Shown here piece by piece: positions 1 to 64,000 of a DNA stretch of 64,000 bases (positions are counted from its first letter, which is position 1; each line of letters opens with the position of its first letter). The DNA is from Selaginella tamariscina (taxonomy: Eukaryota; Streptophyta; Lycopodiopsida; Selaginellales; Selaginellaceae). The stretch is from the NCBI GenBank assembly GCA_003024785.1, contig PUQB01000357.1, positions 143,782 to 207,781 of the forward strand, given 5' to 3'. Under the pieces are notes generated by a model. That model had not been told where the DNA came from and searched no databases. It worked only from the letters and a program-made list of their open reading frames with translations. The position numbers were made by a program, and so were the translations under genes.

Positions 1-740
1 ACATTTGTTTATAATGGATCTTATTAATTATTTTCTTATTATCCTAAGAATACTTCAATATAAACCTTATTATCAATATTAAATTAGTATATATTATTAT
101 AGCTTTATATAACTATATAATAAATAATATGATATATTATTATGTATCATTTAAAATATGTTTATAATGTGTATTATTAATATTACTTTCACTTTATTTC
201 AATGTTTTTTAATACACATATATAAATACAATACAAATTTACATATATATACACACATATGAACACGAGCATTTACACATAAACAACATAAAACATTCAT
301 ACACAGTATATGCACACATAAAACATTCATACACAGTATATGCACACACATAATACAATAGACTATCACAAATCAAATCCAAAGACGCACACACATACAG
401 GCACATCACAAACACATATTAGACATTTAAAAACAACTACACAGTATAATATTTGGACTTCCACATGCATTAAAAAACATCCATAAAGACACATGCACAC
501 ATATACACACCCTATAAGTGAATCACGATTAGGGTTTAGCATCTAGTTTTGTGTTTAGGGTTTAGGATTTAAATTTCAAATAAACATTTATAAACTTCCA
601 CATGCACACAAACATGTATTAAAAAATATTCAATTGTTAAAAACATTCAACTGTGGGACTTAGCATTTAGGGTTTAAACCCTAAACCAACGTCCAAACTG
701 AACATTTATATAAGGTGTAGGATTTAAACATTCATCGATG
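1..740. repeat. AT-rich dispersed repeat related to the big element's arms
   Basis: The order of motifs here (growing TATATA runs, the phrase ttatcaatattaaatta, a block ending in tatcatttaaaatatgttt, then cacacatatataaacac and telomere-like motifs) matches, with clear divergence, the part of the left arm of the large element at about 19080-19580. Around 531-570 and 660-700 there are TTAGGGTTTAG and GGTTTAAACCCTAAACC motifs. It is probably a fragment or relative of the same repeat family that continues off the left edge of the window. No gene is visible. Confidence 0.5.
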
Positions 741-1923
741 AGATATATATATATACACTGGTTTAGTCGAGAGGCTAGGGTATATTGATTTAAATTATAA
801 ATCAAATAATGCTTTATTGCTTCTTTTTGGAAAGAATTATATTAAAACCCATGTATGATAGATTTATATATCACCAAAATAAATAAAGTATAGAATTGAT
901 TGAGCACTTATTTAGTTTATATATCACCATAAATAAATAAAGTATAGAATCGATTGATCACTTATTTATGTGGACATAACGAGAGTTTCAAGATTTTTAC
1001 CATTGTTAAAATATAAGAAACTTCTTATAATAATTAATCACTTTTTTCTAATAATTCAATACTTTTAGAAGAAAAGAAATAATACTCTTCTAGTTTTCCT
1101 CCAAAATGTTTATTATTACTATACATATTCTATTTTATAAAACATTGTCATTAATATAAGTTTATTACCATTATATTTAATATTTTTAATAAAACTTAAA
1201 TTATCTATTTTTAATAAAACTTCAAAAGACGTAAGTGTCTTTTTGGTCGTTCTTATTAAAGCGAGAGGGACAAAACACAAACAATTAAAATTTATGATAA
1301 AAACACTTTATTTAATAATAATTTTATAAATCATTTTAGATACCGTTCAAAATCTTCTTTATCATAATAATTATTAAGAAAGATTTACTTAAAGATACAT
1401 ATAGGAGGTACTTCATTTTCTAGCGATCGTACCACATGCGCACAGATGTGTTCAAGATAGATATACAATGTATATATGAGATACACATACCTTGGAAGTA
1501 TGCAAGTGGCTATGCATGCCGATAGAAGATATCATGTGTATGAATATGTATTAAACATAGATACACAAACCATATTTATCCATATATATGTAGTTAAAGG
1601 AGATACACTCCAAAACTATTCGTCGTTTAACACATAATGTATACAATTGTTTATCTTATTAGATGATTTCCATACTTATATATGTGTATATATCTCCTCT
1701 AAGCATGTATACTGACTGAATTATACTTCTAAATTATAATTGTATCGACTATTACACTCCTGTATGCCATCTTATTATGTTTACATGTATGATGTATGTG
1801 TGTCTAATATTATATATATATATATAATACTCATTTTCTTATTAAGCACTAATGATGTTTTATGGAAATATTACACACTATATTACACGTACCTTAGGTT
1901 TAGGAACAGAGTGCATATTGGGT
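741..1923. other. AT-rich intergenic DNA, no gene seen
   Basis: All frames are short and of low complexity. Only TA-rich tracts and short direct repeats are visible, for example two similar copies of a 60-base stretch at about 870-960. The 5' flank of the next gene lies at its right end. Confidence 0.6.
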
Positions 1924-2591
1924 ATGGCGTGCTTAACAGGATTCACAACTCTCTTGCCCAGTAAGTGCATAAGTGCCTTCTGTCCGTTACCACAACACAG
2001 TCGAATTAATCTCACATTGCCCTCAACTGTAATCGCTCCACGTCTTTTCGTCACACAGCAGCAATCCAGGTGTGTGTATACATGTATGTGTATTCAATTT
2101 TATATATATTTTATACATATATCCACGTATTATTTAACTGTGTATATATGATAGAAAGAGATAAACAAGAAGAAAGCCACGTGGAAGATTTGACACTTCC
2201 AGAGGATTGGACAACCGCTTCTGCGGCTGCTCAGGTTTACATTATATGCATTTGTCAATATACACATGTATTACACACATATATAGATAGATATAGAGAG
2301 AGACAACTAAATATATTTTCAGGAAGCAGAGTGGTTAAGGATAACTTACACAAATGGTTGGACAACGAGTACTGTCCAGAAGCAGCCAATGTTGAGATCA
2401 GTAAGAGGTGTGCGAGTGTTTATTACCTGTGTCTAGTTGAGAAAGAGCTGGATCCTGGAAATATTCTCATGCGTATGGTAGACAACCTGCAGACATTCTC
2501 CTTCAAGGAGAGCTTTCATGGAGCCTTCTCTTCTGCAAATGCTGCCATTGACCTCATTCTCAACCGTGTTAACCAGTCACAGTTATCATGA
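1924..2591 (+). CDS. Small conserved plant protein, probably plastid-targeted
   Basis: Three exons fit GT-AG rules and phase: 1924-2069, 2159-2234 and 2323-2591. The N-terminus, MACLTGFTTLLPSKC onward, is rich in Ser/Thr and hydroxylated or basic residues with few acids, as in a chloroplast transit peptide. The mature part contains DNLHKWLDNEYCPEAANVEI, then KRCASVYYLCLVEKE and FSFKESFHGAFSSANAAIDL, which look like a conserved globular domain. I do not recognise a functional family. Exon 2 to exon 3 joins in phase 0 as ...SAAAQ-EAEW, but the frame is then lost by one base at 2331-2335; one more G in that run would restore EAEWVKDNLHK. This looks like an assembly error. The gene converges on the minus-strand TMEM209 gene. 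Confidence 0.6.
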
Positions 2592-2953
2592 GATTATGTT
2601 AATACTATATATATATGCATAAACGCCATAGAGAATGTATGTGTATAAATACACAAGATGGTAGACGGCTTAGAGAGAAAGAGAGCTGTAAACTCTCAAA
2701 CCTTAGGTTCATACAAAATAATAACATGTAGAGTAACACTTCTCTTAATAAACTTACGTTGACAAGTAGAAAGTTCTTGAATGCACGGTCCACAGTCTCC
2801 ACATAGCTTTCACAGTGGCTTCTCTCACCTGTACCACACACATGTAGAGATAGAAGTGGGTGCGTATACTTTATATAATGATTTGTAATGAGTGTCCAAC
2901 CGATGAAGCAACTCTCATACACGTACACACAGCATATGCACATGTCTACCTGA
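2592..2953. other. Gap between two convergent genes
   Basis: This is the 3' space between the plus-strand gene ending at 2591 and the minus-strand gene ending at 2954. On the minus strand a block at about 2757-2830 has splice-like borders (acag before it, gtaagt after it) and reads ESYVETVDRAFKNFLLVN. It lies after the TMEM209 stop and could be a spliced 3' UTR or chance. Confidence 0.4.
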
Positions 2954-5341
2954 TCAGCCCTCAGCGCGGCGCTGTTCTAGTATTGAGAGAAGATTAAAAG
3001 CAGAACCCCCGAGATTAACTCCTCGCACAGTTCCCCGTGAGCAACCTTTATTCTATGGCATAGCAGCAAAATCGCGTCCCACAAAGCTGTCCGTCCCTGT
3101 AAAAGATATCATACATGCATGCACTCATATGCAAGGACAACTTACAATAGCATAATTAGATAGCGTACATCGCAAAACTGTGTGAGTGCATACTATCGAG
3201 CCGGCAGAAAATTATGTGTTATATTATATTGCTTGTAGGTGCCGCTACTTCTTATTCGCATAGACATTTACATAATGTATAGTAAATGCCGCAGACACAC
3301 ACGCACGGATACCTGAAGTGAGAACTGCAGCCGCTTATCCCAGTAGAGAGCAAATATTGGAGGGCTTTGCTTACCCACAGCCAAACACAAGCACCAGCAT
3401 GTAAAACCGGGGGAGCACCTAAACACCAGAATACATTTAAACACGGCTTCGATACACTAATATATATTAGATATATAGATATATATTGTTGTAGGCATAT
3501 GCATCTATTGTCAAAGTTATATAAACACACATATACCTGAGAGTACAGCGATGTATTTTTCAGGAAACCTTTCTTTCTGAGGAAGGTTGGCAATGAAAAG
3601 GGGATTATTCCCCGACTGTGTGCTGGGATGGGATATAGGATCAACGTGTAGCATCCACTGTGGGTGCTCAAGCAACGCACAAAACAGATAAACCAACAGA
3701 TGGGCATCTGTTGGCAGCTCCAATGTCCATCGCTTTGTTGTCTTATCATATACCTCGCCTGTTCCCGCAAACTCGTAGTTCCTGACACACGTACCTTCTG
3801 CCAACTCTATAAAAGAATAAACATCCGTTAAACCTACCTAATTATAATACATACAGCTCAAATTACACATATGATTGCATAAGCTTACCTCTTAAACGCT
3901 GCACAGTATAATCAGCTCTTACACTACTTTGTGGAAGTAGTCCCTTTACCCATTCACCTTAACAAGAGCATGTAACCTTTGATGCTCAGTAACAGCGTCC
4001 AGACATTCCTGCAGTGCAGGATTCACCTCTTGGTTCGGGATTCTAAGCCCAAAGATCGATGGTGCTGCACAGAATCAACGTTAGAAATATTAAAAAATGT
4101 TTTTTTGCATATGCCCAACGTATGTGTGTGTGTATGTGTGAAAATTATATAGACAAGTATGTATATATGTATGACGTATGTGTATATAGGTTTGTATTAC
4201 TCGAAGATGCATTCTTAGCATTGACGAGAAAAGCACGGAATTGATGAATAAGAGCGTCTTCGTCTGGAGCAAATGTGGTAAGCCATTCTTGTGAAGACCC
4301 CTCGACGGCTTGCGTCGGATGATTACGTTTACCACCTATAGGACTTATTACCAAAGAATATCCCAATTTTGCCGCCGTTTCCATCACCTATATATCCAGA
4401 TCACTAAACTGTTTCTGTCTGATGATAAACATGCCTATGTATGCGATACAATATACACATGTATACTAACAATTTTACACAATACATGGTATAATGCTTA
4501 CTTGAAACTTTGGGACTTACTAAGCAAGGAGTTAAGATGTGAATGTATATAAGTATGTACGCATCACCTGTAGATGACTTCTGTCGATTTTATGCAAAAG
4601 AGGGACGAGAAGAACGTCAGAAAACCACTGCCTAAGACCTGGGATCAAAGTATACCGAATCAATAATGTACTATAGCGTATTTATGTATGCTTGTGTGTC
4701 CGTGCGTGTATATAGAAGTATACCGCACACATAAATTAAAACATACCGTCTCTCCAGTGTTCAATATCTGGCCAGATTCCCAGCTTACGGAAACCATCGA
4801 TTCCCTGCTCTAAACTGAACGGAGCTGGAAGATCACCTTCTGCCTTCTTCGGAGAAACTCCTGACTTTTGACCACCTTATAAATACAGGCTTAAGTTTAG
4901 ATTACGTGTCTATGCATTACCAACGAGCTCGCCTATACACAAACACACACACAACACACCACTGGGAGACACCCTCAGAGCTCGAACAGGTGTATTTCCT
5001 GGAGAATGAGGAGTTGTAACATTTGGACTTGCTGCAGATGCAACTACACGTATTGGAGATGGTGAAATGGCTCCCTGGGGTGTTGTAGGCGGTTTTCCAG
5101 CAGATTCCGACATCTTGTGGTTGACCTTGTTATATTTAGCACATGATTAGTCATGCTAAACTCATGTCTTACTTACAAATACAAAGATGTCATTATCATT
5201 TTACTCACCTCTGAAAGGAAGTTCTCGAGTTGTTCCTGGTTATGAATTTCATCCCTCTTGAACTTGAACCCCCATTCGTGGTCTGGTGAAGAGCCCGTCA
5301 TGGGAGTGTGGGGAAACGTACTAACCTGAACAGGCAAGCAA

Positions 5342-5390
<49 letters not shown>

Positions 5391-6206
5391 ATATATATAT
5401 TTACTAAACTAACCTGGACAGGAGTTGTAGGAGAAGCTGCACCAGCTTTGGGGCTTTTGAACAATGAAGAATGCAGAGGAAACATCACGTTTGGAGATGC
5501 TCTGGACGGGGATTGCTTAGGAGGCTTTGGAGGCGGTGTGATTTTAGCATTTTTCTGTCCGATGAGCTTTTGCTGCCTGGGTGTGAGTGAAGATGCCCCT
5601 GCGGATGTTTTGAAGACGTCTTCGAAGGTTTCTGTTAATAGGATTGCTTTAATCAGCGCTAGAACCAATCCCGCAAAAACCAGCGTGAAAATTCCTTGAT
5701 AGACGCGCACTACTATTTCTGCCATGTAAAGAGAAGTTACTACTAAAAACGAACATGTCTCCCCTCTCTCACACACAAGCACACGCACGTGCACGCCCGC
5801 AAGCATGCACGCACTGACGCCAGTGCATTTTTGTTAATATAAATGTTACGTTGTATATGATATCATTTCGAACCTAATATACTACAAAACTTACTTGCCA
5901 ATAGATAGTTCAACATAAGTACTCTCATGGTTTCCCGAATAGTCCCTTTTCTGAAAGAAGGAGATACTGAGAAAAACTGTAACACACACACATGTCTAAA
6001 CTATATATGTTTCTATTAGACGAACCTGTATGAAATGGAGAGCAGATATCCGCATAGGATAAGTAATATACGCAGCGGATGATCGTCCAGGACGAGGTTC
6101 TTCGTGGCGCTGTCAAAGCCGAGGAGATTTCTGCATTCTGATACACGCCAAACCTGCTCGGGCTGCGAATCGGCGACGATCTCCCGGCAGTGCCTTTCTC
6201 CGCCAT
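2954..6206 (-). CDS. TMEM209: TMEM209-like nuclear-envelope membrane protein
   Basis: A multi-exon gene starting at ATG 6206 (MAEKGTAGRSSPIRSPSRF) and stopping at 2954. The hallmark RFGVYQNAEISSAL lies near the N-terminus. Two membrane segments follow (LRILLILCGYLLSISY and IFTLVFAGLVLALIKAILL), then a Pro/Ser-rich linker (LTPRQQKLIGQ), DHEWGFKFKRDEI, GFRKLGIWPDIEHWRD, LRQWFSDVLLVPLLHKID, NPALQECLDAVTEHQRLHA, GLLPQSSVRADYTVQRL, ELPTDAHLLVYLFCALLEH, VGKQSPPIFALYWDKRLQF and GRTALWDAILLLCHRIKV. These match the plant family once annotated as cytochrome b561 N-terminal; the animal homologue is nuclear-pore associated. About ten exons are separated by short microsatellite-bearing introns. Single-base frame breaks sit at about 6110, 3957, 3383 and 3034, three of them in homopolymers, and the correct frame resumes each time. 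I read the gene as intact but mis-assembled rather than a pseudogene. Confidence 0.85.
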
Positions 6207-7035
6207 AGCAAAACCCTCTCAAGAACCCTAAAACAGGACAATCTGACCGTTGTAAAAAATAAAAAAACCTTTAAATTTCAAACAACCCTAAATTTCATGT
6301 CCATATTATTTTCAAATACATATAAGGGACATGTATAAAGAAAGATATATATATATATATATATTGCAGGTTTAGTATAAAGTAGTGTATCGTATATGCA
6401 TGTGTACATTAGTAGTATGTCAATACACATGCATAATGAACAATGGTACCCTTTAAGTGATTAGCTATTGTTTTTGAAAAAATAACGTATTCAACGGGAA
6501 TAGAAACCGGGCCAAGCTGGATTTTATATAAAAAAATTTACTATTGATTAATTAATAACAATGTATATTAATGTCGATGAAGCGAGAGAGAAAAAATTCA
6601 ATTTTATTTATTGTTTTTTGAATTTCAAATGCATACGATATAGCTGAGATTGTATTTTGTTATTAGTTAAAACTAGTTTATAGATATTTATTAATTTAGA
6701 GATTTGTTAGGATGTCCATTATTTTCAATTAATTAATTAATTGGAAGGGGTGGTTAATGTAAAAAGAAAGTGGTGGTTCTCATTTAAATTAATATATGCT
6801 ATTATTATTTTGATACGTTGATGATACAACAACATTGAAATGGTTAAAAAAGTTATTGTGAAGAGTTTAAATTAAAAATAAATGTTTAATACTAGGTTAA
6901 GGCATGGAATAATTATGTAAATTATAAACATTTAAAAATCACTAGAATATATATTTTACATAATTAATAATTGAAGCATTGTTGAAAACATATTTCGAGT
7001 GATGCCTTTTAAGCTTATAAATAAGGGGTATCAAT
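6207..7035. other. AT-rich intergenic DNA
   Basis: The first 100 bases contain CCCTAAAACAGG-type 5' flanking sequence of TMEM209. The rest is AT-rich with TA runs at 6345-6365 and no gene-like frame. A TATA-like ataaataaggggt lies just before the GC-rich island. Confidence 0.5.
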
Positions 7036-7380
7036 GCACCATGTTATGGTGTACTTGGTACACGGGGAACTTTGACTACAAACTCCGTCCTTACTGGCTG
7101 AGTTTTCAATAAACTCAAACGCGGGAAACGACTTCTACGACCTGAGTGCTTGGACGGATTTCAGTTGGACCGTGGGATGAAGATCGAGGGTGCAGATCCT
7201 GTGGTCAGCTGCAGCGCAAGCAGGAGCATATGCCCTGGTGAGAATATTCAAGGCAGCGCGTGCGTGAGCCCCAATAGAGACGACCCCAACACAAGAGCGA
7301 TTGAGCGTTTTCGAGGCGACGCATACAGTTGGTTTAAGGATGATACAGCTACACACGGCACGCCCACTGGCAAGACTTGA
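7036..7380. other. GC-rich island of unknown nature
   Basis: About 340 bases of clearly higher GC than either flank. It begins near the hairpin GTGTACTTGGTACAC and is open in one frame on each strand (7150-7380 plus, 7135-7356 minus). Neither translation resembles a family I know. It has no visible introns or 5' motif shared with host genes. It could be a structured non-coding RNA gene, a fragment of organellar or rDNA-spacer origin, or a transferred piece. No tRNA or 5S boxes were found. Confidence 0.3.
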
Positions 7381-8879
7381 AGTGCCTTTAAATATCTTTA
7401 ATTTATGATTATTATTAATTGTCTTTTTTAATAAAAATATGTCAACACTCTATACACACACACAGTATGTCCCATAAGGACATACTTATACACTGCATAT
7501 GCATACTACCACGGAACTCCGACTGGGAGCGGTTTAACGTTTAATTTATTATTATTATAAGTATTTGTCCTTTTTTTATATAAAAATATATTTTTCAAGT
7601 CAAAGTAAAACATCCACACATATATGAGAATGTATATATGTGTTCACTGCGTGCGCGTTGACACGTGTATTTCTATGTATGCACACATACGCTCGTATAT
7701 ACACACATTATACATACATGTGTGCATGTTTCTATATATGATATTCAACACACATACAGAGACACGTACAGGGTTAAGATTCTTCATCTTTATAAAGAGC
7801 ATCGTGCTTTTGTCTTGTCCTTTCTTCATTCACTTAATCGTTTCAGTCATTTTATAATTAACTCACTTAAAAGTAAAGCTCTTGTCTTTAGTGCAGTATC
7901 CATTGCGTGCCTGTCCTTCGTTTAGGTTTATATAATATATATTATGATTATTTATTAAAATTAATTCAATATATTATAAAGTAGCATACGATATGCACGT
8001 GTGTGTATATTGCATAGAGTATACACACATGGCTGGTGACCTGGCTTCCCTTGTGTCAATGCCACATGTTGAATTAAAGTTTTGCGGTAAATATAAAACA
8101 TCTTCAATATGTAAATTACGTACTTTTTTCATTAGTGGAGGTGCTGGACACATTTTCCTTTTGATATTATTTTTTAAAGTTGTATTCATTTGTGTCTTTT
8201 TAGTAGTTCTCAAGCGATAGAATGAATTAACCTTAGTAGAATAACGTGCACCAGATTAATTACTTTACAAGAATGTTTGATAATGCTAGGTTTGAATGAT
8301 ATTTTTTAATAACTATATGCAACTTGACTGAACTTGAACATTTTAGTATCAGATTCGATGATTAGTTTAATAAATAAATCTTAATATGCAAAAACTAATC
8401 AAATTCAATATGTTATGCCCAATTATGCAACCTTAATTAATTAAATTTATTCATGCTCTTTGTCTTACAACATTGGAAAATGCTTTTATATTACCTAAAC
8501 ATTTTAAGTTAATAAATGGTGACAATTAAAGTTCACTCGATTGTCTACTTCTCATGTTCATTATGTTGTTCTGATGGAGATTAATATTATAACATATGTG
8601 CTAATGCATCCATCTTTCTAAAGTTGTTCTCACACTCAAAGGTATAACCCATAATCAACTTCATGAGCAACAATTACTTAATGCTATTACTCTTACATAT
8701 GTTCTTATTTATGAAAGTAAAATCAACATAATTATGATAGAATCAATAAGAACAATGCAAATCGACATAATTAGGTTCATTGTTAAACCAAAAAATATAC
8801 ATAGTGCACATGTAATCCTATTCAGATTGGTAGCCACCACACTTAAGTTGGTGACCATGTCTATCATAAGATATTCTTA
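7381..8879. other. AT-rich intergenic DNA with short open frames
   Basis: It contains (AC)n/(AT)n-rich stretches at 7450-7780. A 75-codon plus-strand frame at 7993-8220 has a hydrophobic C-terminal end; its reverse strand is also open (7974-8213). Neither is recognisable, and low-complexity origin is the simplest explanation. Confidence 0.35.
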
Positions 8880-11800
8880 TAGTTGTTGTGGCCTTGAACA
8901 ATGAGGGTGCTAATGATAACACCTCAATTTCAAGAGAATATGTTATAAAATAAGTAACCATATGAAGGATAGAGAGATTTATGTGATGGAAACTTCACTT
9001 CTATGTTTATTTTAATATGCATATTAGAGGTTGTAAGTTTTACCTAGTCATTCAATTTTGATGTTTTCTGCATAAGTGTGTGGCATTTTAATGATTGTGT
9101 TGGTTGATATTAATTATAATATGCCTTTAACAAATGAATTCTTGGTTCAACAATGTTTTTTACCTTTATACGTGCTGATAATGTTTTGCATATTTTATAT
9201 GATAATAGACAATTTGTGCAATGTCTTAGTTCACAACATCGACAACATTAATCATGGATGATAATCTTAAATTTGTTTTTGACTTACTTAAGATGGTTAT
9301 TTATAAGTTTTTGACATTATCTTAAATTATAATTTATTAAAGCAATTTAAAGGAGTTTGTGCATGCCTCACACTACACCATTAGTCCCACTTCTTGGATG
9401 GTGTTCATCCCAATAACTTCTTGTATTCAATCCATCGTTGGAATATCATACATAATGTATTAAACAAATGAGTTTGCATATTTGTTTAAGTTTGACTTTT
9501 CTTAAAAAGCATGTGTGAAAATTCAACATTGCATATTAATTGGTAATGCAAGGTTTTTAAGTGCCAATTTGAAGACAATCACTGAAAATTTTATTAACAA
9601 TGTGAATGATTATTATTAATATGACCAACAAACATGTACATCGTCCATCATAGAGTCTGTGAGCATATGAACCACATTTAGTATCAAAACCTAACGATAT
9701 TAACCTCCTAATAATCAAAAGTGTTTATTTGGAACTTGTCGATTTATTAAATCATTTAGGTTAGAGTAAAAGATTTATCAAATTAAATTTAGCCTTTGGG
9801 AATTGGCATATTTTAATTGTTAATAACGATGTTTCAAAAACCACATTTTATACACCTTTTGGTCTTTAAAAATTTTTAATTATGTGTTTGAGTTAACTTC
9901 AATTCTAACCACTTTTTAATGGATGATTAAATGAGCTTTCATGTTGATATGCTGAGTATTATTGCCAGCTTTATTAACAATGTTTTGATATTTAAAACTA
10001 ATTTATGAAAGCATCATTTTTGTGATTTGTGATACAACATATTTTGAATTGGTTTTAAAAAGTTGATTTGTAATTAAAACTTTAAAAATGTGTGTTTAAC
10101 ACCACTTATTTAGGGTATTACATTTTTATAAAGATTTGTAAGTAAATCCAATGAAACTAAGTGTAGTACAAGAGTTTTTCCTTCCTTGTATAATTTAAGA
10201 GATTCAACTTTTTATTTGTAAGGTGCAATATTTAGAATAATTCATTAATCACTTGTCTGCTCTTTTTTGGAAATTAGTTTATTCACATGTATATTTCTAA
10301 TGGACATAAAAGTGTCTGTAAATTTTGATCAATTGAAAGAATTATTAAGGAATTCCTATATACTTTAATATCCAGATTTAATTTAACCTTTTATCTTATG
10401 AGTTGACACCTTAGATATGATTGGCATTGGAGGTGTGTTGAATCTGCTGATGCAAACATATTTGATTGATCCTTTCATTTAATATTTAGTGCCTTAATTA
10501 TATTTATTGAGAACTTTTAATAGCTAAATAGAACTACTCAACCATTAAATGGGAATATCTTATTATTGTTTAAGGTTTTAAGTGTTTTTATGCTTATTTA
10601 CATGGGAATGAGACATTGTTAGAATATAATTATGTTGCAATTACAATTGGTTGTATCTTTGTTTATATTCTGTATTTTAGTGGGCATATCATGATTCTCT
10701 TATAATTAGGGGTCATCTTAATCATCGTGTATTAATAAACTTGGGATTTTAGTATAACACAAGTAATGAGGGTGTTAAAGCTTCTAAGTGTTTCTCACAC
10801 TTTTGAGTTGATTGCAGCTGATCTTATAAAACATTTCCATGTTCTTCTTAGGAAAATTAATATATTATTGTGGTTTTTAATTACTTAACTCGTTAAGTAA
10901 AAGTTAGTGCATTTTTAAATGCAATTACCATTTTCATGTTTAGAACATATACTTATGAAGTATTATGTACTCAAATAAGTGTTAAACACTTCATCTCTTT
11001 GTATCATCCACAAATGAATTGTTTAGTAAAATACTTGAATTAAGCATTCAAATGTATGATATTTAAATATATGAACTTTATATATACCAACTGGGATTGG
11101 TATTTGAGATTTGCATATGTAATATCAAAACTTGATTGATATCTTTTCATTCAATACATTATATGAATATGACTTGAGATTGCATAATGAGTTTGGGTTA
11201 CCATCGACTTTACGATAAAACTATATGGTATTATAATTTTAGCATGTTAAAATGAAAAATTGATTTTTATGTTCATCAAGTTAACCAAACCAATTTATCA
11301 AATAATAAAGATAATTTTGAAAAAAACTTAAAATACAATATAGCAACTACTTTAAACTAATGTTTTTTGTAATAATGATAAATAAAGGAATATGTATAAC
11401 TCGAGTTGGGTCTGTTGGAGAAATATAAAACATGAAATATTATGAAGAAGCATAATGAATGTCATAACCTTTCTCTCTCTCCTTAACTTAACTAGGCAAA
11501 GGGCCAATTAGTGTTTATAAAAGGGCCTTTGTTCATAATGACCCAGTTACGTTTGAGTCTTTTGCCTACATATTCTACAATTTTTACCTGGGTAGTCTAC
11601 CCACTAGGTTAGAACTATGACAATGAAGCTTTAACAAATAAAAATAAAATACTATATATAAATAGATTAAAGAAGGAAGTTAAAGACGATATGTGACAAT
11701 AGAAAGCCAAATATTGATAATCAAGCTTACCACATAGGTGTGTAGAAAATTAATGTTAACGAAATAATTGTACTTGGTGCTTATGTTAATATATGAGAAC

Positions 11801-13470
11801 TACAAACTAAAACATGTCAATTATATGTTGCTAATATGTTTAAGCCTATTCAAAATGATAAATGATTTTATATTGGATAAAATATTCAAGATACTAAGTG
11901 ACTTCAACTTAGATAGAATGAAGATAATAACTCTAAAACTTAATACAATAAAATGTAAAATATTGAGGATGAAAATTAAAATTAATTAAGAATAAAGAGT
12001 GTTCATATAAGAGTACTAAGAATTGTTGTAAGCATACTCAACAACTAGAAGTAAATCCAATCATTTTATTCTTGTTTCAACATCAAAGGTATAGAAGATA
12101 GGTATTCATAAACAAAGGGACTCATCACAATGGTATGCATCTCCAAAGCCTGTGATGCACACGATTTCAACAAAAATAATGGAAAAAAAAAAAACAACAC
12201 AAATATTTAAAATCCCAAACTATTTATAATATGAAGAAAACCAAATGTGCAATACAAATTATGTAAATGTCAGGTTTGAATAAAAGTGAAACTAAACACA
12301 CTAACAACATGAAATAATTTAAATTTGATACATAAGAACCATCAATTAAATTACAAAATTGTGTGTATTTTGTTTCATTTAAAATTAAATTTATTCACAT
12401 TAATTCCTACGTCATGTAAATAACTTAATTTCATTATTTATTAATACGATTTGCATTAAATTCTTTAGATAAATTTATTTTTTTACAACATCATTCCAAA
12501 CCAAGTTGCTTTTTGAATACTTTAGATCTTTGTATTGTACCCTTAACCAATAGAAGACATTTGGCTTTACCTTGGACAATAGACGTTTATTGTGCAATGA
12601 TTAATCACTAGTAAACCAGTATCAAAGTCCAATTAAACAATCCCATATGGCCATATTGGATAAAGTGACATTTCAATAGGCAACAAATGGAACAAAGAGA
12701 AGGGGTGTTTTAACACAATATGAGCAACATGAATGTTAGAGTTTATTACTATTTTGAGTTTATTATTATCATAGTTTTTACTATGACTTTACTTTACTTT
12801 GGAGTCGATTATTGTTGTGTTGATAAGTTCTAGATGTAATGAGAAACAGTCTCGCTTAGTATAATTAAGTGTTTACGGGTAGTCTGGCTAACTGTTCCAC
12901 CTAGCCTACAAACTAGAAGCAATCATGCCATAAGAATTCGCCATCCCAAGCCTCAAGATCGCCACAAAGCACTGAATCACTAAAGAACCTCAAGTGTTGG
13001 CATGTCGGCTAGAGCCACCTGAGTAGTTTGATGAACAAAGGTTCATTGGTCAATAGAAATAGAGACAAGACAGCAAATGTTGAAGGACAACTGGGGCACA
13101 CTCAATACATTTCAAGCAAGATAACAGGTCTGGTGGCAACAAAAAACAACAAAATCAGGAAGTGGAAGTTCACTTGATATATAGAGGTGAAGCTAGACCA
13201 ATATTCACAATTGCATTTTGATAATTCGTATTATCTTAATTATGTACATCTAACATGCATAATATACATAATATATTGTGAAAGCACACACCACACGCAT
13301 GTGTGTGTGTACTAACTAGGATGTAAAGGACCATATGAAATCCTGAAGGTGTATGATAATGGCACAATACTATTGGGGTGCAATAGATGGCCTCTCAAAC
13401 AACAAGTCAACAGAAACCATCTTAAGTCATGCGGAGGACCAAAGGGTCCCCATGCTTAATAGTTCTGAGG
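8880..13470 (+). mobile_element. Decayed Ty3/gypsy-like retrotransposon remains
   Basis: No intact frame survives, but translated fragments in the expected order recall a Ty3/gypsy pol. A weak reverse-transcriptase-tail-like DNLKFVFDLLK lies at about 9255-9290. An RNase H-like segment with IGIGGVLN is at about 10400-10450. An integrase-core-like SLYHPQMNCLVKYLN, followed by TNWDWYLRFAYVISKLD, is at about 10990-11150. Later come LEAIMPIEFAIPSLKIATKH at about 12915-12975 and the integrase tail GPYEILKVYDNGTILLG at about 13330-13380. A possible LTR-like start with a TATA box lies near 11411-11520. The limits are uncertain, and several elements may be superimposed. Confidence 0.45.
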
Positions 13471-14217
13471 GTAAGGGTCGTAGCTGGATATAGGGCATAA
13501 CTAGTGGTTAACAATCAACTTAACGTTGAAGACCAAATAGACAACTAAGATGCACAAACGAGAAGATTGTGCCGCTCCATTATGGTTTAGTAAGATAAAC
13601 AATGGACATGGCTAGATGCAAGTTGTAACTAAAATGGGCATGGCTATAGTCCCATTTCTTAATAATTAGCAATTTTAGCTATTTAATTAGCATTTTCTAA
13701 TATTAAAGGAATATTCTTTAGAATATATGTTTGAAAAGAGAATTTCTTTAGAATATTCTATTTTGTATTCTACCCTTTAATAAATTATAGCATTCATTGA
13801 ACAAAAATTAATAACATTATAAAAGTAGAATGTATTAAATTATATAATATATTGCCTAATATAACAATTAAGGAAGAGCATAAGAGGTACATTATATAAA
13901 TATTGATGTTGTTATTAAAATATTAATATTTAAATATAACATTATTAATTAAAAATTTGTAGTAGTAATAATATATATATAAAATCCTATAATAATATAG
14001 TCAATCTTCCATATCATTTTTTAAATTTATATAGTTAAGTATACAATTTGGTACTATTATTAAAGAGTTTATAATAATTATGAATATTAAATATATTATA
14101 TTTTATAATTTTGTAATTGCTTTAAGCTTCAGAAAACATACATTCCCTTGCAGTTTTGTTAATCGTGATTTTATCAACGCTTCTTGACATCCACCCATAT
14201 CGAATGGATTTAACATT

Positions 14218-17200
14218 TTATAAACATGCTGGGTCTTTTTGATTGGGAGACCATGTTTTCTCTAGGCATCCATTATATCTTTCGCTCTCCTTCTCGTGTC
14301 GCCTTTTTTGTGGTTTGAACCATGCAACCTTAAACAATACTATTTTTTGTGATTACTTCAGGTGTGTCGATAATTTGACCCATCCAAATAGGCTGATTAT
14401 ATGACGCATCTGGAGTAATGAGAACCATCATTAGTTTTTGAAGATCCTTGGCAATCAAAGTATGCTTTAGGTTTTTGGTTCCTTTGTCCAACAAAGTGTG
14501 GGGTTTGCACTTCCACATCACTACTGGCTTCTATGTCGTCTGTGCTCAGTGATGTCATTTCAATCTCCTCTCGCCACCTTGTTTTAGGCCAAAAAGGGTG
14601 TTGCAATTCTGTACTTGTGACAGTAGGCCCTTCCAACTCTCGAACAACAGTCTCCCAATAGTTGACCACATGCTTATATAGTTCTGAGTAACCAGTTGCC
14701 TTATCAGAATTCTTTTGGCATCGATTTTTGAACCCATGCCACATATTTTTTGATGCCATCAATAATAACCTCTTGTTCCTTGAGCTGGGCACTCAATGGA
14801 ATAGGGTCTGGTTGTCCTTCTGGGAGAAGTGGCTTTCCATCTCCACTTTTGAAGAGCATTAAGCCCTCTTTCGGTAACCACTCCTGCTCTGATGGCCGTA
14901 ACTTGTACTGCATAATAGGTATACCATCTCGTATGGAGAAAAAGAATTGTAGCGGCACAAGGTGACCAACTAAAGAATCACTCCCTTCTTTTATATACTC
15001 CTTGAGAAATTTTTTGAAGTCTGGCACCTCAGTCACAAGCAAAGCACAACTTTTTTTGGAGATGCAATTTTCAAAAAGATTCATCATATGCGGTAAGGTA
15101 AGTGCACTTGTCCTTTTTGTAGAGTTGGAGACCTTGCTGAAGAACGCATCAATATCTTCATGAGTGTGACCAACCATAAGGAAACTGAGCGTGATTGTTT
15201 CAAACACACCTTTGGCAACAAGCATTGACAAGTATGCTAGCACATATCTAGAAAATAAAAGTAAGTATGAGCTTGAGAAACCCTTAAGTAAAATGATTTA
15301 CCTATTTTTGTTCTCGCCTGCACAATTATCCATCTGTAAAAGCAAATGACGAGGAAGCTTATTTGATGTTGAGGACACATGTACACTATTTGAGCTAGAT
15401 CCCTCCACTGAACCTGAACTCTCAACAGGGCCATCTGTTTTTTGTGCAGGTTGCTGACAATGCCTCTCATATTCCCAAGTAGCCTCAAGTGCAGACGTGT
15501 TCATGAGAGCATTATGTAAAGGTTGAAGGTGTTGTTTCTTCACTTTGAGATCACTGATAGGACTTGTCTGTGAGTGGGCTTCAAGGTTTCTGAAACACAT
15601 GGCTAACGACCCAATAGTGAAATTGGAGTCGCTAGACCAATGTGGAAGTGAAAAGTGTCCATATGACTCACAACCGTGTCCATGTGTTAGCACACCTGTC
15701 AATGAAATCGGAAGTTTCATGACATTTCCAAGGCACTTTGGTGTTGCAAAGAGCTTTGGAATGCTGGTCTTTGAATGATCCATCTTGTCATGGATCAAGC
15801 ACAGGTACTCTGATGGGCGTGACACAGAAAGCATGCGGTGTGCATAGTACTGAGACCGGCAAGTTTGTTGTGCAATCATGTGGGCCTCCATCTTCTTTTG
15901 AATGGTAGTGATCTCCACCAAGGTTTTTGCACAAGCCTCTGCAGCCTTCAATGATGTACAAGTGTCACACTTAGAAAAGCTAGAGTGTTTTGCAATCTCC
16001 ACATCCTTAAAATGAGTATTCCATATGTTGTTGAAGGTACCAGTGCAGATTGCTTGGAGCCCCATCAAACTGAGGCACTTGTTCACATGTTCACACAGTT
16101 TCAATTGAGTGTAGATTGAAGGTAAAACCTTGAGATTTTCCCTGACCCCTGCATTTGTGGTTCGGCATTTGTGAGGCATCCTGTCTGCATTTGCTTCCAC
16201 AAAAGCCTTGAGTATCTCTATGGCTGCCATGATGTGAGAGCGGGTTTTGACCAAGCAGTGTTCCCATGAACTGAGGTTCGCGCTCCATCTAGCCACTCAT
16301 CCCTCCGACGGTAGAACGTGGTCTTTGGGATCCCGTATATACTGTACCAAGCTTTGAAGCAGATGGCCACCTTATTAAATACCATGGATGTACTCTGATA
16401 ACCTGTGTCCGAGGCCATTCCATCAATACACCCAGTTAGTGCAGCATATACAAACTCATGCCTTTGCTTTTGGGTGAGCATACGAAAGACATGTCTACAT
16501 TGGGTAATTTCATTCCGGTCTGCCATCTGACAACACTTCTTCTTGCAACAGTCAATCGTGGAAATGCTCGTAACACTTTCGGAAGATGTAGGATCCATCT
16601 TTACCCTCTTGCTGAAACTTGCAGGGGAAGATCTACAACCCATGAATCGCCTTTTTCTTACAATAGGACCAATGCAAGGAACCTCTTCAAATATGAGTTG
16701 TTCTTCCGGGTTGTTATTATTGAAATCCAACCCAGAATATGTTGAACCATCTTGCCGTCTTAATTCAGATGTTCGCCACCTCACGAGGGATCCAGGATAC
16801 AATGTGCCATTAGGTGAAACCTCTGTCACAACTACACCCACGAAGTCGGACCCTAGTTTCTCTTCTGACACTGCTTCCATTGGATTTATAGCTGTGATGA
16901 TGCCTCTTCCGACTTCAATCTCACGAAGAAAGAGAATCACCTCATCCACAGCAGGCAAGCCATCATCTGGTAAACTCGTGCTACTATTTGTTTGTGACTC
17001 TGCATATTCTGTGTCAGCCTTGACTTCATCCAAATTCCACAATACAGGAGAACCCTCCTCAAATTCCATTCCCAGAACCTCAACATGCTTGTAAATGGTG
17101 TTCACCCATACGTACACACAAGATCCTTGGGCAATATTGTGACATGATGCATTATTATCTCGAACTTCCACAGTTCCAGTGCCAACTATCTCGTTGTTCC

Positions 17201-17234
17201 GAAGAAGACATACTTTATCTCCAGTATTAAACAT
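14218..17234 (-). CDS. DUF7869-type transposase-like protein, left-arm copy (frame-broken)
   Basis: The first coding ATG in this exon is 17234, just inside a tttatgtgcag acceptor, so an upstream non-coding exon is likely. Protein order: an N-terminal beta-rich part (NTGDKVCLLRNNEIVGTG), a zinc-like CCKKKCCQ, an HTH-like GIPKTTFYRRRDEW, HSSFSKCDTCTSLKAA, LIHDKMDHSKTSIPKL, LLLQMDNCAGENKNR, a 54-base intron (15248-15301), then FLMVGHTHEDIDAFFSKVSN. The spaced D...DN...HTHEDID residues are the signature of the DUF7869 family, which has an RNase H-like, transposase-type look. Breaks: a 1-base slip near 16275, one extra A in the run at 14713-14716, and a 2-base loss near 14449. The right-arm copy is intact at the last two, so at least some breaks are copy-specific errors or decay. 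The stop is at 14218. Confidence 0.7.
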
Positions 17235-17383
17235 ATTGTCCTGCACATAAATAATTGTATTATTTATGATATCTGTTTATGCAATATTTTAAGAAATCTG
17301 AATTACGGTTACTTAATAATATGCATATGCAATAATACATAATTATGTTTAGAGATAATATCTCATGTTTGATTAATACAACT

Positions 17384-17960
17384 GATGGGCGGGATTAATC
17401 CCGCCCACGATCCCTCCGACGAGAACGGTCGGCGGGATTAATCCCGCCGCCGACTCAACCCCTTCGGAGAGAGTCGGCGGGATTAATCCCGCCTTGGACT
17501 CCCTCCGACAAGGAAGAGCCGGCGGGATTAATCCCGCCGCCTCTTCCTCCTCGGGGGAGTCCGGCGGGATTAATCCCGCCCACAATTCTTACGACGGGGA
17601 ATGGGTGGCGGGATTAAACCCGCACATAACTCTCTCCAAAACTATGATTTCAAAGAGATCTCGGGATAAATCCTGTCCCCAAATCTTTAAAACAGGGAAG
17701 TGGTGGCGAGATTAATCCCGCCACCCCTTCCCTGCCTCCTAAAATGGTTGGCGGGATTAATCCCGCCGACAACTCTTTCTAATAAATTCTGGTAACTCTT
17801 CATCAGTTGAGAAGGTTATCGACGGGATTAATCCCGCCACTCTTTTTCAGTGGCGGAGAAGCATTGCCCGGAGATGGTGGCGGGATTAATCCCGCCACCT
17901 CTTCGAAGAGGCAAAAAGAAATGGCCGGATTAATCCCGCCGCCCCGGTTAACCTAGAATA
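17384..17960. repeat. Left array of the palindrome GGCGGGATTAATCCCGCC
   Basis: Roughly a dozen perfect or near-perfect copies of the 18-base palindrome lie 40-60 bases apart, with GC-rich, poorly conserved spacers. The array lies immediately upstream of the transposase-like gene. Translated frames here (GGINPAA, GLIPP repeats) are artefacts of the repeat, not proteins. Confidence 0.9.
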
Positions 17961-18479
17961 TTAAGTTAAAAGGATATTTAAACGGGATAAATCCCTAACG
18001 GAATATATTATAATCCTAATGCATTCCTAAACCCCTAAATTGTAATTTTAAGAGAGAATGTAAGAGAGTGAATCTTTATAAGTATTTTTAAATTTGTTTA
18101 TAATACTTACTTGTAAACAGCACTGAAGGCGCCGTGCTTTCCTATAAAGAATAGCACCCAATTTAATCTCGCCCTGAGATGATCACTATGAAGAAAAAAG
18201 AAGATCTAAAGAGTGAAAAATACAGAAATGAAGAAACCCTTGCCGGAGAAAGAACCAGATCTGAATTTGAGTGGGAAATTAAATGCATTTTCAAATTTAC
18301 ATGTCAGACCGACAATACATATGTCAGAAATTCAAATTTTTTAAAAAGAACAGAAAATAAAATTTAAGATGAGTTGACACAAATATCCGACACTCTGACA
18401 TATATACTCTCCAGTTCCAATGAGTATTTTAAAATTGCATTTAATGTTATTCAAGTGATTCAAGCTGTTTAATATTACG

Positions 18480-19330
18480 AAATTTTAGACTATATTCTAC
18501 ATTCTTAGTATTCAAGTATATTTATATATATATATATATATATAATATATACTTATACAATAAATAAATTGATATATTATTATGTATCATTTAAAATATA
18601 TTCATAGTCTGTTTATTATTATTATTTTCTTAATTACTCGAGTATTTAGTTTTCATTTCCTAGTATCAATGGGATATTCTTTAATATTTTATTAATATTT
18701 GAAGAATATTCTAATATTAAACCTGATTATCATAATTAAATTAGTCTTGTTCTTAATTATTGCAGTAATTATTCTACATTTGTATATATTAATGGGATTT
18801 TCTCAATTAATTTGTTATTATTTCAAGAATATTCATGTGTTAAACCTTATTATCAATATTAAATTAATACACACTATGAACATATTTTAAATTATACATA
18901 ATAATACATCATTTTATCTAATATATAGTCATATATAGTTTTAATAATATATATATTAATATCATTTCCTTAATTACTTGAGTAATTAATCTTCTTTATA
19001 TTAATGGGATATTCTTTATTATTTTCTTATTATTCCAAGAATATTCCAATATTAAACATGATTATGATAATTAATTTAGTTAATTATTTGAGTACTTAAT
19101 TTACATTTGTATATATTAATGGGATTTTCTCAATTAATTTCTTATTATTTCAAGAATATTTCAATGTTAAACCTTTTTATCAATATTAAATTAATATATA
19201 TTATTAAAACTATATATGGCTATATATTAGATAAAATCATATATTATTATGTATAATTTAAAATATGTTCCTAGTGTGTTTATTAATATTATTTTCTTAA
19301 TTATTCGATGTTTGTTTTGCACACATATAT
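18480..19330. repeat. AT-rich tandem units in the left arm
   Basis: About three to four diverged copies of a unit of about 260 bases. Recurrent phrases are atatattaatgggat, ttcttattatttcaagaat, attaaacct.attatcaatatt and tatcatttaaaatat. The mirror copy occupies about 28,900-29,700 in the right arm, and a relative lies at 1-400. Confidence 0.7.
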
Positions 19331-19544
19331 AAACACAATCATAAATTTACACACGCATTACAAGAACTTACAAAAACACATATGCACACACATGCACAAC
19401 CCTAAACCAAACTGAAGAAATATGTTGCTTCTTTATTGAAAACATCATGTTCAACGCATGTATGATATATGTACTCAATCTGTGTGACTGTATGTAACAC
19501 ATTGAATTTACATGTGTAATATTTATATTAAGCTTGTTGGGAGC

Positions 19545-19574
19545 AAACCCTAAACCCTAAACCCTAAACCCTAA
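19545..19574. repeat. Interstitial telomere-type repeat (left arm)
   Basis: Four consecutive CCCTAAA units, the plant telomere sequence read on its C-rich strand. The right arm has the counterpart at 28356-28371 in shorter form. Confidence 0.85.
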
Positions 19575-19880
19575 TATGTAACACAATGAATTTACTCATG
19601 TAATATGTATGTATGTCTGTGTGTATACACGTGTGCATGTATATATGTGTACTTTCTGTCTTCTCTCATACATACACCATGCATGATCCATGTTAATATG
19701 TACTGTCTCTCTTCTCTCAAACATATACACCATGCATGATCTATAATATGTACTCGGTCTCTCTAATATTATGTACTAATATGTGTGTATGTCTGTGTGT
19801 ATACACGTGTGTATGTATATATTATGTGTATTAATATATGCAATGTGTATGTATGTATTGATACACATGAAACTTTAACA

Positions 19881-20160
19881 CTCTCATGGACACACACATG
19901 TTAAATCCCTGCATGATTTATATTTTTGAGGTGTATGTGATACACCCACGCACACGCACGCGCTAATAATATAATGAAAGAATATTCGTTTAGGGCGAAT
20001 CTATATTTTATTCTTTTTAGGGTTTAAGTATATTCTCAGAAGGAATATTCTATTAGGGTTAATATATATATTTAATTCCTTTAGGGTTTAGGTATATTCT
20101 TAGGGTTTCAAGAGCGGCGGCTGTGAAATCGGCGGCGGCGGCTGTGCACACAGGTGAGAT
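19881..20160. other. Possible promoter and leader of the central genes
   Basis: This contains several TTTAGGGTTTA motifs, then a short GC-rich block ending cggcggctgtgcacacag before gtgag, which looks like a non-coding first exon and a donor site. Similar motifs stand before host genes in this window. It could be the 5' leader of the ParB/methyltransferase-like gene, but the distance (over 3 kb) makes this speculative. Confidence 0.25.
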
Positions 20161-20161
20161 C

Positions 20162-20192
<31 letters not shown>

Positions 20193-20462
20193 ATATGTAT
20201 AGGAGTGTGCGTATAAATTTATTTATTAGTTTTATCTCTCGCACACACACGCACACTCCTGTGTATGTATATGTGTGTGTGGGTGTGTGTTTGTTTATCT
20301 GTATGATTTTATTTGTTTCGCTCACACACGCATACACACGATATACATATACACATATATATATATACCTATATACATATATACATACATATATTATGTG
20401 TACCAGTATCTGTAAATTTTTTTTTATTGATCTATCTCTCCCACACACACGCACACTGCTTT

Positions 20463-20494
<32 letters not shown>

Positions 20495-21190
20495 TATATT
20501 ATATAATCAACATATTAACACAATAGTATACAACACTAGTTTATATATATGCTTATATATTCATATGGGTTATATATCTATATACACAACATATATATAT
20601 GTGTGTGTTTATCTGTATAATTTATTTATTTATTAGTTTTATCTCTCGCACACACACGCACACTCCTGTGTATGTATATGTGTGTGTGTGTGTTTGTTTA
20701 TCTGTATGATTTTATTTGTTTCGCTCACACACGCATACACACAATATACATATACAATATATATATACCTATATACATATATACATACATACAACACTAG
20801 TTTATATATATGCTTATATATTCACAGACTCTCTCTTTCTCTATAGATTATATATCTATATACACACATATATATGTGTGTGTTTATCTGTATAATTTTA
20901 TTTATTTATTAGTTTTATCTTTCGCACACACACGCACACTCCTGTGTATATATATGTGTGTGTGTGTGTTTGTTTATCTGTATGATTTTATTTGTTTCGC
21001 TCACACGCATACACACGATATACATATACACACATATATATACCTATGTACACACATATATTAGGTGTACCAGTACTGTATAATTTTATTTATTTATCTA
21101 TCTCTTGCACACACACGTACACTCCTATACATACATACATACATACATATATATATATATATACACACACACATATATATATGTGTGTTT
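20160..21190. repeat. (GT)n/(AC)n/(AT)n-rich tandem block
   Basis: Three copies of a microsatellite-rich unit begin at about 20241, 20648 and 20923, recognisable by gcacacacacgcacactcct followed later by ctgtatgattttatttgttt. Frames through it code only for low-complexity Thr/His/Tyr/Cys/Val strings. Confidence 0.8.
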
Positions 21191-21207
21191 TTTATCTCGC
21201 TAAGCCC

Positions 21208-23040
21208 TCGAGCGGCGGGATTAATCCCGCCGCTATAGGTTTATAGCCTCGGCGGGAATCCCGCCGCTATATGGTTGGGGCCATGGCGGGATTAATCCCG
21301 CCGCCGAGGCCCTCACGCAGGTTATGGGCGGCGGGATTAATCCCGCCGCTCTACGACAAACCGAAGAGCGGCGGGATTCATCCGCCGCCCATAACCTGCG
21401 TGAGGGGCCTCGGCGGCGGGATTAATCCCGCCGCTCACCCATGCCCTGCGCGGAATGCGGCGGGATTTATCTCCTGGCAATGGCCTGTGTGAAGGTTCTA
21501 ATGGGCGGATTAATCCGCCGGATTCCGCGCAGGGCATTTACAGGGGATGGGCGCGGGATTAATCCGCCGCCGAGGCCCCTCACGCAGGCCATGGGCGGCG
21601 GGATTAATCCCGCCGCCAGGGAATTCACGCAGGACATGAACGGGGGATTAATCCGGCCCCACGCTCATGCCCTTCGCGGAGGGCGGCGGGATTAATCCCG
21701 CCGCTCAGGCACTTCCGCAGGATATAAGCGGCGGGATTAATCCCGCCCCCACCCATCCCTGTTCAAAAATGCCGCAGCCAATATATATGTGTGAGCGCAT
21801 GATTTACGAGAGGGCGGCGGGATTAGCCTCCGAACCTTCATTACCCGGTGGCGAGATTAATCTTCCGAACCTTCATTACCCCATTGGTATGTTGAATCAA
21901 TCCCGACTAACTCTGTCTGAGACGGAGAAGGTTTACAAAATACCAATGGAGGGAACTGAGAAGGTGGTGGGATTAATTTCACCATCCTTACATGGTGGGC
22001 GGGAATTAATCCGCCGCGTACGCATGCCCTGCGCGGAAATCGGGCGGGATTTATCCGCCGCCATTGGCCTGCCTGAAGGGCCTAGGGCGGGATTAATCCC
22101 GCAAGATTTCGCACAGGGCATTGGCGTTCGGCGGGATTAATCCCGCCGACTAAGGCCCGAGTGAAGGGCCTAGGAGGCGGGATTAATCCCGCCGGACGCC
22201 AATTCCCTGCTCGGAATCGGGCGGGATTAATCCCGCCGCCATTGGCCTGTCTGAAGTGCCTAGGCGGGGGATTAATCCCCCGATTCCGAGCAGGGAATTG
22301 GCGTCCGGCGGGATTAATCCCGCCGCATAGGGACCGAGTGAAGGCCTGGGCGGCGTGATTAATCCCGCCGAGTCTTCAATGCCTGTTGGAGGAATGAATC
22401 CCGCCACCCTTCCTTTGTTTTCTCCATTGGTGAGTCGGACCAATCCCAAACGTTTCTGTCTGAGACGTAGAAGGTTTTCAACATACCAATGGAGAGAATT
22501 GGGAAGAGTGGGGAAATTCATTTAACCATCACTTACATGGTGGGCGAGATTAATCCCGCCTCCTTTCTGGAGTCACTGAAGGGGTGTGAGAAATAAATCG
22601 CGCAGGGAATTGGCGTCCGGCGGGATTAATCCCGCCGCATAGGGATCGAGTGAAGGCCCTGGGCGGCGGGATTAATCCCGCCGAGTCTTCAATGCCTGTT
22701 GGAAATGAATCTCCGCCACCCTTCCCTTTTTCTCCATTGGTGAGTGGACCAATCCCAAACGTTTCTGTCTAAGACGTAGAAGGTTTACAACATACCAATG
22801 GAGGGGACTGGGAAGGGTGGCGAGATTCATTTAACCATCCCTTACATGGTGGGCGAGATTAATCCCGCCTCCTTTCTGGAGTCACTGAAGGGGTGTGAGA
22901 AATAAATCCTGCCCAGTTCTCTCTGAGACCGAGAAGGGTGGCAAGATTAATTCCGCACTCCCGTTCAAGGCCTCCAGAAAGGTGGCGAGATTAATCCCGC
23001 CCACTCTTTCAGGAGGCATTGAAGGGGTGGCGAGATTAAT
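21208..23040. repeat. Central array of the palindrome GGCGGGATTAATCCCGCC
   Basis: The largest of the three arrays, with roughly 30 or more perfect or degenerate copies. Copies become less perfect to the right (gcgagattaatcccgcc variants). Some spacers are themselves arranged as long inverted repeats (21300-21420, 22194-22306). A 312-base unit is duplicated in tandem (22291-22602 and 22603 to about 22915). Confidence 0.9.
22291..22915. repeat. 312-base tandem duplication inside the central array
   Basis: Both halves begin cagggaattggcgtccggcg and share ctccattggtgagt, gacgtagaaggttt, catttaaccatc and aaggggtgtgagaaataaat, with a few substitutions and small indels. The spacer part also has inward-facing ccattggt / accaatgg pairs. 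Confidence 0.8.
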
Positions 23041-23149
23041 TTCCATGTGAATATATATGTGTATTAGTATATATAAGTTGCATATCTCATTTTATTTACT
23101 TTTATCATCTTATCATAATATTTCGAGTAAAAGCTAGGAATCTATGTAA

Positions 23150-23236
23150 AACTGTCCAGAGCTCACATTTGTGGTGGTTCTAAAACGAAATGTTATCTTT
23201 CTTTTGCACTAACACAAATGTGAGCTTCGGACAGTT
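23150..23236. repeat. 87-base hairpin with 24-base arms
   Basis: The left arm AACTGTCCAGAGCTCACATT continues TGTG. The right arm is its reverse complement with only two mismatches. A loop of about 39 bases separates them. It could be a tiny MITE-like insertion or a small-RNA precursor; no clear target-site duplication is visible. Confidence 0.7.
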
Positions 23237-23378
23237 AATTACGTCTACTTCTCTCTGTGTATTATTTTTGTATATTCGGGTTTATACAAGTGTGTGTGCG
23301 TTTTTATATAATTTATATTTATAGTGTATTATTTTGCAGAAGGACGATTTGATCAAACAAGGAGATCGAGTCATTAGT

Positions 23379-26300
23379 ATGGAGTCGTCGTCAAATTCTG
23401 GGTAAGAATTAAAATAAAATCTGTTATACTCGGATACTTGAACTAATCATTTTTGTATTCAGATGTGGAATTGAGTGACATTAAAGACAAGAGCAGGAGA
23501 AGAGATGGGCAGGGGGATTCTGGAATCAACTTGGCCATATTTTAAGATAAATGGGAAGCGCATTGGAGCAACCATGGTTGCTGTCAAATTAACCTCTGTC
23601 ACATCTCATGGACAAGCAAAACAATGGAAAGTAGATTCGCTAGTCAAGCACCCGAAAGCAGGCTGCGAACCCAGATTGGACGATGCTCGACAGATATGCC
23701 TTGTTCCATCCAATGTCACGTTCTCGGATCCAGAGGTCGTCAGTTACAACATTAATCTCGGGTGGTTTTGTCGACTTGTGGATAATGACGTTCACGTGTT
23801 CACTAATGATGTTGACCTTGGAGTTCTTCTTCAACTCAACGAAAGCCCATCTATGGAGGGGATCCATCTGGATGTCTACTTCGAAGATCTTCAGACTCAT
23901 CGAGTAGGTGTATTGTCAGGAGATATTGCTTCACAATACAGAAAATCAGCAAGTGGAGCAATCTTCCCTCTTCACATTGAAGAAGAACACAGCGACATCA
24001 TAAGGGAGATTGAGAAGGTGGCTCGGTCTCAGGTTCTCTACAGATCACGTTCAATTTGCTTAGGAAGCTTCGGGAGCTGGAGGAGTGTGCCGAGAACACT
24101 AGAACAGCTGCAGTCGGGGATCACACATGTTGATTCGGATCGCAAAAGAAAATCATCAATCGTTTTGTCAGCTGCACCTGTGGCATCTCATGCTGCAATA
24201 AGTCACAAGGAAATGATGTTGGATGATAAGATTTATCCTTGTAGGGTTAAATATTGCAGCGTCAACCCAAACTTCAATTACAGGCCACTCAACCAGGAAC
24301 GTGTAGCTGAGCTCATGGAGAAGATGAAGGACGACAATTCTTATACCGTTCCACATAATGCTGTTTTGTGTCCATACTATGAAAGAAGGAAGGGTGCTGA
24401 CAAAGTCTGGATCACAACACCAGAACAACTCATGAAGATTCAGACGGAGAATAAAAGATCTATCAAGTACTACATCATTAGTGGCCAGCACACAATAACG
24501 GCAGCCCAACGACTTCTCGATGAACACAACAAAGGAACGATGGCAACAAAACTTTCCGAGCATACCCGTGAGAAGCTGACAAAAAGATCGGCGTTTTTAG
24601 CTAAGCCGAATCTCACAATCGAGCAGTACCATAAGTTATCGGCGGAATGGGACGCTGCCGACACCAACCACTACAACAGCAAAATATGGGAGAAGTTTAA
24701 ACACACGCGAGCCGTGTGGGAATCTCTTCAGCGACCACAAAGAGCTACCGCAGGGAATACACAATCTGCGGAATACCGGGTAAGCAAATTGTTTGGGCGG
24801 GATTTATCTCGCCGGTATATTAATCTGTCTTTTTCCTCAGAGAGTTGAAGAAATTGCAGCAGTTGATTTTGCCCAGGTGGGCGGGAAGGAAACATCATTC
24901 TGATGATGTTGATTTCTTGCCCCGAAGATAGGATCTTTGCCAAATGGTTGGGGATTATGGAATCCTTTTCAAAAGGAACACTGAAGAAGAAGCAGACAAG
25001 TGAAGGGGAGCCCTCAGAAAAGTCTGCAAAGAAACCCAGTAAGACGCCGAAGGCTAAGTCTGTTCAATCTACAAAGGATGTAGACAACGATTTCAAGCTC
25101 ACATGGTTGAAGCCTTTAAATGGAACAACGATGGAGGAGATGGAAGTCTTGGCTGATTTGGTGATCGATGGCAAACTACAAATTAATAACAGCAGCCCAA
25201 CCTCTCCTTTTCATCTCAAGGCAATGGAGTTGAAGACGGTCAGGCATTTCAAGGAGTGGTTGGGAATACACTGCCACAAACTGGGTTGGACCTCGACTTC
25301 AACATATGAAGAGGTTAGCAAATATTTGCATGTGACGAACGATGATATGCTTGTCGAATGGGTGAACCAATCGGAAGATCTAGGCAAGAATCTATTGCAC
25401 GCCAACGCCAAAAAGGAGAACATTGGGATGACGCCTTCTCTTATGGCAGTCCTTCAGCAGCGGAGAACCGAATTGAACCTTATAAAGGAGGATGCTACGA
25501 ATCACGACAAGCCCTACAGATGTTTGTTGTTAGATTCGGAGACTTTATGGGGTAACATCACTGCTTGTAGGAAACCGTTTCAATTGTTCGTGATGGATCG
25601 GCGGGTGTCAAAAAATCTTTCGACAGATAGGGCACTAGAGGATCTGGTGGAGAAACTTAGCCGTGCAAGCATATACATAGAAGGTATTTATTATTGAATT
25701 CATGCTTGCGCTCTTCACTGATACCTACTTTTTCAGGTATTTATTTCTTGATTCTTGCTCATGTCACCGATACTTTTGCCTTCGCCTTCGCCAAGAAGAA
25801 TAGACATCGTTGGACAGGATTTTATATGAACGATGCTAATCCCAAGTGCATTGATACTGTTGTTCACTTGGTTGTTAGGAATGCGCCAAACAATTTCAAG
25901 CTTCCAAATGACTGGCCAGGCATCTGTTTGCACTCCAACGGCCCTGAACCTCCATCCGATACACCGATAGGTATGAGTGACGTATTCGGCAATGTACGTT
26001 ATCCAAACATTACAAGTCAAGCGGCACGGAGCATCGTCAACTTGATCAGGGGTCCTCACAGTGATGCGTGGGTTTTTGACTACTGCACTAGGGGGTCCGT
26101 CTTGAAGGAGTGTTACCTTCGGCATACATGTGTGTTTGCCGTTGAGAAGGATAAGACCATGGTTGAGGACCTGAACAAGTGGATAGATTGGGTCTCAACT
26201 GAGTACCCCAACGAATCCATAAAGGCGTATTTGAGAAAGTTCCCTCCAGATAAGTGCGATAGCTCTGAAGGTGAATCTGGTTCAATCTCGGAGTCTGAGA

Positions 26301-26482
26301 ACGAACATCAATCAGATATTAGACCGGAAGTTATCTCGAGGAGTACAGAACATTCGCACACTCCAGGACCCATGGAAACATCAATAGAAGATGCAGAAGA
26401 TCTTGAACCATCTCACAAGCGGCTTAGACCTTCTTCGCCTCATTCAGAAGGTAATAGCGAAGAAGAATTGATAATGAATTGA
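23379..26482 (+). CDS. ParB-fold plus DNA-methyltransferase-like protein
   Basis: The main frame is 23475-24779; small introns follow at 24780-24840 and 25684-25736. The first half of about 200 residues is unrecognised. Then comes a ParB/sulfiredoxin-like core: YRPLNQERVAELMEKMKDDN, PHNAVLCPY and YYIISGQHTITAAQRLL. The C-terminal half has the order of a beta-class DNA methyltransferase: LLLDSETLWGN where a DPPY/DPPW motif would stand, then RYPNITSQAARSIVNLIRGP and a motif-I-like AWVFDYCTRGSVLKECYL with VFAVEKDK. The degenerate motif IV suggests weak or lost catalysis. An acidic Ser/Glu tail ends it. One missing G at 24883-24885 breaks the frame before EGNIILMML. The start is unresolved: ATG 23379 (MESSSNS) joins by the 23402-23462 intron only if a further indel is assumed. 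Similar two-domain proteins occur in bacteria and phages; the role here is inferred. Confidence 0.6.
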
Positions 26483-26593
26483 TAGAGTGATGAATAGTTG
26501 TAAATGAGTGTAACATAAGGCATTTTTGTATATTTCTTTTATATTTGTACAGAAAATAAATTCTCAAGGATTAATGAAGCTTTTAGTTCAAAC

Positions 26594-27926
26594 ATGGGTC
26601 ACACATTAACAAGGTAAATAATATACCTTGATAATTTTAAGGTCAGCTAATTATCATTTTGCAGATGTAATGAAATAATTGAGAACATGGATTTTCAGCA
26701 TTGCCATGAGGTAAGAGAGGGGTTTGGCGACAATTTCTTGTGCCACATGTCAGAATGACAGAGTTCATGCAGGAAATGGATAATAATGCAGCTCAAAACA
26801 TCGTTACCATGGGGGCCACTTCAGTTTTTGCATCATCATTTTTATTGGCTTCAGTTCCGAAATCAATTTCTTCAGCGCATGCAATATCTGAATCTTGTAA
26901 GGATGATGTACAATTAAATGATGAAGGGATAGGCAACGAATAGTGGCAACGGATAAATGTGAAAGGGAGCAAACAAGTGATTTGCAAAGTATTCAAGAGG
27001 CAACGCTATCTCATGTTACTCATGGCCATATTGTGTTGTTGGATGTCAATGGTGTTCTGCTTCATCGACAAAGGCCCGATAGAAAAACAGAAATCAAACA
27101 AGGAGATTTCATTCCTTGTCATGGTAAATTTCGATATGATATTATTTTTCGTCCAGGGTTGGATCGTCTCTTTCAAAAGCTTAAGGAGATGGGTGCGCTT
27201 GTGGGGATTTGGTCATGCATGCAGATTCATAACTTAACACCGCTGTTGAGTTTACTTAAGAAACATTGTAGTGTTGCAGAAGAGGTGATTCGTAAAGATT
27301 GGATTTTTGACCAGCGAATGTGTCATAAACCTCTCGAATTTCACAATATAAGAAAGGAAAGCAAGCCATACTTCTTCAAGAATGAAAGAATAATTGGGAC
27401 TCATGGGGAGATCAGTCGCTTAAGGATAACGAAGAATGCACATATCTTAGTAGTAGACGACTCTCCTCAGAAGGCTATGCTCAACCAAAACATTGCTTGT
27501 ATTCATCCAATCACTTTCGATCCATATTCTGATACCGATATCATGGATGAGCTAGTGAACTACTTGGATACGTGCCTCAGAAAGAAGAATCTCGAAAATT
27601 TTTGTGAGCAGTATCCACCGTATCATACATTTCCTGAAGCTTTTCTTTCTCGTGATATTGAATTTTATAAAATGAAGGATAGCAACCGGGCGCTTTATAA
27701 TATTATTCTTAAGGAACGTCAGTTTTTAGATGAGCCTTTATGCAGACCTTCTCTTATCACATCTTATGTATTAACAAGGATGGCAACTCCCAATTGCATT
27801 CGTGAGAGTGTTAAGTGGTGGCAACAACATCAAGATATTGACCAAAATGATTTGATTAATCCGGAGAGTGATGATTTAGACAAAATGAAAAGATTTCTTT
27901 GTATGATAGAAAGAAAGTATTTATAA
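26594..27926 (+). CDS. HAD/FCP1-like phosphatase, element cargo
   Basis: The secure part is 26943-27926. It shows HAD motif I as HIVLLDVNGVLLHR (D-x-N-G, the variant common in plant FCP1-like proteins), FRPGLDRLFQKLKEMGALVG with IWSCM, and the late motif ILVVDDSPQKAML. This is the order of NLI-interacting/small-CTD-phosphatase-like proteins. The second motif-I Asp is Asn, so protein-phosphatase activity is uncertain. The extension to 26594 (MGHTLTRCNEIIENMDFQ) uses a 51-base intron (26614-26664) and needs slips near 26740 and 26938. In the latter, one more A would join GIGNE to IVATDKCE. The gene stands directly downstream of the ParB-like gene on the same strand, inside the unique centre of the element. 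Confidence 0.6.
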
Positions 27927-28355
27927 AAAATTAACATGTTGATAAGAAAATGATTTCATTTGTAATTATGTTTGATAGTATTTCTTCATTATTGTAAACT
28001 ATTTTTAGAATAATATGAATATTCTAAGATATTTTAGGAATATTCCTTACTAAGTAAGGTTATTGAAGGATTAATTAATTAATTAATTAATATTTAAGGC
28101 TTAATTACATATTAATTAAATGATTAATTAATAATTAAAACTTAAGTATTAATTAGTAATTTATTTTATATTCCCATTTTCACGTATCATGCACTTTAGT
28201 TACAACGTGCATATGGTGTTATGTATGTAAAGAAGAAGACAGTGTTAACAAATTAAATTCATACACATTGCATATATTTGTACATATATATACATACACA
28301 TGTGTATACACATAAACATACATACATATTACATGTGTAATTTAATGTGTTACAT

Positions 28356-28371
28356 AGGGTTTAGGGTTAGG
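28356..28371. repeat. Interstitial telomere-type motif (right arm)
   Basis: Reads AGGGTTTAGGGTTAGG, the G-rich strand of the plant telomere repeat, at the position mirrored by 19545-19574. Confidence 0.7.
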
Positions 28372-30239
28372 ATGGATCATGCATGGTGTATATGTATGAG
28401 CGAAGAGAGAGTGTTAAAAAATTAATTTTGTACGCATTGCATATATTAGTACACATATATACATACACATATTATACATATATAGTACATAATTATTACA
28501 CAGTACATATTATGGATCATGCATGTGTGTATGTATAAGAGAAGAGAGACAGGTTACATATTATGGATCATGATCATGCATGGTGTGTATGTATGAGAGA
28601 AGGGATTATGCATGGTGACACTGTGTATGTATGAGAAAAGAGATAAAGTGTTAACAAATTAAAATCGTACACATTGCATATATTAGTACACATATATACA
28701 TACACATGTATACACATAGACATACATATATATTACATGTGTAAATTCAATGTATTACATACACACAAACTAAGTACATATAGATCATACATGCGTTGAA
28801 CATGATGTTTTTCAATAAAGAAGCAACATATAATTTCTCAAGTTTGGTTTAGGGCAATGTGCATGTATGCATATGTGTCTCTGTAAGTGCTTCTAATGCG
28901 TGTGCACGTGTATATATAAATTTTAATTGTGTTATATATATGTGTGCAAAACAAACATCGAATAATTAAGAAAATAATATTAATAAACACACTATAAACA
29001 TATTTTAAATTATACATAATAATATATGATTGTATCTAATATATAGCCATATATAGTTTTAATAATATATATATTAATTTAATATTAATAATAAGGTTAA
29101 CACTAGAATATTCTTGAAATAATAAGAATTTAATTGAGAAAATCCCATTAATATATACAAATGTAGATCAAGTACTGAAATAATTAACTAAATTAATTAT
29201 GATAATCATGTTTAATATTGGAATATTCTTGGAATAATAAGAAAATAATAAAGAATATCCCATTAATATAAAGAAGATTAATTACTCATATTTTAAATTA
29301 TACATAATAATACATCATTTTATCTAATATATAATTGATAATAAGGTTTAACATAGGAATATTCTTGAAATAATAAGAAATTAATTGAGAAAAATCCCAT
29401 TAATATATACAAATGTAGAATATTACTGATATAGTTAAGAATAAGACTAATTTAATTTTGATAATCAGGTTTAATATTAGAATATTCTTTGAATATTTAA
29501 AAAAATAATAAAGAATATCCCATTAATAGTAGGAAATGTAAATTAATTACTCGAATAATTAAGAAAATAATAATAATAAACAGACATGACTATATTTTAA
29601 ATAATACATAATAATATATCAATTTATTTATTTTATAAGTATATATATATATAATATATTTAATAATATATACTGAAATATTCAGAATGTAGAATAATTA
29701 TAAAAATTTCGTAATATTAAATAGCTTGAATCATTTGAATAACATTAAATGCAATTTTAAAACACTCATTAGAATTGGAGAGTATATATGTCAGACTGTC
29801 GGTTATTTTTTTAACTCATCTTAAATTTTCTTTTCTGTTCTTTTCAAAAATTTCGAATTTCTGACATAAGTATTGTCAGTCTGACATGTTAAATTTGAAA
29901 ATACATTTAATTTCCATTCAATTCAGATCTGGTTCTTTCTGCGGCAAGAATTTCTTCATTTCCTTATTTTTCACTCTTCAGATTTTCTTTTTCTTTATTG
30001 TGATCAGTACAGGAGCGACATTAAATTGGGTGCGCTATTGTTTATAGAAAAACACGGCGCCTTCAGTGTTGTTTATAAGTAAGTATTATAAACAATTAGA
30101 TATAATTATAAAAATTCACTCTCTTACATTCTCTTTTAAATTTAGAATTTAGGGGTTTAGGAATGTATTAGGATTATAATATATTATGTTAGGGATTTAT
30201 CCTGTTTAAATATCTTCTAACTTAATATTCTCGGTTAGC

Positions 30240-30990
30240 TGGGGTGGCGGGATTAATTCGGCCATTTCTTTTTCGCCTCTTAGAAGAGGTGGCAGGATTA
30301 ATCCCGCCACCATCTCTTTGATAGTTATGGCAGAATTAATCTGGGCAATACTTCTTCGCTCTTAAAAAGAGCGGCGGGATTAATCCCGCCTATAACTCTT
30401 CAACTAATAAAGAGTTACCTGAATTTATTAGAAAGGGATTAGTCTCGCCAACCGTTTTAGGAGGCAGATAAGGGGTGGCGGGATTAATCTCGCCACCACT
30501 TCCCTGTTTTAAATATTTATGGGCAGGATTTATCCTGAGATCTCTTTGAAATCATAGTTTCAGAGAGGTTATGAGCGAGATTAATCCCGCCGCCTATTCC
30601 CCGTCGTAAGAGTTGTGAGCGGGATTAATCCCGCCCCTTTCCTCGTCGGAGGGATTTGCGGCGGATTTGCCGATCTCACCGACGAGGAAGATTCTGGCGG
30701 CGGGTTAATCCCACCGGTACTTCCTCGTCGGAGGAGTCCGCGACGGGATTAATCATGCCGCCTCTCTATGATGAGGAAGTAGTACCGACAGCGGGATTAA
30801 TCCCGCCAATTCTTCCTCGCAGGAGGGAATCGGCAGCGAGATTAATCCGCTAACTCTCTCTGATGGGGTAGAGTCGACGGCGGGATTAATCCCGCCAACT
30901 CTCTCCGAAGGAGGTAGAGTCTATGGCGGGATTAATCCTGCCCATCGTTCCTTGTCGGAGGGAGCCGTTGGCAGGATTAATCCCGCCCAT
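30240..30990. repeat. Right array of the palindrome GGCGGGATTAATCCCGCC
   Basis: About fifteen copies, many degenerate (ggcaggattaatcccgcc, gcgagattaatcccgcc, gacgggattaatcatgcc), mirroring the left array at 17384-17960. Copies here are more decayed than those in the left arm. Confidence 0.85.
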
Positions 30991-31070
30991 CAATTGTATT
31001 AATAAAGCATGAGATATTTTTTTATATATAATTATTATTATTACAATGCTTATTATTAAGCAACCGCAGT

Positions 31071-31590
31071 TATGATTTCTTAGAAATATTGCATAAACAG
31101 ATATCATAAATAACACAATTATTTATGTGCAGGACAATATGTATAATACTGGAGATAAAGTATGTCTTCTTTGGAACAACGAAATAGTTGGCACTGAAAT
31201 GTGAAAGTTCGAGATGATAATGCATCATGTTACAATATTCCCAAGGATCTTGTGGTGTACGTATGGGTGAGCACCATTTACAAGCATGTTGAGGTTCCGG
31301 GAATGGAATTTGAGGAGGGTTCTCCTGTATGATTTCTTAGAAATATTGCATAAACAGATATCATAAATAACACAATTATTTATGTGCAGAACAATATGTT
31401 ATAATACTGGAGATAAAGTATGTCTTCTTGGAACAACGAAATAGTTGGCACTGAAAATGTGAAAGTTCNNNNNNNNNNNNNNNNNNNNNNNNNNNNNNNN
31501 ATATTGCCAAGGATCTTGTGTGTACGTAGGGTGAACACCATTTTCAAGCATGTTGAGGTTCTGGGAATGGAATTTGAGGAGGGTTCTCCT
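31071..31590 (+). repeat. Tandem duplication of the transposase-gene 5' end, with a 32-N gap
   Basis: The stretch beginning tatgatttcttagaaatatt occurs at 31071 and again at 31329; the two copies cover the splice acceptor and the first coding bases. Ns fill 31469-31500 inside the second copy. The left arm has a single copy, so this is probably an unmerged contig overlap rather than biology. Confidence 0.75.
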
Positions 31591-34405
31591 GTATTATGTG
31601 AATTGGATGAAGTCAAGGCTGACACAAAGAATATGCAGAGTCACAAACAAATAGTAGCACGAGTTTTTACCAGATGATGGCTTGCCTGCCTGTGATGGAT
31701 GAGGTGATTCTCTTTCTTCATGAGATTGAAGTCGGAAGAGGCATCATCACAGCTATAAATCCAATGGAAGCAGTGTCAGAAGAGAAACTAGGGTCCGACT
31801 TCGTGGGTGTAGTTGTGACAGAGGTTTCACCTAATGGCACATTGTCCTGGATCCCTCGTGAGGTGGCGAACATCTGAATTAAGACGGCAAGATGGTTCAA
31901 CATATTCTGGGTTGGATTTCAATAATAACAACCCGGAAGAACAACTCATATTTGAAGAGGTTCCTTGCATTGGTCCTATTGTAAGAAAAAGGCGATTCAT
32001 GGGTTGTAGATCTTCCCCTGCAAGTTTCAGCAAGAGGGTAAGATGGATCCTACATCTTCCGAAAGTGTTACGAGCATTTCCACGATTGCTGCAAGAAGAA
32101 GTGTTGTCAGATGGCAGACCGGAATGAAATTACCCAATGTAGACATGTCTTTCGTATGCTCACCCAAAAGCAAAGGCATGAGTTTGTATATGCTGCACTA
32201 ACTGGGTGTATTGATGGAATGGCCTCGGACACAGGTTATCAGAGTACATCCATGGTATTTAATAAGGTGGCCATCTGCTTCAAAGCTTGGTACAGTATAT
32301 ACGGGATCCCAAAGACCACGTTCTACCGTCGGAGGGATGAGTGGCTAGATGGAGCGCGAACCTCAGTATGGGAACACTCGCTTGGTCAAAACCCGCTCTC
32401 ACATTGGCAGCCATAGAGATACTCAAGGCTTTTGTGGAAGCAAATGCAGACAGGATGCCTCACAAATGCCGAACCACAAATGCAGGGGTCAGGGAAAATC
32501 TCAAGGTTTTGCCTTCAATCTACACTCAATTGAACATGTGAACAAGTGCCTCAGTTTGATGGGGCTCCAAGCAATCTGCACTGGTACCTTCAACAACATA
32601 TGGAATACTCATTTTAAGGATGTGGAGATTGCAAAACACTCTAGCTTTTCCAAGTGTGACACTTGTACATCATTGAAGGCTGCAGAGGCTTGTGCAAAAA
32701 CCTTGGTGGAGATCACTGCCATTCAAAAAAGATGGAGGCCCACATGATTGCACAACAAACTTGCCGGTCTCAGTACTATGCACACCGCATGCTTTCTGTG
32801 TCACGCCCATCAGAGTACCTGTGCTTGATCCATGACAAGATGGATCATTCAAAGACCAGCATTCCAAAGCTCTTTGCAACACCAAAGTGCCTTGGAAATG
32901 TCATGAAACTTCCGATTTCATTGACAGGTGTGCTAACACATGGACACGGTTGTGAGTCATATGGACACTTTTCACTTCCACATTGGTCTAGCGACTCCAA
33001 TTTCACTATTGGGTCGTTGCCATGTGTTTCAGAAACCTTGAAGCCCACTCACAGACAAGTCCTATCAGTGATCTCAAAGTGAAGAAACAACACCTTCAAC
33101 CTTTACATAATGCTCTCATGAACACGTCTGCACTTGAGGCTACTTGGGAATATGAGAGGCATTGTCAGCCCTGCACAAAAAACAGATGGCCCTGTTGAGA
33201 GTTCAGGTTCAGTGGAGGGATCTAGCTCAAATAGTGTACATGTGTCCTCAACATCAAATAAGCTTCCTCGTCATTTGCTTTTACAGATGGATAATTGTGC
33301 AGGCGAGAACAAAAATAGGTAAATCATTTTACTTAAGGGTTTCTCAAGCTCATACTTACTTTTATTTTCTAGATATGTGCTAGCATACTTGTCAATGCTT
33401 GTTGCCAAAGGTGTGTTTGAAACAATCACGCTCAGTTTCCTTATGGTTGGTCACACTCATGAAGATATTGATGCGTTCTTCAGCAAGGTCTCCAACTCTA
33501 CAAAAAGGACAAGTGCACTTACCTTACCGCATATGATGAATCTTTTTGAAAATTGCATCTCCAAAAAAAGTTGTGCTTTGCTTGTGACTGAGGTGCCAGA
33601 CTTCAAAAAATTTCTCAAGGAGTATATAAAAGAAGGGAGTGATTCTTTAGTTGGTCACCTTGTGCCGCTACAATTCTTTTTCTCCATACGAGATGGTATA
33701 CCTATTATGCAGTACAAGTTACGGCCATCAGAGCAGGAGTGGTTACCGAAAGAGGGTTAATGCTCTTCAAAAGTGGAGAGATGGAAAGCCACTTCTCCCA
33801 GAAGGACAACCAGACCCTATTCCATTGAGTGCCCAGCTCAAGGAACAAGAGGTTATTATTGATGGCATCAAAAAATATGTGGCATGGGTTCAAAAATCGA
33901 TGCCAAAGAATTCTGATAAGGCAACTGGTTACTCAGAACTATATAAGCATGTGGTCACTATTGGGAGACTGTTGTTCGAGAGTTGGAAGGGCCTACTGTC
34001 ACAAGTACAGAATTGCAACACCCTTTTTGGCCTAAAACAAGGTGGCGAGAGGAGATTGAAATGACATCACTGAGCACAGACGACATAGAAGCCAGTAGTG
34101 ATGTGGAAGTGCAAACCCCACACTTTGTTGGACAAAGGAACCAAAAACCTAAAGCATACTTTGATTGCTGCAAGGATCTTCAAAAACTAATGATGGTTCT
34201 CATTACTCCAGATGCGTCATATAATCAGCCTATTTGGATGGGTCAAATTATCGACACACCTGAAGTAATCACAAAAAATAGTATTGTTAAGGTTGCATGG
34301 TTCAAACCACAAAAAAGGCGACACGAGAAGGAGAGCGAAAGATATAATGGATGCCTAGAGAAAACATGGTCTCCCAATCAAAAAGACCTGTTTTATAAAT
34401 GTTAA
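31139..34405 (+). CDS. DUF7869-type transposase-like protein, right-arm copy (frame-broken, gapped)
   Basis: Mirror of the left-arm gene: the same motifs (LIHDKMDHSKTSIPKL, QMDNCAGENKNR, GHTHEDIDAFFS) and an intron of the same 54-base length at 33319-33372. Here the run at 33905-33907 has three A and FDCCKDLQKLMMVL stays open at 34165, so the C-terminus reads through to DLFYKC and a stop at 34405. Damage includes the duplicated 5' end and N gap, shifts near 31855 and 32050, around 32370 and 32735, and one near 33755. Left and right copies are broken at different places, so a consensus of the two is largely open. Confidence 0.65.
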
Positions 34406-34986
34406 ATCCATTCGATATGGGTGGATGTCAAGAAGCGTTGATAAAGTCACGATTAACAAAACTGCAAGGGAATGTATGTTTTCTGAAGCTTAAAGCAATT
34501 ACAAAATTATAAAATATCATATATTTAATATTCATAATTATTATAAACTCTTTAATAATAGTACCAAATTGTTACTTAACTATATAAATTTAAAAAATGA
34601 TATGGAAGATTGACTATATTATTATAGGATTTTATATATATTATTATTACTACAAATTTTTAATTAATAATGTTATATTTAAATATTAATATTTTAATAA
34701 CAACATCAATATTTATATAATGTACCTCTTATGCTCTTCCTTAATTGTTATATTAGGCAATATATTATATAATTTAATACCTTCTACTTTTATAATGTTA
34801 TTAATTTTTTTCAATGAATGCTATAATTTATTAAAGGGTAGAATACAAAATAGAATATTCTAAAGAATATTCTCTTTTCAAACATATATTCTAAAGAATA
34901 TTCCTTTAATATTAGAAAATGCTAATTAAATAGCTAAAATTGCTAATTATTAGGAAATGGGACTATAGCCATGCCCATTTTAGTTA

Positions 34987-35599
34987 TAACATACATATTG
35001 CTATTATACTATTTCTTAATTGACATTTTTCACATATTACAATAAATAAACTTCATAGTTCATTTTAAATATGTTATAAGTTAAATACATACTTGTATTA
35101 AGTATTATTAATTAAAAGTTAAATACATGAATTTAAATTCTTCAAAGGTACAAAATATAAATTTAAAACTAACACGAGTATATATGTGAAGTTAAATTTA
35201 TGGGCTATGTATATATATAATTTTCCTTAAAAATAAAAGCTGAATGACTTGAACTATGCTGAATATATATATCATCTAAGCCATCCATCCATTGCACTTA
35301 GCTAGGGTTCTTAGCCACCATCTATGAGTCTACATGTCCTTAAGCAGCAATTATGCATATTAAAGTTAACTTCATCTTGGTTAAACATTCCATCTGTTCA
35401 TATATTCCCTCTTAGATATGGCTCTTCCCACTTGGATAAGCTCTTTCCTTATGGTGGCTCTATGTAGTGAAGAACACATACATACTAAATACATTGAATC
35501 TCTAAATAATTTGTTGAAGATTCTTACCATGTTTAGTGAAATTCTCTTTAGACTTAATCCATTCCCACGTATCCTAGTAGCTTTTTCTTGTTTAAGTTC

Positions 35600-35639
<40 letters not shown>

Positions 35640-37990
35640 ATGTGGATGTGTGGATGTGTGCCCATGTTTTTTTCTTGTTTGTGTGATCTGGGTTTTGGAA
35701 TGTGGTTTAGTAGAGTTCAATAGTTTAATCTCAAGATTTGTGATAAGTTTATTATTTAATATTGCAGGTTTCTTTGCAAGGATATAAAGCATATATGTGT
35801 GTGTGTGTGGTGTGTGTTAATGTTCGTAAGACATGTATGACTCATGTATTTAAATTATAATGTATATTTAATATAAGTAAATATCTATGAAACTCATTCT
35901 ATATATAATTATTGTCCTTAGTTACATACTCTATAAATATTATATACTTATATATGTGTGTGTGTGTGTGTGTGTATCTTCCTACTACATTATATAATAT
36001 TTGCAAAGAGCAATTAAGTAAGAGAGATTTAAAGAAAGAGTCATAAAAAGCTTGAAAAAAAGAGTAAAGTAAGAAATGTCTTTTGAATTAAAATGTTTGT
36101 TGTTTTTAGTTAAATTAATTATCTTATTAAGTATAAATAATATGTTAATTATTTTTTACAAAAATAAGGGCTTGTCTTTTAAGGTTTAAAAAAAATAATT
36201 AGGTCATGAGTACAAGATGTGTTAATTATTATTCTAGCACCATAATTAGAGGGTTTCAAATAAAATAAATAATCCTAACATCATAAAAAGGGTTTTAAAT
36301 TATAAAATAAATAAAATAATCAATCTAGTTATCATTAAAGAAAATAAAACTACTCATTTTAGTCATGTGGTTACATCGAAGGTGGAAAGGGAATGTAACT
36401 TTAAACATTCATGGCAACGTTTATACTATGTATTATATTGTTTTTGCATGTGATGTTTAATAAGTTAACATTAATAAAAAAAAATTGCTTGTGATTATTC
36501 TCATGCCCTCGTTCTTCACAATGATGAACTTTAAAAAAGGGTATTGTGAAAAACTCACATTATGCTTTAAATAAGGTACATAGTGCATTTAACTTTATTT
36601 TTATTGTTGAAGGTATATAAGAAATTTATAAAGTTTATTAAATAAAATGAATGTACAATGGGTTTATCATGTTCATATATTTTAAAGGGCATAATAAAAA
36701 ATAATATCTTGAAATACCACACTTTAACAACATAGTGACTCCATCAATTTTAGTTACAATCCAAAACTCTCATATATCTAAGTAAAGGAATTTTCATAAT
36801 ATTTTTATAACTTTGAGAAATAACTTGATCTTGTAATTGTCATCATTTATAGTAGAGACTGAGACAATATTTAATTGTCTTCGAACCCACAATTTTCGTT
36901 CTTAATTAATGAAACATCTTTAACAAATACTTTCGTAATAGTTTCTTATATAAATTCAAAAATTTCACTTCTGAAAAAAATACAAAATGCCCTCAACTGT
37001 TCCTCTTAATCGTTACTCCCATCCTAAAAACAAACATAACAAGACCAATTATTCTACACTAAGTATTTAAAGAAACCTTATTATTTTTGTACTGAAAACT
37101 TATTGAATAAACTCTTCAACATTTGAACTTCATTAATCCATACCTTGCAAATTGTACAGTTCCTCCTCCACAAGGTTTAATTCATGTGAATTTGAATTAT
37201 TATATTTATAATAGTGTTTACCACATATATATAACAACATGGAACTTATTATAAATACATGTTAAGAATCCCAAGGGGTGGGTGTCCATCTAGCAGGTCC
37301 CAACTTAAATATATAAATCTTTTGTGAATTACATCCATATAGATATACATTAAGTAAAATATGTGCAATCACACACACAAATACATCAGTGTCCATAACA
37401 TTACAATGTAATGGAGATTGATACAAAGATTAAAAAGATTAAAAATTTAAAGATCAAATAATGAAATAACAAAAATCACAATCACAATAATAATAATAAC
37501 TGACAACATTTAAGTTTCATTTGAAATTTGAAACAAATTGATTTATACATATTTATTGTTATTTGAAATTATGAATATAGCAACCATGGTTTAAATACTT
37601 TGTATACAATAATACAAGTCTCAAAAAAATTATGAAATATTAACGTGTAAAATTCAAATCTAATTGTATACATACACAAATGTGTATATATGTATCTATA
37701 CATAGGAGATTACATAAGACAATGTGCACACACATACACACAAAGGTCATCAAAGTGATGGGAAAAGTCTATATAATAGCTGAGCTACACAAACAAACAG
37801 CAGCGAACCAATATTCTCTAGCAAACACCTCATCGCAACAACACTTTGTAGCATGTATCTGCAATATGTATGTTATATGTACACATAAAACGTATCATAA
37901 TTAAGAAAATTTGCTAACGATCGCTTTAATAATAGTAAAACAGTGTGGATACAAAATGTAATATGTATAATATGTACTAATACATATTTA
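34987..37990. other. AT-rich non-coding flank
   Basis: No gene-like frame. It contains (GT)n at about 35603-35640, 35796-35818 and 35957-35974, and poly-purine stretches near 36040-36070. The 101-codon plus-strand frame at 35418-35723 runs into the microsatellite and is also open on the other strand, so I do not call it a gene. Confidence 0.55.
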
Positions 37991-38004
37991 TAAAGCTGAC
38001 CTTA

Positions 38005-39045
38005 TCAGTATCGTGTCATTCCGATGCTAGGGCCACCTGTGTTGTAAGAGTTCCATGAACTCTCCTGGGCCTTTGAAAAGCACAAATAATATGCCTCACT
38101 CAGAATCAACGTCAAGAATGTGAATGCAGCACCAGCAGAGAAAACACCCTTTCGCAGTGTCTTGCAGTTTACGTCAATGCCCCCACGTATCCCTTCCCAT
38201 GTGATCTGTACGCTGCCCTTGTTGACCCCGCCAGTATGCAGACCTCAGCAATTGCAAATGCAATCCTGTATGCTACACGTTAGACTATCTCTCTCCTTCC
38301 CTACATCTCACATATATAAACACAACACACCCTCACACACACACAGGCATATACACATACCAGGAGAGAATGAAGAAAATGACTGCCCATACTCGAGAGG
38401 CACCTGGCTTCAGAGGAGACGAACAACACAAGCATCTGGTAACAGCAGTGATTATAACTTGACCCACCAAGAGGAACAAAAATGCACCAACGCCCAACCC
38501 GGTAGCTATATCCTTGCTATATCTGCAGTACATATACCCCCAACTTCGTTTTCCTCAATTGTCACCTGTAAACAACTTTTACTGCAAGTTTTGTGATGCT
38601 TAGCCAATCAGACACTTATGATGAAATCTGTCTAATAAATTAATGAAAGTTTCAAGTCGTAAGTCATTTCTAATGATGAATGTGATACACTTTGCTGTAT
38701 ATGTATTACACCGGAGTCCGGTTGAGTTATTCCACTGCTTAAGTATATAGTTGTAGGAAATACATGTAACTAGTCTCTTCTAGTTGTTTATCTACCAGTT
38801 CATATATCCATACGTTAATACAGATAAGACTACGAAAAAAGTATGTACACACACACACACAAGCACAAACGCGCACACGTCTGTAAAATATATATCATAT
38901 GGATTTATATATGCGTGCATACACGTTCTGAGCTCAGTACATGGCTTCTTCGTGATTCGGCACCAATGGCGAGACCGAAAGCAATTATGTCTAGAATGAG
39001 TGTTGCCAGGATCACAATGTACGATGTACCGTAAGCAGAGCCCAT
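38005..39045 (-). CDS. DUF1218 four-helix membrane protein
   Basis: Three coding exons. Exon 1 starts at ATG 39045 with MGSAYGTSYIVILATLILDI and IAFGLAIGAESRR (first membrane helix). Exon 2 has CRYSKDIATGLGVGAFLFLL, GQVIITAVTRCLCC and the helix ending AVIFFILSW. Exon 3 has IAFAIAEVCILAG, VNCKTLRKGVFSAGAAFTFL and TLILSEAYYLCFSKA, ending GGPSIGMTRY. The four helices and the cysteines match plant DUF1218 proteins, some of which (the MWL group) affect cell-wall lignin. A 5' UTR intron lies at about 39056-39555 and the leader exon ends near 39600. Frame slips by one G occur in the run near 38546 (before YMYCRYSKD) and near 38205 (after ILAG). The next gene ends about 300 bases beyond the leader, at 39933; that gap holds no gene. 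Confidence 0.75.
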
Positions 39046-39932
39046 AATTCCCTGTTGACTTCTGGAGATTACATATAAAAAGAAAAGTATAAACATTACA
39101 TAATGTGCAAAGCTATGTACTTCATAAATATATAAAAATGGGACTCATTGTGGGGAAAATAGTTGGAACAGCTCTATATCCTGCATCCATATTAATACGA
39201 TGTACATTTCGCGATTTCAACTACAGATCTATACTAAAGAGACGAAATCGGCTCAAAATGTCGGTTGAAAGCTGAAAGACCTTCGGTTAGATGGAGAAAA
39301 TCCATGTATCTATCGAAATACGGTGTACATTTCGCGATTTCAACCTCAGATCTGAAGAAACACTAAATTTTCGTTTCTTCACAGAGAGAAGGAAATCGGG
39401 CTCAAAATCCCGCATTTTGACAAAGCCTATACAAACAAGCATAGATCTCTCGTAGAATGCTCAAAAAGCCTTCGGATAGACGGAGAAAATACATGAAATC
39501 CCGGAAACACTTGCATTCGAGAGAGGAGAGGGAGAGAGTAGATCTAAGAACATACCTTATGACGCTCGCCGCCGGAAGCCGCACACAGAACCGGAGATTA
39601 ACCTAGGGCACAGAAATAAATTTTCAAACTCTTTTTGATTGTCCACATAGCACATATTGCGAGATGACCGGAATTTAAGCCACGTGTACGGTGATTATTA
39701 AGCGCGTTTCATGGGTTAGATTCCACGTTAAATCTTTCAATTTGACATTTCAACATGCGGTTGGTATCACGACAGATTACCTATAAAAACATTTTTTAAA
39801 ACTTTCATAATGGTAGGAATCTTCTTCGAATATTCTTATTACAAAATTAATATAACAATAAAGATATTACTAAATTGAAAGAGTTTAAATATACTAATTT
39901 AAAATGAATAAACAAAATTGTTAAATACCTTT

Positions 39933-41185
39933 TTAAAGCCACATTTCATCGGGCATATTCTCGACGTCAGCATAAAGATTCTCTGTATGTGAAACCTTCA
40001 CATCCAATATTAAATGAACCTTCGTGCCAAACCTTGATGATAGCTCCTCATTGGCTGCCATCCCAATCTTCCTGCATATATACACTATATATACATATAT
40101 ACATACGTACACACACACACACACACACATATATATAGATAGATAGTATACTAAGTACACAAGTTTGTTTAACTTATATACCCCACATTGGTATACTTAA
40201 TATTAACAAGACTTTAACACATTCCATACATACATACGTTCTCTCTCTCTCTCTCTCTCTACACACAACACACACGCAAATTAAGCATCTATAAATATCT
40301 TAGTCTTTAGATAATAGTACATTAACATCATATGTGTCTCTTAATTAACGCACGCGCAACACACAAATTACCTGATTAGTGTTCCATTTTTTCCAATCAG
40401 AATTCTTTTGGTTTTCTGTTGGTACCACTATCTGTTGCTCAATACGTATAGATCGATCCTTTAACCCTTCCATGACACATGTTTGTGATGTAGATGATAT
40501 GGTATTCTCTGTTTTATGAATATTTATAATGTAATATAATATACAAAGGTATACACTAAGTATATATCAATTATACTACTGTGCGTGCGTGCGCGCGCGC
40601 GTGTGAGAGAGAGAGCTCAACGGCATACTCCACTGCAAGCTTTTAAGCTTTTAACTAATATATTACGATTATCAATTATATATAGTTTACTATTATTCGA
40701 GTAAGTGTATATACATGCAGCATTACATGCGGTGTGATGTTCTTTGTTTAATGAATGTTATATACAGACTTATGCATTATCATTTATATACCTGGTGTAC
40801 ATTATCCAGGACATGCTCCCAAACGAACTTCTTTGGCAGCCATTATGGGCTCATATCCGTCACTACACCTTTCTGTTCTTCCCACGGCCTATAACAGCCT
40901 GAAGGAAAATATAAACAAACATAAATTATAAAAGAATTATAAATATACTCACATATACATAAATAAATGAAGAATATGCTCTACCTCTTCCATGAGATAT
41001 TCTTTCAAGTGCCTCACACCGCCACCTCTCAGTCCGGATATCATAAACACCCTGCTCAGGTTAATTCAAATTAACAGTAACTAGATTAAATTAAAATTAA
41101 ATACCTATTTATAGAGAGAGAGATGGCTCTCTCTCCATACACACACACACAAGAAACTTCGACTACTCTATCTATATACATATAT

Positions 41186-41225
<40 letters not shown>

Positions 41226-43601
41226 TTCTATATATATAATATAATATCTTTCATACCTATAATTACCTGTCAAAACCAGGAAGACTTCCATACTCTTGTG
41301 CAAGTGGTACTAATTCTCTTTTCTGACGAATTAAATCCACTTTATTTAAACACAATATTCTTTTCTGCTTATCCTGCTTCTGCTCTCCTAATTCTCCACT
41401 AATTTTCTCACTCGCAAATCAGGCCTGTTAAATCTCATCATTAATCATTTAATCTGAGAGAGAGATCAGTTATCACTATATATATATATATCGCAATGAT
41501 ATTGTTTAATTCATTACTTGCCTCTCAATTTGTCTGTGTGCATCTACAAGTACTATGAGGACTTCACAGTGACCAGTGACCATCCACGCACTTTGTACAC
41601 GGCTTTTAACATCTCTTCGTATACCTTGGCCTTTCGGTCCAATCATCAAACCGGGTGTGTCATAAAACAACTGCAAAACACATAACAATATTCCTTATAT
41701 AACAACATAGTAAGTATACTAGCAAACAATTCATAGAGAAGTCTAACGTATATATCTGATATACTATTAACAGTACAATGCAGTATAATATCACACATAC
41801 ATAAAAGCATACATAAATTATGAATACGGAACTTACAATCTGTGTATCATTATCTGTGAGCACACCAAGGATCTCGTTTCTTGTTGTATTTGTCTTCCTT
41901 GATACTGCAGAAACCTTAGTCCCAATCTGCAATGATAATTAAAATCTCCCATGTTACTGAACTCTTTGTGCGCGAGCATATATACATAAATAGAGGTGAA
42001 GGTTATATCTACACTATATTGTATATATATTACCAACACATACACACACGTATATGCATACCATGAAGTTGAGAAGAGAGGATTTCCTGCATTTGGAGCT
42101 CCTATAATGCCAACACGCAGGGACTTTTGGTCTCCGTGTTCCAATGGTCCAATCTCCTCCGTCTGATCATCAACGGCCTCGATCAGTGCTTTAGCCTGAG
42201 CTGCTCCTTCTAACCTTTCCGTCTTTTTAGTGCTGTTAAACACTTCTATTACATCACCATCTTCGTTTTCGGTAATATTTTCCTCATCTTCAGAAATATG
42301 CGCCTCTTCCTCGAGAATATTCTCCTGCATATTCTCCTCTTGGTCATCTTCGTCACTGCTTTCTTTCGTGTCCACGTCTATAGAGCTGCTAACAACTTCA
42401 CAAAGTTTTCACTGTTAAAGAGTACGGATGTTGTATATCTGCATATTAACAATATAATATAGATATACTCGTATATATCATATTAATATAATGCATATAT
42501 AGATAATTATGATCGAGATTTGTGAATGTATCTATGAATGTCTCTGATATATCCAGGTATCGTATGTATATATGAGGGCGGGGGGGGAGGGGGGGGGAAA
42601 GGGAGAGAGAGGAGAGCTTACCAATATTATTAATGAGGCCTTTGTCTGCGAGTGCTTGTTCAACCCTGTCCCTGAAAGATGCCTTCCATCCTTCCTTTAC
42701 AGGTTGGCTACAAATGGTAGATTCCATAAAGTCTTCTATGTTAGATTTCTTAGAACATTCTTCATCATCAGTGCCCTTTGATGAGTTCAGTGACTTAAGT
42801 GCAAACTTAAGCAAATCTGTAAGGGAATTAGTGGGAATGTCGGATTGAAGTTTGACTGTCTCCATTTGACCGGCCTTGACTTCACCACCGTTGATCTTCT
42901 CTCTTTCGAATCTAACATAACAATAATATGTAAATACAAACACATATACATACAGCGGGCGCGCACACTCACACACTCATATCGACACGCAGCTGAATGG
43001 CGTTATTTCCTCTATTTCTTCACAACCGACAATAGTACCCTTTGCTCCTTTTCTAGAAACCTGCTTAACTTCAGAACCAGAATCCGTACTACTCTTGTTC
43101 TTCTCCACTTTGCGTACAACACTTGTCTTTACAATTCTTTCCCGTGCAGCTTTGCTTAATAACAGACCGAGCTATCCCTCTTAGGCAGCTTCAACTTATC
43201 CCTTCATATAAGAATATACAATTGATTATAGACAGCCCGCTGTGTGTGTGTGTGAGAGAGAGAGAAAGAAGCGTATGTTGTGCGCATTAAACATTCACTA
43301 CATAACACATAGATATATATAATCTGGTTTTTGCTATCCATAAATCTATTCCATATATTACGATTACATGGTACATTAATATAATGTAATTACCGCATAT
43401 ATTAGTATGTAAATGGAATTAGTTTACCTTCCCCAATCTGCATATTTTTTCCCATCAATCGGAGCATTAACCGCTTTTTCATACTTCTTCGGTTCGCCAG
43501 TAATTCTACATGGCTTCTCTCCTTCTTTTGTGCTTCCTTCCCAGCTTTGATTTCATTGTACTTGACAACTTTCGGCCTTTCCTGTCCAATAACATTTATA
43601 T

Positions 43602-43640
<39 letters not shown>

Positions 43641-44430
43641 CAGATATATATATTAGAAGATGACATAGTAGGAGTGTACCCGCTAGGAATATATATAACA
43701 GATAACATAACTTTAAAGGTAGTAGACTCATATGCGTGTGTACGAATACATTATAAGATATTAAATAGTTTATTCTATACATTTAGCTTAAAACAGTAAT
43801 TCTTATGCAATGAACGTGAGATACCCAAACTGTTATATATAGAGAGACATAAATGCATAGAAATATATTTTATAAAATGTACATTTTTAGAAGTATACTA
43901 AATATATATTATAAAACTTTAAATATGTGTGTGGGAACGATAAATGCATTATATTCTCTACAATAACGTGTATGTATTGCACATTTATAGAATTATTTCG
44001 CAAATGGTACATTACAGTTTCAGTGCATGTAAGCTGTAATATAACGTCATAAATGAATAAAGATATGTATATGGTAGCATATAGACTACACAAACATGTT
44101 TAAATATACCAACATGTGTTTGAATATATGATAATGCCTATGATAGTCTATAGAAATGAGTACATTATCCATGCATATATATATATATATATATATTAGC
44201 CTTACCTTAAGACTTTCGTGTTTCCAGGCTCTTGTGATGCACTAGATTTCTCAAACCTGGCCTTTGCGAGCTCCCTAATCTTGTGAAATCGCTCCTCCAG
44301 AGAAGGATTTCTCAGTAGCAGAAGCGGCTTCCCATGACAGGTTTCTTCTCTGCGCTACACAATGCTTGCAAATGAGCTGCTTACCCACCGGATTACGCCC
44401 CTCCCTGCACCGTCCGCATCTGCATCCCAT
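39933..44430 (-). CDS. ERG: Era-like GTPase with long N-terminal extension
   Basis: The C-terminal half is an Era GTPase, which acts in small-subunit rRNA maturation in organelles and bacteria: G1 LRVGIIGAPNAG, KVSAVSRKTNTTRNEILGVL, G3 FYDTPGLMIGPKGQGIRR, G4 CLNKVDLI, SGLRGGGVRHLKEYLMEE, RPWEEQKG, and a KH domain ending KIGMAANEELSSRFGTKVHL. A missing A at about 42078 hides the P-loop lysine (NAGNPL in place of NAGKSSLL). Upstream, an acidic exon (DEDDQEENMQENI) splices in phase to one with DRVEQALADKGLINN. Further exons are Lys-rich (RPKVVKYNEIKAGKEAQKK) and start at ATG 44430 with a Cys-rich MGCRCGRCREGRNPVG and ICKHC. The extension could be a separate gene, because several joins upstream of 43000 need indels. 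Confidence 0.65.
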
Positions 44431-44626
44431 AAACCCTACAATGTACTAGGGTTTAGGGTTTACTCTGTTTTTAGGGTTTCTCTGTTTAGGTAGGAATTCA
44501 AAATGCGCGGAATATGCCTATTAATGACGTTTATGATTTGAATGAAAGTATATGGTCAGAATATGCGAATCTTTGGGGTTTAAGACTTCACATTTTTGAA
44601 AAATGGAATGCGAAGAACCCTAGGAC
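44431..44626. promoter_or_regulatory. Bidirectional promoter with telo-box motifs
   Basis: The 196 bases between two divergent start codons contain AAACCCTA, GGGTTTAGGGTTT and TTTTAGGGTTTC motifs (telo-box type). Such motifs commonly mark promoters of translation and cell-growth genes in plants. Confidence 0.5.
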
Positions 44627-47600
44627 ATGGAGGCCCGAGTACGGGACATAAGCAAGTGCGCCGTGGCGGCGGAGCTTGTAGAGTTCCTGGAGGGCGTGTG
44701 CGGCAAGGGAAGCGTAATCTCCTGCACGATCGACACTGCTCACGGTAACTGGATGTCCAGAGGCTTAGGGTTCGTGCAATTTGCATCCAAATCCTGTGCG
44801 CAGCGTGCCTCCGATCTTGCAAGCAGCAGCAATCTCGTCTTCCTCAACAAGCCCCTCAAAATCGACATTCTTCCCTCATCACGCGGTATGTGTGCGTGCG
44901 TATATGTATGTATTGTGTGTGCGTATGTATTGCAGCTTTAATCTAAAAGCTAAACAATATATACATCAAATACTGAATCCCATCTATATATTGTAACTTC
45001 TTTTATAAATGTCTTCCGTAACTTAGAAGTATCTAAAATGCACACAATCCTAATTATATATCAAAATACTAAGTCCACACAATCCTAAAAGGTATACTCT
45101 GTGTGTGTGGTGTGCGCGCGCGCTCTCTTGGAAATATGTATCATCCAAATACAGGAATAGGGTGGATATATTACAATGTGCCCATAACTATATGTCTTTA
45201 TGTTCATTTAGGAAGGGGGTACCTTGCAGTTCATTGTAAAATTCACACATTTCGCTCTAAAAACCACTCAATCCTGAAGAGTACATACATGCATATACAT
45301 ATGAAAACACTAAAATCGAAAAGTGTACCACATGTGTGTGTGCATGTTAGACTTTCGTAGTTACATAAATATATCTGAAAATTCTTTGTATTTATTTAGG
45401 GGTGCATATAAGAGAGAATCTTTATATCTATTCATGTGTTCACCCTGCTCATTGTGAACTTCACATAATCCGCAGTAGAAGCAACGGATGCTGAAGAATA
45501 TAGTATACGCACGCACACACACATATGTTATGTATCACTAAAACGCACTCAATCTTAAAGAGTATAGTAGTTGTATGTGCTCGTATACATATATTGCAGA
45601 AACACACACACACACACACACACATGTAGGTTATTTCCAGGGCATATCAGGGTAATATGCGACTTGAGGAGGCACGACTATTTATGGGGTTCATGTCCTC
45701 AGAGGATGTTGTAAACTACTTGTGGTCTTGCCCAAATGTTGCTGTGGAGTTTTGCTTTGGCGCCTCTCAGATAAATCTGCTCATTGAAGATGGTGGTTCC
45801 CAGTATAAACTTCAGCTGCAATTCCGGGATTTGCTGTTTGTGGATGCTAGCGACAACTCAAGCAGCGGAAACAACCTCTTGTTGTTGAAGGTTGTGTGTG
45901 TGTGTGTGTGTGTGTTTTTGATATGTATATGCACATTATTGTATATAATCTATACAGGCACACTCTTTGACATAGACATACCTACATGTATATACAGACT
46001 TTACATGGGAAGTAGTTCATATGTTCAGTATACGTATACATATACGTCCAAATGAACATGTGCTATGGTAGTTCATTATCTGTAACATACAATTCCTACA
46101 TGTCTACGACCATAGGCATGCATACACGCAGGTACTCACACATATATATCCCTCTGCTTGTGCTTGTTCCACCTTCCAATGAGTAACTGGGCAGTTTACG
46201 TATTCCAGGTATCCACATTCCCATATCCCACTTAAAACCAAGTGTAGATACATGTGTTGTATATGCAAGAGAGAGAGAGAGACCCATGATTTTTGCAGCT
46301 TTTTCGTCCGCCACTTGTCTTCATTGGAGTACCACCAGAGCAAGCAACTCCAGTGCTGGACAATCCACTTGCTATTCTGCGACACTTCAAGGCCATACGT
46401 TCTCACAACTACAACTACACATATTCAAAGTTCCATAAAGAGCCAGTCTGGGTTCGTACGGTAGACTTCACACCGTTAAAATCCATTTCACAATCACTCG
46501 TCTACTGCCTAGAGTTTCCAAGTAATCCAGAGCTCACTGAGCAGCTATCGAGCTACTATGCTTCACATCAAACTGTTGAGCTGGGTACATATATACTTAC
46601 ATAGCTTTTTCTTTATATTTATTTCTATATTACAGTATGTAACTAAAGTATACGTTTTGTAGATGCCAGGAAGACCATATGCTTACAACAGGAGGCAGTT
46701 CCAATTCTCAGCTGTACAGATGGTTATGACTTGCCTCTGGAAGTGGTTACAAGCTCAATTTCATTGTGCACGGGTCATTTAAGTCAGCAGCAGTAACACC
46801 CGAGCTTCTAAACTTGCTTAAGAGCTTGCTGAAGACCGTTGCGTGGGGGCTTTTGAGAAACTTACATCGGCGAGTGGCGAGACTTGTTTTCAGCCTATTC
46901 CGGTTCTCGAGGAATGTCTCCAGAAAAACAATGGTATGTTTTGTGTGCGTGTGCATGCGTAATACGATTAATATGTTTATAAACATCTCCATCTATTTTA
47001 GATAGTGTACTTATATGTATACGTTACTGAATATAAGCTAGATAATAGTTGATACCATGGAGTTTTTCGAGTTACAAATCTTCCTTTATAATTAGCTGGT
47101 ATGAGTTTATAATACTACATATATATCACGTTTTAACTTTAAAACAGCTTTTAAAGTGTCATATAATGAATCAAACCGATTGGTAGTATAGATACTTTTA
47201 CAGTAAGACATGGCTCTTCTCTCTCTCTCATCAGTGTATACTTACAAGTGTATATATCTAAGTTGTGTGCTTCTGCTTATGTATGTTATATTCAATCTAT
47301 GAGCTAAGCAGCACGTATTCTTTCAATATGTTCATAGTTATAATCGTAATGTAAAATGAGAAGTGTCAGTACATTAATCTGATATTACCATATAGCAAGT
47401 TACATTATTGCTTGCTAATATAATCAACATATATATTTCATGTAGATATAATTCAAGTACTAGAATACACACACACGCACGCGCGCAGACGCACGCACCC
47501 TACTAACACTGGAGTGGTCAAGGCTCGGAGAAAATAAACTTGGTCCGGGACAAACATACATGAAGCGGCTTCTTGTGACACCAACTAAAGTTTATTGTAC

Positions 47601-50600
47601 TGGTCCCGAGATTGAAGGTTCTAATGGAGTCATCAGAAGATACAACGATCTAATATCTAACTTCGTACGTGTTTCTTTTGTTGACGAGGTAATTATCTAC
47701 TCTAAATAGTTCTACATATAGTATTATAGTCTCTATTAGTAAAATCATACGTCTTAGTAGATATGTATTATGATATAATATACTATACTAGATAATACTA
47801 GTACACAGTAAAGTATTTTGACTATTTATAAATATACAAACAGCACATCATAATATAGTCTGTATTTGTAGTTTAGATGGTACAAATAAGTTAAATAGCA
47901 TATTTATATGATTGTAAATATAATATATATCAATAATCAAAATAAGTATATATTGCCACTACAAATCTTCAAGGTAATTAACATATGCAGGATTTTGGGC
48001 CACTCTACTCGGATGCCACGTGTGTTCCAAAGAGAATATCTCCGCAAGTCGGACTCTTTCCTGAGACCTCGGAGGTTTTCCACCGTGTATTTTCGGTTGT
48101 ACGGGATGGTTTTCGTATTGGTGGTAAGCACTTCAAGTTTCTTGCATTCTCAGCAAGCCAGCTACGTCAGCATTCCATGTGGATGTTTGCTGACACGGAC
48201 AAAGTCACTGCCGAAAGCATCAGGTGTGTTTACGCAATGGACATGCAGTAATTCAAATATAGACATATATATGCACACACACACACCGAGTACTGCTATA
48301 TATGTATATTATCGGTTGTGTCATGTACAATAGGCGGTATATAATACACATATAGATGATGAAGCAGTTACATCAATTAACAGTTTATAGAACTGGAGTT
48401 AATAGCATATAGATTAGTATAATTTCATGTAATTAATATTAGCTACTGTTTAAAAGAAAATGGATGGGGAGCTTTGACAAGTTTAACAATGTGGCAAAAT
48501 GTGCAGCAAGGATGGGGCAGGTAGCTTTCTTTGATATAATGGCCTAAATAATGCTGGTTGTATTATAGAGAGATACACACACGCTCACGCACGCGCGCAC
48601 AGACACGAGCTAATAGTACTTACTAATTGTGTTTATAGAGCTTCTCGTCATCTATGAGATCATTGGAGGCTCTGGAGAGCGAAGTTTCTCTCATAGACGA
48701 TGTAGAGAGATTATACAGAGGAGTGCGCTACTGTTTCTCAGACGGTATTGGAAAAATTTCCAAGTCGTTTGCAACAGATGTGGCTAGAGAATGCAAAATA
48801 GAAGTTGTTCCCTCAGCGTTCCAAATACGGTATGTAGTTTATAGACATGTACGTAATTATATATATGATATGTTATAGTTTACTTAAATAGGCTTATATT
48901 AATATAGACAGTGGATGAGATTGATGTATACTATGTATCAAATACTATTCTGTTACAGTATATATATCCAGTCTTATACAAGTCAATAATAATGGAGTTA
49001 ATATGTGAATTTGTGTGTGTATGTGGTTAATGATACACTTTTAACAAACCCAATTGGCTATTCCCTCCACAATAACTAACATAACACGCACACGCACATA
49101 TGTATGTATATGTATTCTTATGAATATGCGAATCTAAATAGGTACGGAGGATACAAAGGTGTTGTTGGAGTTGATCCAACTACGACTTCAAAGCTTTCAT
49201 TGCGGCCTAGCATGCATAAGTTTCCTTCAGATCGTACAAGCTTAGACGTACTTAAGTGGTCTTCATATGCTCCGTACTATCTAAACCGGCAGATTATCAT
49301 ACTCCTGTCAACCCTCGGTGTCCCTGACCATGTCTTTGAGGGACTCCAACAACAGGTAACTAGCTATTTAAGCTATATGGATACTGATTAATAAGTTAAA
49401 CCACTGTAGGAGTTGAAATTACTTGACACAATGCTTAAGGAGCCAGATACTGCAATTGAGGTGCTTCGTGCTTCATCTTCAGAAGATTCTGTCAGACTTA
49501 CTGTGCAGATGCTGGAATCAGGTATTAAATACACCCACACATGTGTGTATATATGTTGTACATGTATACATATACTGTATATGTTTGTGCGTGTAGGTTT
49601 CACTATAAGTAACGAGCCGTTCTTGAGGAATTTACTATGGAGTTTTCGGTCCCTTCAACTCTACTTACTGCGCATCAAGTCGAGGATACTTGTTCCAAAA
49701 GGCCGTTGTCTTATTGGTTGCTTGGATGAAACGGCTACATTAGATTATGGACAAGTGTTTGTTCAAGTCTCACCGGTACCATATATACATATACTCATAC
49801 ATGGTATTATATACTTGAATATACACACACATAGTCATTTAACTCTGCAAGCATTTGCTAATCAACATTAAACATTTGTTGACAAGACTTGATATACATA
49901 TTACGAACTTGTAGTATTCTTAGTGCGTGCGTGCGTGTGTGTGTGTACTAACTGAAGAAATAGACTCCAGGTAAAGTGAAGGATGGACTTAAAGATTTCC
50001 AACCAGGGAGGGTGTAAGTGGGAATCGAGAAGCGTGCGTGGTACGAGGGAAGGTTGTCATAGCCAAGAACCCATGTTTACATCCAGGGGATATTCTTCTT
50101 TTGGAGGCTGTAGATGTACCAGGCCTTCACCACATGCTTGACTGCGTGGTTTTCCCTCAACTTGGCAAGAGGTATAGAACATTATACGGTGTGTATCCGT
50201 GTCCATATGTATTTCACCTCGTTTATACACTTATGTGTACAATGTGATGTATATGTTCTATATATTTTAGTTAATTGTGTCAATTATTTGCAGGCCTCAT
50301 CCAAATGAATGCTCAGGAAGTGACTTAGACGGAGATCTATATTTTGTTACCTGGGATGAATTGCTTGTGCCACCTTCCAAGTTTGAGCCTATGTCTTATG
50401 AGCCTTCTGGGGCCGTGAAGCTTGATCATGCCGTGACATTAGAGGTATGTATATATACACATAGACGTGCGCATAGCATGTGCGTGTGTGTGTGTGAGAG
50501 AGAGAGAGAGAGTCGCATATATACATATACTTGTAGATGGATATGCATACACTAAACATTAGTTTATTTGAACTACATACTGATAGATATATGGGACTTC

Positions 50601-51775
50601 TACAGGAAATACAGGAATTTTTTGTGGAGACAATGGTACACGATAGTCTGGGAGTGATATCAAATGCACACTTGGTACATGCAGATAAGGAGGAAGAAAA
50701 GGCGAAGCATCCCAAGTGTCAGGAGCTGGCCAAACTTGCATCTGCAGCCGTTGATTTTGCAAAGACGGGCATACCCGCGGTGATACCCGTTGATCTCCGG
50801 CCCCGGGAATATCCGGATTTCATGGAGAATGAGTTCCGAGCTACGTACATTTCTCAAAGTATCCTGGGAAAGCTATACAGGTATATCAATTATATTGTAC
50901 TCTACTTGTTATATAGATATACATTATCTATTTGTTATGGTATACACAGTTGCAACGATATTAAGACTATCAGTATGGTTTAGTAAATCATAATTATATA
51001 TACTTAGTAATAGTACAATATACTTTAGCAGTTTACATCACTATTCTAATATAAATGTACAAAATCATTTCTTCAAGACTTTGATAGTACACACACACAT
51101 ACATATATACACGTGTGTGTATGCATGTATGTATGTATGTATATGCACACATACGTCGGTTTTTTCTAAATGATTTGTTCAGGTCCTTGAGCAATAAAGG
51201 AATAGTGTATGGTGAGGATAGAAAGCCATCAAAGGGAGAAATTGAGAAGGAATACGACTGTAAGCTAGGAGTTGAAGGCTTCGAGAAGCATATTAACGAG
51301 GCATTGAAGTTAAAGAATATATACGACACGAAGCTGATGCGTATTATCAAGCAATATGAGGTAACTGAAGCCGAGGTCATTACAGGAAATGTTCTAAAGT
51401 TTACTAGAGTTAACGAGAAGCAGCGTGGGGACACTAAAGACAGGATTACATTTGCTATGAAGGCTCTAATCAAGGAGGCTGCAGGCTGGTTTGAAGGTAA
51501 ATATATTTATAACAATCTTATATAAGATAATGTATATATGGATAATATTATTTATATCCTATGACCACATTTGTAATTATGAAGGTGGTGGGGATGAAGA
51601 AGAAGAGCTTGCTAAAGCATATTCTTGGTACCATGTTACTTATCATCCAGATTACCGTGAAACAAATGTGAAGAACGGACAGGTGGAGTTATTGAGCTTC
51701 CCATGGGTTGCTCCGCAGGTAGTGGATAACCTCATCAAGTGCAAGAAGCGCATGGAAGTTATGGAAGTTGATTAA
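44627..51775 (+). CDS. RDR: RNA-dependent RNA polymerase (RDR1/2/6 clade)
   Basis: About 15 exons. The N-terminus (MEARVRDISKCAVAAELVEF, then GLGFVQFASKSCAQRASDLA) is RRM-like as in plant RDRs. The middle has LFMGFMSSEDVVNYLWSCPN, FRPPLVFIGVPPEQATPV and VWVRTVDFTPLKS. The polymerase core runs from about 47,500: MKRLLVTPTKVYCTGPEIEG, VRVSFVDE, FKFLAFSASQLRQHSMWMFA, GVRYCFSDGIGKISKSFA, YKGVVGVDPT, VPKGRCLIGCLDET, the start of the next exon in another frame (GKVVIAKNPCLHPGDI), and the catalytic ECSGSDLDGDLYFVTWDELL (50305-50370). The tail includes YHVTYHPDYRE. The DLDGD motif places it with the RDR-alpha group that makes dsRNA for small-RNA silencing. Single-base breaks occur near 46755, 46850 and 50025, and the exon 1-2 junction is out of phase, so an exon may be missed. 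Confidence 0.85.
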
Positions 51776-51995
51776 TTCGGTAAGTTGTAATTAATCAGAA
51801 GCTAATTATATACATGTTTATCTTCTCTGCCTAAATGCATTCTCATACTCATCTGCACGCGTGTATGCGTGTGTGTGCGTGTGGCTTGTATATACATATA
51901 AAGGATGTGCTTTGACTGACGTATGATCTGAATCATCTGTTTAGTCCTTACTATATGTTACAGTATGGTACCATATGTTAGGCATCTCTCTCTCT

Positions 51996-52038
<43 letters not shown>

Positions 52039-52110
52039 TTTTAGACTTCACACACTCTCTTATGCGCATCAATGCATAACATACATAGATTAGTGACTTG
52101 TACCAATGTA
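51776..52110. other. Gap between convergent RDR and metallophosphoesterase genes
   Basis: Mostly microsatellite: (CT)n then (AC)n at about 51986-52036. No gene. Confidence 0.6.
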
Positions 52111-53027
52111 TTAAGTCCAATCCTTCATCACTAGTATCATGTAGAGGGAGAAATTCACAGCAACTAAGACAGTGAATGGGCCAATGATCTGGTTGATTCT
52201 TCTTTTGAATGAGTATATTCTGCCTCTACTTGTAGTGTTAGTTGGTTCTGTAACATCTTCTGTAGCTGTACTAATTTTTGATTTTGCAGCTGCTCTCTGT
52301 ACTGCTTTTCCTCTGAGAAGCATTATAGTATATACATGTACACACAATGTATAATACATATAGCATATGTCTGTGTATTATGTGTGTATTATGTAGGGTT
52401 TACCTTCGTTCAGAGACTTGGTTTAGTTGGGAAGCGCTATGAGGTAAGCTTTTCTTAATAAGATGCATCGCTCCTTCTGCGTCCCACACCATCTCATAGT
52501 CTGCATCTTCGTCTTTCTCTTTTACAACCCCTGTGTCTTTGATTGCTTCATACACATTCTTTAGTAGTGGCCAACATCAATCCCTTGGCTTGGCCACAAA
52601 AGTAAAGCCAGTATCGATATTACAAATAGTACTCCATACCTAGCAAGCATATATGTATATATATATTAAGAATGTGTATACATATCGCGCGCGCGCACAC
52701 ACACACACACACACATTTACCAAGCGTAGTTGTAATCCTGAGCAGGTAGAAACAAAGGGTCTTAGCAACAAGGGTATCCGTGTTTGGAGACGAACGTGGA
52801 GAAACAGAGACCATCGCAAATGAAGGATATATGTTCCCCTGCTGCCAGCTAAATGTCCCGATTGTATACTGGTAAGGAAATTTACTCAGTTATTAGTGCT
52901 AAGGTAGTAAATGAATACATCTATAATCACCTCTGTATGAACTCCTGAGGATGTTAAATAATCCACTTTGCACTGGTCATGGTCATGCCCAGAAAAACCA
53001 TAATCTGGAAACCAAAACAGACAATAC

Positions 53028-53086
<59 letters not shown>

Positions 53087-53858
53087 TTACAGGCTTGAGT
53101 AGAGCTATGAGTTTATGGCTTGTTTCATTTGTCAAGTAGTCCTGGTAACTGCATACAAGAGCAGAATATGAATTACACATATTCCTAATAATTTTCTATT
53201 GTATAAGTATAGGTGGGCACTTACGTTATCCTTGAAGATGGCCAGTTTGCCCTCCTCAGTCTCTGCCAACCATAATAATAAATTTAAGTAATAATAATAA
53301 TAATACTAAAGTATACTATATACATAAAACCCAGGTGTGTGTAGGTGTGTACGTGCCTGTGCGTGTGCGTGCATGTTAAGAAAAATACCTGGTTTATAAC
53401 AGGAGATGATCGAGCAGGTCCACATGGTGTGTTGTCTGGCTTGTAGAGTGGAATATGTGTCAACAAGACTTTATGCAAATCTGCAAATAAAAATATCATA
53501 TTGTTCGTTAAACTTCATAATTCCATGATGTTATAATACTTATTTGTTATTATTATTATAGCGACTATACGATGTTATATTCCTACCTGAACTTGATTGT
53601 CTCTCAATAAAGCTCCAAGAAGAATTGGTAGCAGCATCCGTCATTGGTCCTACAAAACAGTGCGTATACAAATATTTAGAATATAGAGTAAAATTACATA
53701 TACAGTAGTAATAATATGAATTGCACACCATCAAGAGCTTGAGCATTTACAAACACAAACTCCAAGCCACCAACCTTGTGGCTGTAGTCCGTCTCACCAA
53801 ATCTTTTCTTGTACCTATCCAGTATCTGTAAACTTACTCTTCAATATATGTGTGTGTG

Positions 53859-53939
<81 letters not shown>

Positions 53940-54501
53940 ATATAAATACTGTATCTTCTCATATAAAATCATACAGGCATAACTAGTAAAAATATTATAT
54001 TAATACATATAATGTACCTGTGGTTTATGAGAGAAGGATTCATGATAACCAATATCATGATTCCCACACAAAAAATACATGGGAATTGTCATTCTCAATC
54101 TCAGCCTCTTCAACCCTCTCTGAGACTGATCGAAAACATGTTCAAAACGCTTGTATGACTCTTCCCACCTACACATACACACATGTTTATATGTGTTTAT
54201 GTATGTATACGCAGGAACTTACTCAATATCAGAAAGATACGGTCCCCGTCAAATGAATCCCCAAGTATTATAATTTCATCAGGCTCTAGACCCAATACAG
54301 ATGACCTGAATGCTCGTCTCATGTAGATATCAGAGTAAAACTGAACAATCTTCAGCGCTAATGAACCGGGAGCCATTCCGTACGATGTTCTGTCCGTCAG
54401 CTGTTGATTGCATTAGTGTGTGTGTGTGTGTTATTCCATATGATGTGCTAGTATGTCTAAACAATAATATATTAGTTCAAAAAGATCATGTAATGTATAT
54501 A

Positions 54502-54537
<36 letters not shown>

Positions 54538-54685
54538 TGTATGTATGTATCTCTCTCTCTTTCTCTCTCGTACGATGTTCTGTCCGTCAACTGTTGATTG
54601 CATTAGTGTGTGTGTGTGTGTGTGTGTTATTCCATATGATGTGCTAGTATGCTACAGTAGCTCATATGATGTGTATGTATGTATG

Positions 54686-54716
<31 letters not shown>

Positions 54717-55315
54717 GATGTTCTGTCCGTCAACTGTTGATTACATTAGTGTGTCTGTGTGTGCTAGTATGCTAATTCAAAAAAGCTCATATAACGTATG
54801 CATATGTGTATGTGTGTCTACACACATACACACACACGTATGTATCTATCTATATATATGATAGAATTTACATATGTATAAGCAGATATATTTATAATAT
54901 AAGATATACCTGAGGGTCAGCAATAAGAGCAACCCGGATAGGTTTATCTGCAGAAGTTTCTGGGTTCTGGTAAACCAAACAGGTAAGATCAGAATTTATG
55001 CATATATTGTATATACATTATAAATTTAGAATCATATATATGTGCGTTTATGTTGTATTTGTATGTATACAACATATTAAATTACTAAACCCATTAAATT
55101 CATGTGAGTAATTCCTAATTGAATAGCTATATATATTATATATATATATATATACAGAAAAACATGTAAGAAGTAAAACAAATTATGCATACCTGTTGCA
55201 GATCTGGCCAGGAACACCTCCAGCGGGGAATCCAAAAGGCGAGCAGCTCCCCATAGAGCAGCGAGACGATCCATATGCATCCCAGACACACAGCGAGCCT
55301 CCACAAGGGCTGCAT
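52111..55315 (-). CDS. Membrane metallophosphoesterase, MPPE1/PGAP5-like
   Basis: Start ATG 55315 (MQPLWRLAVCLGCIWIVSLL, a signal-anchor helix). Calcineurin-type motifs follow in order: IRVALIADPQ, IIILGDSFDGG, MYFLCGNHDIGY, VLLTHIPLYKPDNTPCG with SSPVINQ, and DYGFSGHDHDQCKVDY. The tail has YTIGTFSWQQGNIYPSFAMV and ends with a second hydrophobic segment (IIGPFTVLVAVNFSLYMILV). This order and two-helix layout fit the eukaryotic MPPE1/PGAP5/Cdc1 family, which removes an ethanolamine phosphate from GPI anchors in the secretory pathway. The exon before 52600 has a frame slip after LMLATTKE. The intron upstream of the GDSFDGG exon is swollen by a tandem repeat (54379-54860). Confidence 0.8.
53022..53087. 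repeat. (GT)n-(GA)n intronic microsatellite
   Basis: About 17 GT units followed by about 13 GA units, in an intron of the metallophosphoesterase gene. Confidence 0.85.
54379..54860. repeat. Three tandem copies that include an exon start
   Basis: Units beginning near 54379, 54570 and 54713 each carry tacgatgttctgtccgtcaa/g followed by ctgttgatt.cattagtgtg and (GT)n/(CT)n/(ATGT)n runs. On the minus strand the first copy is the real splice acceptor plus the first bases of the exon LTDRTSYG. The other two are extra copies of that border lying within the intron. Confidence 0.75.
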
Positions 55316-55498
55316 TTTCCGTTCCCCTAGAACCCTAAAACAGGGGAAATGCACCTACCCTAATTCATTAAATTTATGCATTACACTTGCCCTAAAATTA
55401 AATTTATTTTTGAAGTTTAGGGCTTATGAATGCGAAATGTAGTTGCCCTAATTAAAAATATTTATTCTTGAGGTTTAGGGTTTATGAATTAGGAAGAA
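55316..55498. promoter_or_regulatory. Bidirectional promoter with telo-box motifs
   Basis: The 183 bases between two divergent ATGs contain CCCTAAAACAGG, GTTTAGGGCTTA and GGTTTAGGGTTTATGAAT, the same motif class as at 44431-44626. Confidence 0.5.
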
Positions 55499-56342
55499 AT
55501 GCAGAGCTTGGGAAGGGCGCTATGGCGGGGGGCGCTGCAATCCGGGAAGATGTTTCGGATAGAAGAGGCGCCGAGCATGCAAGGTACGCTAAACATCTCG
55601 ATTCATCAAAGATCGAGCGATTTCCTGTCCGGATTGCACTGCATTTCCTGCCGGCACATGCGGATTGTGGGATGGGCACGCAAGATGGAGGATCCCAAGG
55701 GCGTCAAAGGGGAGGCATGGCGTAGGAGGCCTGTGAAGAAGAAGAAGCGGAAGGTTTACAGTCCGTACACAATCCGTGCGACGAGGTTCTACAGTAGGCA
55801 GAGATGTTTGTCTTTCCTGAGAGAAGAATCCGAAAGGGATGCTGCTGAACGTGCCAGAGCCGAGGAGGAGATGAAAGCAAAACAGGTACATTGTGTGTGT
55901 GTGTGTGTGTTCATATAGCAAAGCTTCAGAGTTCTGATTAACTATGATATGCTCATCGGCAGACACATAACTCAATATTATATAGAGCCAGTATATTATG
56001 TTTGATATAGATTATTTTGTATAATATGTAGTTCATTCGATATATAGAGTTATTCTCCTTCCACCGTAACTTCTTGGTATATGTATATGATATGTATGTA
56101 GATACGCACAGACATGCATAAAATACAAGATAGTATTATGTAAATATATTTATTTATTTGTGAAGAAGGAGAAGATGAAGAAATCCAAAGTGAAGACTCC
56201 AATAAAGAAGGCGATATATGCAGGAGGCAGGGCTGCATTTGTTTCAGCAATGGTGCCGTTTACAAGAGAAAAGAATCCTGAAATCCCCGACTATTGTCCA
56301 CCAGTCGTGAAGAGGATTGATCCGTGGAGGTGTGTGCGTGTG

Positions 56343-56386
<44 letters not shown>

Positions 56387-56495
56387 AGAGAAGAGCACAC
56401 TTGTAGTAACCAAACAGTATATCTAGTGTATGTACAACCATGTAACTATGTTATTTTAGTTATACTTGTAGGCCCTATATTATAGTTGTAGAACT

Positions 56496-56527
<32 letters not shown>

Positions 56528-56751
56528 CGCACGCACTGATTAATTTGATATTAAGGGCGAAGTGGACACCTCCCTTTAAAAAGCCAAGGCAGGATTATCA
56601 AGTAGGAAGGGCGAGGCCATTGGCTAAGGCAATGGTGAAGAGTGTGATGAAGGATAAGGCTGTGTCAAAGGCTATTGCTCGGAGGAAAAGGTTTGAAAAA
56701 AGGTTTAAAAGGGCACCAATGCGTCCTAAACAGAGGATGGAATTCACTTAA
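55499..56751 (+). CDS. Small basic protein, probably organelle-targeted
   Basis: Three exons join in phase: from 55499 to the donor at about 55886 (AAA CAG before gtacat), about 56165-56330, and about 56556-56751. The N-terminus MQSLGRALWRGALQSGKMFR is an Arg-rich amphipathic presequence. The body is very basic (RRRPVKKKKRKVYSPYTIRA), with a charged helix (EESERDAAERARAEEEMKAK), then IPDYCPPVVKRIDPWR, AKWTPPFKKPRQDYQVGRAR and a Lys/Arg-rich tail ending KQRMEFT. This resembles an RNA-binding or ribosome-associated mitochondrial protein in composition, but I do not recognise the family. It is one of the few genes here with no frame break. Confidence 0.6.
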
Positions 56752-57455
56752 TGTGAATTATCTGTATAAGGTATTTAATTACATTTTATACATTTTATAA
56801 AGGAATATACTTCTTTTTCCTTTATACGCGTATGTGTATAAGGTGTTTAATTACATTCTATAAAGGATTGTGCTCCATTATGAATGATTAACAACTGTTT
56901 AATTAATAATTTTTTCCTTCTTAACGAATTTCTCAATAATTAATTTCTCATTGAAATATATAGAGAATATTCTACGAATCGTTCCTAATTTACCCGCATT
57001 TTAGGGCTTCTTAATTTAGGGCTCATTTTGGCGGGCAGAGAGCTGTTCTTTAAATCGAGGTATGTAATCCCTTTCGCAGATATTTCTTATGCAGTATAAT
57101 ATAATAGCTATGTTAAATGTATCAATTTATCGATTATTTATTTAGCATTTTAAATTAATTATTAAAGTTCATCATTTAATACATTATTAATCTTAACAGG
57201 TTTACAGTTCCAACCTTTTATAGAGAATATATATTGTACTATACAAATAAATACATACACATATGTATGACAATACAGATATATGTGTAAACGCATATTT
57301 CGGGAGCATACATGCACGTAACGAAATAATCATTCATGCATTTAATAGTGTATATTTGGATATGTGTGTGTGTGTGTGTGTGTTATATAATATGTTACAG
57401 TGTCACAAGGCTTCTAACTTGGCACCTGGGGATCTGCAAACATAATAATTCCAGG
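56752..57455. other. Intergenic DNA and 5' flank of the GEX2-like gene
   Basis: AT-rich. TTTTAGGGCTTCTTAATTTAG at about 57000-57020 may belong to the promoter of the downstream gene. The stretch 57060-57440 could include a 5' UTR intron (gtatgtaatccc donor-like at 57060). Confidence 0.35.
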
Positions 57456-58017
57456 ATGGTTTCTGCTCAACAAAGGTATTTTCCAATTTTTATGAATAGT
57501 TAGCTAATATGTCTGTACACATGTATACACATACATATTTACATATATGGACACATACAGGTTGTTCTGGATTGTGTGGTGGATGTGGTTACTATGGATG
57601 TTTATAACCGCTGGGGAGCGTTAGGGCAGCCAGGAAGAGACTGCCTCCTCTTGTGCAATGAGAACCTAACCTGCGCTCTCGACTGTGCAGCATGTGACTA
57701 CGACTGCTGTAATTCTACTTGCAGTGTAAGGGGGGAATATGCGATCCCTCATGCTATAGTTCGACTCTGAATATTAGCACTTGCTGCATTGCTGTACCTG
57801 CTCCTCCGCCATCTCCTCCTCCCAGTATGTTTTCGACATCACTTGGACTACACAATTATCTGGTAAAATTATTAGTTTTTCCATGCATTTTAATTTTCTT
57901 CATTTATTTATTTCTCGTTTTCCTAAGAGAGGGTTGTATTTATATATCTCACGTATTTTGCCGTAAGCATTAATATGTTCCCACCCTTGTGTTATGTGGT
58001 GTCGAGCTCATATAAGT

Positions 58018-58060
<43 letters not shown>

Positions 58061-58492
58061 GTGTGTGTGTGTGTGTTTGCATTTGAACTACTAACTCAAC
58101 TTTAGAAAAATTATACCAGTGATGTCTTAGGGAGTTCAACTTATACTAATTATACTAATAGGGAGTTCAACGTCTTAACACTTTTCTAACGATTTTTACG
58201 TCCTTTTTCTTTTGCCCAGTAATACCGGTCCAGGGAATTGCACCACGGTTGGACTTGCAACTGTGAATATTAGACTAATTGAGGGCGTTCCATACAACTT
58301 TAGCATTTTGGAATAGACTCGAGTTGCAGTGGATCCAGTTGTATGTGTTGGACCCCGTACACTGGTTCCCCAAGCTTTTTCCAGGTAAATATGTATATAT
58401 GTGCATATTTATTGTGTGTTGTATGTGTGTAGAAACGCACATAAAACTTAAAATATGTACGAACACATATATACAGGTATGCACACACACCA

Positions 58493-58533
<41 letters not shown>

Positions 58534-58543
58534 ACACATATAT

Positions 58544-58589
<46 letters not shown>

Positions 58590-61500
58590 TTTTTATTTCA
58601 GGTAACTATCACCAATGCTACATCAGGCATTCCTCCTGTGAAGACGTCCTGTTTTGTGGGAAATGGTTCCGCTTTTGGAGCATATCCCGTCTCATGCATT
58701 GCACAAAATTCACTTGCCAATGCCACTACACAGTATATTCTGTCCGTAAACGTACTTTCCTACGGCTCTTGGGTACCTATTACCGGATATTCAAGTCCAC
58801 CTGTATATATCGTTACAGGTGCTCATATTGTTAATTATAAATATAATATACAATATAATTGATTTATCTAATTGAGCTTACATAACACGTACATACACAC
58901 ACACGTATGTACATGTTTGCTAATTGTGTGTTTTATACAGGTCCCGTGTCGGTTTCCGCATGCTTAGCATCGTGGTATAATGGAAATAATACATTTATAG
59001 CAGGAACACTGGCAAAACTTATTATAACACAAAAGGATGCATTTAACAACACAGTTAATATCAACACAGGAAGCAGCCAAGTATTCAATTTCAACTTACG
59101 GGTACTTTTCGAAAAACCTATATATGTATAATCTACTATATTATATTGTATACTAACAGTAGTATATTTATCAATGCAGGTAATAGCTAGCCCAATTATT
59201 AACACATCGGTAATATTCCCCAGTTTTAACATAACTCCGGATATTAACCAAGGTATCCAAACGGTATCTTTTTACCCCACAATTGCGGGAAGGTTTTATT
59301 TACAAGTTGGAGATGGAATGCATGTTGTTCAGAAGTCTCCATTTCGATTTGATGTCACTCCAGGTTGTATACATGTGTATATTATGTATGTGTGTATGTA
59401 CATTTGGAGATGTATATTTGACATGAATCTATACGTGAAGCATATATTGTTTGGCATCTGTATGTGTAAGTATATCTAAGTGTTTGGATGTGTATATAAT
59501 GACTGGAAACTCTCCTCCCTCCCTCCCTCTCTCTCTCTCATGCACACGCACACGCACGCACGTATTTACAAGCGTTTTTGCAGGACCATTATCCTTGAAT
59601 ATAACTTCCGCTATATGGCCAAACGGAATAAACACATTCCAGGCGGGAAGAACAGGCAAACTGGCAATACTACAGCTTGATCAATTTGCGAACCCTATCT
59701 CAACTCCTAACCTGTTGAACCTGACCTTCTTTTATTTGGATATTAGCACCTGGATTACGCTTAATGTGTCTATGTCCTCCCTGGACATCGACCCAGACTA
59801 TATGTCTGCAGGCTTTATTCCTACTCTTGCGGGCCAGTATGTAGTTCATGTTGGTAATGGTTCATATGAGATACCGTCGTCCCCATTCACGTTCTCAGTA
59901 GTTGCAGGTACGTGTGTGTGTGTGTGTGTGTGTGGTAGCTTTAACGATGGTTATAGTGCGCGCGTGCACGCACACGCACACATGCACGCTGTTTTGCAGG
60001 TCGTATATCAGTAAATAACTGCACGGGATCCTGGTTATTGAAGTCCAGTTTTTTGGCGGGAGAGAAGGCAGTTTTTCAAATAATGCAAATCGACACATTT
60101 GGAAACAACGTCAGTCTAATTACCGGCAGCATGGAGGTGTACAACTTCGCTGTTAATGTCACTGACGCCGTCACTCTCTCATCTGTTTACATTCCCACTC
60201 TCAAGTTGTTACCTGCTGACCTTGCTTCGCCCTTCAGGTCCTCTCCCCCTCTCTCTCTCTCCCCGCCCCTCCTCCCCTCCCTCTCCCTCTCCCTCTCCCT
60301 CTCTCTCTCTCTCTCCCCTGCCCTCTCTTTCCTCTGCCCTCTCCCCCCTCCCCCCCCCCCTCTCTCTCTCCTTATAATATGCGTGGGGCCATACACACAC
60401 ATGCACGCGAATGCATGCACACACAATGTGTGTGTGTGACAATCAGATGATTCTTTTGTTCAGGAGTATAGTTTTCTATCCAACACTTGCTGGAGCTTTC
60501 TACTTAAACGTTGGCGGGAATAATGTCAACATATCAAGCTCACCATTCATATTTCAAGTTGTTCCAGGTATGCTTATGATTTAATAATCTTTTAATGATA
60601 AATCTAGTAATTGTATACATACCATCTCTAACGTGTATTCATATATTAACACAATGTGTATAAATAAGTTTTCTGTACTCGTACACACATGTATTTATAC
60701 TGTATTTGTAACTTATTGCAGGTCCTATAAGTATACCGGCATGTGTTGCTTTATGGCCAAATGGTACCCGGTTTCAAGCAGGGGGAAACGGGAGTTTACA
60801 GATATTTAAACGCGATAAATATAATAATAGTGTTTACGATAATTACGTGTTTTCAGCGGCTATAGTCAGCTCAAGTGATGTACCTGTTGGAAGTTTGCCT
60901 GACTTCGGAATCCAGGTATACACACATTTAATGTGTGTGTACGGGCGTGCGTATTATTCTGAAATTTATACGTATTACATTAGAATACTGCAATTATTAT
61001 AGCTAGGTACAAATATGTACTTATATAGTTTCTTTTAAGCTGTTATAAGTTATCACAATAAGTTTATTAACACACACGCACACGCGCACACACACACACA
61101 CAGAATTTAACTATTTTATACAGGTACAAAATATTATGTCTACGGACTATAACCTTGTGAGTTTTATATCGACTCTTGCTGGAGCTTTTCAGTTTATTAT
61201 TGGAAGCAGCACTGATAATATTGCAAATTCACCTCTCGATTTCTTTATAAATGCAAGTAAGCATATTTTATTTATTTACTTGATATTAGTTTATTTCATT
61301 ATTTCTATACTGTTGTTTTGTAAGCTGGTCATTAGTTTCCTTTACGTTTAATTAATATTTGTACACAAAATTACGTGGGTATATACATGCATACACATTC
61401 ATACGTATTGTACATGTAGGTTTACTTTAGTATTTGTTCCACACATACACACATTATAGGGAACATAATATATATACACATATCTACGCATTTATATTTA

Positions 61501-62133
61501 TATTTTATAAGTTTTACTGATACACATACATAAGGAGCCACGTATGTATCGCATGCATGTATGTGAACATCTATGTATATGTGTTTGATATGCAGGTTCT
61601 GTATCCACACCATCATGCATAGCATCATGGCCGAATGGCAAGAATACATTTGCAGCTGGAAGTGAGGCCCGCTTAGAAGTTCTACTCAAGGATATATATA
61701 ACAACACGATATGTGATGCTAATGGAGGATTTGATTATAATTACACGGTATGATCATTTAATAACTATGTAAGTATTATCTATATATTAGAAAATAAAAG
61801 TATTATTTAAAATTTTAGTACGTATTTAAATTTCCAGTTATCAGCAAGTATTTCTTCAAACGTCTCCCAAGGCTTGGCGGGGTATAACGTCACTCTTGCC
61901 ACTCATCCAGCTGCAGGTATATACTATTAAATTATATATATTTACAATATTATTACCATAATATAAAGTTTAAATATAGTATTATGCTTATAATATGTTT
62001 ACTTATGCAGGTTTGGATATTGTGAAGTTTTATTCTCGGATAGCTGGTTCTTATTTTCTCTCACTATGGAGCTCCTCACAGAATGTCACACAGAATATTA
62101 CGGGCTCGCCTTTTTCATTTGCTGTTACAGCAG

Positions 62134-62179
<46 letters not shown>

Positions 62180-64000
62180 ATCTCTCAATATATATAATTT
62201 TGTCTTAAAGTATAATCTTTGAATTACTTACAGGCTCTATATCAGTGTCAAACTGCACAGCTTCATGGTTAAATGGTATAAACAACTTTACAGCCGGGGA
62301 TCAAGCAGTTATACAAATACTCCTCATGGATGCTTATGGAAATAATGTCAGCATTGCAACAGGCATGATAATATACATATTATATATTGAATATATGATA
62401 ACTTTTGCTGTTATTAATTAAATGATTAATTAATATTATTACAGGCAGAAACGATTCATATAACTTCATTGTGGAAGTGATGGGATATCCTGATGCATTG
62501 TCCGCTTGGAACGTTACAGTTGTTCCTCAGAACTTCTCAGGTACACACGCACACACGCACAAGCAAGCAAGCAAGCACGCCCACACATGCACGCACACAC
62601 TCACACACACATTGTGTAGTACATACACGAACAATGTATCTTTGTTAACAAAACACACACGCATATGTTTATTATAAACGTGTATGCTATATGATTTTAC
62701 ATTGCACATACACAATCATGTACATATACATATCATATGTTATGCAGGTTATCAATCAGTGGTATTCTTTCCAATAAATGCTGGATTATTCAATTTACGT
62801 ATTGGTAGCAAGTCCAAGAACATCTCTGGTTCACCATTTCAACTCACCATAGCACCAGGTTAGTGTATGTACATACATGTGCATGCATGCACACATACAT
62901 CTATTGCATGTGGGTGTTTTACTATGTATCATCATTAGTTGGTTAACTTCACACACACACACAAACACAAACACACACACACACATGATATCATATAGCT
63001 ACATCGAATATATAAATTTGCGCATGTATTTCCATCCTATGCGTGCGTCGTTTTATACAGGTGTATTCTCTGTACCGGATTCATCTGGGGAATGGCTAGA
63101 CGATATGCAGTTCTTTCTTCAGAACCGTACGATCTCACTCGTTATATATCCGACGGATAGCTTTGGCAACAGTGCATCCAGCAGTGATCTTACAACTGCA
63201 AACTTCACTTCCCTTGTTTATTTCGCATCCAACTTGAGTTTACAAGCAGTTCCTAAGATGGTAACCCACACACACTGTGTCACATTCTTGTACCCAATTC
63301 TCTTTCTCTCTCTCACGCGCACGCGCACATACACACACACACAAAAACACATACGTGAATACACGCGCAATATGCAATTTATGTATCTTTTCCAGGTGAT
63401 TACACCGAGAGATAACTTGTCTCTGCTTATGACTTTCAACATGACACAAGTTGGACAGTTCATACTCCAGATTGGAAATGCTTCTGAAGATATTAAGGGC
63501 TCACCCTTCGTATTTAACGTTATGACAGGTGTGTGTGTGTGTGTGTGCTTTCATTTCTATGTATCTGCTTGGTGTTTATATATACGCATGTGTATACATG
63601 ACTCTCATGTTATTGTCATCTGTTATTTTTAATAAATATAACTATATATCCAGACATATATATTTTCATATAATCAGTCTTTTTACAGATAATGTGGATC
63701 CGTCAAGAACAATATTAGACGGCGATGGACTGTATAACTCAACAGCAGGTGCCTTTAATAACTTTTGTATTTTAATATATAATTAAAGTCGATATTGCTT
63801 AAGATGTAATAAACTCTAAACTCTATAAACTGTTCTTTTTATTTATTACATTATTTATTAAACATGCAGGTGTGCTATCAACATTTCTTGTACAACTTAG
63901 GGACAGCGCTGGAAATCCAGCGGCAGCCAATGTATCAGATTTAACTGTGCAGTTCAGTCGGTTTTTAGCACCAATTAACTTAACTACAAACATCTCAATT
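57456..64000 (+). CDS. GEX2: GEX2-like secreted filamin-repeat protein (5' part, runs off the window)
   Basis: Exon 1 (57456-57475, MVSAQQ) splices in phase to 57561 to give a strongly hydrophobic signal peptide, LFWIVWWMWLLWMFITAG. A frame slip in the G run near 57615 leads to a Cys-rich N-terminal segment (NENLTCALDCAACDYDCCNS, then QCKGGICDPSC). From about 58,900 the gene codes successive filamin-type Ig repeats with a common pattern, for example CTASWLNGINNFTAGDQAVI, then GNNVSIATG, YNFIVEV, VVFFPINAGLFNLRIG and SPFQLTIAPG. At least eight repeats are visible, most split over two or three exons whose borders fall at equivalent places. N-glycosylation sites (NxS/T) are dense. GEX2 is a gamete-surface protein with filamin repeats needed for gamete attachment; identity here rests on architecture. 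An in-frame TAG stands at 58314. Confidence 0.65.
58018..58076. repeat. (CT)n-(GT)n intronic microsatellite
   Basis: About 20 CT units followed by about 9 GT units in an intron of the GEX2-like gene. Confidence 0.85.
58478..58588. repeat. (AC)n-(AT)n intronic microsatellite
   Basis: CA-rich run broken by CACC, followed by a long AT run, ending a few bases before the splice acceptor at about 58600. Confidence 0.85.
60240..60375. repeat. Long polypyrimidine tract in an intron
   Basis: About 135 bases of almost pure C/T on the plus strand, including an 11-C stretch. It could form a triplex or act as an extended polypyrimidine tract, and sequence accuracy here is doubtful. Confidence 0.85.

Follow-up and report, generated by a model that had tools for sequence, protein, structure and literature searches.

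The 21,357-bp stretch between positions 13628 and 34984 of the Selaginella tamariscina window (the window being the whole 64,000-base stretch of DNA analyzed here) probably represents a large non-viral DNA transposon with very long inverted arms, driven by a protein of the DUF7869 family, a reading to which we assign a probability of roughly 0.58. The DUF7869 protein encoded in either arm would be a DDE/D transposase that recognizes the terminal sequence, A+T-rich end-like units possibly assisting the recognition of the ends, and the whole 21.4 kb would be moved by cut and paste. The palindrome arrays, which for each arm gene and for cargo gene 1 lie either in the first intron or immediately before the gene, would most likely be sites for a dimeric DNA-binding protein, encoded by the element or by the host, that regulates these genes. 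We propose that the length of the arms goes back to an inverted duplication of the gene and its control region; conversion between the arms may keep their outer 3.4 kb alike. If mobile, the element adds a transposase lineage without a name in the literature searched, and implies that a plant-lineage DNA transposon can hold two transposase genes in mirrored arms together with whole cargo genes; with phased palindrome arrays at three of its genes, the element would offer a ready-made system for studying transposon self-control. The initial annotation had proposed a giant transposon type for this locus, of which the bounded unit, the inverted ends, the outward-facing genes and the cargo-bearing centre were all recovered; the architecture is unusual, the type itself is plausible, and its mobility is putative. 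The coordinates of the features are collected in Table 1.

Table 1. Features of the candidate element, in window coordinates
Feature	Position	Strand	Remarks
Left terminal 30-mer, inverted end	13628..13657	+	TA directly before; element may really begin 2 bases inward
Right terminal 30-mer, inverted end	34955..34984	-	TA directly after
Left arm	13628..19810	+	Homology to right arm fades at ~19.5-19.8 kb; self-BLASTN
Right arm, inverted	28451..34984	-	32-N gap inside; self-BLASTN
Inverted arm block 1	13622-17137/34990-31501		98.0%; self-BLASTN
Inverted arm block 2	17042-17579/31330-30791		86.8%; self-BLASTN
Inverted arm block 3	17563-18869/30635-29321		86.7%; self-BLASTN
Inverted arm block 4	18979-19526/29288-28726		89.8%; self-BLASTN
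Inverted arm block 5	19660-19810/28602-28451		80.7%; self-BLASTN
Assembly gap, 32 N	31469..31500	.	31071-31210 duplicated at 31328-31468 (97%)
Left-arm DUF7869 gene	14400..17234	-	Outward-facing; Pfam PF25273 on two exons; 3' limit approximate
Putative first intron of left gene	17241..18110	-	Contains left array; GTAAGT donor, GCAG acceptor
Right-arm DUF7869 gene copy	31133..34405	+	Outward-facing; limits from reading frames; acceptor from arm comparison
Left palindrome array, GGCGGGATTAATCCCGCC	17388..17940	.	11/43 sites, mostly 42-45 bp apart
Central palindrome array	21214..23001	.	20/43 sites; upstream of cargo gene 1
Right palindrome array	30246..30987	.	11/43 sites
Left inner A+T-rich units	18480..19360	+	Like outer 150 bp, direct; score 43, 0/200 shuffles as high (maximum 42)
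Right inner A+T-rich units	28900..29700	-	Like same arm's outer end; score 51, 0/200 shuffles as high (maximum 43)
Cargo gene 1	23340..26482	+	Several exons or frames; ORFs
Cargo gene 2, NIF (HAD) phosphatase-like	26925..27926	+	PF03031, E=3e-12

The view of the element as one bounded unit with inverted ends is supported by its termini, which read ACTAAAATGG. The outermost 30 bases are exact inverted copies of each other, as first noted from the sequence, and the 30-mer has only these two matches in the window with up to 3 mismatches allowed (0 expected). The dinucleotide TA, which had been pointed out beside each end, does lie directly outside both 30-mers (shift 0; 2 of 2 bases), though alone it proves little because TA accounts for 11.8% of the dinucleotides within 2 kb of the element on either side. 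The flanks were scanned for duplications of 2 to 12 bases at shifts of -6 to +6 bases. At a shift of 2 bases inward, the flanks GTTGTAAC and GTTATAAC agree at 7 of 8 bases, a match that presupposes an element spanning 13630-34982; beyond this imperfect 8-mer, the same scan gave no flank match of 7-12 bases with at most 1 mismatch, and no 3-bp match at any of these shifts. The 8-mer also resembles an extension of the inverted repeat, because GTTATAAC is self-complementary, and self-BLASTN carries the inverted match to 13622/34990, i.e. beyond the 30-mers. Either TA or the imperfect 8-mer is a possible target duplication. A terminal hairpin was considered as well and rejected as weak (z = -1.22).

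Inward of the ends, self-BLASTN of the window (80 longest matches listed) reveals five inverted blocks that make up mirrored arms of about 6.2 kb on the left and 6.5 kb on the right, separated by a centre of about 8.6 kb. Both arms contain a DUF7869 gene, a palindrome array, A+T-rich units and short telomere-type motifs, which bears out the original description of mirrored arm content exceeding 6 kb on each side, the right arm being interrupted by the 32-N gap. In the end-to-end alignment, the arms are 99.55% identical by substitution over the outer 3.4 kb (13628-17030; 15 substitutions, 24 indels), 93.1% identical over the 310 bp that follow inward, and 89.2% identical over the inner arms (17341-19530; 224 substitutions, 36 indels). 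Indels and substitutions stand in strongly different proportions in the outer and the inner arms (Fisher p=7e-10), and the coding stretch holds 18 of the 24 outer indels. Since a neutral pseudogene is expected to show mainly substitutions, we read the outer-arm differences as mostly consensus errors over near-identity. The near-identity of the outer arms beside an 11% divergence of the inner arms would then reflect either recent conversion between the arms or a right outer arm taken from the wrong copy, the latter being a possibility in view of the N gap and the local 97% duplication.

The alternative that survives best, which we nevertheless consider unlikely, builds on a misassigned copy: the inner arms, 11% diverged, would be genuine, and the right outer 3.4 kb would be a copy either of the left arm or of another family member that was badly polished or put in the wrong place and joined at the N gap. 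Such a partial assembly artefact would account for the undetected overlap around the gap (31071-31210 versus 31328-31468), for the predominance of indels in the outer arm and for their concentration in the coding stretch, where they break the right-arm gene; it does not explain why the drop in identity, at about 17.03 kb in left coordinates, lies within contiguous sequence some 100 bp outside the gap, or why the two flanks are unrelated to each other. Moreover, the inversion is independent of the outer part, since homology in inverted orientation extends over the inner right arm as well. The anatomy of the element is real apart from the right outer arm, which is doubtful.

The outward-facing transposase-like gene that had been predicted for each arm is present in both as a DUF7869 gene, and it is the conserved acidic motifs of the encoded protein that suggest a transposase. 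The left-arm gene comprises more than 900 aa in ORF pieces with at least one frame break, and one short intron separates the LQMDN exon from the GHTHED exon. PF25273 matches two exons of this gene with E=1.2e-12 and 2e-25 (48.3 and 89.9 bits, cut-off 26). Many indels, as well as the N gap, interrupt the right-arm gene; the GTAAGT donor and the GCAG acceptor of the putative first intron are conserved in both arms. A homologue search with residues 330-800 of the left-arm protein (5564 candidates scored) recovered 124 relatives at E up to 1e-3, of which 120 were listed, the best with 52% identity, and PF25273 was matched by all 21 relatives selected for a domain scan. Across the 93 of the 120 listed relatives that were aligned, the acidic positions of IxDKMD are D in 88/93 and 88/93, that of LQxDN is conserved in 92/93 and the last D of GHTHEDID in 93/93, with 41 residues between the D of LQxDN and this last D. 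This pattern would fit a DDE/D transposase core. In a tree of 51 relatives and the window protein, built by a quick method that gave long-branch warnings, the window protein joins two relatives, P0001 and P0002 (99, starred), and the eight animal rows form a separate set. No Pfam transposase profile reached its cut-off in the left-arm exons or in the 21 relatives. The first exon of the left gene has a sub-threshold match to TNP1/EN/SPM (PF03017; E=0.14, 12.5 bits versus a cut-off of 21), and at E up to 0.1 the 21 relatives yielded one HTH_29 (winged-helix) match at 0.07 and one OTU domain, the others showing DUF7869 or chance-like matches only. Comparison of the DUF7869 profile with PDB gave a best E of 0.9, which is not meaningful.

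The palindrome arrays tie the arms to the centre. With up to 3 mismatches allowed, the 18-mer GGCGGGATTAATCCCGCC matches the window at 43 sites, including 22 exact ones; all 43 lie inside the element, at 17388-30987, and none in the remaining 42.6 kb (0 expected). In a looser test with a 12-base core and up to 2 mismatches, 57 of 59 sites fall inside the element, the other two being found at 670 and 3601. The commonest spacings are 42-46 bp, and a 45-bp period fits best (150 pairs, 42 sites; this period is given without a shuffle control). Apart from a lone site at 24796, the sites are grouped into three main arrays, each bracketed before its gene by donor-like and acceptor-like sites (18110-17241, 30079-31132 and 20154-23339, the third preceding cargo gene 1), an arrangement that suggests regulatory sites within a first intron or a promoter.

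The A+T-rich units inside the arms resemble the outer 150 bp of the element above all shuffles, the score of the left units exceeding the shuffle maximum by one point only. In the same comparison both flanks score at chance level, and the sequence that follows cargo gene 2 gives a marginal score, reached in 8 of 200 shuffles. Positions 1-247 of the window are 80-82% like the inner units, which are closer to each other between the arms (about 90%) than either is to this fragment, and the fragment at 1-340 is like the outer end at chance level only, 163 of 200 shuffles scoring as high. As the only trace of another family member within the window, the fragment at 1-247 provides evidence of at least one further member of the family in the genome.

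The arrays and inner units bear on a considerably less probable explanation, by which, in the manner of a bacterial composite transposon, two separate DUF7869 elements of about 6 kb in opposite orientation trapped host genes between them, their outer ends being the only ones still of importance. The presence of a whole gene with its upstream region in each arm, and of cargo unrelated to either, is consistent with such an origin, but the inner arm borders are not sharp and the terminal 30-mer does not recur there even with 3 mismatches allowed, an absence that speaks against two simple adjacent elements, and the end-like inner units are oriented as the outer end, not inverted like a second end. 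The central palindrome array also matches the arm arrays, so the centre belongs with the arms.

This centre, earlier described as unique and as carrying two unrelated genes, indeed harbors an orphan gene and a NIF-phosphatase-like gene. Cargo gene 1 has no significant relatives in Pfam, PHROG, NCBIfam, PDB and large databases (7999 and 572 candidates scored); two of its stretches look ParB-like (SGQHTITAAQR) and methyltransferase-like (DAWVFDYCTRGS) by eye, a likeness that no tool supported. Cargo gene 2, the 5' part of which may sit upstream, reads DVNG in motif I, and because of this its activity is presumably doubtful by the motif rule. Both cargo genes show apparent frame changes, which may be introns, errors or decay. 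Apparent frame breaks in arm genes and cargo, along with the single full copy in the window, could also be seen as marks of an immobile host locus, that is, an inverted duplication carrying domesticated DUF7869 genes; the exact matching ends, the possible flank duplications, the family fragment at 1-247 and the clusters of up to 647 member sequences formed by DUF7869 relatives (a size that may reflect sampling) make this quite improbable. A viral origin was rejected, as a search of viral contigs gave no relative for the arm gene or for the large exon of cargo gene 1; the one viral contig that carries the palindrome shares only 20-28 bp matches with the window among the matches listed. With just 3 clean tandem copies of CCCTAAA (19548-19568), a chromosome end was rejected as well, these copies being best seen as promoter-type telo-box motifs. 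A search for RNA families in 13000-35600 gave 0 matches at the gathering score.

If the element is a DUF7869-driven transposon, the best reading of its sequence features is that the lineage matches no named superfamily among those compared. Its protein matches PF25273 above the gathering cut-off, its terminal inverted repeat (TIR) is an exact 30-mer running into 6-kb arms, and no paper on DUF7869 or PF25273 was found in the open-access literature searched. Teratorn of medaka, a piggyBac-herpesvirus fusion, is described as an element of 41-182 kb that has CCYT ends, targets TTAA and contains internal TIRs along with genes of a herpesvirus (PMC5601938, PMC6431247). The candidate element differs in having ACTAAAATGG ends in place of CCYT, no TTAA target and no exact internal copy of its end, and no viral genes were recognised in the ORFs scanned with Pfam. 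The long TIRs of Mutator-like elements (MULEs) are said in PMC3310237 to carry transposase sites and promoters, some of these elements having internal copies of their ends. With the elements described there the candidate shares long TIRs and end-like internal units, the MULE TIRs described being far shorter than the arms here, with tandem TIRs of more than 1 kb in total (PMC3310237). No MULE or KDZ transposase profile was found in the 21 relatives at E up to 0.1. Target duplications of MULEs are about 9 bp (8-11 bp) long, and a duplication of Mutator length, an 8-mer with 1 mismatch, would exist here if the element spans 13630-34982.

Enlarged En/Spm (CACTA) families of 16-20 kb in Chondrus crispus (PMC6431247), which are DNA transposons of an alga, resemble the candidate in their large size and in having extra ORFs. 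CACTA/EnSpm (CMC) elements possess, according to PMC12730594, 5'-CAC..GTG-3' ends and a 3-bp duplication, whereas the candidate has ACTAAAATGG ends, no 3-bp flank match and no tnp2 profile, its core being DUF7869. No CACTA/EnSpm transposase profile reached the cut-off, PF03017 attaining only the sub-threshold score given above, and no cysteine pair occurs among the conserved columns at the stretch examined. Subterminal repeat arrays are a feature of CACTA elements. For the KDZ group (Zisupton, Kyakuja), a duplication of 7-8 bp is given (PMC12730594), and the imperfect 8-mer (7/8) at the element flanks may be of this kind. A TA duplication, as in Tc1/mariner or PHISTA, is possible, and the 21 relatives contain no such transposase profile. 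The relatives named among the matches listed come from Physcomitrium, Riccia, bivalves and a sponge, and their DUF7869 proteins, compared by protein alone, have the same domain and motifs as here.

Three further contigs with DUF7869-like sequence (L002, L003 and L004) were compared, all filed in bacterial metagenome-assembled genomes, of which they are probably eukaryotic contaminants. L002 (4.3 kb) encodes an intact 947-aa DUF7869 ORF at 595-3438, with three full palindromes upstream, unlike those of the window in sequence (0 expected), and with 11/11 half-sites at up to 1 mismatch outside the ORF (0.24 expected); the chance values for L002 and L004 are optimistic because the motifs were chosen after viewing repeat lists. 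In L004, a weak DUF7869 match (51 residues, 43%, at 3268-3417) is followed about 1.6 kb downstream by an 89-bp repeat in two exact copies (4972-5149), in which palindromes start at 4989, 5034, 5078 and 5123, i.e. 45, 44 and 45 bp apart. The L004 motif is unlike that of the window and its spacing is near the 45-bp phasing found there, the array being at the contig end, where an exact repeat can be an assembly effect. No such palindrome array was found in L003 (25% identity).

Tentatively, DUF7869 might mark an unnamed eukaryotic DNA transposon superfamily extending from streptophytes to molluscs and sponges, with palindrome arrays beside the transposase gene whose spacing is alike, at close to 45 bp, and with some giant members in streptophytes that have mirrored 6-kb arms, duplicated outward-facing transposase genes and captured cargo; we hold this generalization to be possible and somewhat short of probable. 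The placement of the palindromes varies, the arrays of the window lying only inward of the arm genes and the half-sites of L002 on both sides of the ORF. In keeping with a streptophyte, to which the moss and liverwort relatives of the arm gene also point, the window as a whole, with a GC content of 36%, contains host-like exons of green-plant type for an RdRP at 50.3 kb and for a GEX2-type Ig domain at 63 kb.

Palindromic sites accompany DUF7869-related sequence in two contigs filed in bacterial MAGs. In L002, from a cyanobacterial MAG, palindrome half-sites flank the DUF7869 gene on either side, and this contig is probably a eukaryotic contaminant of the bin; in L004, filed as a Bacteroidetes MAG, an 89-bp repeat holding palindromes at 44-45 bp spacing lies downstream of a weak DUF7869 match. 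The bivalve DUF7869 protein P0087, a relative of the left-arm gene product, contains an OTU protease domain, a fusion that PMC6431247 mentions for Helitrons as well.

Coordinates of features in the window and in the two MAG contigs
Feature	Position	Match
Palindrome half-sites and DUF7869 gene	L002:1-4327	
89-bp repeat	L004:4972-5149	
Putative intron	20154-23339	
Gap and duplication, right arm	31071-31500	
Partial family copy (candidate)	1-247	
Telomere-type motifs	554-685	
RdRP exon, host	50271-50552	PF05183, E=3.8e-14

Within the element, cargo gene 1 is preceded by a very long putative intron, rich in CA/GT, that contains a palindrome array and has telo-box-like motifs immediately upstream of its donor. 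The right-arm gap (32 N) adjoins a 140-bp duplication of 97% identity, and together they represent an overlap missed at an assembly join. What appears to be another family member, truncated by the window edge, is 80-82% identical to the inner A+T-rich units in a within-window comparison; the telomere-type motifs following it are short.
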